The position numbers and the translations under genes are program-made. The notes under the pieces were generated by a model. It saw nothing but the letters and a program-made list of their open reading frames with translations. It searched no databases and had not been told where the DNA came from. Positions 1 to 64,000 of a DNA stretch of 64,000 nucleotides are shown here, piece after piece. The stretch is taken from contig NZ_JAGSYH010000004.1 of assembly GCF_025685685.1 (NCBI RefSeq), positions 806,001-870,000 on the forward strand, written 5' to 3'. This DNA comes from Acidicapsa dinghuensis. GTDB lineage: Bacteria > Acidobacteriota > Terriglobia > Terriglobales > Acidobacteriaceae. Every line of letters starts with the position of its first letter. Position 1 is the stretch's first letter.

Positions 1-1
1 G

Positions 2-1651
2 GAACTCGGTGCTGAACCTGTAGCGGAGGAGGCCCGGGAGCTCGCTAAAAGGGTTTCGGAGGGACGCTTCTATGTTGCCTGTATCGGTCAGTTCAAGAGA
101 GGCAAATCCACTTTGCTCAATGCTCTGGTCGGCTACGCAGTCGTGCCGACCGGTTTTATTCCAGTCACAGCTGTGCCCACGGTTATTCGGTTTGGCGATC
201 AACTCCAAGCTCGCGTTCGCATGAAGGACGGATCCTGGCGCGTGATCGCCATGTCTGACTTGAAGGAATACGTGACCGAGGAGCTAAACCCGGAAAACAG
301 GAAGGCCGTAGAGGGGGCCGAAGTATTCGTCCCAAGCGCCTTATTATCTTCCGGGATGTGTTTCGTGGACACGCCGGGATTGGGTTCAGTCTTTACCGGA
401 AACACCGCAACTACCCAAGCATTCATTCCTCACATCGATGCGGCCCTGGTCGTGGTGGGGGCCGATCCCCCTATTGCAGGCGAAGAGTTGGCGCTCGTAG
501 AGGCGGTCGGCAAGCAGGTTCAAGACTTAATCCTGGTGATCAATAAAGCCGACCGCACCAGCGACGCTGAACGCGCAGCGGCCGCGAAATTCACGCGCGA
601 GATTCTCGAGAAGCGGCTGCAACGATCCATCGGAGAGGTGTTTGAGATCAGTGCAGTTGAGCGGATTGAAAACCGCGGTCCTCTGCGTGACTGGGAGAAG
701 TTGCTGGCGGGCTTCCATCATCTTGTCGAAGACTCTGGCAGAAATCTAGTTCGCGCCGCCTGTGACCGGGGCCTCCAGCGCTTGAGCGAACAACTCCTGG
801 CGATTGCCAGTGAGGATCGCGATGCACTTCAACGCCCGATCGGAGAATCCGAACGACGGATCGCCTTGATGAAAGAAACCATCGGCGAAGCCGAGCGGTC
901 GATGCGAGAGCTTGGTTTCCTCTTTATGGCAGAGCAACAGCGAATCTCGGACTTCTTTGTCGATAGGCGCCACCGGTTTGTCGGTAGCGCCTTGGCGGAA
1001 TCTCAACAGGAATTTGATGAGGAGCTTCGATCCGTTCACGTCGGCTTTGGCCCTAGCTACAGGCGTAGACTAATGCACTTCGCCCAAGAAGTGTCGCGGC
1101 GCAGGGTTACCCCTTGGCTCAAAGTGGAACAAGAGGAAGGAGAACTCCAATATCGGGCCGTTGCCGCTCGATTTGTGGAACTGGGCAACAGCTTCCTGAA
1201 GAAGTTGACCGATGCCGGGCTTACCGAACTGGCCCGGATGCCACACGCGCTTGACGCGGAGAAGGGTCTACGCGTGCGGTCCAGGTTCACTTTTGAGGAC
1301 TTCCTCGGTACAGCAGATCCTCCATCTCCACTACGGTGGCTCGCCGATGTCTTTTTGCCGCTCGTGGGTGGTCGCAAACTAATCACCAACGAAGCTCGGG
1401 CATTTCTGGAGCATCTGTTGGAAACGAACACTTCCCGCGTGCAAAACGACGTCCTGAACCGCATTCAGGAAAGCAGAGATCGCCTAGAAGTCGAGATCCG
1501 CAAACTGCTGCACGAAATCAGTCGCGTCGCGGAGCAGGCGCTTGATCGCGCACGGAAAGTTCGAGAGGAAGGAGCTCCCGCTGTCCGGTCCGCAATTGAA
1601 CGGCTTGCCCGGATAGAACGGGACATTTTGGCGCTCTTGTCGTTCCGTTAG
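2..1651 (+). CDS. Dynamin-like GTPase (5' end cut by window edge)
   Basis: Large GTPase of the dynamin superfamily, expected to bind and remodel membranes. The frame is open from base 2, and the P-loop GQFKRGKST lies at about 86-112, upstream of the first possible in-window start, so the true start is outside the window. G3 is seen as VDTPG followed by LGS (about 365-385) and G4 as NKAD (about 541-552). The middle and C-terminal parts are helical and charged. A hydrophobic patch, LRWLADVFLPLVGG (about 1331-1372), may be a membrane-inserting paddle, and it is followed by a long helix, as in bacterial dynamin-like proteins. About 549 residues are visible. It is followed at 38 bp by a DUF190 gene and then by a second dynamin-like gene, an arrangement that suggests one operon and perhaps a two-subunit GTPase. 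The family is certain; the cellular role is not. Confidence 0.85.
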   Translation, partial: ELGAEPVAEEARELAKRVSEGRFYVACIGQFKRGKSTLLNALVGYAVVPTGFIPVTAVPTVIRFGDQLQARVRMKDGSWRVIAMSDLKEYVTEELNPENRKAVEGAEVFVPSALLSSGMCFVDTPGLGSVFTGNTATTQAFIPHIDAALVVVGADPPIAGEELALVEAVGKQVQDLILVINKADRTSDAERAAAAKFTREILEKRLQRSIGEVFEISAVERIENRGPLRDWEKLLAGFHHLVEDSGRNLVRAACDRGLQRLSEQLLAIASEDRDALQRPIGESERRIALMKETIGEAERSMRELGFLFMAEQQRISDFFVDRRHRFVGSALAESQQEFDEELRSVHVGFGPSYRRRLMHFAQEVSRRRVTPWLKVEQEEGELQYRAVAARFVELGNSFLKKLTDAGLTELARMPHALDAEKGLRVRSRFTFEDFLGTADPPSPLRWLADVFLPLVGGRKLITNEARAFLEHLLETNTSRVQNDVLNRIQESRDRLEVEIRKLLHEISRVAEQALDRARKVREEGAPAVRSAIERLARIERDILALLSFR

Positions 1652-1689
1652 AGAGATATAGAGCGGCAACGACGCGAATGGAGTAGGTC

Positions 1690-2052
1690 ATGAAAGAACA
1701 GTTTCACGCTCGCATGTTACGGATTCACTTTGGCGAAAGCGACAAATGGCAGAATAAGCCCCTCTACGAGGCGATCGTTGCGAAATGCAAAGAGCTGGAG
1801 ATGGCCGGAGCCATCGTCTACCGAGGAATTGAGGGCTATGGCGCCAGTGCGAGAATTCGAAACTCCGGAACTCTCTCGCGGAATGCCCCCATCATGCTCA
1901 GCCTTATCGATAGGAACGAACAGATTCAGAAACTTCTTCCCCATCTCGACGCGATGGTCGAGGAAGGCCTCATCGCGATGTCCCCTGTGGAGGTCTTACG
2001 GTATTCCAGGAAGCCATCGGCTACCTGGTCGCAGGATTTCCCAATCGGTTGA
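1690..2052 (+). CDS. DUF190 family protein (PII-like, linked to fluoride genes)
   Basis: A 120-residue DUF190 protein, a small ferredoxin-like fold related to PII signal proteins and often encoded beside fluoride channels of the CrcB/Fluc family. The family pattern is clear: LRIHFGESDKW near the N-terminus, then PLYEAIV, the glycine-rich GIEGYGAS segment at about 46-53, and a C-terminal EGLIAMSPVEVLRY. GGAGTAGGTC precedes the ATG. It sits between two dynamin-like GTPase genes, 38 bp after the first and 28 bp before the second, so it is probably co-transcribed. A second DUF190 gene lies near 28.4 kb behind the CLC gene, which strengthens the fluoride link. The ligand and partner are unknown; it may act as a regulator of the neighbouring GTPases or of an anion transporter. 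Confidence 0.85.
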   Translation: MKEQFHARMLRIHFGESDKWQNKPLYEAIVAKCKELEMAGAIVYRGIEGYGASARIRNSGTLSRNAPIMLSLIDRNEQIQKLLPHLDAMVEEGLIAMSPVEVLRYSRKPSATWSQDFPIG

Positions 2053-2080
2053 TGCACTCCAGAATATTGAGGGCTACAGC

Positions 2081-3850
2081 ATGACAGGCCATATACACGA
2101 TATCCGCTCATCCCTGCGGACCGATCGACGAGCTCTCCTAAATTCGATTGAGGTTCTTTCCGCTTTTGCCCTCCGCAACAATAGCGACGATCTGAAGACG
2201 TCTTTGACCACACTCTCCGAAAAGTTGAAGAAGGATCGCTTCAATCTTGCGGTTTTGGGACAAATGAAGCGCGGCAAGAGTTCGTTTGTGAATGCGCTCT
2301 TGGGAGCCGAGATCCTGCCGACTGGGATTCTCCCTCTCACATCTGTCATCACCCGAGTAAAGTTCGGCCAAGCGGCAGAAGCCGCCATTCGGTATAAATC
2401 CGGCCACACCGAACCGATCGAGCTTCACAGACTCAGCGAATACATCACAGAAGCTAATAATCCGGGAAACTGGAAGGACGTGGCATCCGCAGAGGTGGCC
2501 TACCCTTCCGATTTCTTGCGGATGGGGATCGATCTCATCGATACTCCGGGAATAGGCTCAACGCATTTGCATAACACCTCGACTACCGAGAGCTATCTGA
2601 ATGAAATCGACGCGGGCATTGTTGTCCTTTCAGTCGACCCGCCTATCACAACCCTTGAGTCCGATTTTGTTCGGCGTATCCGTAAGGATGTACCGAAGCT
2701 CCTCTTCGTCATCAATAAGACCGACATTGTCACTCCCGCGGAGTCAGAGTCCGTTCGTCGATTCCTGGAAGGTGAACTTCGGAATCGCGTAGGTATAGAA
2801 AACCCGGAGCTCTTTCCATTCTCCGCCAGAAGAGCGATGGAGGAGCGGGAATCTCAGAATTCTGAGGGCCTAAGCGGTCTTCGCGAATTGACTAAGCGAT
2901 TGCATCACTTTGCTGCCGAGGAGCGGGAGCACACGTTTCTCCAGTCCGTTGGGCTCGATATCCTCCGTTTGGCCGGCACACTACGCTTCGCGGCTCTCGT
3001 TGGGGAAAGAGCGCGCTCGATGAGTGGCGACGATCTCGAATCCAAGAGGCGTGCTCTTGAATCCGCACTCTCCAGGTGTGAACAGGAATTCGCAGACCTG
3101 CGACACTTGCTTCGACAAGACGTCGCTACTATCGCGAAAACAGTTGAGGAGGATCTTAAGGATCATGTTGCCTCTACGACGCCACGCGCACGCGAGAACT
3201 TGCTGAGGCTCAAGAACGAACATCCAACTGAAACCCGGCACCGACTTGGGAGGCTGTTGGATCAATTCCTCAGAGATCAGGTTGAGCTCTCCTTTGACGG
3301 TTGGTGCGCCCGGGAAGATCAATACGTGCAAACCCGGTTGGGGGAGCTCTCACACAGGTTTATCGAACGAACCAATGCTGTTCTGGTGCGTTTGCAAAAC
3401 GCGGCCGGGGCTCTATTCGATGTTCCCGTTTCGCATATCGGCTTCACTACGTCTCTTACGATGGAAAGCCACCTTCACTATTACACAGAGCCGGTTTTTC
3501 ACTTTCAGCTGGATAAGTTGGTCTTTGCGCTGCCGCGATTCCTGTTGCGCCCCATCGTCTTTCGCCGGATGGGCGCTTTCATTGATCTGGAACTCAGGCG
3601 AAACTCCGGAAGGATACGCGTCGACTACGTCGACCGGCTGGAAAGGTCTGTCGCGACCTTCGAACACGATCTGAAGTCAGCCGTCGGATTCGTCTCCGAT
3701 AATCTTCGCCTCGTGCTGGACCGCCGAGTAGATGAGACAGCTACGACGGGTTCTCCATTGGAGGAACTCGATCCGATCATTGCTCAATGCTCTGCGCTGC
3801 TGTGCGGAGAGAACCTGTCCACCGAATTCTCTGCTACTGGAGCCGGTTAA
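2081..3850 (+). CDS. Dynamin-like GTPase, second of pair
   Basis: A 589-residue dynamin superfamily GTPase. I chose the ATG at 2081, which has GAGGG about 8 bases upstream; the frame is open further upstream but that part overlaps the DUF190 gene. P-loop GQMKRGKSS is at about 60-68, the switch region contains TSVITRVKF, G3 is IDTPGIGS at about 150-157, and G4 is INKTD at about 210. The C-terminal half is a long helical stalk with a hydrophobic stretch (LVFALPRFLLRPIVF, near 3521-3565) that could insert in a membrane. Paired dynamin-like proteins encoded side by side occur in bacteria and can form hetero-oligomers; this pair, interrupted only by DUF190, may do the same. It is 3 bp upstream of a zinc-ribbon/HEAT gene. 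The trigger for expression is not visible because the operon promoter is outside the window. Confidence 0.88.
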   Translation: MTGHIHDIRSSLRTDRRALLNSIEVLSAFALRNNSDDLKTSLTTLSEKLKKDRFNLAVLGQMKRGKSSFVNALLGAEILPTGILPLTSVITRVKFGQAAEAAIRYKSGHTEPIELHRLSEYITEANNPGNWKDVASAEVAYPSDFLRMGIDLIDTPGIGSTHLHNTSTTESYLNEIDAGIVVLSVDPPITTLESDFVRRIRKDVPKLLFVINKTDIVTPAESESVRRFLEGELRNRVGIENPELFPFSARRAMEERESQNSEGLSGLRELTKRLHHFAAEEREHTFLQSVGLDILRLAGTLRFAALVGERARSMSGDDLESKRRALESALSRCEQEFADLRHLLRQDVATIAKTVEEDLKDHVASTTPRARENLLRLKNEHPTETRHRLGRLLDQFLRDQVELSFDGWCAREDQYVQTRLGELSHRFIERTNAVLVRLQNAAGALFDVPVSHIGFTTSLTMESHLHYYTEPVFHFQLDKLVFALPRFLLRPIVFRRMGAFIDLELRRNSGRIRVDYVDRLERSVATFEHDLKSAVGFVSDNLRLVLDRRVDETATTGSPLEELDPIIAQCSALLCGENLSTEFSATGAG

Positions 3851-3853
3851 GCA

Positions 3854-4219
3854 ATGATCGCTTTCTGCACACGCTGCTGGACAGAGATTGACGATCGAAT
3901 CAAAGAGTGCCCGGCCTGTGGCGCCAATCAGGCGTCTGACCTGCGGACCTACGATGAGAAGATTGTCGATGCGCTTCGGCATCCGCTGCCGCAAGCTAGG
4001 GCCCGCATCTGTTGGCTAATCGGTGAAAACAGCATCCGTGGAGCGGTTCCACGTTTGATGGAGATCGCGGAGAGCGATCCGGATATTTATGTGCAGAAGG
4101 CCGCAGTTGAGGCCCTAGGCGCGATCGCTGATCCGCGCTCTGACAGGTTTCTGCGGTCGATGAGCAGAGGGCAGAACCGCTTGCTTGCAGTGGCTGCGAG
4201 TAAGAGCCTGAGAACCTGA
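3854..4219 (+). CDS. Zinc-ribbon / HEAT-repeat small protein
   Basis: A 121-residue protein with an N-terminal zinc ribbon (CTRC at residues 5-8 and CPAC at about 19-22) followed by two or three HEAT-like helical repeats (ALRHPLPQARARICWLIGE, then VPRLMEIAESDPDIYVQKAAV and an ALGAIADPRSDRFL segment). HEAT repeats are protein-binding scaffolds, so this is probably an adaptor. It starts 3 bp after the dynamin gene and is the last gene of that operon. A second HEAT protein precedes the third dynamin gene near 15.6 kb, so the dynamin plus HEAT association is repeated in this window. No catalytic motif is seen. Confidence 0.75.
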   Translation: MIAFCTRCWTEIDDRIKECPACGANQASDLRTYDEKIVDALRHPLPQARARICWLIGENSIRGAVPRLMEIAESDPDIYVQKAAVEALGAIADPRSDRFLRSMSRGQNRLLAVAASKSLRT

Positions 4220-4352
4220 TAACGTTCAGATGAACAACACAGTAACGATAAAGCGTCTCAGGAAGCGATCCAATCGCCATCTTCCGATTGTGGTATCAGT
4301 GGATTGGCCGTTTCGCGCCGACTTTTCTTTTCGTGCCTCGCGAGAGTCGCGT

Positions 4353-6044
4353 TTATCGTGTCTCAATTATTTTCGCAAACTCCTTGCCGCGATGCGAAGG
4401 GTAGTTTTCGGACGTTGGGGCCTCCGCCACACTCTGGTCAGAACCCAAGTGCTCCCGGCTCAAGTTCGAAGCCGACCTTCCTGAGATACCTAGCCGATCT
4501 CGACTTGGATTAATGGAGCCGTCTGTAGTTTGCAAGAGTGAATGCTGATGATCCGAGAATATCTCGCGATACAGGTCCTCACCGTAGCTCGTTTCGAGGG
4601 GCTCACGCTCGACCAGCTTGAAAGTCCGCGTGCCGTCGGGAAGCCGTTCGGCACGGAGAAATAACCCGTCGTCAGATCTTGTCGTAAAGAAGCGGTGTGC
4701 AAATTCGTAGAGATGGGTCACGAAAAACACCTTGACCCTTTTCTCTAGCATGGCTCCCACGATCTGTGTTGCAATCTCCGATCCCTCTCGTTCATTCGTC
4801 GCCGCGAATGATTCATTCAGAAGCAGTATCGAGTTCGGTAGGATGTGATCTGCGATATCGCTCATTCTGGCAAGCTCCTCGTCAAGCTTTCCGCTCTTCA
4901 TAGTCGCGTCCTCTTCTCGTTTGTAGTGAGCGAAGAGTGCGGGACATAGTTCAGCTTCAAAGCTTTCCGCACCAACGAACATGCCGCTCTGCATCATGAG
5001 CTGTGCAAGACCAATACTCCGCAAGAAGCTAGACTTGCCGCCTTGGTTTGCACCTGTAATGACCACAGCACTCTTCTCTTTGACGTTGGCATCATTGCCA
5101 ACGACGCGCCGTTCTAAGTGAAGAGCCAGGCAAACGTCATAGAGACCGGTAAAGCGATGCTTCCGCTCTGTGGAAGGAGCTGGAACCGGAAGGCAAGCGG
5201 GCTCCTGTTTGCCTGATAGTTTTTGGTGAAGGTTCAGGCTACCGATATAGAACGCCAACTCCGTCTTCAACGCCTTAAAGAAGTTGAGGACGTGGCCGGC
5301 TGATTGCGCAAGCGTAATCGCGACTCTGCAGATTCCACGTTGGCGAATGGACCCTACGATGCGCGCGCCGCCTTCGTCACGAGGGTCGAGACGGAATGTA
5401 TAACCGGGAGAAGCTTTGGTGAGTATTCGCCGGAACCAGTTGGGTTCTCTTTTTGGCGGCCTGGCTAGTGTATAGTTCGTACCCTCGTTGTTCTCACCCA
5501 GTTCCGCAGTCAGCAGCGTTCCATTCCGGAACTTCATGTCGTTGAGGTACTGGTCGATCGTAGCCAGGTACTCGTCGCCTAATTCATTTCTCAGCATCGC
5601 GAACAGTGCCAGGAAGGCCCTGGAGCGAAATTGGTCGCCAGCGCCTTCCGCGAGCTGCCGAAGCTTTCGAAGCGAATTTCTCAGAAATTCGAGAAGTGAA
5701 ATCGCGCCGAAAAGAACAGAGTCAGGGTACTGACTCGACAAATCCCACCACATCCGCTTCGTATTGTCCGTAGCCTCGACAGTCAGCGTGTAGAGAGCAC
5801 GTATTTGATCCGGATTCGCAAGGCAGTCGCTGATCACCTCCTGCCTGTACAGGATTGTGCTGACGTCGTTTTGAAATCCCGAGAAAAGAGCCGCGCGACT
5901 GACTTCGTAAACGAACCGGTCTCCATCCGCCATGGCATCCAGCAGCGTATTCAACTCGAGATCCTGCGTAAGCTGCGGCTCGCCCCATGGCAATGGGAAT
6001 TGAGCGTCGAACGGTCGATCGGGATGCATGAGTAGTGTTTTCAT
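4353..6044 (-). CDS. MutS-family ATPase lacking mismatch-binding domain (gene 2 of pair)
   Basis: A 563-residue protein with the MutS core lever and ATPase domains only. Walker A GANQGGKSS is at about 331-339. There follow KREEDATMKSGKLDEEL, the Walker B segment SILLLNES at about 405-412 (Asn in the place of the usual Asp) and FVTHLYEF at about 441-448, all in MutS order. An N-terminal YRQEVISDCL at about 66-75 matches the start of the MutS core. The mismatch-recognition and connector domains of MutS (usually about 850 residues) are absent, as in MutS-related proteins of unknown role. The ATG overlaps the stop of the upstream partner by 4 bases, so the two are translationally coupled and may form a heterodimer. 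The pair follows a fluoride riboswitch. Confidence 0.85.
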   Translation of the reverse strand: MKTLLMHPDRPFDAQFPLPWGEPQLTQDLELNTLLDAMADGDRFVYEVSRAALFSGFQNDVSTILYRQEVISDCLANPDQIRALYTLTVEATDNTKRMWWDLSSQYPDSVLFGAISLLEFLRNSLRKLRQLAEGAGDQFRSRAFLALFAMLRNELGDEYLATIDQYLNDMKFRNGTLLTAELGENNEGTNYTLARPPKREPNWFRRILTKASPGYTFRLDPRDEGGARIVGSIRQRGICRVAITLAQSAGHVLNFFKALKTELAFYIGSLNLHQKLSGKQEPACLPVPAPSTERKHRFTGLYDVCLALHLERRVVGNDANVKEKSAVVITGANQGGKSSFLRSIGLAQLMMQSGMFVGAESFEAELCPALFAHYKREEDATMKSGKLDEELARMSDIADHILPNSILLLNESFAATNEREGSEIATQIVGAMLEKRVKVFFVTHLYEFAHRFFTTRSDDGLFLRAERLPDGTRTFKLVEREPLETSYGEDLYREIFSDHQHSLLQTTDGSINPSRDRLGISGRSASNLSREHLGSDQSVAEAPTSENYPSHRGKEFAKIIETR

Positions 6045-7573
6045 CCCTTGATGCGCTCCATTAGCAGGTCATACGTGACGCGATGCTTTTCTGCGATAGC
6101 CAACGCATACGCGAGGCCGTCCGCCGACTTTCGTTCCAGCTTGAATGTCCGCACGGCGGGATTGATAGGATCGACAGTGCTGACAAAGCTCACCGTCTTT
6201 TCGTCAAAAGATGCCAATTCGTCGAGGAACGTAACGCATACGCAGAGCACATCGAGCGTTGAAAGTTGATCAACGACCTTTTTGCCGAGAAAGATGGCGT
6301 CCTGCAAAGTCGTCGAAGAGAAGATCTCGTTCATGATGACGATGCTTTGGGATGTTGCGTGCAGAAGGATTTCGTGGATTCGAAGCAGATCGTCTTGGAG
6401 CTTGCCACGAAGGCTGCTGATATCTTCTTCCCGTTCGAAATGCGTGAAGAGTTGATCGAACTTGAACAGCTGTACATTCCTCCCTGGAACGGGCAGACCC
6501 AAAACCGCTAGATAGTGCAATTGGCCGAAGGTTCTGGCGAACGTCGTCTTACCACCGTGATTTGGCCCGGATACGACGAGAATCCTCTCAGCACCCGAAA
6601 GCGAAAAATCATTGCAGACGACAGCGGCCTTCTCATCCAGCAGCTTACCGGCGAGTACGAGATCGAAGGTCTCCTGCGCGTTGACTTCCTTCGAAGTCGT
6701 TGAAAGCGTCGGAAGAGTGAATTTCAGACCAGCGCCGCGTAGCTTTCCGACGTAGTTGAGGAAGGCCAAATAGAACTGAATTTCGCGATCAAAGCGGGAA
6801 ATCGTGGAATCGATAAAATCGACACGGCTTGAGCAAAACGCATCTAGAGCGTCAAACGTCCCCGGATCAAACTTCGCAATCCCCTCAAGGACCTGTGCCT
6901 GAATATGGTTGACCGGGTCGATCTCCCGCACAGTCACGCGATACCGCTGATCTGGTTCACGTCGAAACTTCTCAAATGTGTCCTCAACTGCGATGCTGTA
7001 GTCGCTCTCATCTTCCGGGATCCGAACGGTAACGGCGTCTCCGCGTAGCAACAGGCAGTATTGAATCTTCGCTAGACTCGTCTTCAAGTTGCTTATCTCA
7101 TTTACAAGCCCACGAAAATGAGGCGACGAAACGTAGTTGGCAAGATAGCCGCGAAAGGCTCGCATGCCCGTCGATTCAAGCGCTCGTGCGCAAATATCGA
7201 GTGCCAGTCGCTCAACCGCGCTGCAATAGATGTCAACAGCGGTAAGGAAACCCTTCTGAATGGCGTATTTGTAGAATGCCTTCTTCCCCTGCTCGAGGCG
7301 TTGACGCATTAGTCGCATCTGCCCGGCGAATGACTTTATCGACGCAAGAACCGACTGATTTTCGAGATCACGTACAACCTCCTGTCGGTAGAGAATTGAA
7401 TCGAGATCGGGCAACTGGCTGTAATAGAAAGTCGCGAGGTCATATTCCTGAAAATCGCTGGTGATCTTGCTCACAAATTGATCGAGATTCAGATCTCCGA
7501 AGAATGCAGGCTCTTCCTCAGAGGTCTTCGCGGCTTCGTTCGTCTCTTTGAACAGTATGCTGCGAAAGGCCAT
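6041..7573 (-). CDS. MutS-family ATPase lacking mismatch-binding domain (gene 1 of pair)
   Basis: A 510-residue MutS-like P-loop ATPase. The ATG at 7573 is chosen because AAGGT precedes it and the recognisable protein starts there; the longer frame has no family match upstream. YRQEVVRDL lies near residue 62, Walker A SGPNHGGKTT at about 335-344, then FEREEDISSLRGKLQDDL, and Walker B IVIMNE at about 408-413 with a conserved Asn-Glu. No mismatch-binding domain. It is the first gene of a two-gene operon whose leader holds a fluoride riboswitch (7736-7808). Linkage of the crcB RNA motif with mutS-like genes is known from earlier comparative work, so this is a second instance of a real pattern. 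The substrate is unknown; DNA repair is only one option. Confidence 0.85.
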   Translation of the reverse strand: MAFRSILFKETNEAAKTSEEEPAFFGDLNLDQFVSKITSDFQEYDLATFYYSQLPDLDSILYRQEVVRDLENQSVLASIKSFAGQMRLMRQRLEQGKKAFYKYAIQKGFLTAVDIYCSAVERLALDICARALESTGMRAFRGYLANYVSSPHFRGLVNEISNLKTSLAKIQYCLLLRGDAVTVRIPEDESDYSIAVEDTFEKFRREPDQRYRVTVREIDPVNHIQAQVLEGIAKFDPGTFDALDAFCSSRVDFIDSTISRFDREIQFYLAFLNYVGKLRGAGLKFTLPTLSTTSKEVNAQETFDLVLAGKLLDEKAAVVCNDFSLSGAERILVVSGPNHGGKTTFARTFGQLHYLAVLGLPVPGRNVQLFKFDQLFTHFEREEDISSLRGKLQDDLLRIHEILLHATSQSIVIMNEIFSSTTLQDAIFLGKKVVDQLSTLDVLCVCVTFLDELASFDEKTVSFVSTVDPINPAVRTFKLERKSADGLAYALAIAEKHRVTYDLLMERIKG

Positions 7574-7735
7574 AGTGCATACCTTGGATACAACTGAGTC
7601 AAGGATGAGGAGTTGAACGCCGACAGCTACCGTTGCTCCGAGACATCTCAATCGGAACGAGGTAGCCAGAACCCGCAATTCTTGAAGACGGACCCCTCCT
7701 CACGTACCGCGATTTCAGTTTTGGTAGGGAATGCA

Positions 7736-7808
7736 GATTCCTACCAGACCGGTAGGAATCATCAGCGACTCCGTTTCGGAGCGCGGTTCAAGGCGGATTC
7801 CTTCGCCT
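7736..7808 (-). promoter_or_regulatory. Fluoride (crcB) riboswitch for the MutS-like pair
   Basis: On the minus strand, GGCGAAGGAATCCGCC opens the aptamer. It is followed by TTGAACCGC, a stem closed by GAAA, then CGCTGATGATTCCTAC, the pattern of fluoride riboswitches. The aptamer runs into a strong hairpin (GATTCCTACC with GGTAGGAATC) that can act as the expression platform. It lies about 160 bases upstream of the first MutS-like start. Confidence 0.88.
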
Positions 7809-8130
7809 TCATTAGTTTACCACCCACTTCGTCCGCCGCATCGATTTGGAGGGTCTCGTTGCTCGGTGTCTCCTCTTGTGCGTAAGGGCTTCGTTTTCGT
7901 GGGGCCCTTACGGGATCAGATGGAGGAGGCTCCACGTTCACCTTGCCCTTCCAAACCGTAACGGACTTGACTAGTCGAAGTTGCAGCTTGCCGGCTTTGC
8001 GCAGCCTCATGTGACCTGAACCGTGGTCCTCGTAATGGTCATACAGCGTCCGGCCATCCCGCAGGATTATGCGCAACGGTGTTCCGCGTTCGAAATGAGT
8101 ATGGGGAGTTCTCAAACAAGGCAAACCCAT
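7762..8130 (-). CDS. Small basic hypothetical protein, doubtful
   Basis: A 122-residue frame. Residues 17-63 (TPLRIILRDGRTLYDHYED onward to VTVWKGK) read like a compact beta-barrel of the Sm/Hfq sort, which is only an impression; the rest is proline-rich and basic. Its 3' end overlaps the riboswitch aptamer, and the stop is supplied by the aptamer's TGA. It could be a real gene upstream of the MutS-like operon or a chance frame. No good ribosome binding site is seen. Confidence 0.35.
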   Translation of the reverse strand: MGLPCLRTPHTHFERGTPLRIILRDGRTLYDHYEDHGSGHMRLRKAGKLQLRLVKSVTVWKGKVNVEPPPSDPVRAPRKRSPYAQEETPSNETLQIDAADEVGGKLMKAKESALNRAPKRSR

Positions 8131-8171
8131 GACATGGGAGACGCGTCAAGTATAGACTGATAGCAATTGAA

Positions 8172-8251
8172 GGGTGATGAAGTCCACCTTTAACCGCCGA
8201 TCTTGAAACCGAAGTCTGGCTGATGACTCCTCGAACTCACTTTCTGAGGAG
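8172..8251 (+). promoter_or_regulatory. Fluoride riboswitch, translation-type
   Basis: GGTGATGAAGTCCACC, then TTTAACCGCC, a small stem and GGCTGATGACTCCTC: a fluoride aptamer with covarying P1 (GGTG/CACC instead of GGCG/CGCC). CTCCTC can pair with GAGGAG at 8246-8251, which would also serve as the ribosome binding site of the small frame starting at 8259, so control is probably at translation. Confidence 0.85.
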
Positions 8252-8258
8252 TTGTTGC

Positions 8259-8432
8259 GTGCCCATCACCCGTTACCTCCCTCACTACGACCCTAACCGG
8301 GCTACTTCCCGCGCATTGAGATCCTGGCCAGCTTGGTTGCGCGAGCAAGTACTTCAAACTTCGCAGCCGAGCACTGCCTCGGACGCTGCGACTATCCCGC
8401 ACGCGAGCCGCCTTCCCGAAAGTGTGAGCTAG
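8259..8432 (+). CDS. Possible 57-residue riboswitch-controlled peptide
   Basis: A GTG at 8259 lies 7 bases after GAGGAG, the strand released or hidden by the preceding fluoride riboswitch. The 57-residue product has no motif I recognise (it contains HYDPNRATSRALRSWPAWL). Either a small fluoride-induced protein or the start of a decayed gene. Support is positional only. Confidence 0.3.
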   Translation: MPITRYLPHYDPNRATSRALRSWPAWLREQVLQTSQPSTASDAATIPHASRLPESVS

Positions 8433-8435
8433 CCG

Positions 8436-8675
8436 ATGCCCTATGTACAGAGCACATTCGGCCACGAGCGAGCTCGCCAGATCGCGCGAACCGGCAGCCT
8501 TTCAGGGAAGACGAATCATCCTCGACCTTGGTGGCCAGAGGATATCTGCCGGAAGATCGACAAGATCGTTTGGATGGTCTATTGCCTAGGCGAGCCGGGT
8601 GAGGAGTGGCATCAATTCACTGCGTATGATGTGCGCGGAGCGGTTCTTGGAGTTCATCGCATGGATGGACTCTGA
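8436..8675 (+). CDS. Hypothetical small protein, doubtful
   Basis: A 79-residue frame 3 bp after the previous small frame. The segment EDICRKIDKIVWMVYCLGE looks like a plausible helix, but nothing is recognisable. It could be the continuation of a frameshifted gene together with 8259-8432. Low support. Confidence 0.3.
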   Translation: MPYVQSTFGHERARQIARTGSLSGKTNHPRPWWPEDICRKIDKIVWMVYCLGEPGEEWHQFTAYDVRGAVLGVHRMDGL

Positions 8676-8716
8676 CCTGGATTTTCCTTGCTTCCATACG
8701 GAACGAGGCGGTTCAA

Positions 8717-9016
8717 ATGTACCTTCAAAAGATCTACGACCTCGCTGCACGGGACTATCGCGTGCGGTACGCAATCACGGTGATCCTACGTGACCGCGTG
8801 ACCAACGAAGGCGCATTCAACTGTTGTTTCGAAATGGGAGATGAGGACGAGGTGAAACGAATGATTCTGCGGCGCGGCTTGCGAAACAAAAAGCTGAGGC
8901 GAGCGTTAGAAAGGAGCCATCTCGTCAACATCACTCATTGGCTTGCCCGCTATCCGGACCTTGCGGAGGCTTACTGTGCGGAAATTCCAACAATGTCCGA
9001 GCAGGAGAAGTCATAG
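8717..9016 (+). CDS. Hypothetical protein, possibly riboswitch-controlled
   Basis: A 99-residue protein, rich in Arg, Lys and Glu and mostly helical by eye (KIYDLAARDYRVRYAITVIL; EDEVKRMILRRGLRNKKLRR). No family recognised. It is the only convincing frame downstream of the fluoride riboswitch at 8172-8251, but 465 bp away, so the leader would have to be long or contain the small frames at 8259 and 8436. Confidence 0.45.
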   Translation: MYLQKIYDLAARDYRVRYAITVILRDRVTNEGAFNCCFEMGDEDEVKRMILRRGLRNKKLRRALERSHLVNITHWLARYPDLAEAYCAEIPTMSEQEKS

Positions 9017-9073
9017 AAGCTCCGGAGGTTTTCCCGACAGCGAAGACCTTGGAATCGGAAGCGTAGCAATTGC

Positions 9074-9388
9074 TTACGTCCTACGCCGCGCCAATCTCAT
9101 GTGGCACTCACAAGTGATTGCGTTCAAGCCGGGAGTCAACTCCTCTAGCCATCTGTCGAAGTCTGCGTGCTCTTTAGGTCCGCGAATTGCTCGATCCGGG
9201 TTCAATTTACCCCATTCATACCATTTCTTGCTGAGCCATGAAAGATATGGCAGCAATAGGCTATCAGGACAAATCTCGCGGTCATTGGAACGGATCTGCT
9301 CCGGAGTCATGCCGTGATCGCGCGCGTAGGCCCGATAGCGGAGCTGGGTATCTCCGGCGAACTGGACTCTGCTGCGACGGGTCATCAT
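9074..9388 (-). CDS. Hypothetical protein
   Basis: About 104 residues starting MMTRRSRVQF; I prefer this start over upstream ones because the upstream part of the frame is of low quality. Contains ARDHGMTPEQIRSNDREICP and a Trp-rich helix LSWLSKKWYEWGKLNPDRAI. Function unknown. It lies downstream of metK on the same strand, separated by a terminator hairpin. Confidence 0.5.
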   Translation of the reverse strand: MMTRRSRVQFAGDTQLRYRAYARDHGMTPEQIRSNDREICPDSLLLPYLSWLSKKWYEWGKLNPDRAIRGPKEHADFDRWLEELTPGLNAITCECHMRLARRRT

Positions 9389-9516
9389 CGTGTTTGCGAC
9401 TCCGTGGCTCACGATACTAAGCCGACATACTGATAGCAGGCCACAAAAGCTTCTCCTGGCTGCGTCCGCCACGGCTTCTCCAGCAGGAGCGCATGGGGCA
9501 TACGATCTCATCGCTG

Positions 9517-9556
9517 ACAAAATGGGCGCACTCCACTGGAGGAATGGAGTGCGCCC
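9517..9556 (-). terminator. Terminator after metK
   Basis: A perfect 12-bp stem (GGGCGCACTCCA with TGGAGTGCGCCC, 9524-9535 and 9545-9556) with a 9-base loop. On the minus strand it is followed by ATTTTGTC. It lies 37 bp past the metK stop. Confidence 0.75.
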
Positions 9557-9592
9557 AAGTGCTTCAACCGAGTGCGGCAGCTTGTCACAGCT

Positions 9593-10753
9593 TCAGCTCT
9601 CCCAACTCAACCCAGGCCTGCCAAAGTGGCCATAATTTGTCGTTTGGCGATAGATCGGCGCAAGCAGGCCTAGTCTCTCGATGATTGCCGAGGGACGGAA
9701 ATCGAATCGATATGCGAATTCGAGAGCCTCTCGGCTGTCTCCCGTGCCGAAAGTCTCAACCTTGAGGGAGATCGGCTTAGCGATGCCTATCGCATAGGCA
9801 ACTTGGATCTCAACAGCTGCTGCGAGACCCTGTTTGATGATCTGTCGCGCGACATACCGGCAGAAATACGCGGCGCTGCGATCCACTTTCGAGGGGTCTT
9901 TGCCACTGAAGGCGCCTCCACCATGACGCGCTGCGCCACCGTAGGTATCGGCGATAATCTTTCGGCCTGTTACTCCGCAATCCGCCGAAGGCCCGCCGAG
10001 AACGAAACTCCCTGTGGGATTGACGATGAACTGTATTTTGCTTTGGAACCACTCGCCAAGGACTCGGGGTCCGAGGTCACCTCGCACGTAATCAGCAATC
10101 TCGGCTCGCTCTATATCCGCACTGTGCTGCGTCGAGACGAGAACATCGGTCACTGCGGTTGGCTTGTTGTGTTCGTAGAGGACAGAAACCTGCGACTTTG
10201 CATCCGGACGAAGCCATGGATAATTTCCGGATCTCCTGTCGTCGGCGAGACCTCTAGTCAAGCGATGCGCAAGAAAGATCGGCAAGGGCATCAATCCGGG
10301 CGTCTCGCTGCAAGCATAGCCGAACATGATTCCCTGATCGCCGGCGCCCTGTTCGTGATTCGCGTTGGTGTCAACATCGACACCCTGCGCAATATCAGAA
10401 GACTGCCTCGAGATGAGCTTCAACACTTTCACTCCGTCCGCATTAAAAGCAGCGCCCGAGTCTGTATAGCCGATTTGGTGTATCGCTTCACGCACCACCG
10501 CATCGTGGTCGACATGACCTCGGGAGCTGATCTCACCTCCGAGAACGACTGTGTCCTCTTTGCAGAGCACTTCACAAGCAACCCTTGACGTGGGATCTTG
10601 TTCAAGGTAGGAGTCGAGAATGGAATCTGCAATGAAGTCACACACCTTGTCAGGGTGACCTTCGGATACGGATTCGGAGGTGAACGTGTAAGTTGAGGAT
10701 TTTGGAAGAGAAGAAGGGGAAACCGCGGTTGGTCCTGGAAGAACTGTTGCCAT
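9593..10753 (-). CDS. metK: S-adenosylmethionine synthetase
   Basis: Makes SAM from methionine and ATP. The protein is about 386 residues, the usual length. The family motifs are in order: SESVSEGHPDK near the N-terminus, GEISSRGHVD, then GAGDQGIMFGYA (about 125-136), and GGGAFSGKDPSKVDRS (about 262-277) with metal and phosphate ligands. I choose the ATG at 10753 (MATVLPG), which has GGAG 10 bases upstream; ATG at 10780 is in frame but less well placed. The leader holds a SAM-riboswitch-like structure. It lies in the fluoride island, so a second, housekeeping metK is probably elsewhere. It supplies the cofactor used by Cfa encoded in the same island, an inferred link. Confidence 0.93.
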   Translation of the reverse strand: MATVLPGPTAVSPSSLPKSSTYTFTSESVSEGHPDKVCDFIADSILDSYLEQDPTSRVACEVLCKEDTVVLGGEISSRGHVDHDAVVREAIHQIGYTDSGAAFNADGVKVLKLISRQSSDIAQGVDVDTNANHEQGAGDQGIMFGYACSETPGLMPLPIFLAHRLTRGLADDRRSGNYPWLRPDAKSQVSVLYEHNKPTAVTDVLVSTQHSADIERAEIADYVRGDLGPRVLGEWFQSKIQFIVNPTGSFVLGGPSADCGVTGRKIIADTYGGAARHGGGAFSGKDPSKVDRSAAYFCRYVARQIIKQGLAAAVEIQVAYAIGIAKPISLKVETFGTGDSREALEFAYRFDFRPSAIIERLGLLAPIYRQTTNYGHFGRPGLSWES

Positions 10754-10856
10754 TGACGCACGCTCCATTGTTCGCAGCATGCATCAGGAGACCCTATAAG
10801 CCCACAGTCGAGCGAACCCTCTAGGGTGGAGACTCTGTTCGGAAAATCCATTCCGC

Positions 10857-10936
10857 GCATCGGGCTTTCGCCCAGGCACCGTACGTCTCCAAGACCGGTT
10901 GCCGGACTCACCTGTCGGTTGAGTCACTCCTGATGC
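10857..10936 (-). promoter_or_regulatory. Candidate SAM riboswitch (SAM-I/IV clan-like) for metK
   Basis: On the minus strand, GCATC (10936-10932) pairs with GATGC (10861-10857) as P1. Inside are a hairpin GACTCA..TGAGTC, the clan sequence CCGGCAACC, and GGTGCC before the hairpin GGGCGAAAGCCC. The 10 bases GCATCAGGAG of P1 are exactly complementary to CTCCTGATGC at 10790-10781, next to the start region, a plausible switching partner. The class assignment is uncertain. Confidence 0.5.
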
Positions 10937-10975
10937 TTCGCATTAAGTCTACGAGTCGCTTGGAACCGCTGTCAA

Positions 10976-11575
10976 TTACTGCAAGGGCGGATGATCCTCC
11001 TCGAACGATCTATTCCACATCTGAATTACGCGTGTCTCTCGCTCAAAAGCAAGCACACTTACTGAACTGGTGCTCAGAGCGAACAGGCTTCCGGCTCTGG
11101 GGGGAAGACCAACCCAAGTTGCCGCGAGAATGCGAAGGAAATGAGCGTGGGAGAACAAGCCGACACATCCGCCTACAGCCTCAGCTCGCTCGATCACCCT
11201 TATCGCTCTGGCACCGACCTGCTCCACTGTTTCTCCACTGGTTGGTCCTTCCGTCCAAATCGACCACCCCGGCTTTTCTGAGCGTATATCGGCAGTCGTC
11301 CGGCCTTCGAATTCTCCATAGTTCCACTCGGAGAGATCATGATCCACAAGCGCTAGGGCACCGTACCCCGCAATTCTCGAAGTCTCCAAAGCTCGCTGCC
11401 GGGGGCTGACCAGGACCAATGAAAATGGCTTACCTGCCAGCCACGAACCGACCGCTGCTGCTGACTTCTCGCCTCTGGGCGTTAACGGAATGTCGCTGTA
11501 GCTCGTGTGAGCTCCAGATGCGCTCCACTGTGTTTCTCCATGACGGATGAGCCAGAGTTGTAGGGGTTCCGACAT
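10976..11575 (-). CDS. Histidine phosphatase family protein (phosphoglycerate-mutase-like)
   Basis: A 199-residue member of the cofactor-dependent phosphoglycerate mutase/acid phosphatase superfamily. The phosphohistidine motif LIRHGET is at residues 9-15, SPRQRALETS at about 57-66, the acid donor region LSEWNYGEFEG near 81, and the second His in LFSHAHFLRIL near 139. The short length and lack of the gpmA insert favour a broad phosphatase (GpmB/CobC type) over a glycolytic mutase. It is followed by metK on the same strand, but that gene has its own leader. Histidine phosphatases are a recurrent neighbour of fluoride genes, consistent with this location; no aptamer of its own was found upstream. 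Confidence 0.88.
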   Translation of the reverse strand: MSEPLQLWLIRHGETQWSASGAHTSYSDIPLTPRGEKSAAAVGSWLAGKPFSLVLVSPRQRALETSRIAGYGALALVDHDLSEWNYGEFEGRTTADIRSEKPGWSIWTEGPTSGETVEQVGARAIRVIERAEAVGGCVGLFSHAHFLRILAATWVGLPPRAGSLFALSTSSVSVLAFERETRVIQMWNRSFEEDHPPLQ

Positions 11576-11771
11576 CGATCAACTCCTCCTAGTTGTTGTC
11601 TTTTCTGTTCCCACTGCTTGGGATTTGATGAATTGAACGGACCTTCCGGAGCGGCAGCAACTACACAAAACTGCGAGGCTCCCACAAATTAGGAAGGCGT
11701 AGCGCACTCTTCTTGCCTGTCTCCTCCAGACTAGAGATCTGGCACACAGTGACATTTCGGAACTGAACACC

Positions 11772-11801
11772 TTGCGGTGCTGAAGATCTTTGTGCTAAAC
11801 C
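11772..11801 (+). promoter_or_regulatory. Probable promoter of the uspA riboswitch transcript
   Basis: TTGCGG, 18-bp spacer, TAAACC, ending 6 bp before the fluoride aptamer begins. Confidence 0.4.
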
Positions 11802-11807
11802 TTAATT

Positions 11808-11883
11808 GGCGAAGGAATCCGCCCTCAAGCGCCTACCGAAATGGAACGGCTGATGACTCCTACAGTGATGTAGGGGTTTTTTG
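11808..11883 (+). promoter_or_regulatory. Fluoride riboswitch with terminator, upstream of uspA
   Basis: GGCGAAGGAATCCGCC, CTCAAGCGCC, a GAAA-closed stem and GGCTGATGACTCCTAC form the aptamer. The last bases pair into CCTACA-GTGA-TGTAGG followed by GGTTTTTT, a clear intrinsic terminator. Control is therefore probably by transcription termination relieved by fluoride. Confidence 0.92.
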
Positions 11884-11903
11884 TTTGCGCGGAGAGATGC
11901 GAA

Positions 11904-12335
11904 GTGCCGGATTGTGAGATCCACAAGATTCTTGCTGCCGACGATGGCACTCCCGAGGGTGAGCGCGCAGCCTATACCGCGATGGAACTCGGGGGCCGGC
12001 TAAAGGCGGATGTTCTATTGCTCGGTGTTGTCCCTCCCCAGAACATCGATCCGATGATGGGACCGCCGGGTTACAACCCGGCGGTCTTTCGGCGCAAGCT
12101 GGAGGATCGTCTCTGGCGGTTCAGGAAGTTTGGAGAATCACTCGGAATGGACGTGGATGTGGATGTTGTGGACGGTAGGCCAGCTGATCAAATACGAAGA
12201 CGCGCCGCCGCCGAACATGTCGACCTCATTATCGTCGGACGGCATCGCAAATCTCCTCTGATGCGTTTCTTCGTCGGATCGACTTCGGAGACTGTCGTCC
12301 GGGTAGCCCATTGTTCGGTGATGGTCGCTCGCTGA
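11904..12335 (+). CDS. Universal stress protein (UspA family)
   Basis: A 143-residue single-domain Usp. It starts at GTG 11904 with GGAGAG 9 bases upstream. The N-terminal strand KILAADDGTPEGERAAY carries the conserved Asp after the first beta strand, and the C-terminal IIVGRHRKSPLMRFFVGSTS is the nucleotide-binding glycine/serine signature. It stands alone behind a terminator-type fluoride riboswitch. UspA genes are known fluoride-riboswitch targets; the protein probably binds ATP and acts as a stress regulator, but the exact role under fluoride is not known. Confidence 0.92.
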   Translation: MPDCEIHKILAADDGTPEGERAAYTAMELGGRLKADVLLLGVVPPQNIDPMMGPPGYNPAVFRRKLEDRLWRFRKFGESLGMDVDVDVVDGRPADQIRRRAAAEHVDLIIVGRHRKSPLMRFFVGSTSETVVRVAHCSVMVAR

Positions 12336-12369
12336 TTGGCTTGCTGCGGAGAGCGGCCGGGATGTGTTA

Positions 12370-12399
12370 TTGCCACTGTGAAGCAGACAATGGCATGAT
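12370..12399 (+). promoter_or_regulatory. Probable promoter of the ppa riboswitch transcript
   Basis: TTGCCA, 18-bp spacer, CATGAT, 7 bp before the aptamer start. Confidence 0.4.
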
Positions 12400-12406
12400 G
12401 GTCAGT

Positions 12407-12472
12407 GGCGATGGAATCCGCCTTTAACTGCCCCTGAAACAGGCGGCTAATGACTCCTACGAAGCGTAGGAG
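12407..12472 (+). promoter_or_regulatory. Fluoride riboswitch upstream of inorganic pyrophosphatase
   Basis: GGCGATGGAATCCGCC, TTTAACTGCC, a CCTGAAACAGG stem and GGCTAATGACTCCTAC. One core base differs from its siblings (CTAATG instead of CTGATG). CTCCTAC pairs with GTAGGAG (12466-12472) as the expression hairpin. Confidence 0.87.
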
Positions 12473-12517
12473 TGCGCCACCTGCTCCTGTGCTCTCTCGT
12501 TGCAAAGGAGCAGAACA

Positions 12518-13045
12518 ATGGACTACCTCAACCTTCCGATCGGCAAGCAGTCTCCCGACATTGTTGCAGTCGTCGTCGAGATTCCCCTCGATGGCACCAA
12601 CAAGTACGAGTACGACAAACAGTTGCATGTCTTCAAGCTTGACCGCACCCTGCATTCGCCAGTGCACTACCCGGGTGATTACGGCTTCATTCCACAAACA
12701 CTGGCTGAGGACGGCGATCCCCTCGACATCTTGATCCTGGGAGACAGTGAAACCTTTCCAGGATGCCTGCTGAACGCGCGCCCTATCGGCCTCTTTGAGA
12801 TGCTGGATCAGGGCATACCAGACGAGAAGGTCGTCGCCTACGGAACAGGTAACCCCCGATTCCAGGATGTGGAGAGCTATACCCAAGTTCAACCCCATGT
12901 TTTGCGTGAGATCGAGCACTTTTTCTCGGTCTATAAAGACCTGGAGGGCAAGCGAACCAAGGCTCTTGGCTGGAAAGGTCGCGAGGCGGCGCATCAGGTG
13001 ATCCGTTCGAGTCACGAGCGATACATGGAACGGAAAACTGGCTAG
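12518..13045 (+). CDS. ppa: Inorganic pyrophosphatase (family I)
   Basis: Hydrolyses pyrophosphate to phosphate using Mg2+. The protein is 175 residues, the size of bacterial family I enzymes. AAAGGAG is 7 bases before the ATG at 12518. It shows KYEYDK (about 29-34), YPGDYGFIP (about 54-62) and the metal-binding signature DGDPLDIL (about 68-75). The C-terminal EHFFSVYKDLEGKRTKALGW is typical. Fluoride is a classic tight inhibitor of family I pyrophosphatases, so induction by a fluoride riboswitch makes sense as compensation or as a resistant paralogue. An AAA-type ATPase gene follows 27 bp downstream. Confidence 0.95.
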   Translation: MDYLNLPIGKQSPDIVAVVVEIPLDGTNKYEYDKQLHVFKLDRTLHSPVHYPGDYGFIPQTLAEDGDPLDILILGDSETFPGCLLNARPIGLFEMLDQGIPDEKVVAYGTGNPRFQDVESYTQVQPHVLREIEHFFSVYKDLEGKRTKALGWKGREAAHQVIRSSHERYMERKTG

Positions 13046-13072
13046 GCCTTCCTAGAGAAAGAGGTCAGCCTC

Positions 13073-13819
13073 ATGCCCACATCGCCTGCACGTAATGGTC
13101 GCTTGCTTGAGTACGCGGCTCATGTCGACCGCGAAGAGGAATTGGAACGCCTTTTGGCTCAAGCAAAGGCTCGAAAATCGCTACTAGTTTTTGGACCGCA
13201 GGGAGTGGGCAAGACTCGCTTGCTCCAAAAGTTCATCCAGCACGAACCGCTGGCGCTGTACGTACCGCAGATGCGTTCACCCAGCGAATTACTCCATTCT
13301 TTGTTAGACGCCCTGCGCTCGGCTGACCCACGAATCAAACTGCCGGCAAACGTCTCTGGACTGTCGTCCTCTTCGCTTAAGGGCATTATCCATCGCGCAC
13401 TCGATACGAAGCCCTTTCAGATGGTTCTTGATCACCTCGAGGGCCCGTCGCGTGTCGCGACAGGCGTCGTTAAAGACCTTCACTACTTAGGACGCACGCC
13501 CGTGATCTTCGCCGCGCGCTCACCTCACATGGAAGACATCGGGACCCTGCAACCGCTTTGTGCCCTCAAATCGGAGCGACTAGAGATAAAGAACTGGCCT
13601 CATCACATAGCCCTTGAGTTCGCTCAGCGTGAAGCTGAAAAAGACGAAATATCGGCGGCGAACATTGGTTCGATTTTGCCATCGCTCGTTGAGTGGAGCG
13701 ACGGCAATCCGGGAGCGATCGTCCAGATGCTGAAGATGGCGCGCCTACCCCAGTATCAGGTTGGAGATCAGATTAAGGCGCACATCCTATACCTGGATTA
13801 CCGTATGGGGCGTTATTGA
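13073..13819 (+). CDS. AAA-type P-loop ATPase, co-transcribed with ppa
   Basis: A 248-residue ATPase of the STAND/ORC-like (ATPase domain 2, AAA_22) kind. It has VDREEELERLL at about 18-28, Walker A FGPQGVGKTR at about 40-49, a Walker-B-like MVLDHLE (about 118-124) and a sensor-1-like VIFAARS (about 143-149), then a helical C-terminal part with LVEWSDGNPGAIVQML. No DNA-binding or effector domain is attached. It begins 27 bp after ppa and so falls under the same fluoride riboswitch. It ends tail-to-tail with the dynamin-like gene. Function unknown; a regulator or chaperone for a neighbour is possible. Confidence 0.8.
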   Translation: MPTSPARNGRLLEYAAHVDREEELERLLAQAKARKSLLVFGPQGVGKTRLLQKFIQHEPLALYVPQMRSPSELLHSLLDALRSADPRIKLPANVSGLSSSSLKGIIHRALDTKPFQMVLDHLEGPSRVATGVVKDLHYLGRTPVIFAARSPHMEDIGTLQPLCALKSERLEIKNWPHHIALEFAQREAEKDEISAANIGSILPSLVEWSDGNPGAIVQMLKMARLPQYQVGDQIKAHILYLDYRMGRY

Positions 13820-13829
13820 ACGAGCATCA

Positions 13830-15530
13830 TCAGAGAATCGTGTCAACGGACCAGGGCGCGTTCACGCTACGATGACCTGCCAAGAGTAAAAGCGCCACTT
13901 CGGAAGCTCTGCGCTCTTCTTCGCTTGTCAAATATCGCCGCAGTGCGTCGTGCCTGAGAGCATAACGCTGCAAGTCTTCCGCGGTTCTCTCGAGCAGGTA
14001 GGCGTGCGCGTGAAGTAATGTTTGGGCCGCCTCCCCAGGGCCCAAAGCCGCAGTGACCGCCGCTAGGTGAGGAAGGCAACACGCGCCCAACCCACCCCTT
14101 CCAGCTGACGCTACCTCATGAGCTGCAGTGGCTGCCGATCGGATCGCCCTTCTCTCGGATCCAACACGTACTTCACAGACTTTACAAGTTTTCGCTGTGG
14201 CGAGCAGATCTTTCATTTCGGATGATAGTGAGCCTGCGTCCTGCCCGGAGACAGCTATGTGTTCGAGTTCGCCGGCAATCCGATGAACGAGTTGGGGATA
14301 AGAAGTGCAAACGCCATACGGCGACGAAATATTCTCGTACTGCCATGTGTGCAGAGGGCAAAATCCGCCTCTCACGGCATGTTCCCGCTGCGCTTCAGGA
14401 TTGATGGTCATCTCGTATTGGTACTTGCTGAGAAATTGGAAGATGTCATTGAGTACAGCGCCACAAATTCTGCATCCCGCGCGCCGTTCAAACTGAAGTG
14501 AGACGGAGCTCTTGGGGGTTTCTCCCTCGATAGAGGATCCTTGTCTCTCTGCCGGCACGACGTCGGTTTCCCTAAGGGCCCGCAACCGTTCCATGAGCGG
14601 CATGAATGGATCGTCTAGCCCAGGCTTTTGCATTCGTTGCGACCACTGCGCAAGTAATGTCCCTGTGCGGGAATAAAGATTTGCAAGAAAGGCCTGAGCG
14701 CGTTCCTCGGTGAGGAATCTCAGCAATTCGTCTTCAAATGATTGGAGGCCGCTTGCTTCGAGGGCCGACTTATCAGTCGCCAACTTTGCCTGCAACGCCT
14801 CACGCGCGGAAAGTGAAAAGATCTGAGGTGCTTCGGAGAATGCAAACCGCTTCAGCCGTTCAGCAATAAACGTGAAAGCCTGCTTCCGATCTTCTTCGCG
14901 AACGGTGTCTTGCTTGTTCACCACCACAAAGAGCCGCTTATTGGTGACTCGTATCCGATGGAGAATGCGATCTTCCTCTTCGGATAGAGGGCTATCGTAG
15001 CTCGTCACAAGAACAAAGGCGTCTGCTTCCGGAAGGAATCGTTCCGTAGTCTCGGTGTTTTCGACAATGGCCGACCCAAGTCCTGGACTGTCCACGAAGA
15101 AGAAGCCACGTCGAAGAATTTCGACCGGCAACTCGATTTCTGCATAGGCAAGATTCTTGATGTTGCCTGGGTTAGACTGTTGTGTCACATACTCCCCTAG
15201 TTGAGCCAGTGGCACATCGCGCGTCAGTCCGCGGCCATTGAAATGGAGGACAACCTGCTTTCTGCTTCCGTACCGCACAGTTGTGATGACGGATGTGAGC
15301 GGGACAATTCCTGTTGGGAGTAGATCGCCTCCAAGAATTGCGTTCATCAATGTCGACTTGCCACGACTGAATCTGCCTACAACCAGCAAGTTGAACCGAT
15401 CTTCTGCGAGCCGAGTGAGAAGATCGCGGCATTCTTGGGCCAGATCCTGATCCTTGGTATCGACAGCCTGAGCCGACCGGATGATATCGGCGATGCCAAA
15501 TTTCTCTTGCTCGTAACCTTTAAGGTCCAT
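13830..15530 (-). CDS. Dynamin-like GTPase with cysteine-rich C-terminal domain
   Basis: A 566-residue protein. I chose ATG 15530 with GGAGG just upstream; the longer frame would overlap the HEAT gene. The GTPase domain has P-loop GRFSRGKST (about 52-60), TSVITTVRYG, G3 VDSPGLGS (about 144-151) and G4 VNKQD (about 205-209). After about residue 350 the dynamin stalk is replaced by a domain with CRIC, GFCPLHTW, CKVC and ACCLPHL, a Cys/His pattern resembling DUF6062-type domains and probably binding metal. No hydrophobic paddle is visible. It is the last gene of a four-gene operon (metallophosphoesterase, Cfa, HEAT protein, this gene) behind a fluoride riboswitch. Confidence 0.85.
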   Translation of the reverse strand: MDLKGYEQEKFGIADIIRSAQAVDTKDQDLAQECRDLLTRLAEDRFNLLVVGRFSRGKSTLMNAILGGDLLPTGIVPLTSVITTVRYGSRKQVVLHFNGRGLTRDVPLAQLGEYVTQQSNPGNIKNLAYAEIELPVEILRRGFFFVDSPGLGSAIVENTETTERFLPEADAFVLVTSYDSPLSEEEDRILHRIRVTNKRLFVVVNKQDTVREEDRKQAFTFIAERLKRFAFSEAPQIFSLSAREALQAKLATDKSALEASGLQSFEDELLRFLTEERAQAFLANLYSRTGTLLAQWSQRMQKPGLDDPFMPLMERLRALRETDVVPAERQGSSIEGETPKSSVSLQFERRAGCRICGAVLNDIFQFLSKYQYEMTINPEAQREHAVRGGFCPLHTWQYENISSPYGVCTSYPQLVHRIAGELEHIAVSGQDAGSLSSEMKDLLATAKTCKVCEVRVGSERRAIRSAATAAHEVASAGRGGLGACCLPHLAAVTAALGPGEAAQTLLHAHAYLLERTAEDLQRYALRHDALRRYLTSEEERRASEVALLLLAGHRSVNAPWSVDTIL

Positions 15531-15574
15531 ATGCCTCCAGTTCGCGTTGACCTGACCCGAAAAAACTTCAAGCT

Positions 15575-16537
15575 TTATGAGCGTGAAGGCGATCTCGTAT
15601 TGAGCGCCCCACCCAGAGCGTGATTGAGGAGTCTCCAAAATGGAGACAGCCAATGAGGATTCTCTCCGCGATTTTGCCTCTCCTTCGCGATCTCCATGGC
15701 GACCCAATGAGAAGGCCCCGAGTGTTTATCCAGCAACTCCTCGATCTCCTCTTCCTCAAGAGAGTTCACATGATCTGCAATCTTGAATAGAGTCCTTATG
15801 ATTGCGGGCCAATCGGCTTCGCCGGTCTCGACGAACCCGATCTTGGCCACGGCAACTACCGTTGCCGCATCGTCCACGAGGAGGTACCCACGCAGATCCG
15901 GCCAATCACTTGGGGCGACTCCAACTTCACTCAGGAGTTGTACGGTGGCACGCCGCCGGCGGACCGCCCCAGGACCATCGAGAGTCACGCCCGTCAATCC
16001 GCGCACGGACAAAATCCCGAACTGACGCACGGCCTCGGGAAGCTTGCGGAGACTCTGCATCGCATCTTCGCGGCAGAGATCGTCCTCAAGAACCTCGAAC
16101 AGGAGTGGCACTGCCTCGGGACGGTGAAACTCACCTAAGGCGACGACAAGCCCGCCCGTGGCACGATCCCAAGCCGCTTCGAGCAATACTCGAAAAGTGT
16201 CGGTCGATGGATATCTCGACAACTGACGAGCTGCTTCACTACGAACTCCGTCTTCGGCGAAGAGTACCGCGCTATCAATTGGGCGTGTGTATTGCTTGAA
16301 ATAGGCAATCAAAGTCGCAGATGCGCCAAGTTCACCAAGCGCACGGACCGCTCGACAGCGCGGCAGCGCGATTGTTCGGGGAGGGCGCTTCAGGAGGAAT
16401 GCGGAGAGGGCCGGAATTGCTTTTGTGCCACACCTAACCAGCATGTCGACCGCAAGATCGCCATCTTGCAATGAACCGAGAGATTCGACAAGATTCTCGA
16501 TCTGCTCTTCGGACATCTGGCTCAGAGGCGCGGTCAC
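15575..16537 (-). CDS. HEAT-repeat protein
   Basis: About 320 residues of alpha-helical repeats (CGTKAIPALSAFLLKRP, CRAVRALGELGASATLIAYF, GVRSEAARQL, LVVALGEFHRPEAVPLLFEV, REDAMQSLRKLP), a scaffold fold like PBS-lyase HEAT repeats. I prefer GTG 16537, which overlaps the cfa stop as GTGA and has GGAG 9 bases upstream; ATG 16516 is the alternative. It lies 44 bp before the dynamin-like gene. Together with the zinc-ribbon/HEAT gene at 3.9 kb this makes two independent dynamin plus HEAT neighbourhoods. No catalytic motif. Confidence 0.78.
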   Translation of the reverse strand: MTAPLSQMSEEQIENLVESLGSLQDGDLAVDMLVRCGTKAIPALSAFLLKRPPRTIALPRCRAVRALGELGASATLIAYFKQYTRPIDSAVLFAEDGVRSEAARQLSRYPSTDTFRVLLEAAWDRATGGLVVALGEFHRPEAVPLLFEVLEDDLCREDAMQSLRKLPEAVRQFGILSVRGLTGVTLDGPGAVRRRRATVQLLSEVGVAPSDWPDLRGYLLVDDAATVVAVAKIGFVETGEADWPAIIRTLFKIADHVNSLEEEEIEELLDKHSGPSHWVAMEIAKERQNRGENPHWLSPFWRLLNHALGGALNTRSPSRS

Positions 16538-17814
16538 GTCTGCATCTCCAGCTGAGGGGAAGCGCAACCGTACCAGTCTTCCCGTGTCAGCGCACGTCGA
16601 ACTCGGTCACGGCTCGAACGAGTAAATAAGACCTGGTATATGGCAATGTCGCCTCTATGAAACGCGGCCGCAGATCCTGCCATATAGAGAAGCCATATTC
16701 TGTAGGTAACGTTGGACACGTGCTGCAGAATCTCGTCCGAGTTCTGACGCAATCCTTCAACCCATCGGCGCAAAGTGAGCTCATAGTGTTCTCGAAGGTT
16801 CTCAACGTCTCGTACTTCAAGGCCTTGTGACTCGGCGGCATCGATGACCTGGGTTAGTGTCACGAGCTGGCCATCCGGGAAGACGTACCGGTCGATAAAC
16901 GAGGACTTGCGAATCGGTGACAGTGCTGAACGAGCGATACCGTGATTAAGGAAGGCTCCTCCGGGTCTCAGCAATCGTTGAACCGTCCCGAAATACTGGC
17001 GAAGGTTCTCGAGACCGACATGTTCGAACATACCGACGCTAGCGATCTTATCGAAGGATGGAGTCACCGACTCCAACATCCGATAGTCTCTGATCTTAAC
17101 TGTGCATCGTCGTTCCATAGCGGCCATTTCGATGCGTTGTTGTGCGATAGCGGCCTGTTCTTTGCTGAGAGTTACTCCCTGAGCGTAGACCTGATGGTTG
17201 GTCGCCGCGTGCAGAAGAAGACTGCCCCATCCGCATCCAATGTCGAGGAAGCTTTCAAGTGGTTGCAAACGCAATTTCTTGCAGATAAGCTCAAGCTTCT
17301 GCTCCTGTGCCGTATCGAGTGTGTCGTTCGGACTACGAAAATACGCGCATGAATAAACGAGCGATCGGCCAAGCCAGGGCCGATAGAATGCACATGGCTG
17401 ATCGTAGTGGTACGCGATCGATGCTCGGTCTCTCCGCATGGAATGGCGCCCCCCGTGCTTAAGGCGCTGGCCTAGGCCGAATAGAGTTTGCACTGCTGCT
17501 TCCCCGATTTTCTGGCGCAAAGTACGGGGACGATCAAGCAGGTGTTCTCCGATGGAGAAAACGGAGAAGAGATCTCCTTCCACGTCGAGATCCTCATGTA
17601 TAAAAGCCTCGCCAAGAGCAACCTCGTTCGGTTCGGCGATCAACGTCTTTAGCGCACGTGAATTGTGCACCACGATCGTGCATACCGGCCTTTCGACAAC
17701 TGATGACGACCAGTGCCAGCCATCCCAGAGCCGGATGGCAAATGCAGGTCCTTCATAACCCGCAAATAGTGCATTCAGCGTGCTCTCCATTTGCGACGCG
17801 ACGGACTGGAGCAT
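16534..17814 (-). CDS. cfa: Cyclopropane-fatty-acyl-phospholipid synthase
   Basis: Transfers a methylene group from SAM to cis double bonds of membrane phospholipid acyl chains. The protein is 426 residues. ATG 17814 has GGAGGAAAG 6-8 bases upstream. The N-terminal lipid-binding half contains GEAFIHEDLDVEGDL (about 67-81). The methyltransferase half has the SAM motif FLDIGCGWGSLL (about 189-200), GVTLSKEQ, and the Cfa hallmark SVGMFEHVG (about 259-267). The stop overlaps the HEAT gene start, and the metallophosphoesterase gene ends 40 bp upstream. Cyclopropane lipids make membranes less permeable to protons and weak acids, so a role in limiting HF entry is reasonable but inferred. Confidence 0.93.
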   Translation of the reverse strand: MLQSVASQMESTLNALFAGYEGPAFAIRLWDGWHWSSSVVERPVCTIVVHNSRALKTLIAEPNEVALGEAFIHEDLDVEGDLFSVFSIGEHLLDRPRTLRQKIGEAAVQTLFGLGQRLKHGGRHSMRRDRASIAYHYDQPCAFYRPWLGRSLVYSCAYFRSPNDTLDTAQEQKLELICKKLRLQPLESFLDIGCGWGSLLLHAATNHQVYAQGVTLSKEQAAIAQQRIEMAAMERRCTVKIRDYRMLESVTPSFDKIASVGMFEHVGLENLRQYFGTVQRLLRPGGAFLNHGIARSALSPIRKSSFIDRYVFPDGQLVTLTQVIDAAESQGLEVRDVENLREHYELTLRRWVEGLRQNSDEILQHVSNVTYRIWLLYMAGSAAAFHRGDIAIYQVLFTRSSRDRVRRALTREDWYGCASPQLEMQT

Positions 17815-17854
17815 ATATCTTTCCTCCAAGGCGCAATGCGAACAGCCAGCCTCG

Positions 17855-18565
17855 CTACGCGCTCGTACCTGCAGGCAAGAAGCCGGTCTTAAGTACCACG
17901 ATCAACGCATCCTGATCTTCTTCAGTGATCGGCATCGTACGAATTTGCCGGATCGTATTCTCAATTGGATACTCGTATTCCTTCAGCGACAGATGGCCAT
18001 CCGCCCAGACCGCGTAGCATGCAAGCGGTCTACCAGTCTTAGGCTGCCCGAGGCTTCCAGGATTGACCACGATCGTTTCACCAACGTGTCGGATAAATGG
18101 AGTGTGGGTATGCCCCACGACAAGAACATCGGAGCCAGCCCACTCCACCTGATTTTCCCAGCGATCGGAATTCTCTGGACAATATCCAAACAACGGATCA
18201 GTCGGTGTGGCGTGCACGAGATAGAAGCGCGTCGCGTCGACATTGGTTTCCAATTGAATCTCAAGGTTCCTCAAGAACCGGAGGTCCTCCTCCGTACAAA
18301 TCGTCTGCGTATATCGCAATGTCTCAGCTGCGAGGTGTTTGTAGGGTGGCGAGCATTGAGGATCGACAGAGAGCCCCGCCGCATGATCGTGATTGCCACG
18401 GACGGTAATTGTGGCTGTTCGCTTCACCCACCTGACAACCTCATGGGGGCAAGGTCCGTAATCAACTAGGTCGCCTATGCACCAAAGTTGATCGAAGTCT
18501 TTTTCGGGAAGAGCCTCTAGGGCAGACAAGTTCCCGTGAATATCGGAAATGATGACAACCTTCAC
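17855..18565 (-). CDS. Metallophosphoesterase (YfcE/calcineurin-like)
   Basis: A 236-residue phosphodiesterase/phosphatase of the calcineurin-like superfamily. I chose GTG 18565 (VKVVIISDIHGN) with GAGG upstream; the frame extends back into the riboswitch, which is not coding. Metal-ligand motifs are in order: SDIHGN (7-12), CIGDLVDYGP (about 29-38), VRGNHDHA (about 55-62), LVHATP (about 113-118) and GHTHTPF (about 150-156). These enzymes use two metals and phosphate-like transition states, which fluoride disturbs. First gene of the operon with cfa, HEAT and dynamin-like genes, directly behind a fluoride riboswitch. Confidence 0.92.
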   Translation of the reverse strand: MKVVIISDIHGNLSALEALPEKDFDQLWCIGDLVDYGPCPHEVVRWVKRTATITVRGNHDHAAGLSVDPQCSPPYKHLAAETLRYTQTICTEEDLRFLRNLEIQLETNVDATRFYLVHATPTDPLFGYCPENSDRWENQVEWAGSDVLVVGHTHTPFIRHVGETIVVNPGSLGQPKTGRPLACYAVWADGHLSLKEYEYPIENTIRQIRTMPITEEDQDALIVVLKTGFLPAGTSA

Positions 18566-18651
18566 AAAAACCTCCGTTCGAACAGCGCACGCCCTCGTGC
18601 GCGAGCAAATCGACCGGTCCAGATTTTGGCAAGGTTTTCGTGCGGGCGGGA

Positions 18652-18739
18652 GACCTCCCGACGATACCTCGTCAGGGGTCATCATCCGGTTCGTCCATCA
18701 AGTATGGACACCCGGCGGTTCAGGCGAACCCCTTCGCCC
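18652..18739 (-). promoter_or_regulatory. Fluoride riboswitch for the metallophosphoesterase-cfa-HEAT-dynamin operon
   Basis: Minus strand: GGGCGAAGGGGTTCGCC, TGAACCGCC, a long variable stem, then CGGATGATGACCCCTGACG. The 3' strand continues into CGTCGGGAGG, a hairpin that can mask or expose a GGGAGG sequence. A small hairpin (GCATC..GATGC) precedes the aptamer, as it also does before smc. Confidence 0.88.
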
Positions 18740-18771
18740 TACGCATCTAGTACTACTGATGCACCTTTAAG

Positions 18772-18800
18772 TCTATCAGTTTCTCAACTATGGACGTCAA
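18772..18800 (-). promoter_or_regulatory. Probable promoter, metallophosphoesterase operon
   Basis: Minus strand TTGACG, 17-bp spacer, GATAGA. The block GAAACTGATA is shared with the promoter region of the altronate-dehydratase-like gene, and a similar block precedes smc. Confidence 0.45.
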
Positions 18801-18835
18801 CCCCTCGATGGCAAGATTGGCTGCGGATTCGTCTG

Positions 18836-21800
18836 TCAGGCCTCGCTGTGGAGCCGTAAGCTCAACACCTTGGAGATTCCCGGCTCCTGCATGGTAATGC
18901 CAAAGATCATATCGGCAACCTGCATCATTCTTCTCGAGTGGGTGACAACCAGGAATTGAGTGTCCCGGCTGAGAAACCTCATGAAATCGGCGAAACGGCC
19001 GATGTTGCTTTCGTCCAATGGGGCATCGACCTCATCGAGAACGCAGAAGGGGCTTGGCCGATACTGAAAAATGGCTACCAGTAAGGCGAGAGCGGTCAGA
19101 GCCTTTTCTCCTCCAGAGAGCAGCAAGACATTTTGGAGTCTTTTCCCGGGGGGTGATGCGGCGATCTCAAGCCCGGCCTCCCGTTGGTTCTCCGCTTGTG
19201 TCGCTCGCAGTTCCGCTTGGCCGCCAGAGAACAGCTGCGCGAATACCTGCTCGAAGTTTGCATTAATCTGGGCGAAGGCTTCGGCAAACTTGGTTTCTAT
19301 AACCCGATCAATCTCCTTTACCTCCACTTGAGCGCATTGAATTTCGGCAAGTAAATCCCTGCGCTGAGTCTGAAGGAACTCGTGGCGAACGGCTGTCTCC
19401 TTATATTCGTCGAGCGCCATCATGTTGAGTGGCCCCATCTGTTCTATCCGCATGCGCAACTGTCTGCAGCTTTCTTCTGCTGCCTTAAGATCATGTGCCG
19501 ACAGGCGTGTGATGGACAGATCTTTCCGTAGCGTCTCTGCGTCGATACCAAGGTTTGTGGATGAGGTTGCCGCATAGTGCTCCAAATCTGCTCGTTGCCT
19601 GGCAATCTCCTGGGAACGACGGTCCCGATCTTCACGCAATCGCTCGAGCGCAGATCTGGACGCTTTGAGCTCTGACTCAAGGTGAGCCAAATGCTGGCGC
19701 AATGAGTTGAGCTTGGACTCGTCGCCCTCTCGGAGGCTGCGCGATTCCGCTACGTCTGCCGCAAGCAATTGAATCTGGTTCGTCAGTTCTGCTGCCTTGC
19801 TCAATCTGTCTAAGCGCTCCGATTCTGCCGCAGTCTGACGCCCCTTGATTGCAAGCAATCGTTGCTGGAGGCTGGTGTACCGATCCTTCGAACTCTGTGA
19901 AGAGGCTTCCGTCGCGCGTAGCCGCTCAGAGAGTCTCGCAAGTTCCGCATTATCGGCAGCAAGAACTTGCACCAAATCATCGTGCACTGTGCGTAGGGCA
20001 GCCAGTTCGGCAGTCCGCAGCTCAACCGTGGTCTCCGCCTCGTGGTAGGCAGTTTCCAGCGCTTCAGCTTCCTGGGAAGAATTGACGATACCAATTCGCT
20101 TTGTCTCACGAGCTTCTTCGTTGCGTGCTGCTTGCGATGTACGGTCCTGCAACTCCCGCTCTATGCGGGCCATCGAGACTTCCTCTTGTTTGAGAGTGGC
20201 GCGCTGATTTGCAAGATCCGTCTCTACCTCTTGGCCTCTCGAATTTATAGTCTTAAGTTCTTCCGATATCTGTTCAATCGTGACAGTTTGCGCATCGCCA
20301 TCCGCTTCGGCCTGGTTCAGCTCGTGTTCGATAGTGGCAAGCCGCATTTCTGTGATCTTTCGTTCGCCCTTGAGGGCTAGCGGCCCCTCACGCGCGGGCG
20401 AGCCGCCAGTCACGGTCGCGTTGTGGAAGCATTCACCATCTGAGGTCAGAAAGAACGCATCTGGAAACTCGGCTGCCAGATCGCGGGCTTCTTCCGGACT
20501 ATCCACGAGGTATCCATCTTTCAGCTTCGGCAGCGCAATTTCCAGAGACTCCGCAAGTCCATTCAGAACACGAATCTGGTTTTTGAGTGGTGTAATCCCC
20601 GGCCTCGGCAATAAATGATGATTTCTATTATTGGGGCCCTGCTCAACTACTTGAGGATGGACCAGAAAAGTAGCGCGCCCATCGATGGTCGACTTGAGAA
20701 GCCGAACTCCCTCCTCGGCCGCATCCCAACTCTGGACTACAACATAATTAAGTTCGTCCAGCAAGAAATCGTCAACGATTCGTTCGTGCTGCTCGTCCAC
20801 CTCCAGATAGCTTGCCAGAGTGGAAGCTGGTTTCAGAATGGTTCCAACCCGCAGCAACTTCTGCACCGTTTCCGTTGCGTACCCGTGATCGCGAAGTAGG
20901 GCATCCAACGCATGATGCCGTCCTAGAACCGCAGCTTGTTCTGCCCGCAAGATGTTTGCCCTCGTCCTCGCGGCCACTTCATTGGCTCGGCTACCTCGCA
21001 ATCTCTCGTCGAGCATCGCAGTCTCACGCTCGATCCTGCCGATCGTAGTGATGGCTTCTTCAATTCGCTTTGTGGTTGTAACTTTCTCAGAGTCAAGGTT
21101 TGCAAGGGTCTCTCGTGCGTCTCTGATCTCGAAGGTGAGTCGATCCGCTTCCCGGTCCAACATCGCCAAGCTTTCCTCAGCGCGAATGGTCCGATTGCGA
21201 ATCTCCCCGGTACGCGTCATGAGTAGCGCAGCATGTCGCCGAAGAACTTCGACCTGCTGCTCCATCCCAAACACTGCTGCGTTTGCTCGTCGCACTTCTT
21301 CCTGCCGCGCCGTTACCTTTTCCCGAGAGGTGAGGAACATTGCGCTTGCGGAGGTCGACAATGCTTCTTGTTCTTCGTGTTCCAGGAGCGCATCCGCTAA
21401 TTCAGCGTTGCCGTGTTTCTCTTCGCTGGCTGTTTCGCACAAACCTCGGTCGAGTTCCTCAAGTCGTTTGGTATTGTCGGCCAGGCGCGCTAAGTTACGT
21501 TCAAGTTCCACCTCAAGAGCGTTTGCTCTGCTCTGTGTTTCCTGAACTGTTCGATCAAGTTCATAGCCCTCTTGAATGAGGGTCTGCCTCGCCGTTTCGC
21601 TCTCTTCGGTCCTTGTCAATTCCTTCTGAATTTGTGTGTTAAGCTCCACGACTCCCGATTGCAGCTGTTCGAGCTGTATGTCAATGAGCGCGATGCGGCT
21701 CGCAGTCACGACAATCAGTTGATGACGCAATTCCTCACGCACCACACAGACACGTTCTGCTTTTGCAGCTTGGCGTCTCAAGCTGATCACTTGTTTCGAG

Positions 21801-22531
21801 ACTTCCTCGAGAATGTCATCCACGCGCGCGAGACTATCCGTAGCGCCATTCAGCCGCGCCTCAATAGACCTCTTCTTCGTCTGGAATCCGCCAACTCCGG
21901 CTGCTTCTTCTATCACAGCCCGGCGGTCGTTCGGTTTTGTACTGAGTAGCTGCCCAATTTGTTCTTGCCCGATGACAGCGTAGGTGTCCTGTCCTAGCCC
22001 AGTGCTCAGAAGAATCTCCTGAAGATCACGAAGCCTGCACAGCTTACCATTGAGAAGGTACTCACTCTCGCCGGAGCGAAAGAGCCTTCTGGTGATTGCG
22101 ATCTCTCTTTGCCGCAAAAGAGGCTGATGCTCGGCAGGGGAGGCCGCTATACTTTCGGCCTCTGCGGCTCGTTGCCGTCGCACCGCATCCTCATCCCAAT
22201 CCAGCGATTTCGATGACTCGTCTTCGAAATTCGATTGTTCTGGCAGAAGTTCTTCGTACACGCCAGGATCAATCAGAGTCAGGGTGACCTCAGCCATCGT
22301 CAATGGTCTTCGGCCGGGCGTTCCAGCGAAGATCACGTCCTGCATTTGAACGCCACGCAGGCTCTTCGCTCTTTGCTCACCCAGTACCCAACTCATCCCA
22401 TCAAGGATGTTGGACTTCCCACATCCGTTTGGCCCGGCTATTACCGCGATGCCGCTCCCGGGTACGATGAATTCTGTGCGATCACAGAACGTCTTGAAGC
22501 CGATGAAGGAGATTTTCTTCAGTCTCAGCAT
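18836..22531 (-). CDS. smc: Chromosome partition/condensin protein SMC
   Basis: A 1231-residue ABC-type ATPase that compacts and separates chromosomes. The N-terminal head has Walker A AGPNGCGKSN (about 32-41) and the Q-loop/RecF-like VIGQEQIGQLL. Two long coiled coils flank a hinge at about 515-670 (RVGTILKPASTLASYLEVDE, VVVQSWDAA, AFFLTSDGE, NATVTGGSP). The C-terminal head has the LLSGGEKALTALALL signature (about 1135-1149) and Walker B CVLDEVDAPLDE. GGGAG precedes the ATG. No scpA or scpB lies nearby. A fluoride riboswitch stands 190 bp upstream, which is unusual for smc, and the location in an island suggests a second copy beside a chromosomal smc. Confidence 0.93.
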   Translation of the reverse strand: MLRLKKISFIGFKTFCDRTEFIVPGSGIAVIAGPNGCGKSNILDGMSWVLGEQRAKSLRGVQMQDVIFAGTPGRRPLTMAEVTLTLIDPGVYEELLPEQSNFEDESSKSLDWDEDAVRRQRAAEAESIAASPAEHQPLLRQREIAITRRLFRSGESEYLLNGKLCRLRDLQEILLSTGLGQDTYAVIGQEQIGQLLSTKPNDRRAVIEEAAGVGGFQTKKRSIEARLNGATDSLARVDDILEEVSKQVISLRRQAAKAERVCVVREELRHQLIVVTASRIALIDIQLEQLQSGVVELNTQIQKELTRTEESETARQTLIQEGYELDRTVQETQSRANALEVELERNLARLADNTKRLEELDRGLCETASEEKHGNAELADALLEHEEQEALSTSASAMFLTSREKVTARQEEVRRANAAVFGMEQQVEVLRRHAALLMTRTGEIRNRTIRAEESLAMLDREADRLTFEIRDARETLANLDSEKVTTTKRIEEAITTIGRIERETAMLDERLRGSRANEVAARTRANILRAEQAAVLGRHHALDALLRDHGYATETVQKLLRVGTILKPASTLASYLEVDEQHERIVDDFLLDELNYVVVQSWDAAEEGVRLLKSTIDGRATFLVHPQVVEQGPNNRNHHLLPRPGITPLKNQIRVLNGLAESLEIALPKLKDGYLVDSPEEARDLAAEFPDAFFLTSDGECFHNATVTGGSPAREGPLALKGERKITEMRLATIEHELNQAEADGDAQTVTIEQISEELKTINSRGQEVETDLANQRATLKQEEVSMARIERELQDRTSQAARNEEARETKRIGIVNSSQEAEALETAYHEAETTVELRTAELAALRTVHDDLVQVLAADNAELARLSERLRATEASSQSSKDRYTSLQQRLLAIKGRQTAAESERLDRLSKAAELTNQIQLLAADVAESRSLREGDESKLNSLRQHLAHLESELKASRSALERLREDRDRRSQEIARQRADLEHYAATSSTNLGIDAETLRKDLSITRLSAHDLKAAEESCRQLRMRIEQMGPLNMMALDEYKETAVRHEFLQTQRRDLLAEIQCAQVEVKEIDRVIETKFAEAFAQINANFEQVFAQLFSGGQAELRATQAENQREAGLEIAASPPGKRLQNVLLLSGGEKALTALALLVAIFQYRPSPFCVLDEVDAPLDESNIGRFADFMRFLSRDTQFLVVTHSRRMMQVADMIFGITMQEPGISKVLSLRLHSEA

Positions 22532-22719
22532 GAACAGCTCCCATCAGAGACTGCTGAGAGTGAGCAACTGAGGGACTGCAACTCCGCTAAGGTTGGTATC
22601 GAGAGCTTAGTCTGAATAAGAGCCGTGAGGATGGTGTTCATAGAACCCCCAGCACGCACGACGGACTATCGCGTCCGAATATGCGCTTAAGTTCTGCTAA
22701 GGAATTCGTCTGGGAGGCA

Positions 22720-22809
22720 GGAGACTCCCGACGAAAACCTCGCCAGGGGTCATCATCCGCCCACCCAACAATCAGGATGGAACAGCGTTTTGGGCGAACC
22801 CCTTCGCCC
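22720..22809 (-). promoter_or_regulatory. Fluoride riboswitch upstream of smc
   Basis: Minus strand GGGCGAAGGGGTTCGCC, AAAACGC, a variable stem, GCGGATGATGACCCCTGGCG, then CGTCGGGAG as the expression hairpin. A GCATC..GATGC hairpin precedes it. The leader to the smc ATG is about 190 bases with no other frame on this strand. Confidence 0.87.
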
Positions 22810-23010
22810 TCTGCATCAGACGTTGCCGATGCACCATGAGCGTAACAGTTTTTGTGCTCGGCGGCGCTGTTGAAAAGCGAGTCCGAACGGTGGATGTCAG
22901 GGCTGTATCTACCTAGTAAATACCGGCTACTTCGCCGTGTTTTCGCTAGTTGGCCACCCGCCGCTCGACTGGGAGCAGAAGTCGGGACCTTGGTGGCAAG
23001 CTGGACAAGC

Positions 23011-24642
23011 TTACAACGAGACTCCGCGCTTCCAGGGTATGAAATCGTATTGGCAAAGCAGTTCCGCCTTGGTGAGGCATTCACCACTTGCAATCCGGAT
23101 TGATAGATCGAGCAATCGCTCAGCGGAGGCGCTAATTGTCATTGAGCCATCTACGATGTCGCCGGCGTCGAAATCAATTATGTCGGGCATCCGCTCGGCG
23201 AGTTGCGAGTTACTTGAGATCTTAACCACCGGAGCGACCGGATTGCCGGTAGGTGTGCCAAGCCCTGTGGTGAAGAGCACAACGGTGCAACCAGCCCCCA
23301 CCTGTGCGGTAACGCTCTCTACGTCATTACCGGGCGTGCACTGTAGTGTGAGTCCAGGATGCCGCACAAACTCCGGGTAGTCTATTACATCGCGTATCGG
23401 TGAAATTCCTCCCTTCCGCGCGGCGCCAGCAGATTTCATGGCATCCGTAATTAGGCCATCTCGAATATTTCCAGGCGACGGATTGAAATCGAATCCCGAA
23501 TTCACAGCTTTGGCGCGTTGAGCATAGGTTTGCATCAGATGTGCAAAGCGTTCCGCTAGTTCGTCTGTCTCGCACCGATTGATTAGTTCCTGTTCCACCC
23601 CGTGTAGCTCTGGGAATTCTGACAGCATGGTCTTGCCCCCTAACCCTACAATCAAATCCGACACGTATCCAACAGCTGGATTAGCCGAAATGCCGCTAAA
23701 TCCGTCGGAGCCGCCGCATTGTAGGCCAACCGTCAATTCGGAAGCGGGCGCAGCGGAGCGAGTGGCTCGGTTCGCTTCCACTAATGCTTCATAAGTCTGA
23801 TCCAGCGCTTGGTTGAGAAGAGATTCTTCGCGGCCCGACTTTTGTTGATCGAAGATCAGTACCGGCTTGGATAGTTCGGGATCGCGCGCTCGCAACTCAT
23901 CCATCAAAATGCTCGCCTGCGCATTCTGGCATCCGAGACTCAAGACGGTTGCGCCGGCAACGTTGGGATGATGAATATAACCGGCCAACAATCCACAGAG
24001 CGCTTGGGCATCTTGGCGCGTGCCGCCACAACCAAGTTGATGAGTGAGGAAACGGATGCCATCGAGATTAGGAAACACACGCTCTGCTCGTTCTTTGGCG
24101 AACTCTCCGAGTAATCCTTGGCTCATCGATCTCGACTGGATGAGTTCACGGACGCGCTTCCGGTACTGGTTCTGCCCGCGGCCGTATCCCAGTTCCTCCT
24201 CGAATGCCTCCCTCATTTGCTCAACGTTGCGATTTTCGCAGAACACGAGAGGTACAACGATCCAATAGTTGCGGGTTCCGACGAGGCCGTCAGCACGGCG
24301 ATAGCCCATGAAAGTGCGGTTACGCCAGAGCGAGGAGTCCACCGATTCATTGGCTGCCGGTTGGCGCTCTTCTGTATATTTGGCCGCTCGATGACGGACG
24401 TTACTGGTTGAGACCAGCCCTCCTTGTGGGATTGGCCTCATAACTTCACCAACGACCATGCCGTACATGAGAATCAGATCACCCGGCATCAGTTCGACTA
24501 AAGCTATCTTGTGTTTCGCTGGTATTGACTCAACGACAGGACAGTCAGCGTGATTGACTCTAATGGTTGTGCCTGGCGCCAGAGTAGCGAGCGCGACGCC
24601 TACATTGTCGCGCGGATCAAGTTGCAAAGTGGCCGGAGACAT
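23011..24642 (-). CDS. Altronate/galactarate dehydratase family protein (UxaA-like)
   Basis: A 543-residue fusion of a SAF domain (about 10-100: NVGVALATLAPGTTIRVNH, PGDLILMYGMVVGEV) with the C-terminal dehydratase domain (YRRADGLVGTRNYWIVVP, THQLGCGGTRQDAQ, LSLGCQNAQ, LQCGGSDGFSGISANPAVG, and TPTGNPVAPVVKISSNS). Such enzymes remove water from sugar acids using Fe2+ or Mg2+ with conserved cysteines. ATG 24642 has GGAGG 8 bases upstream; ATG 24657 is also possible. No other hexuronate gene is nearby, so the substrate is open. It is unusual in lying behind a fluoride riboswitch; perhaps it supplies 2-keto-3-deoxy sugar acids as a bypass when enolase is inhibited, which is speculation. Confidence 0.88.
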   Translation of the reverse strand: MSPATLQLDPRDNVGVALATLAPGTTIRVNHADCPVVESIPAKHKIALVELMPGDLILMYGMVVGEVMRPIPQGGLVSTSNVRHRAAKYTEERQPAANESVDSSLWRNRTFMGYRRADGLVGTRNYWIVVPLVFCENRNVEQMREAFEEELGYGRGQNQYRKRVRELIQSRSMSQGLLGEFAKERAERVFPNLDGIRFLTHQLGCGGTRQDAQALCGLLAGYIHHPNVAGATVLSLGCQNAQASILMDELRARDPELSKPVLIFDQQKSGREESLLNQALDQTYEALVEANRATRSAAPASELTVGLQCGGSDGFSGISANPAVGYVSDLIVGLGGKTMLSEFPELHGVEQELINRCETDELAERFAHLMQTYAQRAKAVNSGFDFNPSPGNIRDGLITDAMKSAGAARKGGISPIRDVIDYPEFVRHPGLTLQCTPGNDVESVTAQVGAGCTVVLFTTGLGTPTGNPVAPVVKISSNSQLAERMPDIIDFDAGDIVDGSMTISASAERLLDLSIRIASGECLTKAELLCQYDFIPWKRGVSL

Positions 24643-24759
24643 TCCCGAGTCCTCCATCGTCAGATAATGACGGTTGAGGCATCGCTCACCCTATGCGCGC
24701 CTCACGCGGCCCACTGTACTTTGTGGCGTTCAGGTTGCGGGGAATCTTCAGTGGGCAGA

Positions 24760-24849
24760 CGGCTCCCCGACGAATTTGCATCAGGAGTCATCATCTGCCG
24801 ATCAGGATTGATTCGGGATCAAGCAGCGGTTCTGGCGAACCCCTTCGCC
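24760..24849 (-). promoter_or_regulatory. Fluoride riboswitch upstream of the UxaA-like gene
   Basis: Minus strand GGGCGAAGGGGTTCGCC, AGAACCGC, a variable stem, GCAGATGATGACTCCTGATG, then TCGTCGGGGAG as the expression hairpin. Same lineage as the two riboswitches at 18.7 and 22.8 kb. Confidence 0.87.
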
Positions 24850-24875
24850 CTGTATCAGGTTATTTTCAGCAACCC

Positions 24876-24905
24876 GAGCATATCAGTTTTCCCATCGATG
24901 ACGTA
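24876..24905 (-). promoter_or_regulatory. Probable promoter of the UxaA-like gene
   Basis: Minus strand TTACGT, 18-bp spacer, TATGCT, with the shared block GAAAACTGATATGCTC. Confidence 0.42.
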
Positions 24906-24965
24906 AGAAAAGCGGCGCATTCTCAGGATTGATAGTCGTTCTCTCACGCTCGACCCTAATTTGGA

Positions 24966-26150
24966 CTAGTTGGCCATTCGTTGCCGAACGACGAGTAGAA
25001 CCGGAACGGAGGCGAGTTGACAAACGATGCAAAACGCGACTACCGAGACAACGGAGTGGTCGTAAAGAAAGCCGATTATAGCGCTCCCGGCGAACCAGGA
25101 CAGTCCGTATGCCCCCGTGAAGAAGCCATAAGCTGAGGCCCTATGATTTGCCGGGACAATCGATGCGACCGCGGCCGGAATAATCGACTCATGCACACCC
25201 ATCCCGAGTCCCCACAACGCTGCACCAAGAAGAGCCAGCGAGAACCCGCCGAAAAACACGAGGGGCGCGAACAACGTCGAAACAAGTGTCAACGGAATCA
25301 GCACAACAATCCCAAAGCGGTCGAACAGTCTTCCGAAGACAAGCGACCCGGCGCCGCTCACAGCCATAGCGACCGAGTAGCACACCGGAATCCACACGGT
25401 CGTCATGGCACCAACTTTTTGGAAGTGGAATGCGACGAGCTGGAAATCAGCGAATCCCGCCGCAACGAGGGAAGCGCCAACAAGGTAGATCCAGAAAGTC
25501 CGAGTCAATCCCTCGCCTTTGACGGTCGAGACGCCTGTCTCTAGATCTTCAGGTCGCGGATAAAGGATCCTTGCGACCGATAACATCAAGAGAGTCACAA
25601 TCGCTGGAACCAGGAGCGTTCCAAAGGCAAGTCGATATTGGCCCCTGTGAGCCAGAACGAAAGCGACCAACAAAGGACCAAGTAGTGCTCCGCACTGATC
25701 GAGCGCTTCATGAATTCCGAAGCCCCAACCGAAACCGATTTCCTTCGCCGCGTGAGAAATCATCACATCGCGAGGCGGATTGCGGATCGCCTTACCCACT
25801 CTTTCGAGCAGGATGAGAAGAGCAGCAGTCTTCCATCCACCTGCCCATGCAAGAAGTGGAACTGCGGCCATCTGGATGATGTATCCGAGGAATGTGATTG
25901 ACCAGAATTGTCTCGTACGTTCGCTGATCCGCCCGGAGATAAATCGGAGTCCGTATCCGAGCAATTCGCCGAAACCGGCTACGACCCCGACAATGGAGCC
26001 AGTTGCTCCGAGTGTTTGGAGGAATGGACCAGTGATTGAGCGCGAGCCTTCATACGTGAAGTCGGCGAATAGGCTCACGACGCCAGTAATCAGTACAAAT
26101 TTGAGCGCACTCCTGCGCATGGCTTCGTTGTCATAGGCCTTCCCAGCCAC
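24966..26150 (-). CDS. MFS transporter
   Basis: A 394-residue inner-membrane protein with about 12 hydrophobic segments and the MFS loop 2-3 signature region GYGLRFISGRISERTRQFW (about 66-84), repeated in weaker form as GSLVFGRLFDRFG in the second half. The start is GTG 26150 with GAGGG upstream; ATG 26117 is the alternative. Substrate unknown. It lies between the UxaA-like gene (same strand) and the CLC gene (divergent). No aptamer was found in its own leader, but its place among fluoride genes suggests export of a toxic compound or uptake of a sugar acid for the neighbouring dehydratase. Confidence 0.87.
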   Translation of the reverse strand: MAGKAYDNEAMRRSALKFVLITGVVSLFADFTYEGSRSITGPFLQTLGATGSIVGVVAGFGELLGYGLRFISGRISERTRQFWSITFLGYIIQMAAVPLLAWAGGWKTAALLILLERVGKAIRNPPRDVMISHAAKEIGFGWGFGIHEALDQCGALLGPLLVAFVLAHRGQYRLAFGTLLVPAIVTLLMLSVARILYPRPEDLETGVSTVKGEGLTRTFWIYLVGASLVAAGFADFQLVAFHFQKVGAMTTVWIPVCYSVAMAVSGAGSLVFGRLFDRFGIVVLIPLTLVSTLFAPLVFFGGFSLALLGAALWGLGMGVHESIIPAAVASIVPANHRASAYGFFTGAYGLSWFAGSAIIGFLYDHSVVSVVAFCIVCQLASVPVLLVVRQRMAN

Positions 26151-26350
26151 GCAATTCCCTCTCGAGTTGATTCCAGCGACATCTCTGTCACTGTACTGCG
26201 GTTTGGAATGGCAGGTCCATTCCAGATGACATTTCTATTCCTTTTTCGTGGACGCGATTCAGATTGTTCTCCAATCATCCTCTGCACTCTCTCTGCGGTT
26301 GCAGTCTTGGTTCCGCTCATTCGATCAGTCTTACAGAGCGAAACCGCGTG

Positions 26351-26379
26351 TTGATCCGTCGCTCCGCATCACGTATATT
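26351..26379 (+). promoter_or_regulatory. Probable promoter of the CLC-DUF190 operon
   Basis: TTGATC, 17-bp spacer, TATATT; predicted start about 7 bases later, right at the first base of the aptamer. Confidence 0.55.
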
Positions 26380-26386
26380 GCATCTA

Positions 26387-26455
26387 GGCGAAGGAATCCG
26401 CCTTCAAGCGCCCTCCGAAATGGAACGGCTGATGACTCCTACTTCCCGGTAGGAG
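26387..26455 (+). promoter_or_regulatory. Fluoride riboswitch upstream of the CLC gene
   Basis: GGCGAAGGAATCCGCC, TTCAAGCGCC, a GAAA-closed stem, GGCTGATGACTCCTAC; CTCCTAC pairs with GTAGGAG, followed by TGTTT. Nearly identical to the uspA aptamer at 11.8 kb. Confidence 0.92.
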
Positions 26456-26618
26456 TGTTTCCCCGCCTACCACCTGACAATTGAATCGGCACTGAGCTGG
26501 ATCTCCGGACCAGTGCTTTTTGCGCTCATAAACTCGCTCTGCGAGGCCTTGGCCGCGAATAGCACGAGTGTCTCCGACTGGATCCATCTATTGGCCGAAG
26601 TGTACGTAAGGACACCTC

Positions 26619-28409
26619 ATGCCGCGTTCTCTCAAATCCGTGTTTGCTGGCGAACGCCCTAGTGGATTCGCTGACAATCTGACCGAGCATTTCAGGATGG
26701 CTCGACATGTATTCCTGGTGGCGGCTCCATTTGGCGTTATCGTGGGTGCTGCTATCGCGGGCTACGACTTTGTCGTAAATGAGCTGCTTTGGAAAACCTG
26801 TACCGAACACCTGTCCGAGTTCGCACTTTGTTTCTTGCCAATCGTGGCGATGCTGTTGACGGGCATAATCATGAGCCTGTTCCGGGTTAAGTCGTCGTCA
26901 ATGGCCGACGAGGTCGTCCGTGCCTATCATCGGCCGGACCAGCAGATGGAATACAAAGCCGCATTGCCAAAACTAACCGCCTCCGTGGCAACCATGGGCT
27001 TTGGCGCGAGCGCGGGCATGGAGGGAGCGAGCAAGTGGCTCGGAGGAACAATCACCTCATACTTGCAACGGAAGATCAACTCAAGTCCCAGGTTGCAATT
27101 TCTACGTGCAAAGTCCGAGATCACGCTCATGGTGGGCGCCGCTGCGGGAATTGCGGCGATCTTTCGTGCGCCGCTGACCGGAGCGATCATGGGCATCGAA
27201 TCACCATATAAGCATGATCTCGCTCACGAGGCTTTGATCCCTGGTTTGGTCGCATCCGCGACTAGCTACGCAACATTCAGTTTTCTTCGTCCAGCGACGC
27301 CGTACTTCCCAATCGAATTTACGTATCACATTCACATTCGAGATCTCTTGCTCTGCCTGCCAGTCGGAATCCTCGGCGGATTGGCTTCCCACCTATTTCT
27401 CGCACTCTTGGCCAGAATGAAGAAGCGATACTCAAGGTGGACCGCTCCACGTGTCGTGAAGAATCTTCTTGGGGGAATCCTGCTGTGTTGTATCGCTTTG
27501 CTCACGCTGCACGTTGTGCACTCTCCAGCCACGCTGCAAGCAGGATTGCCTGTTGCCAATGCTCTTCTTAACGGCAAATACGTTCTCTGGGCGTGTCTGT
27601 TTCTCTTTGCGGTCAAACTAGTGGCTACAGTCATCACTTTCGGGATGGGCGGAGTCGGTGGCTTGTTCGTTCCTTCCGCGACAATTGGTGCGGCACTTGG
27701 GGCCGCATGCGATGCGATGTTTCATCCCAGCCAACCGGGACTGTTCACGCTGATCGGCATCGCGGCCTTCACCGGCGCGAGCTATAACAGCCTCCTCTTT
27801 GCGGCAGTGTTCGTCGCGGAGGCCACCGGAAGCCCTGCACTGGTTGTTCCCGGACTGATTGCATCCTCCGCGGCGTTTCTTGTTGCCGCAGGGATCTCCA
27901 ATTCCGAAGCGCAACGCGAACATCGCATCACAGATGAGGGCAAGTTGTCCACAATGCCATGCAGCAAGTGGATGACAAGGCGTATTGTGGTTGCGTCGCC
28001 GACCGAGACGCTCGCTCACTTTCATGATCGAGCGGTTCTTGAACACACGTTCGACGAACTTCCAGTCGTTGCGAAGGACGGTACATACCTAGGTATCGCC
28101 GCAATGAAGTCTTTGAGGATGGTGCCCCAGGAAAAATGGGCGTCCCTGCCTGTTACGTCAATCATCGATCGCCAAGCCAGAACCGTTTGCGCATACCACT
28201 CGATGAAGATTGTGGAGCAGGAATTGGCCCACGGGTCTCACGACTATGTGCCGGTGGTTGATCCCGCGACGGATCATTTGATCGGCATTCTTTCTGCAAG
28301 AGATGTTCTTCGTGCGCGGATGCGCGTCGACGACGCTGCGCGTGCGAGACAGGCAGCGCTTCCGAAGGCGGGATTACAAACCATCATCAATACAAAGGAG
28401 ACCCAGTGA
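26619..28409 (+). CDS. CLC-family channel/antiporter with C-terminal CBS pair, probable fluoride exporter
   Basis: A 596-residue membrane protein. The CLC core has SAGMEGAS (about 126-133, holding the gating glutamate), MVGAAAGIAAIFRAPLTGA (about 171-189) and GGVGGLFVPS (about 345-354). The usual chloride filter sequence GSGIP is absent; SSSMADEVV stands near that place, as expected of CLC proteins that do not select chloride. About 10-12 hydrophobic segments are followed by two CBS domains (about 450-570), which bind adenine nucleotides. AAGGACA precedes the ATG. A fluoride riboswitch directly upstream supports fluoride export, by analogy with CLC-F. The stop overlaps the next gene. Confidence 0.88.
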   Translation: MPRSLKSVFAGERPSGFADNLTEHFRMARHVFLVAAPFGVIVGAAIAGYDFVVNELLWKTCTEHLSEFALCFLPIVAMLLTGIIMSLFRVKSSSMADEVVRAYHRPDQQMEYKAALPKLTASVATMGFGASAGMEGASKWLGGTITSYLQRKINSSPRLQFLRAKSEITLMVGAAAGIAAIFRAPLTGAIMGIESPYKHDLAHEALIPGLVASATSYATFSFLRPATPYFPIEFTYHIHIRDLLLCLPVGILGGLASHLFLALLARMKKRYSRWTAPRVVKNLLGGILLCCIALLTLHVVHSPATLQAGLPVANALLNGKYVLWACLFLFAVKLVATVITFGMGGVGGLFVPSATIGAALGAACDAMFHPSQPGLFTLIGIAAFTGASYNSLLFAAVFVAEATGSPALVVPGLIASSAAFLVAAGISNSEAQREHRITDEGKLSTMPCSKWMTRRIVVASPTETLAHFHDRAVLEHTFDELPVVAKDGTYLGIAAMKSLRMVPQEKWASLPVTSIIDRQARTVCAYHSMKIVEQELAHGSHDYVPVVDPATDHLIGILSARDVLRARMRVDDAARARQAALPKAGLQTIINTKETQ

Positions 28410-28933
28410 ATCAACATTTCAGCTCAATATCAGCACTTCGCATTTATCTTCGCAGAGGCGATGTCAAGAAAAGTCAGCGCTGGTGGCAGCGCCTTGTGGA
28501 GAAGCCTCTTTCCACATATCTGGTGGAGTCCGCAATGCAGACCGGGATTGCGCACGCTGCGGTGAATCTTTCGCACGTTGGGTATACTCGGGACGCGACG
28601 CGGGTCAGCCATGATCATTCGGAGATCCCAGTGAGCGCTCTGCCCGTTTGCGTTGAACTCCTAGCGCCAAAGCGGCTGCTGGAACAGTTCATACGTGAGC
28701 AGGCCGGCCACCTGAAAAACACCACTCTCGTGTTGGTCGACGGAGTCCACATATCAGATCTCTTCTTGGCAGAGATCGAAGAGACGATCGAGAAGCACCC
28801 CCACTCGGTGGAGTACATCCGAGGCGCCGACAACACGGAACTTCAAGTCGAGCATGTGGACGCTGAAGAAGACGTTATCGAAGCGGCCATCGACGGCGAC
28901 TACGACGCGGAGACGGTCGAGAGCGAGCGCTAA
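28406..28933 (+). CDS. DUF190-type protein coupled to the CLC gene
   Basis: A 175-residue protein starting at GTG 28406, overlapping the CLC stop as GTGA with GGAG upstream, so it is translationally coupled. The middle matches DUF190 (ALRIYLRRGDVKKSQRWW, then PLSTYLVESAMQTGIAHAAV, PVCVELLAPKRLLEQFI, TTLVLVDGVHI) but diverges from the gene at 1.7 kb. The C-terminal 30 residues are very acidic (EEDVIEAAIDGDYDAE). Probably a PII-like regulator of the adjacent channel; the ligand is unknown. Confidence 0.8.
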   Translation: MNQHFSSISALRIYLRRGDVKKSQRWWQRLVEKPLSTYLVESAMQTGIAHAAVNLSHVGYTRDATRVSHDHSEIPVSALPVCVELLAPKRLLEQFIREQAGHLKNTTLVLVDGVHISDLFLAEIEETIEKHPHSVEYIRGADNTELQVEHVDAEEDVIEAAIDGDYDAETVESER

Positions 28934-29356
28934 AGCGGGGCCTCCTGGTGTAAAGACGATGGGAGGGCTCCTTGGAACGCCACTAGACTAGACACCCTTG
29001 CAGCAGCCCCAAACTGTCCGGCGCGGCGAATACGACGTATTCTCCGCGCCCATCTCACCAAATTGGGTTGATGGGAGCTGACGCCCGGTTTCTAATAGCC
29101 GGCCCAGATTTCCCACTAAAGCAGCTGCTTTCTAGTTCCAGCTTTTCGATTTTGGCCCGGAGAAGCGTCGCCTGCGGACTTGCTATCCAGCGATGATTGA
29201 CGGTGCGGTGTAAACTGGGCTGGTGGAAACGGGGATTCGTGGGCGTGACGTGCGGGTCTGCGTGCTTTACCTCTGAAAATCGAAGTGCCATCACAACTGC
29301 CACTTGCGTTTTTAGAGTCCCTCAAATGCCTGAATTTACTAGGGATAGAGGCTTAG
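28934..29356. other. Non-coding stretch at the island end
   Basis: No convincing gene. A minus-strand 82-residue frame (29055-29303) has no recognisable motif. The stretch lies between the last fluoride gene and the tRNA fragment and may be the end of the mobile element with decayed recombination genes. Confidence 0.5.
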
Positions 29357-29418
29357 CGCACCAGACTTAGGATCTGGCGGGGAAACCCATAGGGGTTCAA
29401 GTCCCCTCTTCCGCACCA
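29357..29418 (+). pseudogene. 3' fragment of tRNA-Leu(UAG), probable attachment site
   Basis: CGCACC, anticodon stem CCAGA/TCTGG with loop CTTAGGA (anticodon UAG), the long variable arm typical of tRNA-Leu (GGGGAAACCC), T arm GGGG-TTCAAGT-CCCC and the acceptor strand ending CTTCCGCACCA. The complementary 5' acceptor (GCGGAAG) and the D arm are missing upstream. This is what remains at the far end of an element integrated into a tRNA 3' end. Confidence 0.82.
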
Positions 29419-29434
29419 CCCCTCCAATTACAAA

Positions 29435-30502
29435 TCAATCGGCAACGGATTCGGCCTGTCCAGGTTCAAGCCGGTCATATCCTCGCCAGCGGTATACGGC
29501 GATAGAGACGATCCAACTGACGGCGAAGACGCCGACGATGCAGTAGCCGAGCAGACCAAAGTTGGAATTGAGCGAGGCGACAGCATCCCAAAAGGCTCCG
29601 CTCGGATGCAGATGGTCCGCCAGCAGACCGAGCGCCTCAATACCACCAACCACCAGCGCCACGAGCACAGAAACCGCCGTGATGGTGATGTTGTAGTACA
29701 GCTTGCGTACCGGCTTGACGAAGGCCCATCCATAGGCGCCGAGCATGAGAATGTTGTCTGTTGTATCGACCAGCGACATGCCTGCCGCGAAAAGAACGGG
29801 AAAAACAGCGATAGACCAGAGTGGCAGTCCCCTGGCTGCTTCGCCGGCGGAGATGCCGAGAACTCCGATCTCGGTTGCGGTATCGAATCCCAGACCAAAG
29901 AGCAGGCCTAGTGGGTACATGTGCCAACTGCTCTGGATCATGCGAAAGACAGGCCGAAAGATACGAGCGAGGAAACCCGAACCACTCAACAACAGGTCGA
30001 GATCTTCTTCAAGATACGGTTCGCCGCGCCGCACGCGGGCAAAGGCTTGCAGAACAGAGCGTAGGACTACCAGGTTGACGAACGCGATCGCAAAGAGAAA
30101 GAGAGCTGAGACGAGCGTGCCGATCAGACTACCGATCTCGCGGAAAACCTCTATGCGGTGTTGCAAGGCGAGCGCGGTTGCGGCAATAGCGAGTGATCCA
30201 AAGACAACTACCGTAGAGTGGCCAAAAGAGAACATCAAGCCGACGGCTACGGGCTTCTTGCCCTCCTGCATCAACTTACGTGTGACGTTATCGATGGCAG
30301 CAATATGATCGGCGTCGACTGCGTGGCGAAGACCGAAGCTGTAGGCGAGAAATGCAGTGCCGATCAGCAGTGGATAACCGCGAAAAACATTAAAGGTCCA
30401 GAGCCATGCGAAGAGATTGAACGACAGCAGGAAAGCATAGATAGACACAACCTTCGCGCGGGTTTCACCGCTGTTGTCGCGGAAGATATTCAGCACTCCC
30501 AT
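29435..30502 (-). CDS. NiCoT-family nickel/cobalt transporter
   Basis: A 355-residue inner-membrane permease with about 8 hydrophobic segments. The family signature HAVDADHI is at residues 60-67, and GLGFDTATEIGVLG and MSLVDTTDNILML follow in order. ATG 30502 is chosen with GGAAGG upstream; an upstream 35-residue extension is not supported. Imports Ni2+ or Co2+ for urease, hydrogenase or B12 enzymes; which metal cannot be told from sequence. First chromosomal gene past the island border. Confidence 0.9.
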   Translation of the reverse strand: MGVLNIFRDNSGETRAKVVSIYAFLLSFNLFAWLWTFNVFRGYPLLIGTAFLAYSFGLRHAVDADHIAAIDNVTRKLMQEGKKPVAVGLMFSFGHSTVVVFGSLAIAATALALQHRIEVFREIGSLIGTLVSALFLFAIAFVNLVVLRSVLQAFARVRRGEPYLEEDLDLLLSGSGFLARIFRPVFRMIQSSWHMYPLGLLFGLGFDTATEIGVLGISAGEAARGLPLWSIAVFPVLFAAGMSLVDTTDNILMLGAYGWAFVKPVRKLYYNITITAVSVLVALVVGGIEALGLLADHLHPSGAFWDAVASLNSNFGLLGYCIVGVFAVSWIVSIAVYRWRGYDRLEPGQAESVAD

Positions 30503-30684
30503 CACTATCTGCCTTCCGAGCGTAGACGCAGTACAACGCGCGCCATAAACCGTGTCAAGCCAGATTGTATAGGTCAACCGGTGCCGAAGGATGTGTTGCG
30601 CAATCACAATCCGTTTTACGACGACAATATATGCAGGGTACTGGTTCGCATATATGACGCCATAAAGAGTAAGCTGAGGAGACC

Positions 30685-30987
30685 ATGAGTCAGAACCTGC
30701 CAGCCCGTGTCCAGCTCGTCAAAGCCTCCGATTACCGCGATACCTACGCAAACAGCGTGCAAATCCGCGTCAGCGTATGGGATTTTCATCTTGTTTTTGG
30801 TCAGGCCAACAGCGAGAGCCCTGAGCAATTGAGTATCGAGAACCATCAGGGAATCTATCTCAGCCCGCAGCAGGCGAAGGCGCTTTGGAATGTGCTTGGA
30901 CAGAACATTGTGCAATACGAGCAGGCGTTTGGCGAGCTTAACCTCGAACCGCAGATTCCGGACTTTCCGCAAAACATCGTAAACTAA
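30685..30987 (+). CDS. DUF3467 protein
   Basis: A 100-residue protein with the DUF3467 pattern: YANSVQIRVSVWDFHLVFG, then GIYLSPQQAKALWNVLGQNI. Small conserved protein of unknown function. It faces away from the Ni/Co transporter gene with a 180-bp shared upstream region. Confidence 0.82.
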   Translation: MSQNLPARVQLVKASDYRDTYANSVQIRVSVWDFHLVFGQANSESPEQLSIENHQGIYLSPQQAKALWNVLGQNIVQYEQAFGELNLEPQIPDFPQNIVN

Positions 30988-31153
30988 CGCCAGCTAGAGC
31001 GGTTCTGTCTCTACGTTGCGTTCGCGATATTGCGACGTGCGGGCGTTCACGAGAAAACCTCGACGGTCTCCGTCACACAATCTAACCCGGTGTTACGCAA
31101 TCTACCCCGGAAGGAGAACTGCTTTCGCAGTGGCGCGCGGCTCGCAGAGCACG

Positions 31154-32896
31154 ATGAATCTTTCTCCTGAATCCGGACCCGCGCGCAATTGTTCCGACTC
31201 CAACGGCGCGGAGCAGGGCTCAGGCAATGGAATGCGGCAGAGAGCACGCGTGCGCCGCAGGTTCCGGCTGCGGTTATTTCTTGCCGACCTTGCGCCGAGA
31301 CCAGATGCCCCGTTTCCGCTGTGGATGATCTTCCCGGTCATCTTTGTGGCGCTCTATGTGACGCACCTGAGCCTGCTGCGCCTGCCCTACTATTGGGATG
31401 AAGCGGGCTATTACATACCCGCGGCATGGGACTTTTTCCGTACCGGTACGCTGATCCCAACATCAACGTTGACGAATGCGCATCCACCGCTGCCGTCGAT
31501 CTATCTGGCGTTGTGGTGGAAGCTCTGCGGGTTTCATCCGGCGGTGACGCGTGAAGCGGTATTGATCGTGGCGTCGCTGGGACTGCTGGCTGTCTGGAGA
31601 CTCGCGCAGCGCCTCAATCCTAATCCGCTGGTGGCTTTCTGGACGCTGGTGCTGACGGCGCTTTATCCCATCTGGTTCGCGCAAAGCACACTAGCCCATG
31701 CAGATATCTTTGCCGCTGCAGCGACGCTGTGGGGGCTTGTTTATGCGCTGCCGGACAGCGCGCGCAGGCCTGGCACACACAGTCTCTGGCCTGCTGCCGT
31801 CTGGTTCTCCGTCGCTGCGTTGGCAAAGGAGACGTCCATCATTACGCCGCTTGCGCTAGCTGGGTTTGAGATCGGAGCCGCGCTCCGTGCGACCCGTCCC
31901 GTGCGCAAGCGAGGACTGCAGATTGCGGCCTGGTATTTGGTGTGTCTGCTGCCGCTGGCGGCGTGGTACGCCTATCACTATTCAAAAACAGGCTTCCTGT
32001 TCGGCAATCCAGAGTTTCTACGCTACAACGCGACGTCTACTCTCGATCCGCTGCGCATCCTGGCCGCATTTGGACACCGGCTCCTGCATCTGTTTGCGCA
32101 TATGAACATGTTTGTGCCGGTGCTATGCACGGCGGCGGCAATGGTGCTAGACCCGCGCAAAGATGCCTACGGACAATCTCCGGATCGCATCAGCTTCACA
32201 GTACAGGCACGCATTTACTTTCTGCTGCTGGCCAACGCACTTGCTTTTTCTGTCCTGGGCGGCGCGCTGCTTACGCGCTATCTGTTGCCGATGTATCCGT
32301 TGGTGCTGCTGGTTGCGGTTTCCACATTCAATCGCAGGGTGCGCTACTGGCAGTTGCTGGCCGTGTTTTCCGCAGCGGCTTTTGTGGTGGCGCTTTTCAT
32401 CAATCCGCCATACGGATTTGCGCCGGAGGACAACCTGACTTATGCGCATGTGATCCGGTTGCATCAGCGGGCAATCCGACAGCTTGTATCGCGATATCCG
32501 GGATCAACGGTGTTAACGGCTTGGCCGGTGAGCGATGAGTTGCGACGGCCAGAGCTTGGATATGTGACGACGCCGTTCGATGTCGAGTCGATCGATGACT
32601 TTACGTCAGGACAAATCGACCGGGCTGCAGAAGAAGCGGAAAAGTACTCCTCCGCTCTGGTGTTTTCGACAAAAGAGGAGCCGGCAGTGCCGCTACGTCT
32701 GGATAGCGCGAAAATGGAAGCGGAATACTTTGGGATGCACCGCGATCTTTCTCCAGCGCAGATTGCGCGCAAGCTGGATGGCGAGATTTCGTGGCAAGCC
32801 AGCGATGGGCTGCAGTGGGCCGCAGTACTGCGTTTCCAGCGAGCCGTTGAGGCAAAACAAGAGCACCCAGACACATCGCTCTCGGCGAGCCGATAG
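31154..32896 (+). CDS. Membrane glycosyltransferase, PMT/ArnT-like (GT39 clan)
   Basis: A 580-residue protein with about 11-12 hydrophobic segments. The first external loop has YYWDEAGYYIPAAWDFFRTG, the acidic motif that binds the lipid-phosphate sugar donor in GT-C enzymes, and NAHPPLPSIYLALWW follows as usual. ATG 31154 is a reasonable start; the longer frame begins with unlikely sequence. It probably transfers a sugar from a polyprenyl-phosphate donor to a protein, lipid or glycan outside the membrane. Acceptor unknown. Confidence 0.82.
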   Translation: MNLSPESGPARNCSDSNGAEQGSGNGMRQRARVRRRFRLRLFLADLAPRPDAPFPLWMIFPVIFVALYVTHLSLLRLPYYWDEAGYYIPAAWDFFRTGTLIPTSTLTNAHPPLPSIYLALWWKLCGFHPAVTREAVLIVASLGLLAVWRLAQRLNPNPLVAFWTLVLTALYPIWFAQSTLAHADIFAAAATLWGLVYALPDSARRPGTHSLWPAAVWFSVAALAKETSIITPLALAGFEIGAALRATRPVRKRGLQIAAWYLVCLLPLAAWYAYHYSKTGFLFGNPEFLRYNATSTLDPLRILAAFGHRLLHLFAHMNMFVPVLCTAAAMVLDPRKDAYGQSPDRISFTVQARIYFLLLANALAFSVLGGALLTRYLLPMYPLVLLVAVSTFNRRVRYWQLLAVFSAAAFVVALFINPPYGFAPEDNLTYAHVIRLHQRAIRQLVSRYPGSTVLTAWPVSDELRRPELGYVTTPFDVESIDDFTSGQIDRAAEEAEKYSSALVFSTKEEPAVPLRLDSAKMEAEYFGMHRDLSPAQIARKLDGEISWQASDGLQWAAVLRFQRAVEAKQEHPDTSLSASR

Positions 32897-32922
32897 TCTG
32901 CAACGCCTATAATCACGGTGTA

Positions 32923-34677
32923 GTGTTCACTTTTTCCCGAACCCGATTCATCATCGCTTTGACTGCAACGGCTGCACTTTGCGCCGGATTGACGCCAGAG
33001 GCAATTGCGCAGCAGAATTCGGCTTCCGGATCGAGCACTTCCGATGTCACGGACTCCGTCGGAAATGGGCGCATCCTGCTGGTGCTCCCGTTCGATAATC
33101 TGACGGAAACCTCTTCTGATCACAACTCAAGCGTTGCTGATAGCGCTGGCTCCGCGCCGAATCAAGCTCCACGTCAGGCTCCGAATCCAGCGACCCTCGA
33201 GTGGATTCGCGAGGCGGTTCCTGTAGTGCTTAACAGCCGTTTTGCATCAGCGGGATTTCTGCCGCTTACTCGCGAAGACCGGCTGTATGCACTGGATCAT
33301 CTGGGACTGCCGGAAACCTTTGAGCCGAGCCATGCGATGGCGCTACGCATTGCACAGACACTGGACGCAAACTCCTTGCTGCTTGGGGATTTCCGAGTCA
33401 ACGGTAACACGCTCACTCTTGAAGCACGGATTATCGATGTGGCAAAACTGCGGCTCTCTGATCCGGTCACAGAGAGCGGGCCGCTGCAACAGTTGATTCC
33501 GTTGCTGAATACGTTGGCCTGGCAGCTCACGCGCAAGCTCGATCCGAACTTTGGAGTGGCCGAAGAAACCTTCCGAGCCGCTGGAACGAACCTTCGGCTG
33601 GATGCGTTTGAGCAGTACATTCGCGGTCTGACTGATCCGGACATTCCCGAGCAGATAAGCCATTTGAAGAAGACCCTGGAACTCAGTCCCGACTTTACCG
33701 ATGCATGGCTGGCGCTGGGCAAAGCGCAGTTTGCGGCCAACGAGTATGAACAGGCGGCTGTTTCCTTTGACAAGGTGACGAAGAATGATCCGGCGGCATT
33801 GGAGGCTGGATTCTATCGCGGTTTGTCCCTGATTTTCTCCGGCAACTATCCGCGTGCCGACGAAGCCTTTGCGGCAGTTGCGCGTGAATTGCCATTGCCG
33901 GAGGTGGTCAATAACCAGGGAGTGGCCGAGAGCCGGCGTGGGCATGACGCAACTGCATTGTTCCGGCAGGCGGAAGCTGCCGATCCGAATGACGCTGATT
34001 ATCACTTCAATCTTGCCGTGACGCTGCACCGGCACGGAGATACTGCGGGAGCACTCGCGGAGCTGGCGCAAGTAGTCAAGCTGCGCCCGAACGACAGCGA
34101 AGCAAAGTCGCTGCAAGTGGCCTGGCAGGGACAGGCAAATCCGGTGACGCCGGGGCCGGAACCTCTGGAGCGTATCAAGCGCACCTATAACGGAGCCGAG
34201 TTTAGGCAGGCATCGCTGATAGCCGAGCAGGTAGAGGAAACGCGGCTGGCCGTATTGCCTGGGCCGCAGCGTGCAGCGAAATTAGCTGGCCTGGCGCATG
34301 AAAAGCTTGACCGCGGACTGCTGCTGGAAGCCGAGCGCAGCTATCAGGCGGCGTTGTCTGCGGACCCTCACAGCGCCGAGGCACATGCCGGGCTGGCAGA
34401 GGTACGCGAGCGGGCGGGCGACGTGGATGCGGCGCGGAAAGAAGCACAGGCTTCACTGGCAAGCCAGGCGAACGTGGGAGCGTACCTGGTGCTCGCGCGG
34501 CTTGATCTGGCCGCGAATCATTTGACCGAAGCCCGGGACGAAGCGGGACAAGCGGTAAAGCTGGACAGCTCCAACCGTGCCGCGAAGGAGCTTCGCAAAA
34601 CGATCGATGCGCGCATTCAAGGATCTCCCACAGGGGACCCGAAACCTGTCGGCGGATCTGGACCTACAACACCGTGA
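32923..34677 (+). CDS. Exported TPR-repeat protein
   Basis: A 584-residue protein. The start is GTG 32923 and a signal peptide follows (IIALTATAALCAGLTPEAIA, cleaved near AIAQ). An N-terminal domain of about 40-200 (NGRILLVLPFDNLTE, LLLGDFRVNGNTLTLEARII) resembles the adenylate-cyclase/TolB-like fold seen with TPR proteins. Several TPR units follow at about 240-400 and 460-560 (ELSPDFTDAWLALGKAQFA, DPNDADYHFNLAVTLHRHGD). Probably a periplasmic scaffold. It follows the glycosyltransferase by 26 bp. Confidence 0.78.
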   Translation: MFTFSRTRFIIALTATAALCAGLTPEAIAQQNSASGSSTSDVTDSVGNGRILLVLPFDNLTETSSDHNSSVADSAGSAPNQAPRQAPNPATLEWIREAVPVVLNSRFASAGFLPLTREDRLYALDHLGLPETFEPSHAMALRIAQTLDANSLLLGDFRVNGNTLTLEARIIDVAKLRLSDPVTESGPLQQLIPLLNTLAWQLTRKLDPNFGVAEETFRAAGTNLRLDAFEQYIRGLTDPDIPEQISHLKKTLELSPDFTDAWLALGKAQFAANEYEQAAVSFDKVTKNDPAALEAGFYRGLSLIFSGNYPRADEAFAAVARELPLPEVVNNQGVAESRRGHDATALFRQAEAADPNDADYHFNLAVTLHRHGDTAGALAELAQVVKLRPNDSEAKSLQVAWQGQANPVTPGPEPLERIKRTYNGAEFRQASLIAEQVEETRLAVLPGPQRAAKLAGLAHEKLDRGLLLEAERSYQAALSADPHSAEAHAGLAEVRERAGDVDAARKEAQASLASQANVGAYLVLARLDLAANHLTEARDEAGQAVKLDSSNRAAKELRKTIDARIQGSPTGDPKPVGGSGPTTP

Positions 34678-34776
34678 TCTGCGGTAAAGTTGCGAACAGG
34701 CAAGAGCGCGCTGATGCCGGTCACAGATTCTGAGTCGCGGCCTGTCAGCTCTCGCCCATGACGGAGGAGCAACGAA

Positions 34777-36144
34777 ATGCGCATGCTTCCCAGGTTTAGC
34801 ACTCTCTGCACTGTTGTTGCTCCAGCAGTCCTTTACCTATTTGGGTCTTCCGCCAGAGTCGTTGCCGCGACTGCGCCGCAGGTAGACAAGATTGAAATTC
34901 ACGACACGATTCAGCCGATCTCGGCGGGAAGGCTGGACCGTGCTATCGAGAAGGCGGGCAAAGATGGCTCATCTGCCCTGCTGGTGGAATTGGACACTCC
35001 CGGCGGGCTGCTTGATTCGACACGTCAAATGGTGGGAGACATTCTGCGTTCGCGTGTGCCGGTGATCGTATATGTGACTCCTGCGGGCACACGGGCAGCC
35101 TCTGCCGGATTCTTCATTTTGGAATCGGCGGATGTAGCAGCGATGGCTCCGGGGACGAATGCGGGCGCGGCGCATCCCGTGCTCGAGTCCGGCACGCCTG
35201 ACGACACAATGAGGCAAAAGATAGAGAACGACGCAGCGGCGTTCCTGCGCTCCTACACTTCGCGCCGGGGCAGAAACGCCGAGGTCGCTGAAACTGCTGT
35301 CCGCACCTCGAAATCATTTTCTGCCGATGAAGCTCTCAACCAACACCTGATCGACCGCGTTGCCGGCAGTGAGACGCAGTTGCTCGATTCGATCGATGGT
35401 ATGACAATTCACCGTGATACGGACAACGGCCAAACCGATGTGACGCTTCACCTGCGCGGAGCTCACGTTGTCACGATTGAGCCGACACTGCGCGAGCAGT
35501 TATTGAGCTATCTGGCTAACCCGAACATTGCGCTGATTTTGCTGGTGGGCGGGGGGCTGCTGATCTATCTCGAATTCAACATTCCCGGAACGATCGTGCC
35601 CGGCGCACTGGGAACGGTGATGGTGTTGGTAGCTATCTTTGCACTGAATCTGCTGCCGATACGGCATACGGCGCTGCTTCTGCTGATTGCCGCGGCAGTG
35701 CTGATGGTGCTGGAGGTGAAATTTGCAAGCCATGGCATGCTCGCCATTGCCGGCATCGTCTGCTTGGCGTTTGGTACGCTGACACTGGTCGATGCGCCGA
35801 TTCCGGAGATGCGGGTGCAGCCCACGATTGCGATCTCGCTTTGTCTGGCTTTTGGAATCATTACGGTCGTGCTGCTGCGGCTGGCGGTGAAGGCGAGGCG
35901 GATGAAGGCACTAACGGGTCCGGCTGCGTTGGTCGGTTCCGAGGGCTCGGCAATGGAGCCGATCTGGCTGCCCGGAACGGAGCCGATTGGGCGCATCCAG
36001 GTGCAGGGCGAGATATGGCAGGCGACCTCCAGTGAGCCGATCCCGGAGAGGGCTCCAGTGCGAGTGACCGGATTCCATGGGGATATTCTTGAGGTTCAGC
36101 CTGGATCTGCAGTCAGTTCTTCGCCGAAATCTTGGCCTTCGTAA
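34777..36144 (+). CDS. NfeD-type membrane serine protease (ClpP class)
   Basis: A 455-residue protein. A signal peptide is followed by a ClpP-like protease domain: [16 protein letters not shown] (about 71-86) and [13 protein letters not shown] (about 108-120) with the nucleophile Ser. Then come a hydrophobic region of four segments (about 250-375) and a C-terminal NfeD OB-fold ([16 protein letters not shown]). GGAGGAGC precedes the ATG. The next gene encodes a slipin; NfeD and slipin/stomatin genes are paired in many prokaryotes and are thought to act together in membrane protein quality control. Confidence 0.88.
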
Positions 36145-36178
36145 GGAGTACAATCCCTCCAGTACGGGGGAAAATACT

Positions 36179-36976
36179 GTGGGATTCGTGGGCTATCCGC
36201 TGCTGATCGTTGTCCTGATTGTAGTTCTGTATCTGCTGAACTGCATCAAGATTTTGCGGGAGTATGAGCGCGCAGTAATCTTTCGACTGGGGCGCGCGCT
36301 ACCGGAACCGAAGGGGCCAGGTATCTTCTTCGTCTTCCGTCCATTCGATCAGATGGTGCGGGTTTCGCTGCGGCAAGAAGTGATGGAAGTTCCGCCACAA
36401 GATGTGATTACGCGCGACAACGTCACCATCAAGGTGAATGCCGTGGTGACGCTGCGGGTAATCGAGCCGATTCCGGCGGTCGTAAAAGTAGCGAACTACG
36501 CCTATCAGACCTCGCAGTTTGCGCAAACGACGCTGCGCTCGGTGCTGGGCGAAGTTGAACTGGATGAACTACTGAGCCATCGCGACAAGCTCAATTTGCG
36601 TATTCAGGGCATCATTGACCAGCGCACCGAGCCGTTTGGCGTCAAGGTGCTGTCAGTCGAAGTGAAGCAGGTGGATCTGCCCGAACAGATGCTCCGCGCC
36701 ATGGCCAAGCAGGCCGAGGCTGAGCGTGAAAAGCGGTCGAAGATCATTCACGCCGAAGGCGAGTTCAACGCTGCGCAAAAGCTGGTGGAGGCGGCTCATC
36801 TGCTCGCGACGGAGCCCCTGACGATGCAGCTTCGTTATCTGCAAACTCTGACCGAGATCGGCGTCGAGAAGAACACCACCATCGTCTTCCCTTTGCCTGT
36901 TGACCTGCTCTCACTGATACGCGAGTCTGCAGGAACCATAATCAAACCGGCTGCGAAGCCGACGACGGAACCATAA
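36179..36976 (+). CDS. Slipin (SPFH/stomatin-like membrane protein)
   Basis: A 265-residue SPFH protein. I place the start at GTG 36179 with GGGGG upstream; the frame extends back into the NfeD gene. One N-terminal membrane segment ([18 protein letters not shown]) is followed by [13 protein letters not shown] and the SPFH domain ([22 protein letters not shown]), then a helical part with [16 protein letters not shown]. It forms oligomers at the membrane and works with the NfeD protein encoded just upstream. Confidence 0.88.
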
Positions 36977-37019
36977 CCCTGGCGCTGCCGATGCAGTCGA
37001 ATAACTGAAGGACAAATGC

Positions 37020-37763
37020 ATGCGAACCGTTTTTGACGAAGAAGAGGATATTGCCGAACCGGAAATTGACCGTGAAGAAGGCCAGGACCGTGAACTGACG
37101 ATCAGTTCGACTACTTTGCTGGCGATCTTTTTTGGCCTGGTGCTGGTTTGCGGCTTCTTCTTTGCTCTTGGCTATTCACTTGGCCGCCGGTCCGCGCCGG
37201 AGGCTGTAACCACTGAAACAGCTGCAAACGCGTCTGCTCCACACCCAGCCGATACGATTGCGAAGCCCTCCGCGGGAGAGACGGGCGCAGCGGCTACGCC
37301 GGCGACTAGCGATGCGCAGCCTGCGGATGGAACAGCCGATGGAGACGGCTCGGCGACCCCTCAGACGGAAACGACTCCCCAGCCGGTGGTCAAGCCAGCG
37401 ATTATCCCTGCCGCGACTACCCCGGCGCCGCAGCCTAAACCCGCCATCACCACAAAAATGGCACAGCCCGTGCAATCGACTCCAACCGTAAAACCAGCGT
37501 TGCCTGATACGACAACTACCGCGCAGCCCGCTATTTCTGCTGCAGGTTCAGGCATCATGGTGCAGATTGCCGCAATCTCCAACCCCGCTGACGCCAAAGT
37601 ATTGATTGATGCCCTGAAGAAACATGGTTTCAATGCAGTGCCGAGGCATGAGCCGAACGACTCACTAATTCATGTGCAGGTGGGACCGTTTACCAATCGC
37701 TCTGATGCGATCGCAATGCGGCAGAAGCTGTTGAATGAGGGATATAACGCGATCCTGAAATAG
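37020..37763 (+). CDS. SPOR-domain membrane protein
   Basis: A 247-residue protein with an acidic cytoplasmic N-terminus, one membrane segment (about 29-50: TLLAIFFGLVLVCGFFFALG), a long Ala/Pro/Thr-rich linker and a C-terminal SPOR domain (about 175-247: GIMVQIAAISNPADAKVLID, VQVGPFTNRSDAIAM). SPOR domains bind denuded peptidoglycan at division septa, so a cell-division or wall role is likely. It follows the slipin gene by 43 bp. Confidence 0.87.
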   Translation: MRTVFDEEEDIAEPEIDREEGQDRELTISSTTLLAIFFGLVLVCGFFFALGYSLGRRSAPEAVTTETAANASAPHPADTIAKPSAGETGAAATPATSDAQPADGTADGDGSATPQTETTPQPVVKPAIIPAATTPAPQPKPAITTKMAQPVQSTPTVKPALPDTTTTAQPAISAAGSGIMVQIAAISNPADAKVLIDALKKHGFNAVPRHEPNDSLIHVQVGPFTNRSDAIAMRQKLLNEGYNAILK

Positions 37764-37799
37764 CTGGCGTCAGCAGCTTCCTCGTCACAACAGAAGTTG

Positions 37800-38510
37800 C
37801 TATGTACGCATCCATTCAGGCAGACCTGAAGCGATCGATGCACGGACAGCGGCCATCAGCGCGTCGCGATCTTCATATCCTGCAGGATCGATTGGAGCAT
37901 GGAAAACGATGCGTGCTGTGCTGGGGTAGATGCGCATGCTTCCTTTGTGCATCATCGATTCTGTTCCCGAGATGGAAACGGGAATAATCGGCGCGCGTGA
38001 CTCCAGTGCCAGATAAAACGGACCCTTTTTAAATGGGAGCATGCGACCATCGCGTGAGCGCGTGCCTTCCACAAAAGTCGTGATGTGTATTCCCTTCTCA
38101 AGCACTAGCATCGCCTGGCGCATGCTTTGGATTGCAGCTTCGTAGTTGCCGCTACGGTCAACCGGCACGAACTCACCGAGCTTCATGCCGTAGCCAAGTA
38201 TGGGGATATTCATCAGCGAACGCTTGAGAAATACCGACGTGCGGCCGGGAAGATTTGGGATCAGCAGCGGCGGATCGAGATTGGAGATGTGATTCGCCAT
38301 AAAGATGCACGCTCGTCCTTGCGGCACGCGCTCGCGGCCCTCAATCTGAAGCCGGATACCTGCAGCGCGCAAGCCGAGCTTCGCGATGCCGGTACCGATG
38401 CGATAGAGCGGCATCACGTCGCCGGTGATGAGCGTGTACGGAAAAAGCACGACAGCAGCAGGCAATCCGAGCGCCACAAATACGGCGAGGACCACGAGCG
38501 ACGCGATCAT
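37800..38510 (-). CDS. plsC: 1-acyl-sn-glycerol-3-phosphate acyltransferase (PlsC family)
   Basis: A 236-residue membrane acyltransferase that makes phosphatidic acid. NHISNLDPPLL (about 73-83) is the NHX4D catalytic motif, FLKRSLMNIPILGYGMKLGEF follows, and VEGTRSRDGRM (about 143-153) is the EGTR motif. It has an N-terminal hydrophobic anchor. It overlaps the mpl stop by 4 bases and is the last gene of the mgtC-like/dapF/ldcA/mpl/plsC run. Confidence 0.92.
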   Translation of the reverse strand: MIASLVVLAVFVALGLPAAVVLFPYTLITGDVMPLYRIGTGIAKLGLRAAGIRLQIEGRERVPQGRACIFMANHISNLDPPLLIPNLPGRTSVFLKRSLMNIPILGYGMKLGEFVPVDRSGNYEAAIQSMRQAMLVLEKGIHITTFVEGTRSRDGRMLPFKKGPFYLALESRAPIIPVSISGTESMMHKGSMRIYPSTARIVFHAPIDPAGYEDRDALMAAVRASIASGLPEWMRT

Positions 38511-39994
38511 CGTCTGCCTGTTGCCGCTGCCGATGAGGTCCGTTGCCGGAGCCGCGCTGGAAGCTTTTCGTAAATGCCATCGAAGCCTCCGTTAGAGAGA
38601 AGAGCAATCACATCGCCGGGACGGACTTCTTCGTCCAGTGTGTTCACGATTGCATCAACGTCTGCGCCAAGTTCTGCCGGAGTGCCTTCTGCATTGATGG
38701 CTGCTACTACCTGCTCGGGATGCAGCCGCTCGTGCTCCGGAATACGCTGCTGCTGATACACGGCAGCAACGATGACGCGATCAGCCAGCGCAAGGCTTTC
38801 GACGAGTTCGCGCTCGAAGACGTTACGCCGGAGCGTATTGGAACGTGGCTCAAGGACAGCGATCAGGCGTCCCGCATCGGTGTTGGTATGCGGATATGCT
38901 TCGCGCAGGGCACGTAGTGTTTCGCGGATAGCCGTGGGATGATGCGCGAAATCATCGATGATGGTAACGCCGTCGATAACGGCCTTGACCTCAAGCCTGC
39001 GCTTGACGCTGCGAAACATGGCCAGCGCTTCCTGGATCGCTTTGACAGATACGCCGTAATGCGAAGCAAGCGCAGCCGCGGCGGTTGTGTTCAGCACGTT
39101 GTGTTCGCCAGCGACGGGCATTTGGAACTCAGCCCAGAGCTGGCCAGCATGATGCACTTCCCAGAAGCTTCTGCCCTGCTCATGACGCAGGTTGGCAATG
39201 CGCCACTCTGCATCACCGCTGAAACCGTAGCGCTCGACGCGGCAGAGCGCATGGCTTACGCATTCACTCACGTTGGCTGCACTATCGTAAGCGACGATGA
39301 CGCCACGCCGCGGAATCAGGTTGACGAGCCGCTTGAATGCAGTCTTGACCGCATCGAGATCGGCGTAGATATCGGCATGGTCAAACTCGACGCTGGTGAG
39401 GATCAGTCCGTCAGGGAAATAGTGCAGAAACTTTGGCCCTTTATCGAAGAAGGCCGTGTCATACTCATCGCCCTCGAGAATGAACTTGCGCGTTGGGCGC
39501 AACTGATAGCTAGTGCCGAAGTTCTCCGCTACGCCACCGATGAGGAAGGATGGCTCTAGCTCGGGACGGTCTTTCGACGCGGCTTGAAAAATCCACGACA
39601 GCATGCTGGTGGTTGTCGTCTTGCCGTGTGTACCAGCGACGACAAGTGTTTCGCGGCCCAGTAGAAACTCTTCGTGCAAAGCAGCTGCCATCGATGCGAA
39701 TGGGATGCGCTCGTCAAGAATGCGTTCGACCTCAGGATTGCCACGTGAGAGCGCGTTGCCAATGATGACGAGATCGGGAGCCTTTCCAGTGGAGGAATCG
39801 ATCAGGTTTGACTCCGCGTACGGCTGTGCGACGGGAATGCCCATCTCGTGCAAAAGGTCGCTCATCGGCGGATACGCTGCTGCATCGGAGCCCGTGACGC
39901 GATGGCCCTTTGCGAGCAGCAGCCCCGCCAGCGACGCCATGGCAGTGCCGCAGATGCCGCTTAGATGAATATGCTTCGCTCCAGCGAGCGTCAT
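38507..39994 (-). CDS. mpl: UDP-N-acetylmuramate:L-alanyl-gamma-D-glutamyl-meso-DAP ligase
   Basis: A 495-residue Mur ligase that reattaches recycled tripeptide to UDP-MurNAc. HIHLSGICGTAMASLAGLL (8-26) is typical of Mpl rather than MurC, and the ATP loop VAGTHGKTTTTSM is at about 118-130. Central KFILEGDEYDTAFFDKGPKF and C-terminal DDFAHHPTAIRETL follow the family. It overlaps ldcA by 4 bases, so peptide trimming and re-ligation are encoded together. Confidence 0.94.
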   Translation of the reverse strand: MTLAGAKHIHLSGICGTAMASLAGLLLAKGHRVTGSDAAAYPPMSDLLHEMGIPVAQPYAESNLIDSSTGKAPDLVIIGNALSRGNPEVERILDERIPFASMAAALHEEFLLGRETLVVAGTHGKTTTTSMLSWIFQAASKDRPELEPSFLIGGVAENFGTSYQLRPTRKFILEGDEYDTAFFDKGPKFLHYFPDGLILTSVEFDHADIYADLDAVKTAFKRLVNLIPRRGVIVAYDSAANVSECVSHALCRVERYGFSGDAEWRIANLRHEQGRSFWEVHHAGQLWAEFQMPVAGEHNVLNTTAAAALASHYGVSVKAIQEALAMFRSVKRRLEVKAVIDGVTIIDDFAHHPTAIRETLRALREAYPHTNTDAGRLIAVLEPRSNTLRRNVFERELVESLALADRVIVAAVYQQQRIPEHERLHPEQVVAAINAEGTPAELGADVDAIVNTLDEEVRPGDVIALLSNGGFDGIYEKLPARLRQRTSSAAATGRR

Positions 39995-40956
39995 CGCTCT
40001 ACCGCCGGTTCGAGCACTCGCAGTTCCGGTTCGGGCGAGACGGCCAGTTCTGCCTCGACGCCGAAGGTGAGCGTGACGTTGCCCCGCGAAACATGGCCGC
40101 TTCGCAGGCCAAATGCAATGGGGCCTTCAAAGTCTTCGAGCGCGTTGAGGATCACTTCCTCCAATAGATCCGGCTTCGCTCCCGGTGAAATGCAATCGAA
40201 CATTTCACCAAAGATGATGCCCTTTACGCCATCGAGTTTCTCGCTATGTTTCAATTGCCATAGCATGCGATCGATTTGGTAGGGCTTGGCTGATACATCT
40301 TCAAAAAACAACAGCTTGCCCTCTGTCTGCGGCTCGTATGGAGTACCCAGCAGAGCGGTGAGAATGCTGAGGCAACCGCCGTAGAGAATTCCGCGCGCTG
40401 GCTCCGACGCTTCATCTGGTTCGCTGCCTGGACGTAACAATCGCAGCCCCTCGGCTGAGCCAACTTTGTACGGCTCGCCTGCCAATGCGGCCAACAGGCT
40501 CGGCAGATGGACACCATCTTCACGCCCGAAATCAGGGGAGATCATTGGCCCGTGGAATGAGGGAAGATTGAGTGTATCGAGCAGCGTCACCTGCAATGCG
40601 GTGAGATCGCTGTAGCCGAAGAGCGGCTTCGGATGTTGCGCGAGCACATCCATGTCAAGATCTTCGAGCAGGTAGTTCGCGCCATAGCCTCCACGTGTGG
40701 CGAAGATGACACGCACCATCTCATCGGAAAATGCCGCGTGCAGATCGAGCAGACGCTGCTCAGTCGTGCCGGCGAAGTAGAGCGGTCCGCGCGTGAGCAT
40801 GTGCGGAGCCTCGGCCGGCAAAAAACCCAGCGAGCGCAAGGCTTCCATACCCCGTTCTACTTTGGCTGGGTCAGGAGTCGAGGCCGGCGAAAATACTGCT
40901 GCTTTGACTCCCACGGCAGCTGCACGCGGCCTCAGCAGATCGGTCATTGCACTCAC
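39991..40956 (-). CDS. ldcA: Muramoyltetrapeptide (LD-)carboxypeptidase
   Basis: A 321-residue S66 peptidase that removes the terminal D-Ala from recycled tetrapeptides, making the substrate of Mpl. FATRGGYGANYLL (about 85-97) is close to the nucleophile region. The nucleophile Ser is in FGYSDLTALQ (about 113-122), and SRGNVTLTFG and HGPMI are as in the family. It overlaps dapF and mpl by 4 bases on each side. Confidence 0.92.
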   Translation of the reverse strand: MSAMTDLLRPRAAAVGVKAAVFSPASTPDPAKVERGMEALRSLGFLPAEAPHMLTRGPLYFAGTTEQRLLDLHAAFSDEMVRVIFATRGGYGANYLLEDLDMDVLAQHPKPLFGYSDLTALQVTLLDTLNLPSFHGPMISPDFGREDGVHLPSLLAALAGEPYKVGSAEGLRLLRPGSEPDEASEPARGILYGGCLSILTALLGTPYEPQTEGKLLFFEDVSAKPYQIDRMLWQLKHSEKLDGVKGIIFGEMFDCISPGAKPDLLEEVILNALEDFEGPIAFGLRSGHVSRGNVTLTFGVEAELAVSPEPELRVLEPAVER

Positions 40957-41855
40957 CAGGCCTCACCACGAGCGACCAGCGTCGCAGGGCCAGTGAGATA
41001 GAGACGTTCTCCTTCGCCCTGCCACTCAACGGTCTGGATGCCTCCCGGCGCGGCTACTTCCAGCGGCGACTGCCCTTCATAATAGGCGATCACTGCGGTA
41101 CCAGCCGCCGATGTTCCAGTACCCGACGAGGAAGTGGGACCAACGCCTCGCTCAAAGATTCTGAGCGCCACCTGATTCAATGGCTCCGAAACGCTGCCGA
41201 GCGGATGCACGAATTCGACGTTGGTTTGATCTGGAAAGTCAGCGTGAAAGCAGATCTCCTGACCAAGCTCTTCCCAATCTCTTCCGTTGATGGAATAGTC
41301 CAGCATGGCTAGGCTGCGCGCACTGACATCGAGTGGATCGTAGCCTCCGGACAGGTCACGCGGCGAGGGTTCAAAAACGATAACGAAATGCGGATTGCCC
41401 ATAGATACAAACACGCCATCGATGCTGGTGCCGTCGGCAAGCTCAATCGTCATCCGCTCGAACTCCGGCACATCCATGTCGGTGGTAACCAATACCGTCG
41501 GGCCTCCGGCGTTTGAATCTCGGAACTCACGGACAGTGCAGACGCGAACGCCCGCATCCGTTTCGATGGCAAACTCGTCGCCCAACTGCGCATTGCGCTC
41601 TTCCGCCATCCACGCAGCCACGCAGCGGGTGCCGTTGCCGCTGATCTCTGCGATGGAGCCATCGGCGTTGTAGAGAGTAATCTTGCCGGAGCTTTCACCG
41701 GTCCATTCAAAGAACTCAATGCCGTCTGCGCCAACGCCGGTATTGCGCTCGCACAGCCGTTGCGTAAGGCTTTCCAGGTCGTAGCCTTTCACATCTTCCA
41801 GGTTGATGATGAGAAAGTCGTTGCCGCAAGCATGCGCCTTGGTAAAGGGAATCAA
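40953..41855 (-). CDS. dapF: Diaminopimelate epimerase with Ser in place of one catalytic Cys
   Basis: A 300-residue protein. It converts LL-DAP to meso-DAP in lysine and peptidoglycan synthesis. AHACGNDFLI at the N-terminus, SGNGTRCVAAW (about 73-83, first catalytic Cys) and NPHFVIVFE are all present. The second catalytic site, normally an A-C-G motif, reads SSSGTG in GVGPTSSSGTGTSAAG (about 247-262), so the Cys is Ser (codon TCG on the minus strand near 41123). Either activity is altered or another residue serves. First of the tightly overlapping dapF-ldcA-mpl-plsC run. Confidence 0.9.
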   Translation of the reverse strand: MIPFTKAHACGNDFLIINLEDVKGYDLESLTQRLCERNTGVGADGIEFFEWTGESSGKITLYNADGSIAEISGNGTRCVAAWMAEERNAQLGDEFAIETDAGVRVCTVREFRDSNAGGPTVLVTTDMDVPEFERMTIELADGTSIDGVFVSMGNPHFVIVFEPSPRDLSGGYDPLDVSARSLAMLDYSINGRDWEELGQEICFHADFPDQTNVEFVHPLGSVSEPLNQVALRIFERGVGPTSSSGTGTSAAGTAVIAYYEGQSPLEVAAPGGIQTVEWQGEGERLYLTGPATLVARGEAW

Positions 41856-41859
41856 AGGA

Positions 41860-42594
41860 TCAGTCTTCCTCCGGATCGCGGAATGTTTTCAATGCGTCGA
41901 TTGCGGGTTCCTCGGCCAGACGCTTCCTGAGCCGCTCATGGCCGCGCTTGCTCGTTTGTACTGTGAAACAGGCGCGCTCGATGATACCGATGGTGTCGCG
42001 CTCCACACCTTCCAAGTGCTGGTTCTCAAGGTCCATCGCGTCTAGAATCGATGTCATCATGCGCGCTGAATCTGTGCCCCTGGCTTCGTAGATGAGCGGA
42101 TAGGTCTTCAGATTGATGCGCCACTCCACAATGCCAACCAACCACAGTGCTGCGAGCACGATTCCAGTGGCGATGGCCGCAGGTAGAAACAGGCCGGCTC
42201 CACATGCCATGCCGATGGAAGCGACGACGAAAATACTGGCAGCGCTAGCCAATCCGCTTACGCGGTTGCGATTGTGCAGGATCAAGCCGGCGCCCAGAAA
42301 TCCGATGCCCTGCACTATGTTGGCGGCAACCTGACCGCGATTGTTGCCGTTGTCCCCAGCCAGGATCGGCGACATCTGCGTGAAGAAGGCGCAGCCCATG
42401 CAGATCAGCAGATTGGTTCGCACACCTGCGGATTTGTTTTTCCATTCGCGTTCGATGCCTATAAGGGCGCCAAAGACGCAGGCCACAAGCAGGCGGAACA
42501 CCGCCTCGTTGCTCATCAGCTTCTGCTCGAGATCCCCAAAATTGAAGGGCTGCATGAGCATTACCGTCGCGTGAATGGCGGCCTGAGAAATCAT
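41860..42594 (-). CDS. MgtC/SapB family membrane protein
   Basis: A 244-residue protein with 4-5 hydrophobic segments in the N-terminal 150 residues, including the MgtC signature LVACVFGALIGIEREWKNKSAGVRTNLLI and GIGFLGAGLILH, followed by a cytoplasmic domain with an ACT-like fold. MgtC proteins affect Mg2+ homeostasis and ATP synthase. Its end is 5 bp before dapF, so the two may be co-transcribed, though the function looks unrelated. Confidence 0.88.
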   Translation of the reverse strand: MISQAAIHATVMLMQPFNFGDLEQKLMSNEAVFRLLVACVFGALIGIEREWKNKSAGVRTNLLICMGCAFFTQMSPILAGDNGNNRGQVAANIVQGIGFLGAGLILHNRNRVSGLASAASIFVVASIGMACGAGLFLPAAIATGIVLAALWLVGIVEWRINLKTYPLIYEARGTDSARMMTSILDAMDLENQHLEGVERDTIGIIERACFTVQTSKRGHERLRKRLAEEPAIDALKTFRDPEED

Positions 42595-42630
42595 TACGTC
42601 TTGCGAGTGGAACTCCTATGCCCGATGCTA

Positions 42631-44334
42631 TCACTGGCCCGGCTGGGCTGACTCGACTGGGTCGCCAGGTGGCAATGGAAAGGTATCTGTTACGTACAGG
42701 GTCGCGTCGAGCTGATCCCAGCCATGACCGCGGGAATGAAAATGGCGATACACGCGCAGGTGTTCAGGATGAGCCTTCACTGCGGCTGCGATCTCGCTCC
42801 CCGCATAAGCCAGGACTATATCGACATGCTCGGCGGGGGCTGCTAGCGCCGCTTTGTAATACTGCTTGTCGCTTTCGTTGATCGTGTCGTGGTAGGTCAT
42901 CCCAGCGAGCGGAACGATCATGGAATATGTAGAGGTATCCATCAGTACCAGACCCTTGGGATCAAGCTGGTGTAAATGCCCCATTGCCTCAGAGAGGATC
43001 GCGTTATAGTATCCACGCGCTTCGTAATTCTTCTTGCCTTCTTCATAGACCAGAGGCTTCTCACGCAGCATGAGAGCAAAATTTACTGTCAGCAATGCGA
43101 GAAGAACTGCGACTGCGGGAATACGGTATCGGGGACGATTCGCAGCGAGCCACCGGAATCCCGCTTCCAGCGCGAAGCCGAAGAAGAGCGCAAATCCCGG
43201 CAGCATCTCCATCCCGTAGCGAGTGTTGTACCAGGAGAACGGCTTCCAGACGGGAAGGAAGATCGGCACGGAACCGTAGCTGACGGAATAGTCATAAAAC
43301 GACAGCGGAAGCCAGAGAAAGAGTGTCCATGACCAACTTGCAAGTGCGGCCGGATGCTGAATTGCCCCGGAGTGCCGTTTTGCTTTACGCGCCTGCAGCC
43401 ATCCCCAGACGGTGCCAAGAGCAGCGAGTGTGAAGATGGATTCGCCCCAGCCTAAAGCCGCCACATCCATCTCGGAAGCTTTGGCGTAGTAAACCAGCGA
43501 AATCCAGAGATTATGCCAGCCTGGATGGGGATCGACTGAAGAAGAAGCTGTCCGTTGCTCGATGGCGTAGGCCGAATAGGGACCGCGCATGAAATCCAGC
43601 CAGTCGCCGAAGACAGCAGCGTTATAGATCATCCAACTGACAGGAGCAAGAAGCAACACTACGGATACCGTAATAAACGAAGGACGGAAAAGCTTGCCGC
43701 GCCGGAAGAGGCAAATTGCCATCGCCAGCCATGCACCGAAGCCGAGAATCCAGCCGTCATAGCGCGTGTAGACAGCCGCGACCAGTACGGCGATCAACGA
43801 CCACATTATCCGGCTGGTTCGCTTTTCATCCGCATCCAACGCCTCGTACCATTGCACCATCAGCAGCACCGCCCAAATGAGCTCGCAGAGAAACAGCGGC
43901 TCAGTCATGGCAGTGGTCTGCAGGTAAAGCAGATTGGGATTGCAGGCGAAGAGGATCAGCGCAAGGCTGGAAGATAAAGGCGCCAGCCAGCGGCGGGCGA
44001 GTTTGTAAAGCCCGAGACAAGCCAGCAGATAGCAAGCGGCACTGGGAATGGCAGGACCGAAGCCGCTACGCCACCATGGATCGACAGCAATAAACGGAAC
44101 CAACAGCAAATGCGGCAACGGCAGCCAGACCGAGCCGAGCTGAGTGATTCCCGGTCGATGTGAATCGAAGAGGCGACGCGCGATGTGCATGTGCGCCTCG
44201 GCATCGCCGTAGAGCAGAAATGCGTGGTTTGTCCAACTCCACCAGAGCGCTGTGAGCGAAGCGATCAGTGTCGTGAAAAACACGATGAGAACTTCGCGCC
44301 CGGAGGCTCCGTTGCTGGTTGGAGTATTTGCCAT
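42631..44334 (-). CDS. Membrane glycosyltransferase-like protein (GT39 clan)
   Basis: A 567-residue multi-pass protein with about 11-12 hydrophobic segments. YGDAEAHMHIARRLFDS (about 33-49) is the acidic first loop, and LGSVWLPLPHLLLVPF follows. It differs from the protein at 31.2 kb in having no WDE motif but has the same overall plan. ATG 44334 is chosen from the in-frame starts; no strong ribosome binding site is seen. Acceptor unknown. Confidence 0.75.
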   Translation of the reverse strand: MANTPTSNGASGREVLIVFFTTLIASLTALWWSWTNHAFLLYGDAEAHMHIARRLFDSHRPGITQLGSVWLPLPHLLLVPFIAVDPWWRSGFGPAIPSAACYLLACLGLYKLARRWLAPLSSSLALILFACNPNLLYLQTTAMTEPLFLCELIWAVLLMVQWYEALDADEKRTSRIMWSLIAVLVAAVYTRYDGWILGFGAWLAMAICLFRRGKLFRPSFITVSVVLLLAPVSWMIYNAAVFGDWLDFMRGPYSAYAIEQRTASSSVDPHPGWHNLWISLVYYAKASEMDVAALGWGESIFTLAALGTVWGWLQARKAKRHSGAIQHPAALASWSWTLFLWLPLSFYDYSVSYGSVPIFLPVWKPFSWYNTRYGMEMLPGFALFFGFALEAGFRWLAANRPRYRIPAVAVLLALLTVNFALMLREKPLVYEEGKKNYEARGYYNAILSEAMGHLHQLDPKGLVLMDTSTYSMIVPLAGMTYHDTINESDKQYYKAALAAPAEHVDIVLAYAGSEIAAAVKAHPEHLRVYRHFHSRGHGWDQLDATLYVTDTFPLPPGDPVESAQPGQ

Positions 44335-44389
44335 CACTGGGTGTTTGACGCGGTGCCGCGGCAAGACGGATGTATTGCCGCGCTCTGGA

Positions 44390-45331
44390 TCACGAACGCT
44401 GCGACTCCAGATGCGTCAGTTCGCGGAAGATTGCGAACCGCTCTTCGATTTCGTCACGAGTCAGCTGCTGTAGCCGTCCCGTGCCGAATTGCTCGACAGT
44501 GAATGAGCCCATTACGCCGCCGTAGAACATAGCGCGTTTGAAGACCTCGGGCGTCAGGTCTGGCTGCGAAGCTATGTAACCAAAGAAACCGCCAGCGAAG
44601 CTATCGCCCGCGCCTGTAGGATCGACAACTTCGGCTAATGGCAAAGCCGGGGCGCGAAATGGATGCGGGGCGACGCCGCTGTGGAAGGAGCGTGGGCTGA
44701 AGAAAGCTGTCGCTCCGTACTCGCCGTGTTTTACGACCAGCGACTTCGGCCCCATGGTCAGCACATCATGAGCGGCCTTTACAGGGTTCCGTGTACCAGC
44801 CAACAGCTTCGATTCGGTGTCGTTGATCAACAGTACATCGACGCCTTTGAGCGTTTCCAGCAGGTTGGAGCGATGGTCGTTGATCCAGTAATTCATGGTG
44901 TCGCCGCCTACCAGCTTCACATCCGGCATCTGCTCACGCACGCGTCGTTGCAATACGGGATCAATATTCGCGAGGAACAGATATTCCGAGTCGCGGTATA
45001 CATCGGGAATCTTGGGGTTGAAACTGGCGAAGACATTGAGGTCGGTCTGCAGCGTCTTTGCTTCGTTGAGATTATCGAGGTAGGAGCCCTGCCAGAAGAA
45101 GCTCTTGCCCTCGGCGCGCTCCAAGCCACGCGTATCGATACCGTGCGTGGCAAAGACAGCCTCTTCTTTCTCCGTGAAGTCTTCGCCAACCACTGCGATG
45201 ACACGCACGTCGGTGAAATAGCTAGCTGCGAGTGAAAAATACGTCGCTGCTCCAGCTAGGCAACGGTCGATGCGCCCGGATGGGGTCTCGACCGTATCGA
45301 ACGCAACACTACCTACAACGGTAATTGCCAT
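44390..45331 (-). CDS. PfkB-family carbohydrate/nucleoside kinase
   Basis: A 313-residue ribokinase-fold enzyme. It has GSVAFDTVETPSGRIDRCLAG near the N-terminus, VGGDTMNYWI (about 140), LLINDTESKLL (about 167-177), and the catalytic DPTGAGDSFAGGF (about 238-250) with the anion hole and base Asp. Its gene follows the MTA phosphorylase gene by 14 bp on the same strand, so a nucleoside or pentose from purine or MTA salvage is a likely substrate. Confidence 0.88.
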   Translation of the reverse strand: MAITVVGSVAFDTVETPSGRIDRCLAGAATYFSLAASYFTDVRVIAVVGEDFTEKEEAVFATHGIDTRGLERAEGKSFFWQGSYLDNLNEAKTLQTDLNVFASFNPKIPDVYRDSEYLFLANIDPVLQRRVREQMPDVKLVGGDTMNYWINDHRSNLLETLKGVDVLLINDTESKLLAGTRNPVKAAHDVLTMGPKSLVVKHGEYGATAFFSPRSFHSGVAPHPFRAPALPLAEVVDPTGAGDSFAGGFFGYIASQPDLTPEVFKRAMFYGGVMGSFTVEQFGTGRLQQLTRDEIEERFAIFRELTHLESQRS

Positions 45332-45344
45332 GTAATGTCCTTGC

Positions 45345-46211
45345 TTAAGAGTTAAGATACTTGCCGAAGATCAGCTTCATTTTCTCGCGCGTCGCAGCCG
45401 GAATTGCATCAGGCTGCGTCAGGATTGCGTGTTGCAGTGCGCTGGCGCAGGGACAGGTGCGCTCAGATGGCATGGCTACCACCGCTGCCCGAACCACCTT
45501 GGCCGCATTGGCCGCGTTCTGGTGCAGCACGGCGACGATCTGGTCCACCGTGACATCATCGTGGGCTTCGTGCCAGCAATCGTAATCTGTGACCATGGCG
45601 ACTGTGGCGTAGCAAATCTCAGCCTCGCGGGCGAGCTTTGCCTCTTGCAGGTTCGTCATGCCGATAACATCCGCGCCCCAGCTGCGATACAGGAACGACT
45701 CTGCGCGCGTGGAAAACTGCGGACCTTCCATGCACACATAGGTACCACCCTTCTTTGAAGGGACGCCTCTGGCAGAGCAAGCGTCAGAGGCGACCGAGGC
45801 GACTGTTCCGCACACGGGATCGCCGAAGGCCACGTGACCGACGATGCCGTCGCCGAAAAAGGTCGCGGTACGCAGGAAAGTGCGGTCGATGAACTGATCT
45901 GGAATTACGAAGTCGGTCGGCTTATGTTCTTCCTTGAGCGAGCCAACGGCGGAAAGCGACAGGATTCTCTCGACCCCGAGCATCTTCATGGCATAAATAT
46001 TCGCCCGGAAAGGTAACTCGGATGGCAACAAGCGGTGTCCGCGGCCATGACGCGCCAGAAATGCTACTTTTTTCCCCTCAAGGGTGCCCAGAACGAAACT
46101 ATCGGAAGGGTCTCCGAAGGGCGTAGTCAGTTTTTTTTCATGGACATCCGTAAGACCGGGCATAGAATAAAGCCCACTACCTCCAATGATTCCGATCGCT
46201 GCTTCCTGCAA
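45345..46211 (-). CDS. mtnP: S-methyl-5'-thioadenosine phosphorylase
   Basis: A 288-residue purine/MTA phosphorylase that clears the MTA made in polyamine synthesis. I place the start at TTG 46211 ([11 protein letters not shown]) with GGGAG 7-8 bases upstream; the longer frame adds 49 unlikely residues. GIIGGSGLY begins at about 7, [20 protein letters not shown] at about 51-70, [18 protein letters not shown] (about 165-182) and [20 protein letters not shown] (about 193-212) match the family. It precedes the PfkB kinase gene. Confidence 0.92.
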
Positions 46212-46573
46212 ACAGAGCTCCCACCGCGAAGCCCACGTGGGGCAATTCGCGCTTCTGAATAAGTTCCGACAGCTTAGTATACTGATGCCGGTTACCAACA
46301 CATTGCACCGGATCAGGGGATTTGTTCCTCCAATACCGACGGCGGAACAATCTATCACCTCACGTTTGCAGGCTGCGTTTGGCGGTCATTTGTGTTTTCA
46401 CGGAAGGGCGACACGCTAGATATGCGGAACCGGTGCAAGCCGACGGCAGGTGTGCGGACGCGATCAGCTCTGCAATCACATACCCTTCTGCAGCCACCGC
46501 TACTATGTTCCACTACAGGACACGTGAGCAGCACTGCGAAGCGCGAGCTGCAAGAAGGTGAAGGCGCTTAAAT

Positions 46574-48157
46574 ATGCTCGTCTTCCGCCAGCTTCGCCGC
46601 TTCGACCGCTACTGGCTCGCACCTCTTGCAATCGTGCTCGGCATCGCGGCAGGGCTCCTGGTGGGCCGTGAATCGATCCTTATTTCAACCGGTGCGCGGC
46701 TTTATGACTATGCCAATCGATTGCTGCATCATGAGGAGGCCATAAGCGCCGAGACGGTGCAGGTTGCAAAGGATGCGAACGCTTCTCCTTACCTGCCATG
46801 TTCGCCTGACGACATCACCCTCTTGCGGCGTATTACCTTTCAGGCCCGGTTCATCAAAGATGCAGGGCGCATGGTAGATGGGGCATTTCTATGCTCGGCA
46901 ACGGTAGGTAAACTGCCAGCGCCAATTTCCATGCCGGTTCCCGATCTCGTGTTGCCCAGCGGAGATCATATTTACAACAGCCTTCCATTAATGGTTCCCG
47001 CAGGCGACAGAGCCGATGTTGCGGTTTCTGGCAATGCGGACATGGTGATAGGCCCCGATATCTTCCTCGATTACCCTCAGTCGCCGATCCACTATGCCGT
47101 GGGCATTATCGGCCCGTCTCCTGACGAACCATCGAGTGAAATCCTTCGTGCAGGCGTTGCTCATTTCGGAACGTTGCCAAAGGGCATTCTGAAAACAAAC
47201 AAGACGGTGCGCGACCACGGATCTTTGTATCGTTCTTCGTGTTCGAGTCAATATCCCGACTGCGCTGTCGCATACATGTCTCTCGACGAGGTTTGGCAAC
47301 AGAATCAAGCCCTTCTCAGTGGATTCGTTGTTTCAGGCGGCATTGCTGGCCTGAGTTGTGCCGTTGGGCTTCTGATCGTGGGCCGCAAACGACGCAGCCA
47401 TACAAATCAGCTCCGGCGCGCAATCCTGATGGATAGTCTTTCGGTCGTATATCAGCCAATTGTAGAGATGCGGTCGCGACGCATCGTAGGAGCCGAAGCG
47501 CTGGCGCGATGGACCGATGAAGAGGGCGACAGTATCCGCCCCGAGACGATCATTGAACTTGCCGAAGCCGAAGGGTTTGTCAGTGAAATCACACGGTTTG
47601 TGCTTACGCGAGCGATCACAGAGATACAATCCATCTTTGACATCGATCCAGAGTTTCGGCTGAATATCAATTTAGCCCCTTCCGATCTTGCGGACCCGCG
47701 GTTGCTCTTGCTGCTTGATGAGTGTATCGACGGCCAGCGAGTGCGGCCCTCAAATATTGCGTTCGAACTGCCCGAGCGAGCTACCTCCAATCGTGAAACA
47801 GCGATCGGTGCAATCCGCCGATTGCGCGATCGCGGGCACGCTACCTTCATCGACGACTTCGGAACCGGGTATTCCAATCTCGCGTATCTGACAGAACTGC
47901 ATGTCGACGGCATTAAAATCAATCGCTCATTTATAGCCACCATCGGCACGGAAGCAGTCACCGCGTCCATTGTGCCGCAAATTCTCGGGGTAGCCAAAGC
48001 GTTGAGTCTGAAAGTAGTAGTGCAAGGGATCGAACGCGAGGACCAGGCAATATATTTTTCTGGAGAAGACAGGAGCATCCTCGGCCAGGGATGGTTCTTT
48101 GGCCTTCCTGTGCCGGCAAGAGGGTTGATCTATCTGTGTATGGAGAAGTCGGAATGA
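46574..48157 (+). CDS. CSS-motif EAL c-di-GMP phosphodiesterase (tandem copy 1)
   Basis: A 527-residue inner-membrane protein. One N-terminal membrane segment is followed by a periplasmic CSS-motif domain with CSPDDITLLRR and CSATVGKL, and a second membrane segment at about 250-270. The cytoplasmic EAL domain (about 285-520) has VYQPIVEMRSRRIVGAEALARW, NINLAPSDL and DDFGTGYSNLAYL; the EAL signature and metal ligands are present, so it should break c-di-GMP. In related proteins the periplasmic cysteines sense redox state. The stop overlaps the next gene by 4 bases. Confidence 0.9.
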   Translation: MLVFRQLRRFDRYWLAPLAIVLGIAAGLLVGRESILISTGARLYDYANRLLHHEEAISAETVQVAKDANASPYLPCSPDDITLLRRITFQARFIKDAGRMVDGAFLCSATVGKLPAPISMPVPDLVLPSGDHIYNSLPLMVPAGDRADVAVSGNADMVIGPDIFLDYPQSPIHYAVGIIGPSPDEPSSEILRAGVAHFGTLPKGILKTNKTVRDHGSLYRSSCSSQYPDCAVAYMSLDEVWQQNQALLSGFVVSGGIAGLSCAVGLLIVGRKRRSHTNQLRRAILMDSLSVVYQPIVEMRSRRIVGAEALARWTDEEGDSIRPETIIELAEAEGFVSEITRFVLTRAITEIQSIFDIDPEFRLNINLAPSDLADPRLLLLLDECIDGQRVRPSNIAFELPERATSNRETAIGAIRRLRDRGHATFIDDFGTGYSNLAYLTELHVDGIKINRSFIATIGTEAVTASIVPQILGVAKALSLKVVVQGIEREDQAIYFSGEDRSILGQGWFFGLPVPARGLIYLCMEKSE

Positions 48158-49731
48158 GGATGACTGCAAACCACCGAATTCCGATCGCGATACGAAGTCT
48201 GGCTGTGCTTTGTGCTTGCACCGTCACAGGGCTTGTTGTGGGCGGTCTGGTAGCTTACCAATCCACTGAGCTGAAACTCGATCACTATGGACGCCAGTTG
48301 ATAGCGTACGCTGAGGCCTACAACAGCGAAATCATCACAACTTTGGATGAAGTTAACGCATCACCTCACCCATTTTGCTCCGATCAGGACATCAACCGTC
48401 TCCGGGAGCTTGTGTATCACGGACACATCGTGAAGGAGATAGGCCGGGTCCGCAACAACATGCTCTATTGCACCTCAGTCAATGGCCGGCTCGATCATCC
48501 GATACAGGAGACTCCCGCCGATCTCGTCACTCCCTCAGGAAAAAGTATCTGGCTAAACAAGTCACTTTATTCCGTTCCCGGAATGAGGGGTGACATCACG
48601 CAATACGGTGAAGCGGACTTTATTGCGGCGCAGAATGCCTTTGGCGATCTTCGGGAAGATCCCATGGGATACACGACAACGTTGGCAAATCATGTCACGG
48701 GTAAGGTGCTCCCGACAGCCGGCGATCCTCTGAAGCTGACCAATCAGGAAGTCCTTGCGGAGCGCGAGCTATTGCGTGGCGACACCTTTTACGTCGCTCG
48801 TTGTTCCGAGCGATTTGCCCCATGTATGGTCACGAGCATCACGCTCCATAAAGCCTGGCTGATGAATAGTTCACTCATCGGGGGGTTTGCTCTTATTGGA
48901 GTTTTGGCGGGTGTAGTTTTTGCCTCGATGAATCTGTTGCATTGGAACGATCGCAGCCTTCAGGCTCAGTTACGCCGCGCGCTGCGTTACAACCAGATCA
49001 CGGTTGTCTATCAACCAATTGTTGAGATCAAAACGGGGAAGATCGTTGGAGCAGAAGCTCTGGCGCGATGGATAGACGAAGACGGCAACTATGTGCGACC
49101 GGATGTCTTTGTGTCTGCGGCGGAAGAACTCGGTATCATCGGAAAACTGACACGCGTTGTGCTGGATTGCGTGGTCACTGAGCTTGGCGAGCATCTCCGA
49201 TCTCATCCGCAATTTTATATCAGTGTAAATATCGCCGCAGCGGATCTTGCAGATCCTCAGTTTCTACCAGCGCTCGAAAATGTACTGCGCACGCATGACA
49301 TAGCCACCAGAAGCATCAATCTCGAATTGACCGAACGATCGACCGCTGACCATCACATGGCTATCTCGGCAATTCATAAGCTGCGTGAGCGCGGCCATCA
49401 GTTTTTCATCGATGACTTCGGCACCGGCTATTCAAGCCTCTCCTACCTGAATCAACTCGCCGTGGATGCGATCAAAATCGATCGTGCATTTACCGACGCC
49501 ATCGGCACAGGATCGTTGACAGCAGCCATTGTGCCGCAGATTCTTTCCATGGCCGCCACACTGGGCGTAACGGTAGTGGTGGAAGGCGTGGAACGTGCTG
49601 AGCAATCAGCTTATTTTGCTGCTTTACAGCAGCATATCCTTGCACAGGGATGGCATTTCGGCGAAGCCATCCCGGCCAAAGACCTTATGCGGCTTTTCGA
49701 GAGCCGAGAAGCAGAAAAGCTGTTAGCGTAA
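48154..49731 (+). CDS. CSS-motif EAL c-di-GMP phosphodiesterase (tandem copy 2)
   Basis: A 525-residue paralogue of the upstream protein. ATG 48154 overlaps the preceding stop (ATGA). It has the same plan: membrane segment, periplasmic CSS domain (CSDQDINRLREL, CTSVNGRL), second membrane segment near 250, EAL domain with GAEALARWIDEDG, NIAAADLADP, ELTERS and DDFGTGYSSLSYL. The EAL catalytic residues appear intact. The pair probably arose by duplication and may form heterodimers. Confidence 0.9.
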   Translation: MRMTANHRIPIAIRSLAVLCACTVTGLVVGGLVAYQSTELKLDHYGRQLIAYAEAYNSEIITTLDEVNASPHPFCSDQDINRLRELVYHGHIVKEIGRVRNNMLYCTSVNGRLDHPIQETPADLVTPSGKSIWLNKSLYSVPGMRGDITQYGEADFIAAQNAFGDLREDPMGYTTTLANHVTGKVLPTAGDPLKLTNQEVLAERELLRGDTFYVARCSERFAPCMVTSITLHKAWLMNSSLIGGFALIGVLAGVVFASMNLLHWNDRSLQAQLRRALRYNQITVVYQPIVEIKTGKIVGAEALARWIDEDGNYVRPDVFVSAAEELGIIGKLTRVVLDCVVTELGEHLRSHPQFYISVNIAAADLADPQFLPALENVLRTHDIATRSINLELTERSTADHHMAISAIHKLRERGHQFFIDDFGTGYSSLSYLNQLAVDAIKIDRAFTDAIGTGSLTAAIVPQILSMAATLGVTVVVEGVERAEQSAYFAALQQHILAQGWHFGEAIPAKDLMRLFESREAEKLLA

Positions 49732-51267
49732 CAATGCCGCACGCATGATGCCGCAAGAGTGAAGGAAACTGATGGTGCTCTGCGACAGGGTGTGGCCCGG
49801 GATCGATAGCCTCGCCGTACGAATCTCGCCAGTACCCTGAATGCCAATAAGCATGTCAGCCAGCTTGCGCGCCGTGGACAGATCGAAGCTTTCAGAGACG
49901 AAGACGAAACGGTCTCGAACCGTGATAACTACCGGTCCCTCATTGGTTGAGTAGATGATTTCCTGGCCGCCTCCGGAATCGGGCTGAGCATCTGCGGTAT
50001 CGAGCTTGACACCTGAGTACGTGCGGCCAATCTCCTCGCCGTATATCCGGGCGAAAGCTTCAGCGGCGCGAGGGCTCTTCCACGCTGAGAGGTAAAAGAG
50101 CGCCACGGAGTTGGTAGAGGCCTGTTCGGCTGCTGTCTTTGCGCTAAGTTTCTGCCCGGCCCAGTAAATGCCACCATCCCAAGCGGGCGTCAGATCTCGC
50201 GCGGCGCCTTCACCACCATAGATCGTAGCCAGGATGCGAAGATCGAGCTGGCCCACCTGGCCGATGTCGTACGCCCGGTAGGTTTTATCGACGAGGGGAT
50301 GAATGTCGGGCATTACGAGAATTGGAGAAGGTTTCTGCTGCTCGTAGTTGCGTGGGTTCATCACCTCCCAGCTGGATGACGGCGGACGGTCGAGTACGCC
50401 CGCAAAGGCAGCCTGTTTACCTTTATCCATCCAGACGTCCTGCTCAAAACTTAGGCCCTCTTTGTATGGAAAAAGCAGGGATTCGCTCAACAGAAGGGGT
50501 GCGCGGGCAAGTACGGGAGAGTCATCGGTGGAGGCCGAGGTCATGCTGTTGATCTGATCCAGAATTTCCGGATCCTTCACCAGGCTCTTGCCCAGGGGTT
50601 TAAGCGAGTAGTCCACAAAAACCGCCATCGCCTGGCCCTCAAGCGCCGCCGTGCGGGCAGTGTCCAACTCATCTTTGGCCAAGTGATCGTTGTCCTGCGC
50701 AACAGTATGCGAGGGATTATCTGGAGTCTGGTTGTTCCATTTCTCCAGATCGGTGTGTTGATCCTGCAACGCGTGGGTCAGCTCATGAACCAGCACAGGC
50801 TTCTGAGTTTCCGGATCGACCCAGTCGAGCATGTACACCGTCTTCGTCTTTGAATCGTAATAGCCGGCGATTTGTTCCTTGAGGAGAGCAAGCATAAACG
50901 GCTTCAGGTTGAAGTCGCGATCGAGAAGACCAAATTTCTTGAGAACGATTTCGCCGCGCTGCATACGCTTGGCGTCCTCATCGTCGTTCATCTTGTCGAG
51001 GAGGTACTTTTCGACATCGGCGCGGGTAGTCAGAGTGCGCTTAACCTCATGTTTGATGGGTAATCCCGTATCGTCGGAGGCAAAATGCAAAAGCTCATCG
51101 ACACTCTGGAAGAGTTGCTTGGCTTGATCGGGAGTAATGTGGGTTTCCGTCTGCGGCTTCTCTGATTTCTGGCCGTTATCCGTATTCGGTGAACCCGACG
51201 GAGTGATTTGCGCAGCGGCGAATACGACCGAAAGGCCCAGCACGGCGAGTACGCCGATGTTGCGCAT
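49723..51267 (-). CDS. Exported protein with zinc-peptidase HExxH-like motif
   Basis: About 514 residues. It starts MRNIGVLAVL with a short signal peptide ending near AAAQ; an upstream in-frame start at 51339 is possible. QKPVLVHELTHALQDQH (about 165-181) is an HExxH metal-binding motif, and IAGYYDSKTKTVYMLDW lies before it. The C-terminal part has repeated beta/alpha sequence with DRFVFVSESFDL. Probably a periplasmic metallopeptidase-like protein; the substrate and family name are unknown to me. Confidence 0.75.
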   Translation of the reverse strand: MRNIGVLAVLGLSVVFAAAQITPSGSPNTDNGQKSEKPQTETHITPDQAKQLFQSVDELLHFASDDTGLPIKHEVKRTLTTRADVEKYLLDKMNDDEDAKRMQRGEIVLKKFGLLDRDFNLKPFMLALLKEQIAGYYDSKTKTVYMLDWVDPETQKPVLVHELTHALQDQHTDLEKWNNQTPDNPSHTVAQDNDHLAKDELDTARTAALEGQAMAVFVDYSLKPLGKSLVKDPEILDQINSMTSASTDDSPVLARAPLLLSESLLFPYKEGLSFEQDVWMDKGKQAAFAGVLDRPPSSSWEVMNPRNYEQQKPSPILVMPDIHPLVDKTYRAYDIGQVGQLDLRILATIYGGEGAARDLTPAWDGGIYWAGQKLSAKTAAEQASTNSVALFYLSAWKSPRAAEAFARIYGEEIGRTYSGVKLDTADAQPDSGGGQEIIYSTNEGPVVITVRDRFVFVSESFDLSTARKLADMLIGIQGTGEIRTARLSIPGHTLSQSTISFLHSCGIMRAALLR

Positions 51268-51486
51268 ACCGCTGTTTAGCGCGCGACCCGTAGCGGCATC
51301 CGTATGCCCGACTTCACGTTCCAATCTGCTGCCGATCATTTAGGTTTCCCGACCTTCCGTCTGAACTCAAATGCGGCACCTGGATGCCTGCCGCCGATTG
51401 CATGCCTTATGCCGCAATATACCCCAAGCTATAATCAAACCTGGTACAAAGCCATTATTGGAAGCTTTTGTACCCGCGAGACCGGC

Positions 51487-52614
51487 ATGACGCAACTAAT
51501 TGAAACTAAAGCAACTCCGTTGGCCGACTTTCTCGCCGGAGCTGCATTTTCTTCACCGCCGCAGCTTCAGAGCTACCTGGGCGCACTCACCCCACAGCAG
51601 TTAGACGCTATCGGAAATGAAACCGCAGCACTTCTATTCGACGCTGCGGTACACGATCTCGGGTGGCTCCGCCGTATCGAGGTACGCGGCGAAGATCGCT
51701 TCCGTTGGTTGAGCGGCATGGTCACGAATGCCGTTGAAACATTGCCACAAGACGGCGGAGCCTACAATTTCATCCTCAACGCGCAGGGACGGATTCAGGG
51801 CGATGCCTGGGTTTGGCGCAATGGCGACTCGCTGGAGCTTGAGCTAACCGCCGCGCAGTCGCCCGCGCTTCTTGAGCATTTCGACCGCTACATCATCATG
51901 GATGATGTAGAACTGGCTCCGATGGAAGGACAATCGGCGCTGGGGTTGACCGGCCCTGATTCCGCACGGATTCTCAGTGTTCTCGGACTTACCGCCCAAG
52001 TATCAGTGATGACCTGGATACGAGGTATTGCGGCCGGAATAGAAGTTCAGATCCGGCGCACGTACGGCACGACGGTTCCCCATTACGAGCTGTGGGTAGC
52101 CACCGAGGCGATTCCGCGACTATGGTCTGCTCTGCACAACGCTGGAGCAGCGTTTGCTGGCACAGAGGCTCTTGAGACGTTGCGCATTGTGGAAGGAATT
52201 CCAGCGTATGAAGTCGATATCGAAAGCCGCGATCTGGTACAGGAGACATCTCAAATCCGCGCGCTGAACTTCGCTAAGGGTTGTTATTTGGGGCAGGAGA
52301 TCGTGGAGCGCGTACGCTCCCGCGGTCAAGTACACCGGCATCTGCGCTCTCTTGAGCTGAACCTGGACGATGCGGACTCCCTTCCGGTCAAAGGCACGGA
52401 ACTGCGGATCGCGGGAAGTGGAACCGACGCGAAATCAGTTGGAACAATCACCAGCGCCGCCGCCTTGCATCTTAAAGGCAGTTCGCGCATCTTTGCCATT
52501 GCCATGCTGCGCGCCGAAGCGGAAGTGGGCAATAAAACACTTGAATTTGCCAATGGAGCTGCCCTCATCCTGGATGGCACACCGAAACTGCGCAATGAGA
52601 TTGAAATTCGTTAG
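51487..52614 (+). CDS. ygfZ: Folate-binding YgfZ protein
   Basis: A 375-residue protein related to GcvT aminomethyltransferase that uses folate to support iron-sulfur enzymes. The hallmark KGCYLGQEIVERVRSRGQVH is at about 258-277. I place the start at ATG 51487 (MTQLIETK); the frame extends 61 codons upstream but overlaps the divergent gene. It is followed 9 bp later by a DUF1844 protein gene. Confidence 0.9.
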   Translation: MTQLIETKATPLADFLAGAAFSSPPQLQSYLGALTPQQLDAIGNETAALLFDAAVHDLGWLRRIEVRGEDRFRWLSGMVTNAVETLPQDGGAYNFILNAQGRIQGDAWVWRNGDSLELELTAAQSPALLEHFDRYIIMDDVELAPMEGQSALGLTGPDSARILSVLGLTAQVSVMTWIRGIAAGIEVQIRRTYGTTVPHYELWVATEAIPRLWSALHNAGAAFAGTEALETLRIVEGIPAYEVDIESRDLVQETSQIRALNFAKGCYLGQEIVERVRSRGQVHRHLRSLELNLDDADSLPVKGTELRIAGSGTDAKSVGTITSAAALHLKGSSRIFAIAMLRAEAEVGNKTLEFANGAALILDGTPKLRNEIEIR

Positions 52615-52623
52615 AGAGACGGT

Positions 52624-53262
52624 ATGAGCGATACACCAAAATTTACGGTCGTTGACCGGCGCAAGTTTCGCGCCGATGACGACGCTGCCCCCGCTGCTGA
52701 AATAGCCGCCACGCCTGAACAAAAACCTGCCACACCGCCAGCAGCAGCTTCCTCTTCAGGACCACGGCTGGTAGAGCGCATTCCACAGACACCAGTTAAG
52801 GCGGAAGAGCCTGTTGATTCAGACCCGGTGTTGGTGACGCCTGAAGCGGAAGAAGAACAATCACCGCTTGGGCCGACCGAGGAGGAAATCAGCCAGTTGA
52901 AGGATGACTACAGCCGCGCTGCCGACCGAATCGATGACCTGATCCGCGCTCAGAATCCTGGCGCGCCTGCCCCCGAAAAGATCGGCTTTGAACATCTGGT
53001 ACAGCAGCTTTATCTGTCCGCACTGATGCAGATGGGCGCAGGCACTCCGGAGGGCCAAAGGCCACGTGTCGATATTCTCGGCGCACGCCAAACAATCGAT
53101 CTGCTCGGAGTGCTGGAGTCAAAATGCAAAGGTAATCTGACTGCAGAAGAGGCTCGCAGTCTCGAGGTAGTGCTGTTTGAGCTACGTGCAACCTTCCTTG
53201 AGCTGACGCGGATGATCTCGGCACAACCGCTGCCCCCACCTCCAGGTGGGGTGAAGCGCTAA
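52624..53262 (+). CDS. DUF1844 protein
   Basis: A 212-residue protein: an Ala/Pro/Glu-rich N-terminus of about 110 residues, then DUF1844 (FEHLVQQLYLSALMQMGAG, RPRVDILGARQTIDLLGVLE, NLTAEEARSLEVVLFELRATF). Function unknown, common in Acidobacteria and Planctomycetes. Lies 9 bp after ygfZ and 4 bp before an MBL hydrolase gene. Confidence 0.85.
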   Translation: MSDTPKFTVVDRRKFRADDDAAPAAEIAATPEQKPATPPAAASSSGPRLVERIPQTPVKAEEPVDSDPVLVTPEAEEEQSPLGPTEEEISQLKDDYSRAADRIDDLIRAQNPGAPAPEKIGFEHLVQQLYLSALMQMGAGTPEGQRPRVDILGARQTIDLLGVLESKCKGNLTAEEARSLEVVLFELRATFLELTRMISAQPLPPPPGGVKR

Positions 53263-53266
53263 TCGG

Positions 53267-54172
53267 ATGTCTGATGCAGGCAACAATCCTAGGGCACGCG
53301 TGCAGGGAACACTGACCTTTCTGGGCACGGGAACGTCAATGGGCGTGCCTACGATTGCATGTGCCTGTGCGGTATGCACCTCTGCCGATACACGCGACAA
53401 GCGGCTGCGACCATCCGTGCTGGTGCGCTGGCCATGCCCGGAGGGAACCGAGCGGACGGAAAAGCCGATGAAGGCGCGTAAGGGCCTGCTTCCTTTTCCG
53501 GAGGAGAGCGGACCGTGCGGACGGGCGGTTTTGATCGATACGGGTCCCGACTTTCGTCAGCAGGCGCTAACTGCCGGGTTGAAGCGTGTGGATGCAGTCT
53601 TCTACACACATTCGCATGCCGACCACATCTTTGGCCTGGACGATCTGAGGCCGTTAAGCTACCTGATGCACAGAGAAAGCGGGCCAATCCCTTTGCATAC
53701 GGATCCGGAAACGCGGACTGTGCTAGAGCGTATTTACAACTACACCTTTGCAGAAGACGCCAAGTATCCGAACCGGGCCCGTGTGCAGCTTAATGACCTA
53801 CGCGACGGCGAGCCGGTTGCGGTACATGAGGTTCGGTTTGTTCCGGTTCCGGTAATGCACGGCAACTTGCCGATCATGGGCTACCGGTTTGGCAACGCCG
53901 CTTACTTTACCGATGTCAGCTCTATACCAGAGTCAAGTTTCGCATTGCTGGAAGGACTTGAGGTGCTGGTGCTTTCGGCGCTACGGCATACGCCCCATCC
54001 GAGCCACGCTAATGTAGAGCAGGCAGTACGCTGGGCAAAACGAATCGGTGCACGGGACACATGGTTTACGCATATTTCACACGAGCTTGGCCATGCCGAA
54101 ACGAATGCGCGGATGCCTAAGGGTATGGCGCTGGCTTATGACGGTTTGACCGTTCCGGTGACATTGGCATGA
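53267..54172 (+). CDS. MBL-fold metallohydrolase (PhnP-like)
   Basis: A 301-residue metallo-beta-lactamase-fold phosphodiesterase. FLGTGTSMGVP (about 11-21), VCTSADTRDKRLRPS, THSHADHIFGLDD (about 114-126, the HxHxDH zinc motif) and HTPHPSHAN near the C-terminus all fit the PhnP/YcbX-like group. The stop overlaps ribF by 4 bases, so it is translationally coupled. Confidence 0.88.
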   Translation: MSDAGNNPRARVQGTLTFLGTGTSMGVPTIACACAVCTSADTRDKRLRPSVLVRWPCPEGTERTEKPMKARKGLLPFPEESGPCGRAVLIDTGPDFRQQALTAGLKRVDAVFYTHSHADHIFGLDDLRPLSYLMHRESGPIPLHTDPETRTVLERIYNYTFAEDAKYPNRARVQLNDLRDGEPVAVHEVRFVPVPVMHGNLPIMGYRFGNAAYFTDVSSIPESSFALLEGLEVLVLSALRHTPHPSHANVEQAVRWAKRIGARDTWFTHISHELGHAETNARMPKGMALAYDGLTVPVTLA

Positions 54173-55170
54173 CGGTTGATTCAATTCGTGTTTTTCGCTC
54201 ACTCGGCGAGATACCTGCGGAGTTTGGACCATCCGCGGTCGCGGTAGGAAACTTCGATGGCGTTCATCGTGGACATCACGAAGTATTGTCTGCGATTGCC
54301 GCCGAGGCACGGATCAACGGCTGGCGGTCGATTGCCATTACCTTCGACCCACATCCGGAATGTTTTCTGCGGCCAGATCGCGCACCGAAGCTTCTTGCGC
54401 CTATTCCGGAGCGTCTCCGGCTGATGGCGCAGACGGGAATCGATGCTGTACTGGTGCTCTCGTTTGACAGAGAGCTTTCCCTGATGAGAGCGAGGGAGTT
54501 TGTCCAGACTATTCTTGTCGAGAGACTCCAAATACGATCGATCCATGAGGGTGCAAACTTTCGATTCGGGCACTGTGCTGAAGCGGGGGTAGTGGAGCTT
54601 GCCGAGTTTGGGCAGGAGTTTGGATTCTCGCTGACGGTGCACCAGGCGGTGGTTTCGCACGGACTGACGGTTTCGAGTTCGGCGATTCGGGAGCGCATTG
54701 CTGCGGGCGATATACGGCGTGCCCGCTGGATGTTGGGACATACGTTTGCTATCCGATCAACACCAGCGCGCGGGCGCGGTATCGGCACAAAGCTGCTGGT
54801 GCCGACAGTAAATCTAGCTCCCTATCCGGAATTGCTGCCAGCCAAAGGCGTATACGTGGCGCGGCTCACCGTTTTTGCGTCCGCAGATGCCGAATCCGGA
54901 CGCTGTTTTCAGGCGGTAACGAATGTTGGCGACCGGCCTACGTTTGGCGAACCTTCTTTCTCCGTCGAGTCGCACCTGCTCGATTTCGAACCTGTCGAGC
55001 TAACGGAAGAAACTCCGCTGGAACTTGAATTTCTGTATAGATTGAGGCCGGAGCTCACGTGGCCCTCGCCCGAGGCACTGAAGGCGCAGATCATGAAGGA
55101 TGTAGCGAAGGCGAAGCGGTTTCACCGGCTAGCTCAGGTGGAGTCAAGCCGCAACAGCATGCAGGTCTAA
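54169..55170 (+). CDS. ribF: Bifunctional riboflavin kinase / FAD synthetase
   Basis: A 333-residue protein that makes FMN and FAD. The N-terminal nucleotidyltransferase has VAVGNFDGVHRGHHEVL (about 24-40), FDPHPE and VSSSAIRERIAAGDIRRA (about 165-182). The C-terminal kinase has GRGIGTKLLVPTVNL (about 201-215), KGVYVARL and TNVGDRPTFGE (about 248-258). ATG 54169 overlaps the previous stop. Confidence 0.95.
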   Translation: MTVDSIRVFRSLGEIPAEFGPSAVAVGNFDGVHRGHHEVLSAIAAEARINGWRSIAITFDPHPECFLRPDRAPKLLAPIPERLRLMAQTGIDAVLVLSFDRELSLMRAREFVQTILVERLQIRSIHEGANFRFGHCAEAGVVELAEFGQEFGFSLTVHQAVVSHGLTVSSSAIRERIAAGDIRRARWMLGHTFAIRSTPARGRGIGTKLLVPTVNLAPYPELLPAKGVYVARLTVFASADAESGRCFQAVTNVGDRPTFGEPSFSVESHLLDFEPVELTEETPLELEFLYRLRPELTWPSPEALKAQIMKDVAKAKRFHRLAQVESSRNSMQV

Positions 55171-55474
55171 CCAATGACGCAGAACCTGCGCCGACGAGGC
55201 TGAATCTGCAGTATCGGCCAATCAGATAACAATTGAACAATCAGTGAACAGCGAACCTGGAAGCAGTTTCTTTTCCCAACGCACTGTCGCATCGCTCGCC
55301 ATGATGAGGGATTTGGTTCGTTAAGCGGTTGTGCTACGCGATGGCAGGCAGAAGTCGATACAATCGCAGAAACGGCTGCAAAATGAGTGGTATGCAATCT
55401 GGTTTGGATGCAGAGCGCGGTTGCGGCAAACAGATTTGGATTGGGTTGATGTAGCTGTTTTGGAGCGAGGCGAA

Positions 55475-56233
55475 TTGCAAAGAGACGTTACCCGGCGCGG
55501 ACTAAAAGGACGGCGAGGACTGCTCTGGCTTGGTGTGGTCTCGGTGGCTAGTCTCGCGGGTTCGCTTATGCTGGCCGGATGCCAGTCGGTAGCGGGAGGA
55601 ACCTCTATTAGCCAATTGCGGATTCTAGATGCCTCATACAATGCACCTGCACTCAATGTGTACGTCGGTAGCACGCTGCTGGCGGGAAATCTGGGACAAG
55701 GCAGCATCACGGATTATGCGCAGCTCGCACCGACAAACAATGCGCTGATTAAAGTGACGGCGACCACTGCAACGACGATACTGGCTTCTGCCAATACTTC
55801 GCTTCGCGCCGGCACGAGCCAGTCGGTTCTTATTTCAGACTTGAATGCCGGCTATCAAGTAACGGTGCTGGAAGACCAAGCAACACCTGCTCCGACGGGG
55901 CATTCCGAGTTTCGAATGCTGAATCAGGCGCCTTCGACAGGGGCTGTGGATGTGTACTTTCTGCCGGGCACTTCCGATCAGGTGTATGCGACGGCAAAAC
56001 CGGTCATTACCGGCTTACCTGTGGGAGCAACCTCTGGATATGTAACTATTCCATCGTCAACTCTATACATGGTGATTGCACCAACGGGAACGACACTTAA
56101 AAATAGCGTGACGACTATCTATTCGTCGGCTGCGTTTGCTTTGACCGGCGGCGAGGTACGCACAGTGCTGATCGTCGATCCGCAGTTGGCTACGGAGCCG
56201 GTGGTGGTATACGTCGCAGACGATGTGGATTGA
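55475..56233 (+). CDS. DUF4397 lipoprotein
   Basis: Secreted lipoprotein, about 250 residues. The lipobox is LMLAGC after a hydrophobic run (GLLWLGVVSVASLAGS). A domain of the DUF4397 type (LRILDASYNAPALNVYVGS, then EFRMLNQAPSTGAVDVYFLP, a repeat) follows. The start is uncertain: TTG 55475 with GAGCGAGG upstream is plausible, and longer forms to 55331 add no recognisable sequence. Probably anchored on the outer side of a membrane. Confidence 0.75.
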   Translation: MQRDVTRRGLKGRRGLLWLGVVSVASLAGSLMLAGCQSVAGGTSISQLRILDASYNAPALNVYVGSTLLAGNLGQGSITDYAQLAPTNNALIKVTATTATTILASANTSLRAGTSQSVLISDLNAGYQVTVLEDQATPAPTGHSEFRMLNQAPSTGAVDVYFLPGTSDQVYATAKPVITGLPVGATSGYVTIPSSTLYMVIAPTGTTLKNSVTTIYSSAAFALTGGEVRTVLIVDPQLATEPVVVYVADDVD

Positions 56234-56264
56234 AAAAGGCAAGAAATAAAGACCGGAGATCAGA

Positions 56265-56292
56265 AAAGCCTGCCAACTGGCAGGCTTTCTTG
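56265..56292 (+). terminator. Terminator after the DUF4397 gene
   Basis: 10-bp stem AAAGCCTGCC/GGCAGGCTTT with loop AACT, followed by CTTG; 31 bp after the stop. Confidence 0.75.
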
Positions 56293-56364
56293 TCCGGAGC
56301 TTTGCGGCATGGAGAGACAAATCCTTTGCCAGATTCGGATGGGAATCGAGAGTTGCCGGATGAG

Positions 56365-56658
56365 TCAGGCAGGTGGGGTGGATTTTTTTTCGAAGCAGGC
56401 GCGGCAGAGAACCGGCCTGCCCTGACTCGGCCTAAAAGGAACCGTCGTTGGCTGACCACACTCGGCACAGGTGGTGCGGGTCTCAGGGCGGGCACGCACA
56501 GATTTAGTGGCCCGCTTTGCCTTGCAGGATTTGCAATGCTTGGGATCGTTGGTGAATTGCTTCAAGTGAAAAAAACGCTGTTCATCCGCGGTAAACACGA
56601 AGTCATTTCCGCAGACTACGCACTTCAGGATTCGATCTGAAAAGTCCATCTCCGGCAC
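56365..56658 (-). CDS. Zinc-ribbon protein (zf-trcl type)
   Basis: A 97-residue protein with four CxxC pairs: LKCVVCGNDFVFTADEQRFF, CKSCKAKR, CAECGQPTTVPFRP and GRPVLCRACF. This matches the small zinc-binding family found in many Acidobacteria. Probably two zinc ribbons; the partner is unknown. Confidence 0.85.
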   Translation of the reverse strand: MPEMDFSDRILKCVVCGNDFVFTADEQRFFHLKQFTNDPKHCKSCKAKRATKSVRARPETRTTCAECGQPTTVPFRPSQGRPVLCRACFEKKSTPPA

Positions 56659-56974
56659 ATTGATACCGGCGAATGTCAGGCCATGGAACAGTGTTGAGAA
56701 CGAGGAAGGCCAGCCGCCGGAACCACCCTTGTGATTTCACAACTGGAGTCCTGGCCACACTCGATGCGGCGGCCGATGCATGGTCCACGACACACCCTGG
56801 TAGACCAATGGGAAAAGGCGCCTCGCCCCGGGAGATGGACGCGCATGTGGAGTGAAGGAGGGTCGGTTGAAGAGATCGAACGAGTGACTAACGGAACTGT
56901 CAGGACACATATCGTCTATGGTCCAGAAATTGTTCAGCTACCCGTCTGAAGGGTTTTCACCGACGGATGAAAAT
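56659..56974. other. Intergenic stretch without a supported gene
   Basis: Frames here (such as 56731-56949, plus strand) have no recognisable sequence; I see only the divergent upstream region of the zinc-ribbon gene and the rpsU terminator at its right end. Confidence 0.5.
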
Positions 56975-57005
56975 GCCCGGTCGATGTAAGATACATCGAC
57001 CGGGC
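56975..57005 (-). terminator. Terminator after rpsU
   Basis: Perfect 14-bp inverted repeat GCCCGGTCGATGTA/TACATCGACCGGGC with a 3-base loop; minus-strand ATTTTC follows. It lies 26 bp past the rpsU stop. Confidence 0.8.
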
Positions 57006-57030
57006 ATAAGGCGTTCATAAAGATCGAGAG

Positions 57031-57225
57031 CTAATCCTGCTCTTTGCGTGCCTTTTTTCGGTTCCGCTTGCGCGCCAATGCCTCTTTCACGCGGCGTTTT
57101 TCGCCGGGCTTGAGGTAGTAGGAGTGACGCTTAACTTCCTTGATGATGTCTTCCTGCTGTACTTTGCGCTTAAAACGGCGGAGCGCATTCTCGAGCGGCT
57201 CGCCTTCTTGTACGCGAACTTCTGC
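57031..57225 (-). CDS. rpsU: 30S ribosomal protein S21 (bS21)
   Basis: A 64-residue basic protein: EVRVQEGEPLENALRRFKRK and RHSYYLKPGEKRRVKEA are typical S21 sequence. TTG 57225 has GGAGG 10 bases upstream and gives the usual length. Small-subunit protein needed for initiation. The terminator hairpin lies downstream. Confidence 0.92.
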   Translation of the reverse strand, partial: AEVRVQEGEPLENALRRFKRKVQQEDIIKEVKRHSYYLKPGEKRRVKEALARKRNRKKARKEQD

Positions 57226-57386
57226 CAATGGGTTTACACCTCCCAACCTGCCGTGTGGCTCATTACAGAATACGGTAAATTGGAGATTTATGCGAGAGGG
57301 CAGCGAGTGATTGGCAGCGAACAGTGGTTGGTGGTCCGTCGCTGGTGGTAGGCTGAATTGTTTTCCGTGATTTTTGGGGATTTGCG

Positions 57387-58577
57387 ATGGAGGTAGTTCC
57401 CTTGCCTGTTTTTGGTGCTATGGATGCGCGATCGCTGTCGGTGACAGAGTTGGCTGAAGAAGAGCGGCTACTGCAGGCGAACGTACGACGATTTGCGGCA
57501 GAGGTAATAGGTCCACAGGTGCGAGCGATGGACGAAGCCGAAGCGTATGCACCGGGGCTGTTAAGCAAACTGGCAGAGTTGGGATTGCTGGGAATTGAGG
57601 TTCCGGAGGAGCTGGGCGGAGCCGGCGGGAGCTTCTTTGAGGCGATTCTTGCGGTCGAGGCGCTCTCGGAGATGGATGCTTCCGTCGGGCTGGTGGTGGA
57701 TATTCAAAACACCTTATGCGTCAATGCATTGCTGCGATGGGGAACAGAGGAGCAGAAGCGGCGGTGGCTGCCGAGGTTGGCTGGGGGGACGGTGTGTTCC
57801 TACGCGCTGAGCGAGGCGGAGTCCGGGTCGGATGCGTTTGCGATGAAAACGCGCGCGAGGAAGACGGAAGTGGGCTACCGCCTGGACGGACGGAAGATGT
57901 GGATCAGCAACGCCCGCGAAGCAGGGCTGTTTCTGGCATTTGCGAATCTGGATCCTGATGCGGGGTATCGGGGGATTACAGCGTTTGTGGTTGAAGCGGG
58001 CACTCCGGGCCTGACGGTTGGCAAGAAGGAGCAGAAGCTGGGGATTCGGGCTTCGAGTACCTGTGAGGTGCTCTTTGATGGATGCGAGATTCCGGCCGAT
58101 CACCTGCTGGGCGAGGAAGGCAAGGGATACAAGATTGCAATTGAGGTGCTGAACGAAGGGCGCATCGGCATTGGCGCGCAGATGCTCGGGCTGGCGCAGG
58201 GCGCGTGGAACCACGCGACGAAGTATGCAAAGGAGCGAAAACAGTTTGGGAAGGCAATTGCAGAATTCCAGGCGGTGCGGTTTTCGCTGGCGCAGATGGC
58301 TACGGAGATTGAAGCTGCACGGCTGATGGTCTATAACGCTGCACGGCGGAAGGATGCGGGGTTGCCGTTTGTCACCGAGGCAGCTATGACGAAGCTGTTT
58401 GTTTCTCAAGTGGCCGAGCGGGTAGCGAGTCAGTGCGTCGAGATCTTCGGCGGAAATGGATATGTGCGGGATTATCCAGCGGAGAAGTATTACCGCGATG
58501 CGAAGGTCGGGAAAATCTACGAAGGAACGTCGAATATGCAGCTGATGACGATTGGGAAGCTGGTGCTTGGCGAATAA
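57387..58577 (+). CDS. Acyl-CoA dehydrogenase
   Basis: A 396-residue FAD enzyme for the first step of fatty or branched-chain acyl-CoA oxidation. YALSEAESGSDAFAMKTRA (about 138-156) is the first family signature and the second is QCVEIFGGNGYVRDYPAEKYYRD. The substrate base is the Glu in YEGTSNMQ (about 379-386). GGAGV-type LGIEVPEELGGAGGSFFEA is near 69-87. Chain specificity cannot be told. Confidence 0.93.
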   Translation: MEVVPLPVFGAMDARSLSVTELAEEERLLQANVRRFAAEVIGPQVRAMDEAEAYAPGLLSKLAELGLLGIEVPEELGGAGGSFFEAILAVEALSEMDASVGLVVDIQNTLCVNALLRWGTEEQKRRWLPRLAGGTVCSYALSEAESGSDAFAMKTRARKTEVGYRLDGRKMWISNAREAGLFLAFANLDPDAGYRGITAFVVEAGTPGLTVGKKEQKLGIRASSTCEVLFDGCEIPADHLLGEEGKGYKIAIEVLNEGRIGIGAQMLGLAQGAWNHATKYAKERKQFGKAIAEFQAVRFSLAQMATEIEAARLMVYNAARRKDAGLPFVTEAAMTKLFVSQVAERVASQCVEIFGGNGYVRDYPAEKYYRDAKVGKIYEGTSNMQLMTIGKLVLGE

Positions 58578-58709
58578 GGCTAGTGGGCCAGGTAACGCGT
58601 TGGGGCGGTCCGGCGATTGGCTGGGGATTCTGGTACACTCGTAAAAGCGCATCCAGCTGCCGTATTCACCAGGCGAAAGCAGAGATGGATGTCGCGATCC
58701 ACGCGTGTT

Positions 58710-58786
58710 CGGGGAGTGGCTCAGCCTGGTAGAGCACCTGGTTCGGGACCAGGGGGTCGGAGGTTCGAATCCTCTCTCCCCGACCA
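58710..58786 (+). tRNA. tRNA-Pro (CGG)
   Basis: Cloverleaf with acceptor CGGGGAG/CTCCCCG, D arm GCTC..GAGC, anticodon stem CCTGG/CCAGG with loop TTCGGGA (anticodon CGG), T arm with GGTTCGAATC, discriminator A and encoded CCA. Confidence 0.96.
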
Positions 58787-59094
58787 TTCTTCGCACAAAT
58801 CCTGATTTGGTCAGCCAGTTTTACGGGACGGCATGTGAGTTATGGCATGCGTGACTACGCATGGGTTGAAATCGTGAGTGAACCTGAACCGGTTTTACTC
58901 GGTTGCTATGGTAGGGCTGCGAGTCGTGGATTCTGTCCTCTTTTCCAGATGCGCCGCCACATGCTTCAGCGTTCTCGCATGAGAAAGCTGAAAGCATCAA
59001 GGGATTGTTTTTCTGGGACGCAAACGCTTGCCTGCATGCGGGATGGAGCGACAACGTTCTATGCGAGACTGGGAGTTGAGGTAGCGGTTTCTCG
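58787..59094. other. Intergenic stretch before panD
   Basis: Only short frames without recognisable sequence; probably the panD leader. No riboswitch or repeat recognised. Confidence 0.5.
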
Positions 59095-59448
59095 ATGTTA
59101 ATTAAGCTCATGAAGACGAAGTTGCACCGTGCCACGGTCACTCAGTCGGATCTTAACTACGAAGGAAGCATTGGCATCGATGCGACTCTTCTTGAAGCCA
59201 GCGGAATTCTTCCTTTTGAAGCAGTTCACGTGTGGAACCTGAACAATGGCGCTCGCTTTGAGACATACGCCATCGAGTTAGAACGTGGCTCGGCGGAGAT
59301 TTGTGTCAATGGTGCCGCAGCGCGCCTAGTGCAGACAGGCGACCGGATCATTGTGGCCAGCTTCTGCTGGATGGAAGAAGGCCAGGCTCGCGATTTCAAG
59401 CCTGGGATCGTTCTGCTGGATGAACAGAATCGGATTCTTCCGGATTAG
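59095..59448 (+). CDS. panD: Aspartate 1-decarboxylase
   Basis: Makes beta-alanine for pantothenate and CoA. The protein is 117 residues; the self-cleavage site is Gly24-Ser25 in NYEGSIGID, at the same position as in the E. coli enzyme, which supports ATG 59095 over ATG 59110. The Ser becomes the pyruvoyl group. [16 protein letters not shown] and [12 protein letters not shown] fit the family. Confidence 0.95.
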
Positions 59449-59544
59449 ACGCTCAGGCCCGAGTGAGATAGCGATTGCACTGGAACAATGAGCTTTTGCA
59501 GTGGCCGTGATGGCTTCGTAGAGTGGAAGGGTTGGTAAGAGGGT

Positions 59545-59979
59545 CTACTTTTTCGAAGAATCGGCAGGTACGGGGCACGGAGTTATGTCAAAGAACAGCT
59601 GTTCGAGGGCCTTCTTGCGGAATTGCCATTGCTCCAATTCTGTACCGTCGTCGAGTTTGAGAACGCATCGCCACTGATCGTTGAGGCTTACGCAGGCCTG
59701 CCAATCTCTCTCGACGCCATCGAGGTGCACCTTGACCGCGTTTCCGTCGAGCGTGAGAAGTACCCTGCGGCGAGGTGTCAGGTGAGGTTTGCCTACGCCT
59801 ATGGTTGTGCCCTCGGGATTGACCTCAACAACGAAGGATTCACGCAGAGGAAATTGTCCGATGGAATTCATCCGCTGGACGTCACTTTCGATTCCCTCGC
59901 AAAGCTCACGAAAGACCTTCTGTGCGTTGCATTGGGCCTGCTTCGTGACCCAGTCGATTTGTTGCGGAGTAGTCGACAT
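59545..59979 (-). CDS. Hypothetical protein
   Basis: About 144 residues, starting MSTTPQQ at 59979. The N-terminal half is helical with two cysteines; the C-terminal half alternates strands (RRVLLTLDGNAVKVHLDG, RCVLKLDDGTELEQWQF). Resembles no family I know. Ends in a hydrophilic KKALEQLFFDITPCPV tail. Confidence 0.65.
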   Translation of the reverse strand: MSTTPQQIDWVTKQAQCNAQKVFRELCEGIESDVQRMNSIGQFPLRESFVVEVNPEGTTIGVGKPHLTPRRRVLLTLDGNAVKVHLDGVERDWQACVSLNDQWRCVLKLDDGTELEQWQFRKKALEQLFFDITPCPVPADSSKK

Positions 59980-60250
59980 TGAGGCCAGTATAGGGATCGT
60001 TGACGGTAGAAGATGTTCCAACGGGAACAATCAGAGAAATACCGAGTGATGCGAAGCCGCTTCCGATTGCAACGTTTGTGAAAGGCACACAGGTGGTAAA
60101 TATCTTCGCGTTTGACTTGGCCGCAATGGATGATAATTATGTGTGGCGGTTAAAGATGCGTGCCCGTCGATCGTGTGCGCGACGCCCCTACTGCTCGATT
60201 TGCCGACCGGCATTCTGTCTTGGTTCCATCCCCTAAAACAGGAAGTACCT

Positions 60251-61612
60251 ATGGAACTATGGACGGACTACGAAGGCATCACGATCGATGGCGCATTCCC
60301 ACTGAACAAATTGTTGCTGCCCGAGGGTCGAAGCGCGTTCTTCTCAACCTTCATCGACAAAGATGACGCGAGACTAATTCGGCTTATCGCCTGCCACTTC
60401 GACGAAGATGAGATTCTTGCGCGCTGGCGAGGTGTGGAAGCTTGGGGGCATCCCAATTTTGTCAGGTTGGAGCGAAGCGGTCAGTTAACACTGGACAATG
60501 TCACGGTGATTTATGCCGTACTTGAGCGGGTAGAGGCGAATCTGGCGCAGGTGCTGGCCGAACGGCGATTGACTGTCACGGAGACGACAGAGTTGGCGGT
60601 TAGCGTTGCCTCTGCTCTCGAAACGCTGCATACGCATGGTTTCGTTCACGAGCATATTGCTCCTGAGAATGTGTTTGCTGTGGGGGAGACTGTCAAGGTG
60701 CGGAGCGACTGCATTCGGGAGGCTCCAGAGGGTGAGAGTGGAGTGGAAGCGAAGCAGCGGGATGTGCATGATCTGGCAGTGCTGCTGCTCGATGCTTTGA
60801 CGCAGACGAGAACACTGGAGCTGGCTGTCACCAGACGTCCTCTTCCCGCGCCTTTCGATCGAATCGTGCCGAATGCCATGAATGGGGCGTGGGGTATTCG
60901 CGAGATCGTGAAGGCATTACAAGGCGAGGGCGAGCAACCCACGGCTGCCTCGGTAAATAGCGTATCCTCGAAGACTTCCGTGGATAGGTCAGTTGCAGTG
61001 CCTGCGGTAAAGCCCGTTTCGGAAGCAGCACAGGCAATGCCCAACGCAAAACAGATGCCTGTGGCTACGGCAGCCGAGCGGCCTCCTTTGCGTATCGAGC
61101 AATTGTTAGACGGCGTCACACAGGAAGCAAAAGCAAAATGGATCGGCGCCCTAGCGTTCGCGGTAGTTGTATTCGTTATCACGCTGTGGTTAGGGTGGCA
61201 TTTCCTTCACGCGAAAAATGCCGATCAGGCAGATGCTGTGCGAGCGGCGTCTGTTCCCCCAGCAACAGTGGCCGCAGATGCGACTAACCAAGCTAAATCT
61301 CCAGCCGGCGTGATGACTTCCGGATCGGCGACTGTTTCTTCGGCAGCTCGCAATAATGTGGGAGACCGCGCGCAGTGGCGGGTGATCGCGTATACATACT
61401 ACCGCCAGGACCAAGCACAGAAGAAGGCGCAGAGTATTGCGCAAGCGCATCCCGAGCTGCGGCCGGAGGTATTTACGCCGACTCACCGTGCGCCTTATCT
61501 GGTGACGATTGGCGGGGTGATGAGCAGGGATCAGGCGTACGCGTTCGCGCGGCAGTCACGCAATGCGGGGTTGCCGCACGATACTTATGCGCAGAACTAC
61601 AGTGCGAAGTGA
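60251..61612 (+). CDS. Pseudokinase-SPOR membrane protein
   Basis: A 453-residue protein. ATG 60251 has GGAAG 6 bases upstream. The N-terminal part (about 1-220) has a protein-kinase-like fold: ALETLHTHGFVHEHIAPENVF (about 137-157) is the catalytic-loop place, but the HRD motif is HEH and the DFG Asp and the glycine loop are lost, so it should be inactive. One membrane segment (about 303-322: ALAFAVVVFVITLWLGWHF) and a periplasmic SPOR domain (about 380-453: WRVIAYTYYRQDQAQKKAQS) follow. Peptidoglycan binding with an intracellular pseudokinase suggests a wall-linked signalling scaffold. Confidence 0.8.
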   Translation: MELWTDYEGITIDGAFPLNKLLLPEGRSAFFSTFIDKDDARLIRLIACHFDEDEILARWRGVEAWGHPNFVRLERSGQLTLDNVTVIYAVLERVEANLAQVLAERRLTVTETTELAVSVASALETLHTHGFVHEHIAPENVFAVGETVKVRSDCIREAPEGESGVEAKQRDVHDLAVLLLDALTQTRTLELAVTRRPLPAPFDRIVPNAMNGAWGIREIVKALQGEGEQPTAASVNSVSSKTSVDRSVAVPAVKPVSEAAQAMPNAKQMPVATAAERPPLRIEQLLDGVTQEAKAKWIGALAFAVVVFVITLWLGWHFLHAKNADQADAVRAASVPPATVAADATNQAKSPAGVMTSGSATVSSAARNNVGDRAQWRVIAYTYYRQDQAQKKAQSIAQAHPELRPEVFTPTHRAPYLVTIGGVMSRDQAYAFARQSRNAGLPHDTYAQNYSAK

Positions 61613-61646
61613 GATGGAGATCATCCAAACCAGCTGGCGAACACGT

Positions 61647-61679
61647 AACAAGGGCGAGGCTTTCGGCCTCGCCCTTGTT
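61647..61679. terminator. Bidirectional terminator hairpin
   Basis: Perfect 14-bp stem AACAAGGGCGAGGC/GCCTCGCCCTTGTT with loop TTTCG, between convergent genes. Confidence 0.82.
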
Positions 61680-61699
61680 GCTATTATCGCTCCAGCATA

Positions 61700-63352
61700 C
61701 TATTTCGCCGTAGGTTCTGGGGTTTCGATGCGGGGAAGCATATCAGGACGTGTGGCGGCGTTGTAGGCGAACCAGGCTTCAATCATGGCTCCTTGCATAA
61801 CGTCGCCTTTCTGCACGCGGTCGTAGAGGTCCATGTTTGAGTGGTGGGTGCGAGAGCCGTACTCGAGGGGATCCTGCATGAAGCCGATACCGTCGAGACC
61901 GATCCAGGAGAAGCTGGTGGAGTCGGTACCGCCCGGCTGTCTAGTGGGGCCTGAGCTGAGACCGACAACGGCGTCCAGTCCCAAGTCTTTAATGGGATTG
62001 ATCCATGACTGGAAGATGGCCGCGAGCTCAGCGTTGCCGAGCGCGGAGACTGCGCGGAATTTTCCGGAGCCGGAGTCGTCGTTGAAGTAGACGTCGAGCT
62101 TGTCGTACTCGGGGGTTTTCTTCATGGTGTCACGTGGGGCGAAGTGCTGCTGCACATAGGCAAGTGAGCCGTAGAGGCCTTCTTCTTCGCCACCCCAGAG
62201 AGCTACGCGGACAGTGCGGGCCATGGGTTTGTGGAGCGTGGCGAGGATACGTACAGCTTCCATGGCGACGGCTGAGCCGGTGCCATTGTCTGTGGCGCCG
62301 GTACCGCCCTGCCAGCTATCGAAGTGGCCGCCGACCATGACGACTTCGTCGGACTTGGTGGTTCCTGGGATTTCGCCGACGACATTGAAGCCCATCTGGT
62401 CATCTTTTTGATATTCGGTCTGGATGTCGAAGGTGAGCTTGGGTGTGATGCCATGTTCAAGCAGGCGGCAGATACGGTTGTACTGCTCGGGCGTGATGGC
62501 TGCCATGGGAGGACCAACGGGATCCTTGGGATCTTGCGAGCCTCCATAGGAAGCGAAGATGGTGCCACCGTCGCCGTTATAGCCAGGTGTGAGGGCTACG
62601 GCCGCACCCTCTTCCTTGAGGAAAGCATTGACCTGGTTGCGCAGGATGCGTCCGCTGGGTGCTGCAGTGGACAACGACTGCGGGGTATATTCGCCGGGAC
62701 GCGGCGCAGGTGCATTGGAGCGCATCGGCGGACCGAAGCCGTTGTGCGACGGATCGGGAGTCTTGGTACGTTCTTCTACTTCCGCATCGGTGAGACGACG
62801 GGCTTCGGGCTCGGTATGGAGAGATAGCTCGCGAGGATCGAAGATGAGGACAATCTTGCCCTTAAGCTTACCTTTATATTTGGCGAAGTCAGCTTCGGAA
62901 TGGAGCGGGGCGAGCACAGCTTCAGCAGTGATGGGACCGTCGGTGCTGGGGGTCCAGGCGAGCGGAAAACCGATGAGCGAGGCGTAGGCTGGGGTTTCAA
63001 GTGCGCCGTAGAACTTCTTGATCTGCCAGCCATAACCGAAGGGTCCCCACTGCTCCAGATGCACATTCTGCAGACCCCACTCTTTCATCTGCTTCATGGC
63101 CCATTCAGCGGCAGCGCGATGATTACGGCTGTTGTTCACACGCGGGCCGTAGACCTCAGAGATGTAAAAGAGATTTTCCATGACCTGTGAGTGCTCGAAG
63201 GCTTCGCTCTTGATTTGGGTTAGTGCGTTGAGATCGACTTTGTCGCCATCTTGTTGCTGTCCAGGCGCACCAGAGGCCAATAACAGAGCCACGGTGCACG
63301 CCGCGGAGGCCAGTTTGATGTGATGCAGGTTCACGATGATTCTCCCTTTCAA
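61700..63352 (-). CDS. M28-family zinc aminopeptidase
   Basis: A 550-residue exported peptidase with an N-terminal signal peptide ending near PGQ. A PA-type insert lies at about 130-260. The zinc ligands are in order: GGHFDSW (His, about 343), ATDNGTGSA (Asp, about 353), EEEGLYGS (Glu, about 386), NDDSGSGKF (Asp) and THHSNMD (His, about 513). It releases N-terminal residues from peptides outside the cell or in the periplasm. Confidence 0.9.
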   Translation of the reverse strand: MKGRIIVNLHHIKLASAACTVALLLASGAPGQQQDGDKVDLNALTQIKSEAFEHSQVMENLFYISEVYGPRVNNSRNHRAAAEWAMKQMKEWGLQNVHLEQWGPFGYGWQIKKFYGALETPAYASLIGFPLAWTPSTDGPITAEAVLAPLHSEADFAKYKGKLKGKIVLIFDPRELSLHTEPEARRLTDAEVEERTKTPDPSHNGFGPPMRSNAPAPRPGEYTPQSLSTAAPSGRILRNQVNAFLKEEGAAVALTPGYNGDGGTIFASYGGSQDPKDPVGPPMAAITPEQYNRICRLLEHGITPKLTFDIQTEYQKDDQMGFNVVGEIPGTTKSDEVVMVGGHFDSWQGGTGATDNGTGSAVAMEAVRILATLHKPMARTVRVALWGGEEEGLYGSLAYVQQHFAPRDTMKKTPEYDKLDVYFNDDSGSGKFRAVSALGNAELAAIFQSWINPIKDLGLDAVVGLSSGPTRQPGGTDSTSFSWIGLDGIGFMQDPLEYGSRTHHSNMDLYDRVQKGDVMQGAMIEAWFAYNAATRPDMLPRIETPEPTAK

Positions 63353-63752
63353 AATGAGGTGTGGTTCCTGATGAGTTGCAAAAGAAGAGAGACCTGGCCT
63401 GATCGTGCGTTTGGCAGGGAATGTGACAGACTCTGTAAATTTCGAGATGGGTAAAAGCTATTGAATTTGCGTGGATAATGCAACAAAAAGTGACATCGAG
63501 CGATGATTAGAAGGTTGCGGGTTGGAAAATCTGCGGACTGATCTGACAATTCCCCGCCAAGAAGCGCTGTGCTGGACTATCCGGTGCTCGCCCTACAGCT
63601 TTTGGTTGATGCCGTAGTTGCTACCAACTGCACAGAGACGATTAGCGAAGCCTCACGGATGAGCGATATACTCGCGGGGCGGTCAGATGGGGTGGATTTG
63701 ACGCGATACATTTGTGTCGTCGCAACGGAGCAGCCAGTGACGGAGATGAGCG

Positions 63753-64000
63753 ATGAAGCAGGTCTATAGCGATGCACACGAAGCGCTTGTCGGCTTGGTA
63801 GAAGATGGCATGACGATCGCTGTGGGGGGATTTGGGCTATGCGGGATTCCGGAACAGTTGATACTAGCACTGCGAGATACCGGCAAGAAAAACCTTACGG
63901 CCGTGAGCAATAACGCAGGCGTGGATGGCTGGGGCTTGGGACTACTGCTGCAAACCAGACAGATTCGCAAGATGATTGCTAGCTACGTAGGTGAGAATGC
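63753..64000 (+). CDS. CoA-transferase subunit A (cut by right edge)
   Basis: The N-terminal 82 residues of a 3-oxoacid CoA-transferase A subunit: [19 protein letters not shown], then [17 protein letters not shown] (about 21-37) and [16 protein letters not shown], the usual start. The rest and the B subunit lie beyond the window. It moves CoA between succinate and acetoacetate or similar acids. Confidence 0.92.

Follow-up and report, generated by a model that had tools for sequence, protein, structure and literature searches.

Dynamin-like GTPases behind a fluoride riboswitch in Acidicapsa dinghuensis suggest a membrane arm of fluoride resistance

The dynamin-like genes at the start of the analysed stretch of Acidicapsa dinghuensis DNA (64,000 nucleotides, called the window here) belong to an operon whose link to fluoride is, on genome evidence, well supported. 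Dynamins encoded beside fluoride riboswitches and a fluoride export channel point to a membrane arm of fluoride resistance, of which we found no description. In our literature searches, which did not cover the gene lists of Baker et al. 2012 (a work reportedly on fluoride riboswitches), there was no publication tying dynamins to these riboswitches. The main text of Weinberg et al. 2010 contains no occurrence of dynamin and none of DUF190. Export, pH and ion balance, and spare copies of inhibited enzymes dominate the usual account of fluoride biology. Bacterial dynamins, to our knowledge, are often without a clear physiological trigger; here a single ion, via a single RNA switch, seems to control an entire dynamin set, so that induction, localisation, GTPase activity and phenotype become testable by a cheap, titratable signal. 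According to the consulted part of a review (PMC11139923, section 10), fluoride tolerance varies widely in a manner that exporters do not explain, and there are fluoride-linked changes in genes of membrane structure and integrity.

The first-pass annotation had described a DUF190 gene enclosed by two dynamin genes and followed by a zinc-ribbon/HEAT gene at 2-4219, and all four were located there on the plus strand:
2..1651, plus strand: dynamin B (dynB), 587 aa in full, 5' end outside the window; Dynamin_N 96.9 bits (cut-off 27)
1690..2052, plus strand: DUF190 protein, from the operon's third DUF190 gene; PF02641 105.3 bits (cut-off 23.4)
2081..3850, plus strand: dynamin C (dynC), 589 aa, ATG at 2081, start codon checked; Dynamin_N 101 bits
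3854..4219, plus strand: zinc-ribbon/HEAT-repeat protein, last gene of the operon; HEAT_2 48 bits (cut-off 27.7)

The true ATG of dynB, which gives the full length of 587 aa, is just upstream of the window at window coordinate -112, and the N-terminal zinc ribbon of the last protein scores 20.2 bits, below the Pfam cut-off of 25. The four genes are separated by 38, 28 and 3 bases. The gene calls of the supposed four-gene operon thus stand; its extent does not, as these genes are the tail of a ten-gene same-strand run with six more genes upstream, outside the window. A fluoride riboswitch heads this run, whose start lies 5.7 kb outside the window on the upstream side. With gaps of -1 to 90 bases, it comprises genes for enolase, dynamin A, CrcB/Fluc channel, a Cys-rich protein, double DUF190, DUF190, dynB, DUF190, dynC and zinc-ribbon/HEAT protein. 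The riboswitch at its head (family RF01734, gathering score 34) lies 277 nt before the enolase gene and scores 37.4 bits, a margin of only 3.4 bits, and CrcB (95.4 bits, cut-off 32.9) places a fluoride exporter in the unit.

The operon is surrounded by a fluoride island: the genome has 14 fluoride riboswitch matches (12 over the cut-off), 13 of which fall within 133 kb around the operon. The following features belong to the window part of the island:
4353..6044, minus strand: MutS domain V protein A, riboswitch-distal gene of the pair led by the 7746-7816 riboswitch; PF00488 68.1 bits
6041..7678, minus strand: MutS domain V protein B, riboswitch-proximal gene of the same pair; PF00488 56.9 bits
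7746..7816, minus strand: fluoride riboswitch before the MutS-like pair; RF01734 42.2 bits (gathering 34)
8164..8239, plus strand: fluoride riboswitch; RF01734 41.4 bits
11799..11869, plus strand: fluoride riboswitch before the universal stress protein gene; RF01734 41.5 bits
11904-12335, plus strand: universal stress protein gene; Usp 86.5 bits
12398..12466, plus strand: fluoride riboswitch before the inorganic pyrophosphatase gene; RF01734 52.5 bits
12500-13045, plus strand: inorganic pyrophosphatase gene; PF00719 184.3 bits
13830..15707 (ORF limits), minus strand: dynamin D (dynD), dynamin GTPase fused to a Cys-rich domain; Dynamin_N 94 bits
15575..18685, minus strand: HEAT protein, CMAS-family cyclopropane synthetase and metallophosphoesterase, ahead of dynD
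18666..18747, minus strand: weak fluoride-riboswitch match before the phosphoesterase-CMAS-HEAT-dynD run; 32.0 bits, under gathering 34
23011-24657, minus strand: galactarate/altronate dehydratase-like gene (Pfam)
24775..24858, minus strand: fluoride riboswitch before the dehydratase-like gene; RF01734 35.5 bits
26378..26448, plus strand: fluoride riboswitch before CLC-family and DUF190 genes; RF01734 39.5 bits
26619-28409, behind the 26378-26448 riboswitch: CLC-family protein (Pfam)
28406-28933, after the CLC-family gene: DUF190 protein (Pfam)

In its clustering of RF01734, CrcB, enolase, pyrophosphatase and Usp the island resembles the Enterobacter cloacae FRM operon (ppaC, uspA, eno, gpmA, crcB, orf5249), which is fluoride-induced in that strain; unlike here, the five genes named in the consulted text include no dynamin, HEAT or DUF190 (PMC5533749). 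We rejected a CLC-F fluoride antiporter label for the CLC-family protein at 26619-28409, in which none of the three CLC-F signatures was found (GNNLI/GMGLI, GREGT/V and GEVTP, as given in the part of PMC11139923 used here). Fluoride had been proposed as the trigger of the machine, and the genome gives this strong support through riboswitches both in front of the operon and in its surroundings, CrcB, enolase, pyrophosphatase and recurrence; from these we infer induction itself.

The first-pass annotation had proposed a survey of the gene neighbourhood and held that its idea would fall if the neighbourhood did not recur in other genomes. The dynamin-riboswitch link does recur, across many Acidobacteriota families of soil and peat bacteria. 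Among eight stretches from relatives, seven (L046, L047, L048, L049, L050, L054, L055) carry a fluoride riboswitch over the cut-off and L051, cut at a contig start, has none over it. We further collected 78 loci from MAGs, 77 of them labelled Acidobacteriota and some coming from one site or genome and hence not independent; 50 of these loci were examined, and all 47 of their genomes gave a riboswitch match (46 over the cut-off). Wherever dynB had at least 8 kb of upstream sequence, a same-strand riboswitch was found within 8 kb (38/38), and the same loci held a further dynamin (29), DUF190 (27), CrcB (21) or enolase (14), as labelled by small profiles built in this analysis (>40 bits; faint labels may be wrong). 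In six loci (L060, L071, L074, L092, L097, L112) the riboswitch is within 151 bp before the dynB ORF.

A survey of 247 Acidobacteriota genomes, with 5 dynamin and 20 riboswitch candidates scored per genome, the riboswitches under stricter filters, and with hits possibly missing on both sides, found a riboswitch within 10 kb of 37 of 40 strong dynamin hits vs 0 of 17 weak ones, where the strong/weak line of 150 bits was drawn after viewing the list (gap between 160.3 and 104.9 bits) and riboswitch and DUF190 hits were taken from genomes with dynamin hits. The riboswitch was upstream on the same strand for 34 of the 40 and within 1 kb for 23; three strong hits had none within 10 kb (G297 C647, G114 C108, G259 C35), the first two being near a contig end. 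CrcB, DUF190 or enolase accompanied 16/30 strong-hit stretches vs 0/8 weak in a subset of this survey, and 29/30 strong-hit stretches had hits of the riboswitch model R2, which leans towards the riboswitches of this analysis because it was built from 26 of them; Rfam's own model supports the riboswitch results for the own genome, the relatives, the phylum and Lichenicola. Riboswitch-linked and unlinked dynamins also fall on opposite sides of one tree branch (support 88/80). A chance neighbourhood is rejected by the recurrence (38/38) and by the contrast of strong and weak hits (37/40 vs 0/17).

The same data bear on the reading that the dynamins form an anti-phage or general defence module and share the fluoride island by coincidence, which is already disfavoured and extremely improbable in our opinion. 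PADLOC LeoA and LeoBC profiles do match all four dynamins, at a weak 17-53 bits in a library that gives no cut-off, and for this weakness the defence-island reading was rejected; against it are also the same-strand upstream riboswitches within 1 kb of 23/40 strong hits, with none near the 17 weak, and the recurring neighbours among the genes labelled by our small profiles, which are fluoride genes. The system is nevertheless patchy and fluoride resistance is possible without these dynamins, since riboswitch matches occur in 86 of the 247 genomes vs strong dynamin hits in 32 (among candidates scored), and a dynB homologue was missing in 54 of 61 genomes of the relatives search.

All four dynamins exceed the Dynamin_N cut-off of 27, dynA with 80.2 bits, and they are the only matches over 80 bits among six in the genome, the other two being partial P-loop matches. 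An alignment of 11 dynamins has invariant G-x4-GKS, D-x-P-G and K-x-D columns and a nearly invariant second Thr in the P-x-T-x3-T switch, and GTP-binding motifs G1 to G4 were found; dynB has P-loop, D-x-P-G and K-x-D. Intact G motifs would suit dynamins that are spare copies of a fluoride-inhibited enzyme, magnesium or aluminium fluoride mimicking phosphate in GTPase sites, a logic known for enolase and pyrophosphatase in such operons (consulted parts of PMC5533749 and PMC11139923). We nonetheless set this reading low and think it improbable, as every strong dynamin match of the genome (the four >80-bit ones) falls inside the fluoride island; the tree, too, separates the linked dynamins, unlike recent duplicates of housekeeping genes. 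Very improbable, to our mind, is a direct action of fluoride, whereby GDP with magnesium or aluminium fluoride would lock dynamins as membrane oligomers and make them fluoride-responsive effectors. That metal fluorides mimic the transition state in GTPases of this kind is general chemistry, and by analogy the presence of the Mitofusin-1 'transition-like state' structure 5gom among the fold matches could speak for such locking, but the conserved G motifs are ordinary and no distinguishing feature was seen in the active sites.

Going by homology and predicted fold, the most fitting role for the dynamins would be to remodel membranes during fluoride stress. The predicted structure of dynB resembles IniA and BDLP: IniA (6J72) is one of its two top fold matches and the longest among the leading ones (Z 24.0 over 500 residues, 18% identity), and BDLP (2J68) follows with Z 17.9 over 492 residues. 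Nostoc BDLP (2J69) is a GTPase with a helical stalk and a membrane tip, for which the dynB model has putative counterparts; we know of no fluoride context for it. Helices of the dynB model span residues 269-315, 318-380, 389-442 and 496-560, and P478, S480 and D487 of the conserved tip are identical in 35/35 aligned homologues. This tip has low model confidence (pLDDT 55-61 over residues 451-480), and the mean hydropathy over 19 residues stays at or below 1.61 throughout the four dynamins, so that the putative membrane contact rests on analogy. The membrane-remodelling part of the earlier proposal has its only backing in homology and in the predicted IniA/BDLP fold; membrane action itself we only infer. 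In the consulted text on IniA (PMC6715688), this isoniazid-inducible bacterial dynamin has a proposed role in membrane maintenance; in contrast to dynB, its inducers are cell-wall drugs, and no riboswitch or fluoride channel is mentioned there. There is also a profile match (E 5.1e-24) to the Campylobacter jejuni DLP1/DLP2 pair (5OWV). These two dynamins are encoded by adjoining genes of one operon and form a hetero-oligomer tethering membranes, with no fluoride genes named in the part of PMC6104087 used, whereas the operon described here encodes three dynamins, with dynD close by as a fourth.

The DUF190 proteins of the operon score 105.3, 106.1 and 198.3 bits (PF02641), and their kinship to PII is visible in the double protein (PF00543 38.9 bits, cut-off 25, E 1.1e-9); of the two single proteins, one reaches 22.3 bits and the other has no listed match. 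By sequence, the closest solved relatives of a single protein are TM0021 (1O51, E 1.3e-18) and PH1503 (2DCL, E 2.4e-23), DUF190/UPF0166 proteins of one domain each, whereas the operon has two single forms besides a tandem double one. The first-pass idea that a PII-like sensor is in control finds agreement in the PII kinship and in the placement of DUF190 between dynamins A and B in 37/78 loci; against it, only 15/40 strong dynamin hits have DUF190 within 10 kb phylum-wide. As the six dynB genes directly behind a riboswitch also have no DUF190 in the available sequence, DUF190 is not a general requirement; an obligate dynamin partner was rejected on the 15/40 count, and from sequence a control of dynamins by DUF190 appears plausible but not general. 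The exact dynB-DUF190-dynC order was found only in the window and in L062 (1/78 loci, many of them cut downstream). A dynamin link would nevertheless give DUF190 a testable partner. The placement of these genes might also suit dynamins that, when induced by fluoride, are GTP-driven scaffolds clustering or stabilising Fluc, with DUF190 as channel-scaffold clamp and with no membrane repair: in 31/78 loci crcB shares one strand with the double and single DUF190 genes and with dynA and dynB, and in 44/78 no more than 300 bp separate the end of a DUF190 gene from the dynB ORF downstream. We regard such a scaffold as unlikely, given that crcB is missing from the vicinity of many riboswitch-linked dynamins: it was found in 10/30 strong stretches and 21/38 well-flanked dynB loci.

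Taken as a whole, we lean slightly towards a fluoride-resistance operon with a membrane arm. Fluoride would enter as HF and, with magnesium, bind the crcB-type riboswitch, upon which transcription would proceed into enolase, CrcB/Fluc, DUF190 proteins and several dynamin-like GTPases; the channel would export fluoride, and the extra enolase, together with the pyrophosphatase elsewhere in the island, would substitute for inhibited enzymes. Dynamins A, B and C, together with D from the neighbouring run with the cyclopropane synthetase, most probably assemble at the cytosolic side of the cytoplasmic membrane; for B, at least, the stalk tip would be the point of contact. They would use GTP to clamp, reshape or seal membrane harmed or depolarised by HF entry, in likeness to the role proposed for IniA under cell-wall drugs, while the PII-like DUF190 proteins are probably small rings reading the cell state and binding the channel or the dynamins. 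A tentative and rather doubtful extension would be a distinct fluoride-dedicated dynamin family of several types in Acidobacteriota and, through transfer, in one alphaproteobacterium or more. Together with PII-like DUF190 rings and Fluc it would constitute one membrane machine. In it the rings would sense cell state, either gate or dock Fluc, and act as a switch for dynamin hetero-oligomers that close the membrane to leaking HF and protons, with cyclopropane lipid modification in support.

Beyond Acidobacteriota the search covered annotated plasmids only. Of three plasmid dynamin neighbourhoods scanned, a riboswitch was present in Lichenicola and in neither Anabaena nor Nostoc (for the Nostoc plasmid dynamin, which is other than BDLP, none within 6 kb), and no dynamin was listed in the plasmid DUF190 regions of Methylocystis and Granulicella. 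On the plasmid of the alphaproteobacterium Lichenicola cladoniae PAMC 26569 a 59.7-bit riboswitch precedes a CrcB-Usp fusion, beside which a dynD homologue (38.4% identity over 95%) is encoded divergently; the riboswitch faces crcB and points away from the dynamin, so its position gives no case for fluoride control there.

In the run of dynD itself, CMAS is found together with dynD again in 6 loci, and homologues of the phosphoesterase (50-69% identity) stand behind riboswitch hits of the model built in this analysis at 10 of 130 riboswitches in related loci. Comparison with homologues places the likely start of dynD at 15530, and its model has a Cys-rich helical domain in place of the stalk continuation. 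This domain is a separate gene in the main operon, with a Cys/His pattern common to both, and the natural fusion connects DUF6062-like Cys-rich proteins with dynamins.

The four genes that the first-pass annotation placed at the beginning of the window, namely a dynamin, a DUF190 gene, a second dynamin and a zinc-ribbon/HEAT gene (2-4219), are indeed present, and their domains pass the Pfam cut-offs with the sole exception of the zinc ribbon. The window starts in the middle of an operon, whose remaining genes lie on upstream DNA of the same contig (fetched as stretch L003):

L003, operon head: fluoride riboswitch, 37.4 bits
L003, following in order: enolase, dynamin A (700 aa), CrcB, Cys-rich protein (188 aa), double DUF190, single DUF190, start of dynamin B

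As the ten genes share one strand and are separated by short gaps (90, 3, -1, 10, 14, 5, 38, 28 and 3 bases), they likely belong to one predicted transcript. The two single DUF190 genes look like duplicates, judging from 80% DNA identity over 294 bases. By sequence, the operon belongs with the fluoride-riboswitch resistance operons and its GTPases with the bacterial dynamins, the features expected of each having been found. For the union of the two we found no printed account in the open-access literature, where searches pairing dynamin with the fluoride riboswitch, combining fluoride, dynamin and Acidobacteria, or pairing bacterial dynamin-like proteins with DUF190 returned none, and where dynamin family protein, fluoride and riboswitch did not occur together among the matches listed. 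Co-mentions of crcB and dynamin there concern, by title, cancer, nanotubes and connexins, and DUF190 with fluoride gave only unrelated matter.

A survey of 247 Acidobacteriota genomes found DUF190 in 82, the dynamin profile A1 in 42 and the Rfam fluoride model RF01734 in 86 (78 above cut-off). Dynamin scores fall into two groups separated by an empty range from 160 to 105 bits; with a 150-bit line, drawn after the score list had been seen, 37 of the 40 strong dynamins (32 genomes) have a riboswitch within 10 kb, 34 have one upstream on the same strand and 23 within 1 kb, whereas none of the 17 weak dynamins (13 genomes) has one within 10 kb. Without the own genome these three measures are 33, 30 and 23 of 36. 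The strong dynamins lacking a riboswitch within 10 kb lie on contigs C647 of genome G297, C108 of G114 and C35 of G259. CrcB, DUF190 or enolase accompany 16 of 30 fetched strong stretches against 0 of 8 weak ones. R2, a riboswitch model built from 26 riboswitches of this analysis and leaning towards them, matched 29 of the 30 strong stretches at E <=0.01 (none in L167) and one of the eight weak ones, L171, where the 17.7-bit match was taken as noise. When 71 GTPase domains are placed in one tree, a single branch separates the 58 fluoride-linked sequences from the 13 others, the label being assigned per stretch so that L167 counts as linked though without riboswitch; this branch is supported at 88/80, which falls short of what the tool marks as firm, and recurs in 90% of 200 bootstrap trees. 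Each of the types A, B and D forms its own group, and C is scattered. DUF190 itself has a wide distribution and is frequently linked to fluoride in the absence of dynamins: of 99 hits, 41, in 32 of the 82 genomes, have a riboswitch no further than 6 kb away.

Of 61 genomes searched, 7, counting the own genome, contain a dynamin B homologue. Among the six others, fluoride riboswitches are present in the fetched stretches of five; the remaining stretch, L051, which breaks off at the dynamin, has none. One genome of the same genus keeps the order enolase, dynD-type dynamin, dynamin A, CrcB, double DUF190, DUF190, dynamin C. Scanning named genomes yielded 78 dynB loci, 77 of them labelled Acidobacteriota MAGs. 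In all 38 loci with at least 8 kb of upstream DNA, a riboswitch lies on the same strand no more than 8 kb before dynB, together with DUF190 (27), CrcB (21), a further dynamin (29), enolase (14) or pyrophosphatase (6). Across all 78, short contigs included, the counts are 55 for an upstream riboswitch, 63 for any riboswitch within 8 kb, 50 for DUF190, 39 for CrcB and 55 for a further dynamin; 37 loci show the order dynamin A-DUF190-dynamin B, and 31 carry dynA, crcB, both DUF190 forms and dynB on the same strand. A contig binned as Parasulfuritortus (L102), with dynB 83% identical to the acidobacterial one, is likely misbinned.

For the 130 riboswitches of these loci, the nearest labelled gene starting within 700 bp was scored, a ranking biased by the choice of loci through dynB: dynA or its N-terminal region alone (33), pyrophosphatase (14), enolase (8), dynB (6) and others (19), with an unlabelled ORF nearest in 49 and no gene in one. 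The biggest unlabelled group is a membrane family (16), whose single member tested is a Na_H_Exchanger, followed by homologues of the phosphoesterase in the window (10, at 50-69% identity). The N-terminal-dynA-like region also exists as a separate short gene, often directly before dynB or crcB (L046 9412-9798, L047 7557-8081; also L058, L061, L085 and others).

The genome has 14 matches to the Rfam fluoride model, 12 above cut-off; 13 lie on this contig within a span of 133 kb, a fluoride island, and the remaining one precedes a second crcB gene. Inside the window these are accompanied by:

Genes preceded by riboswitches: MutS-like pair; universal stress protein; inorganic pyrophosphatase; galactarate/altronate dehydratase-like; CLC with DUF190 neighbour
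13830-18747 (-): weak riboswitch match, then metallophosphoesterase, CMAS-type cyclopropane synthetase, HEAT protein and dynD, the fourth dynamin, which is fused to a Cys-rich domain

Enolase, pyrophosphatase, Usp and CrcB are already known to accompany this riboswitch, according to passages of PMC5533749 and PMC11139923, and a passage of PMC2864571 names mutS for the motif. Parts of the phosphoesterase-CMAS-HEAT-dynD run recur in related loci. Elsewhere in the window, an SMC-family protein (18836-22531, -) has a very weak riboswitch match upstream (22737-22817, 23.3 bits), and a SAM-I/IV riboswitch match just above its gathering score (10824-10941, -; 41.5 against 41.1) precedes a gene for S-adenosylmethionine synthetase (9593-10780, -).

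The G motifs are conserved across 11 aligned dynamins. AlphaFold models dynamin B with a GTPase head, a stalk of long helices and a tip, at a mean pLDDT of 81.8. The best fold matches of this model include a construct of mitofusin-1 (Z 25.0 over 315 residues), IniA (Z 24.0 over 500 residues, rmsd 9.0) and BDLP (Z 17.9 over 492 residues). At the tip, all 35 homologues share P478, S480 and D487, and P481, R483 and A486 are conserved in 34, 32 and 33 of them. In dynD a Cys-rich domain stands at the place to which the stalk would extend, a fusion that links the Cys-rich protein with the dynamins. When 16 stand-alone Cys-rich proteins are aligned with two dynD C-terminal parts, 12 positions are invariant, eight being Cys/His in the pattern CxxC...CxxH, twice; DUF6062 matches six of the 18.

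Most likely, fluoride would induce the operon through the riboswitch, given the class of the latter (PMC11139923), and the dynamins, by their family membership, would act on the membrane. Passages of PMC6715688 describe IniA as induced by cell-wall drugs, with a proposed role in keeping the membrane intact, and passages of PMC6104087 describe paired dynamins tethering membranes in C. jejuni. HF passes the membrane and acidifies the cell (PMC11139923), so that a membrane-tightening response would make sense. It would also fit with the CMAS-type synthetase adjoining dynD in the window and six other loci, and with the riboswitches preceding the phosphoesterase which opens the CMAS-dynD run. DUF190 might serve as a sensor or a docking ring.

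Outside Acidobacteriota, a plasmid of the alphaproteobacterium Lichenicola cladoniae carries a dynamin with 38.4% identity to dynD over 95% of the query, divergent from:

L134 7470-8699: fusion of CrcB with a Usp domain, preceded by a strong fluoride riboswitch (59.7 bits)

As this riboswitch faces crcB and away from the dynamin, the neighbourhood is supported and direct control is not. Dynamins of Anabaena and Nostoc plasmids have no riboswitch within the fetched stretches. DUF190 heads an RND efflux gene run on a Granulicella tundricola plasmid (L137 9001-15214), and thus occurs outside fluoride contexts too. On the Anabaena sp. 90 plasmid (L135 5896-9944), where the fetched stretch has no fluoride riboswitch, two adjoining dynamin genes are followed by cutA, whose product is another protein of the PII-like group; the pairing of dynamins with PII-like neighbours may thus extend more widely.
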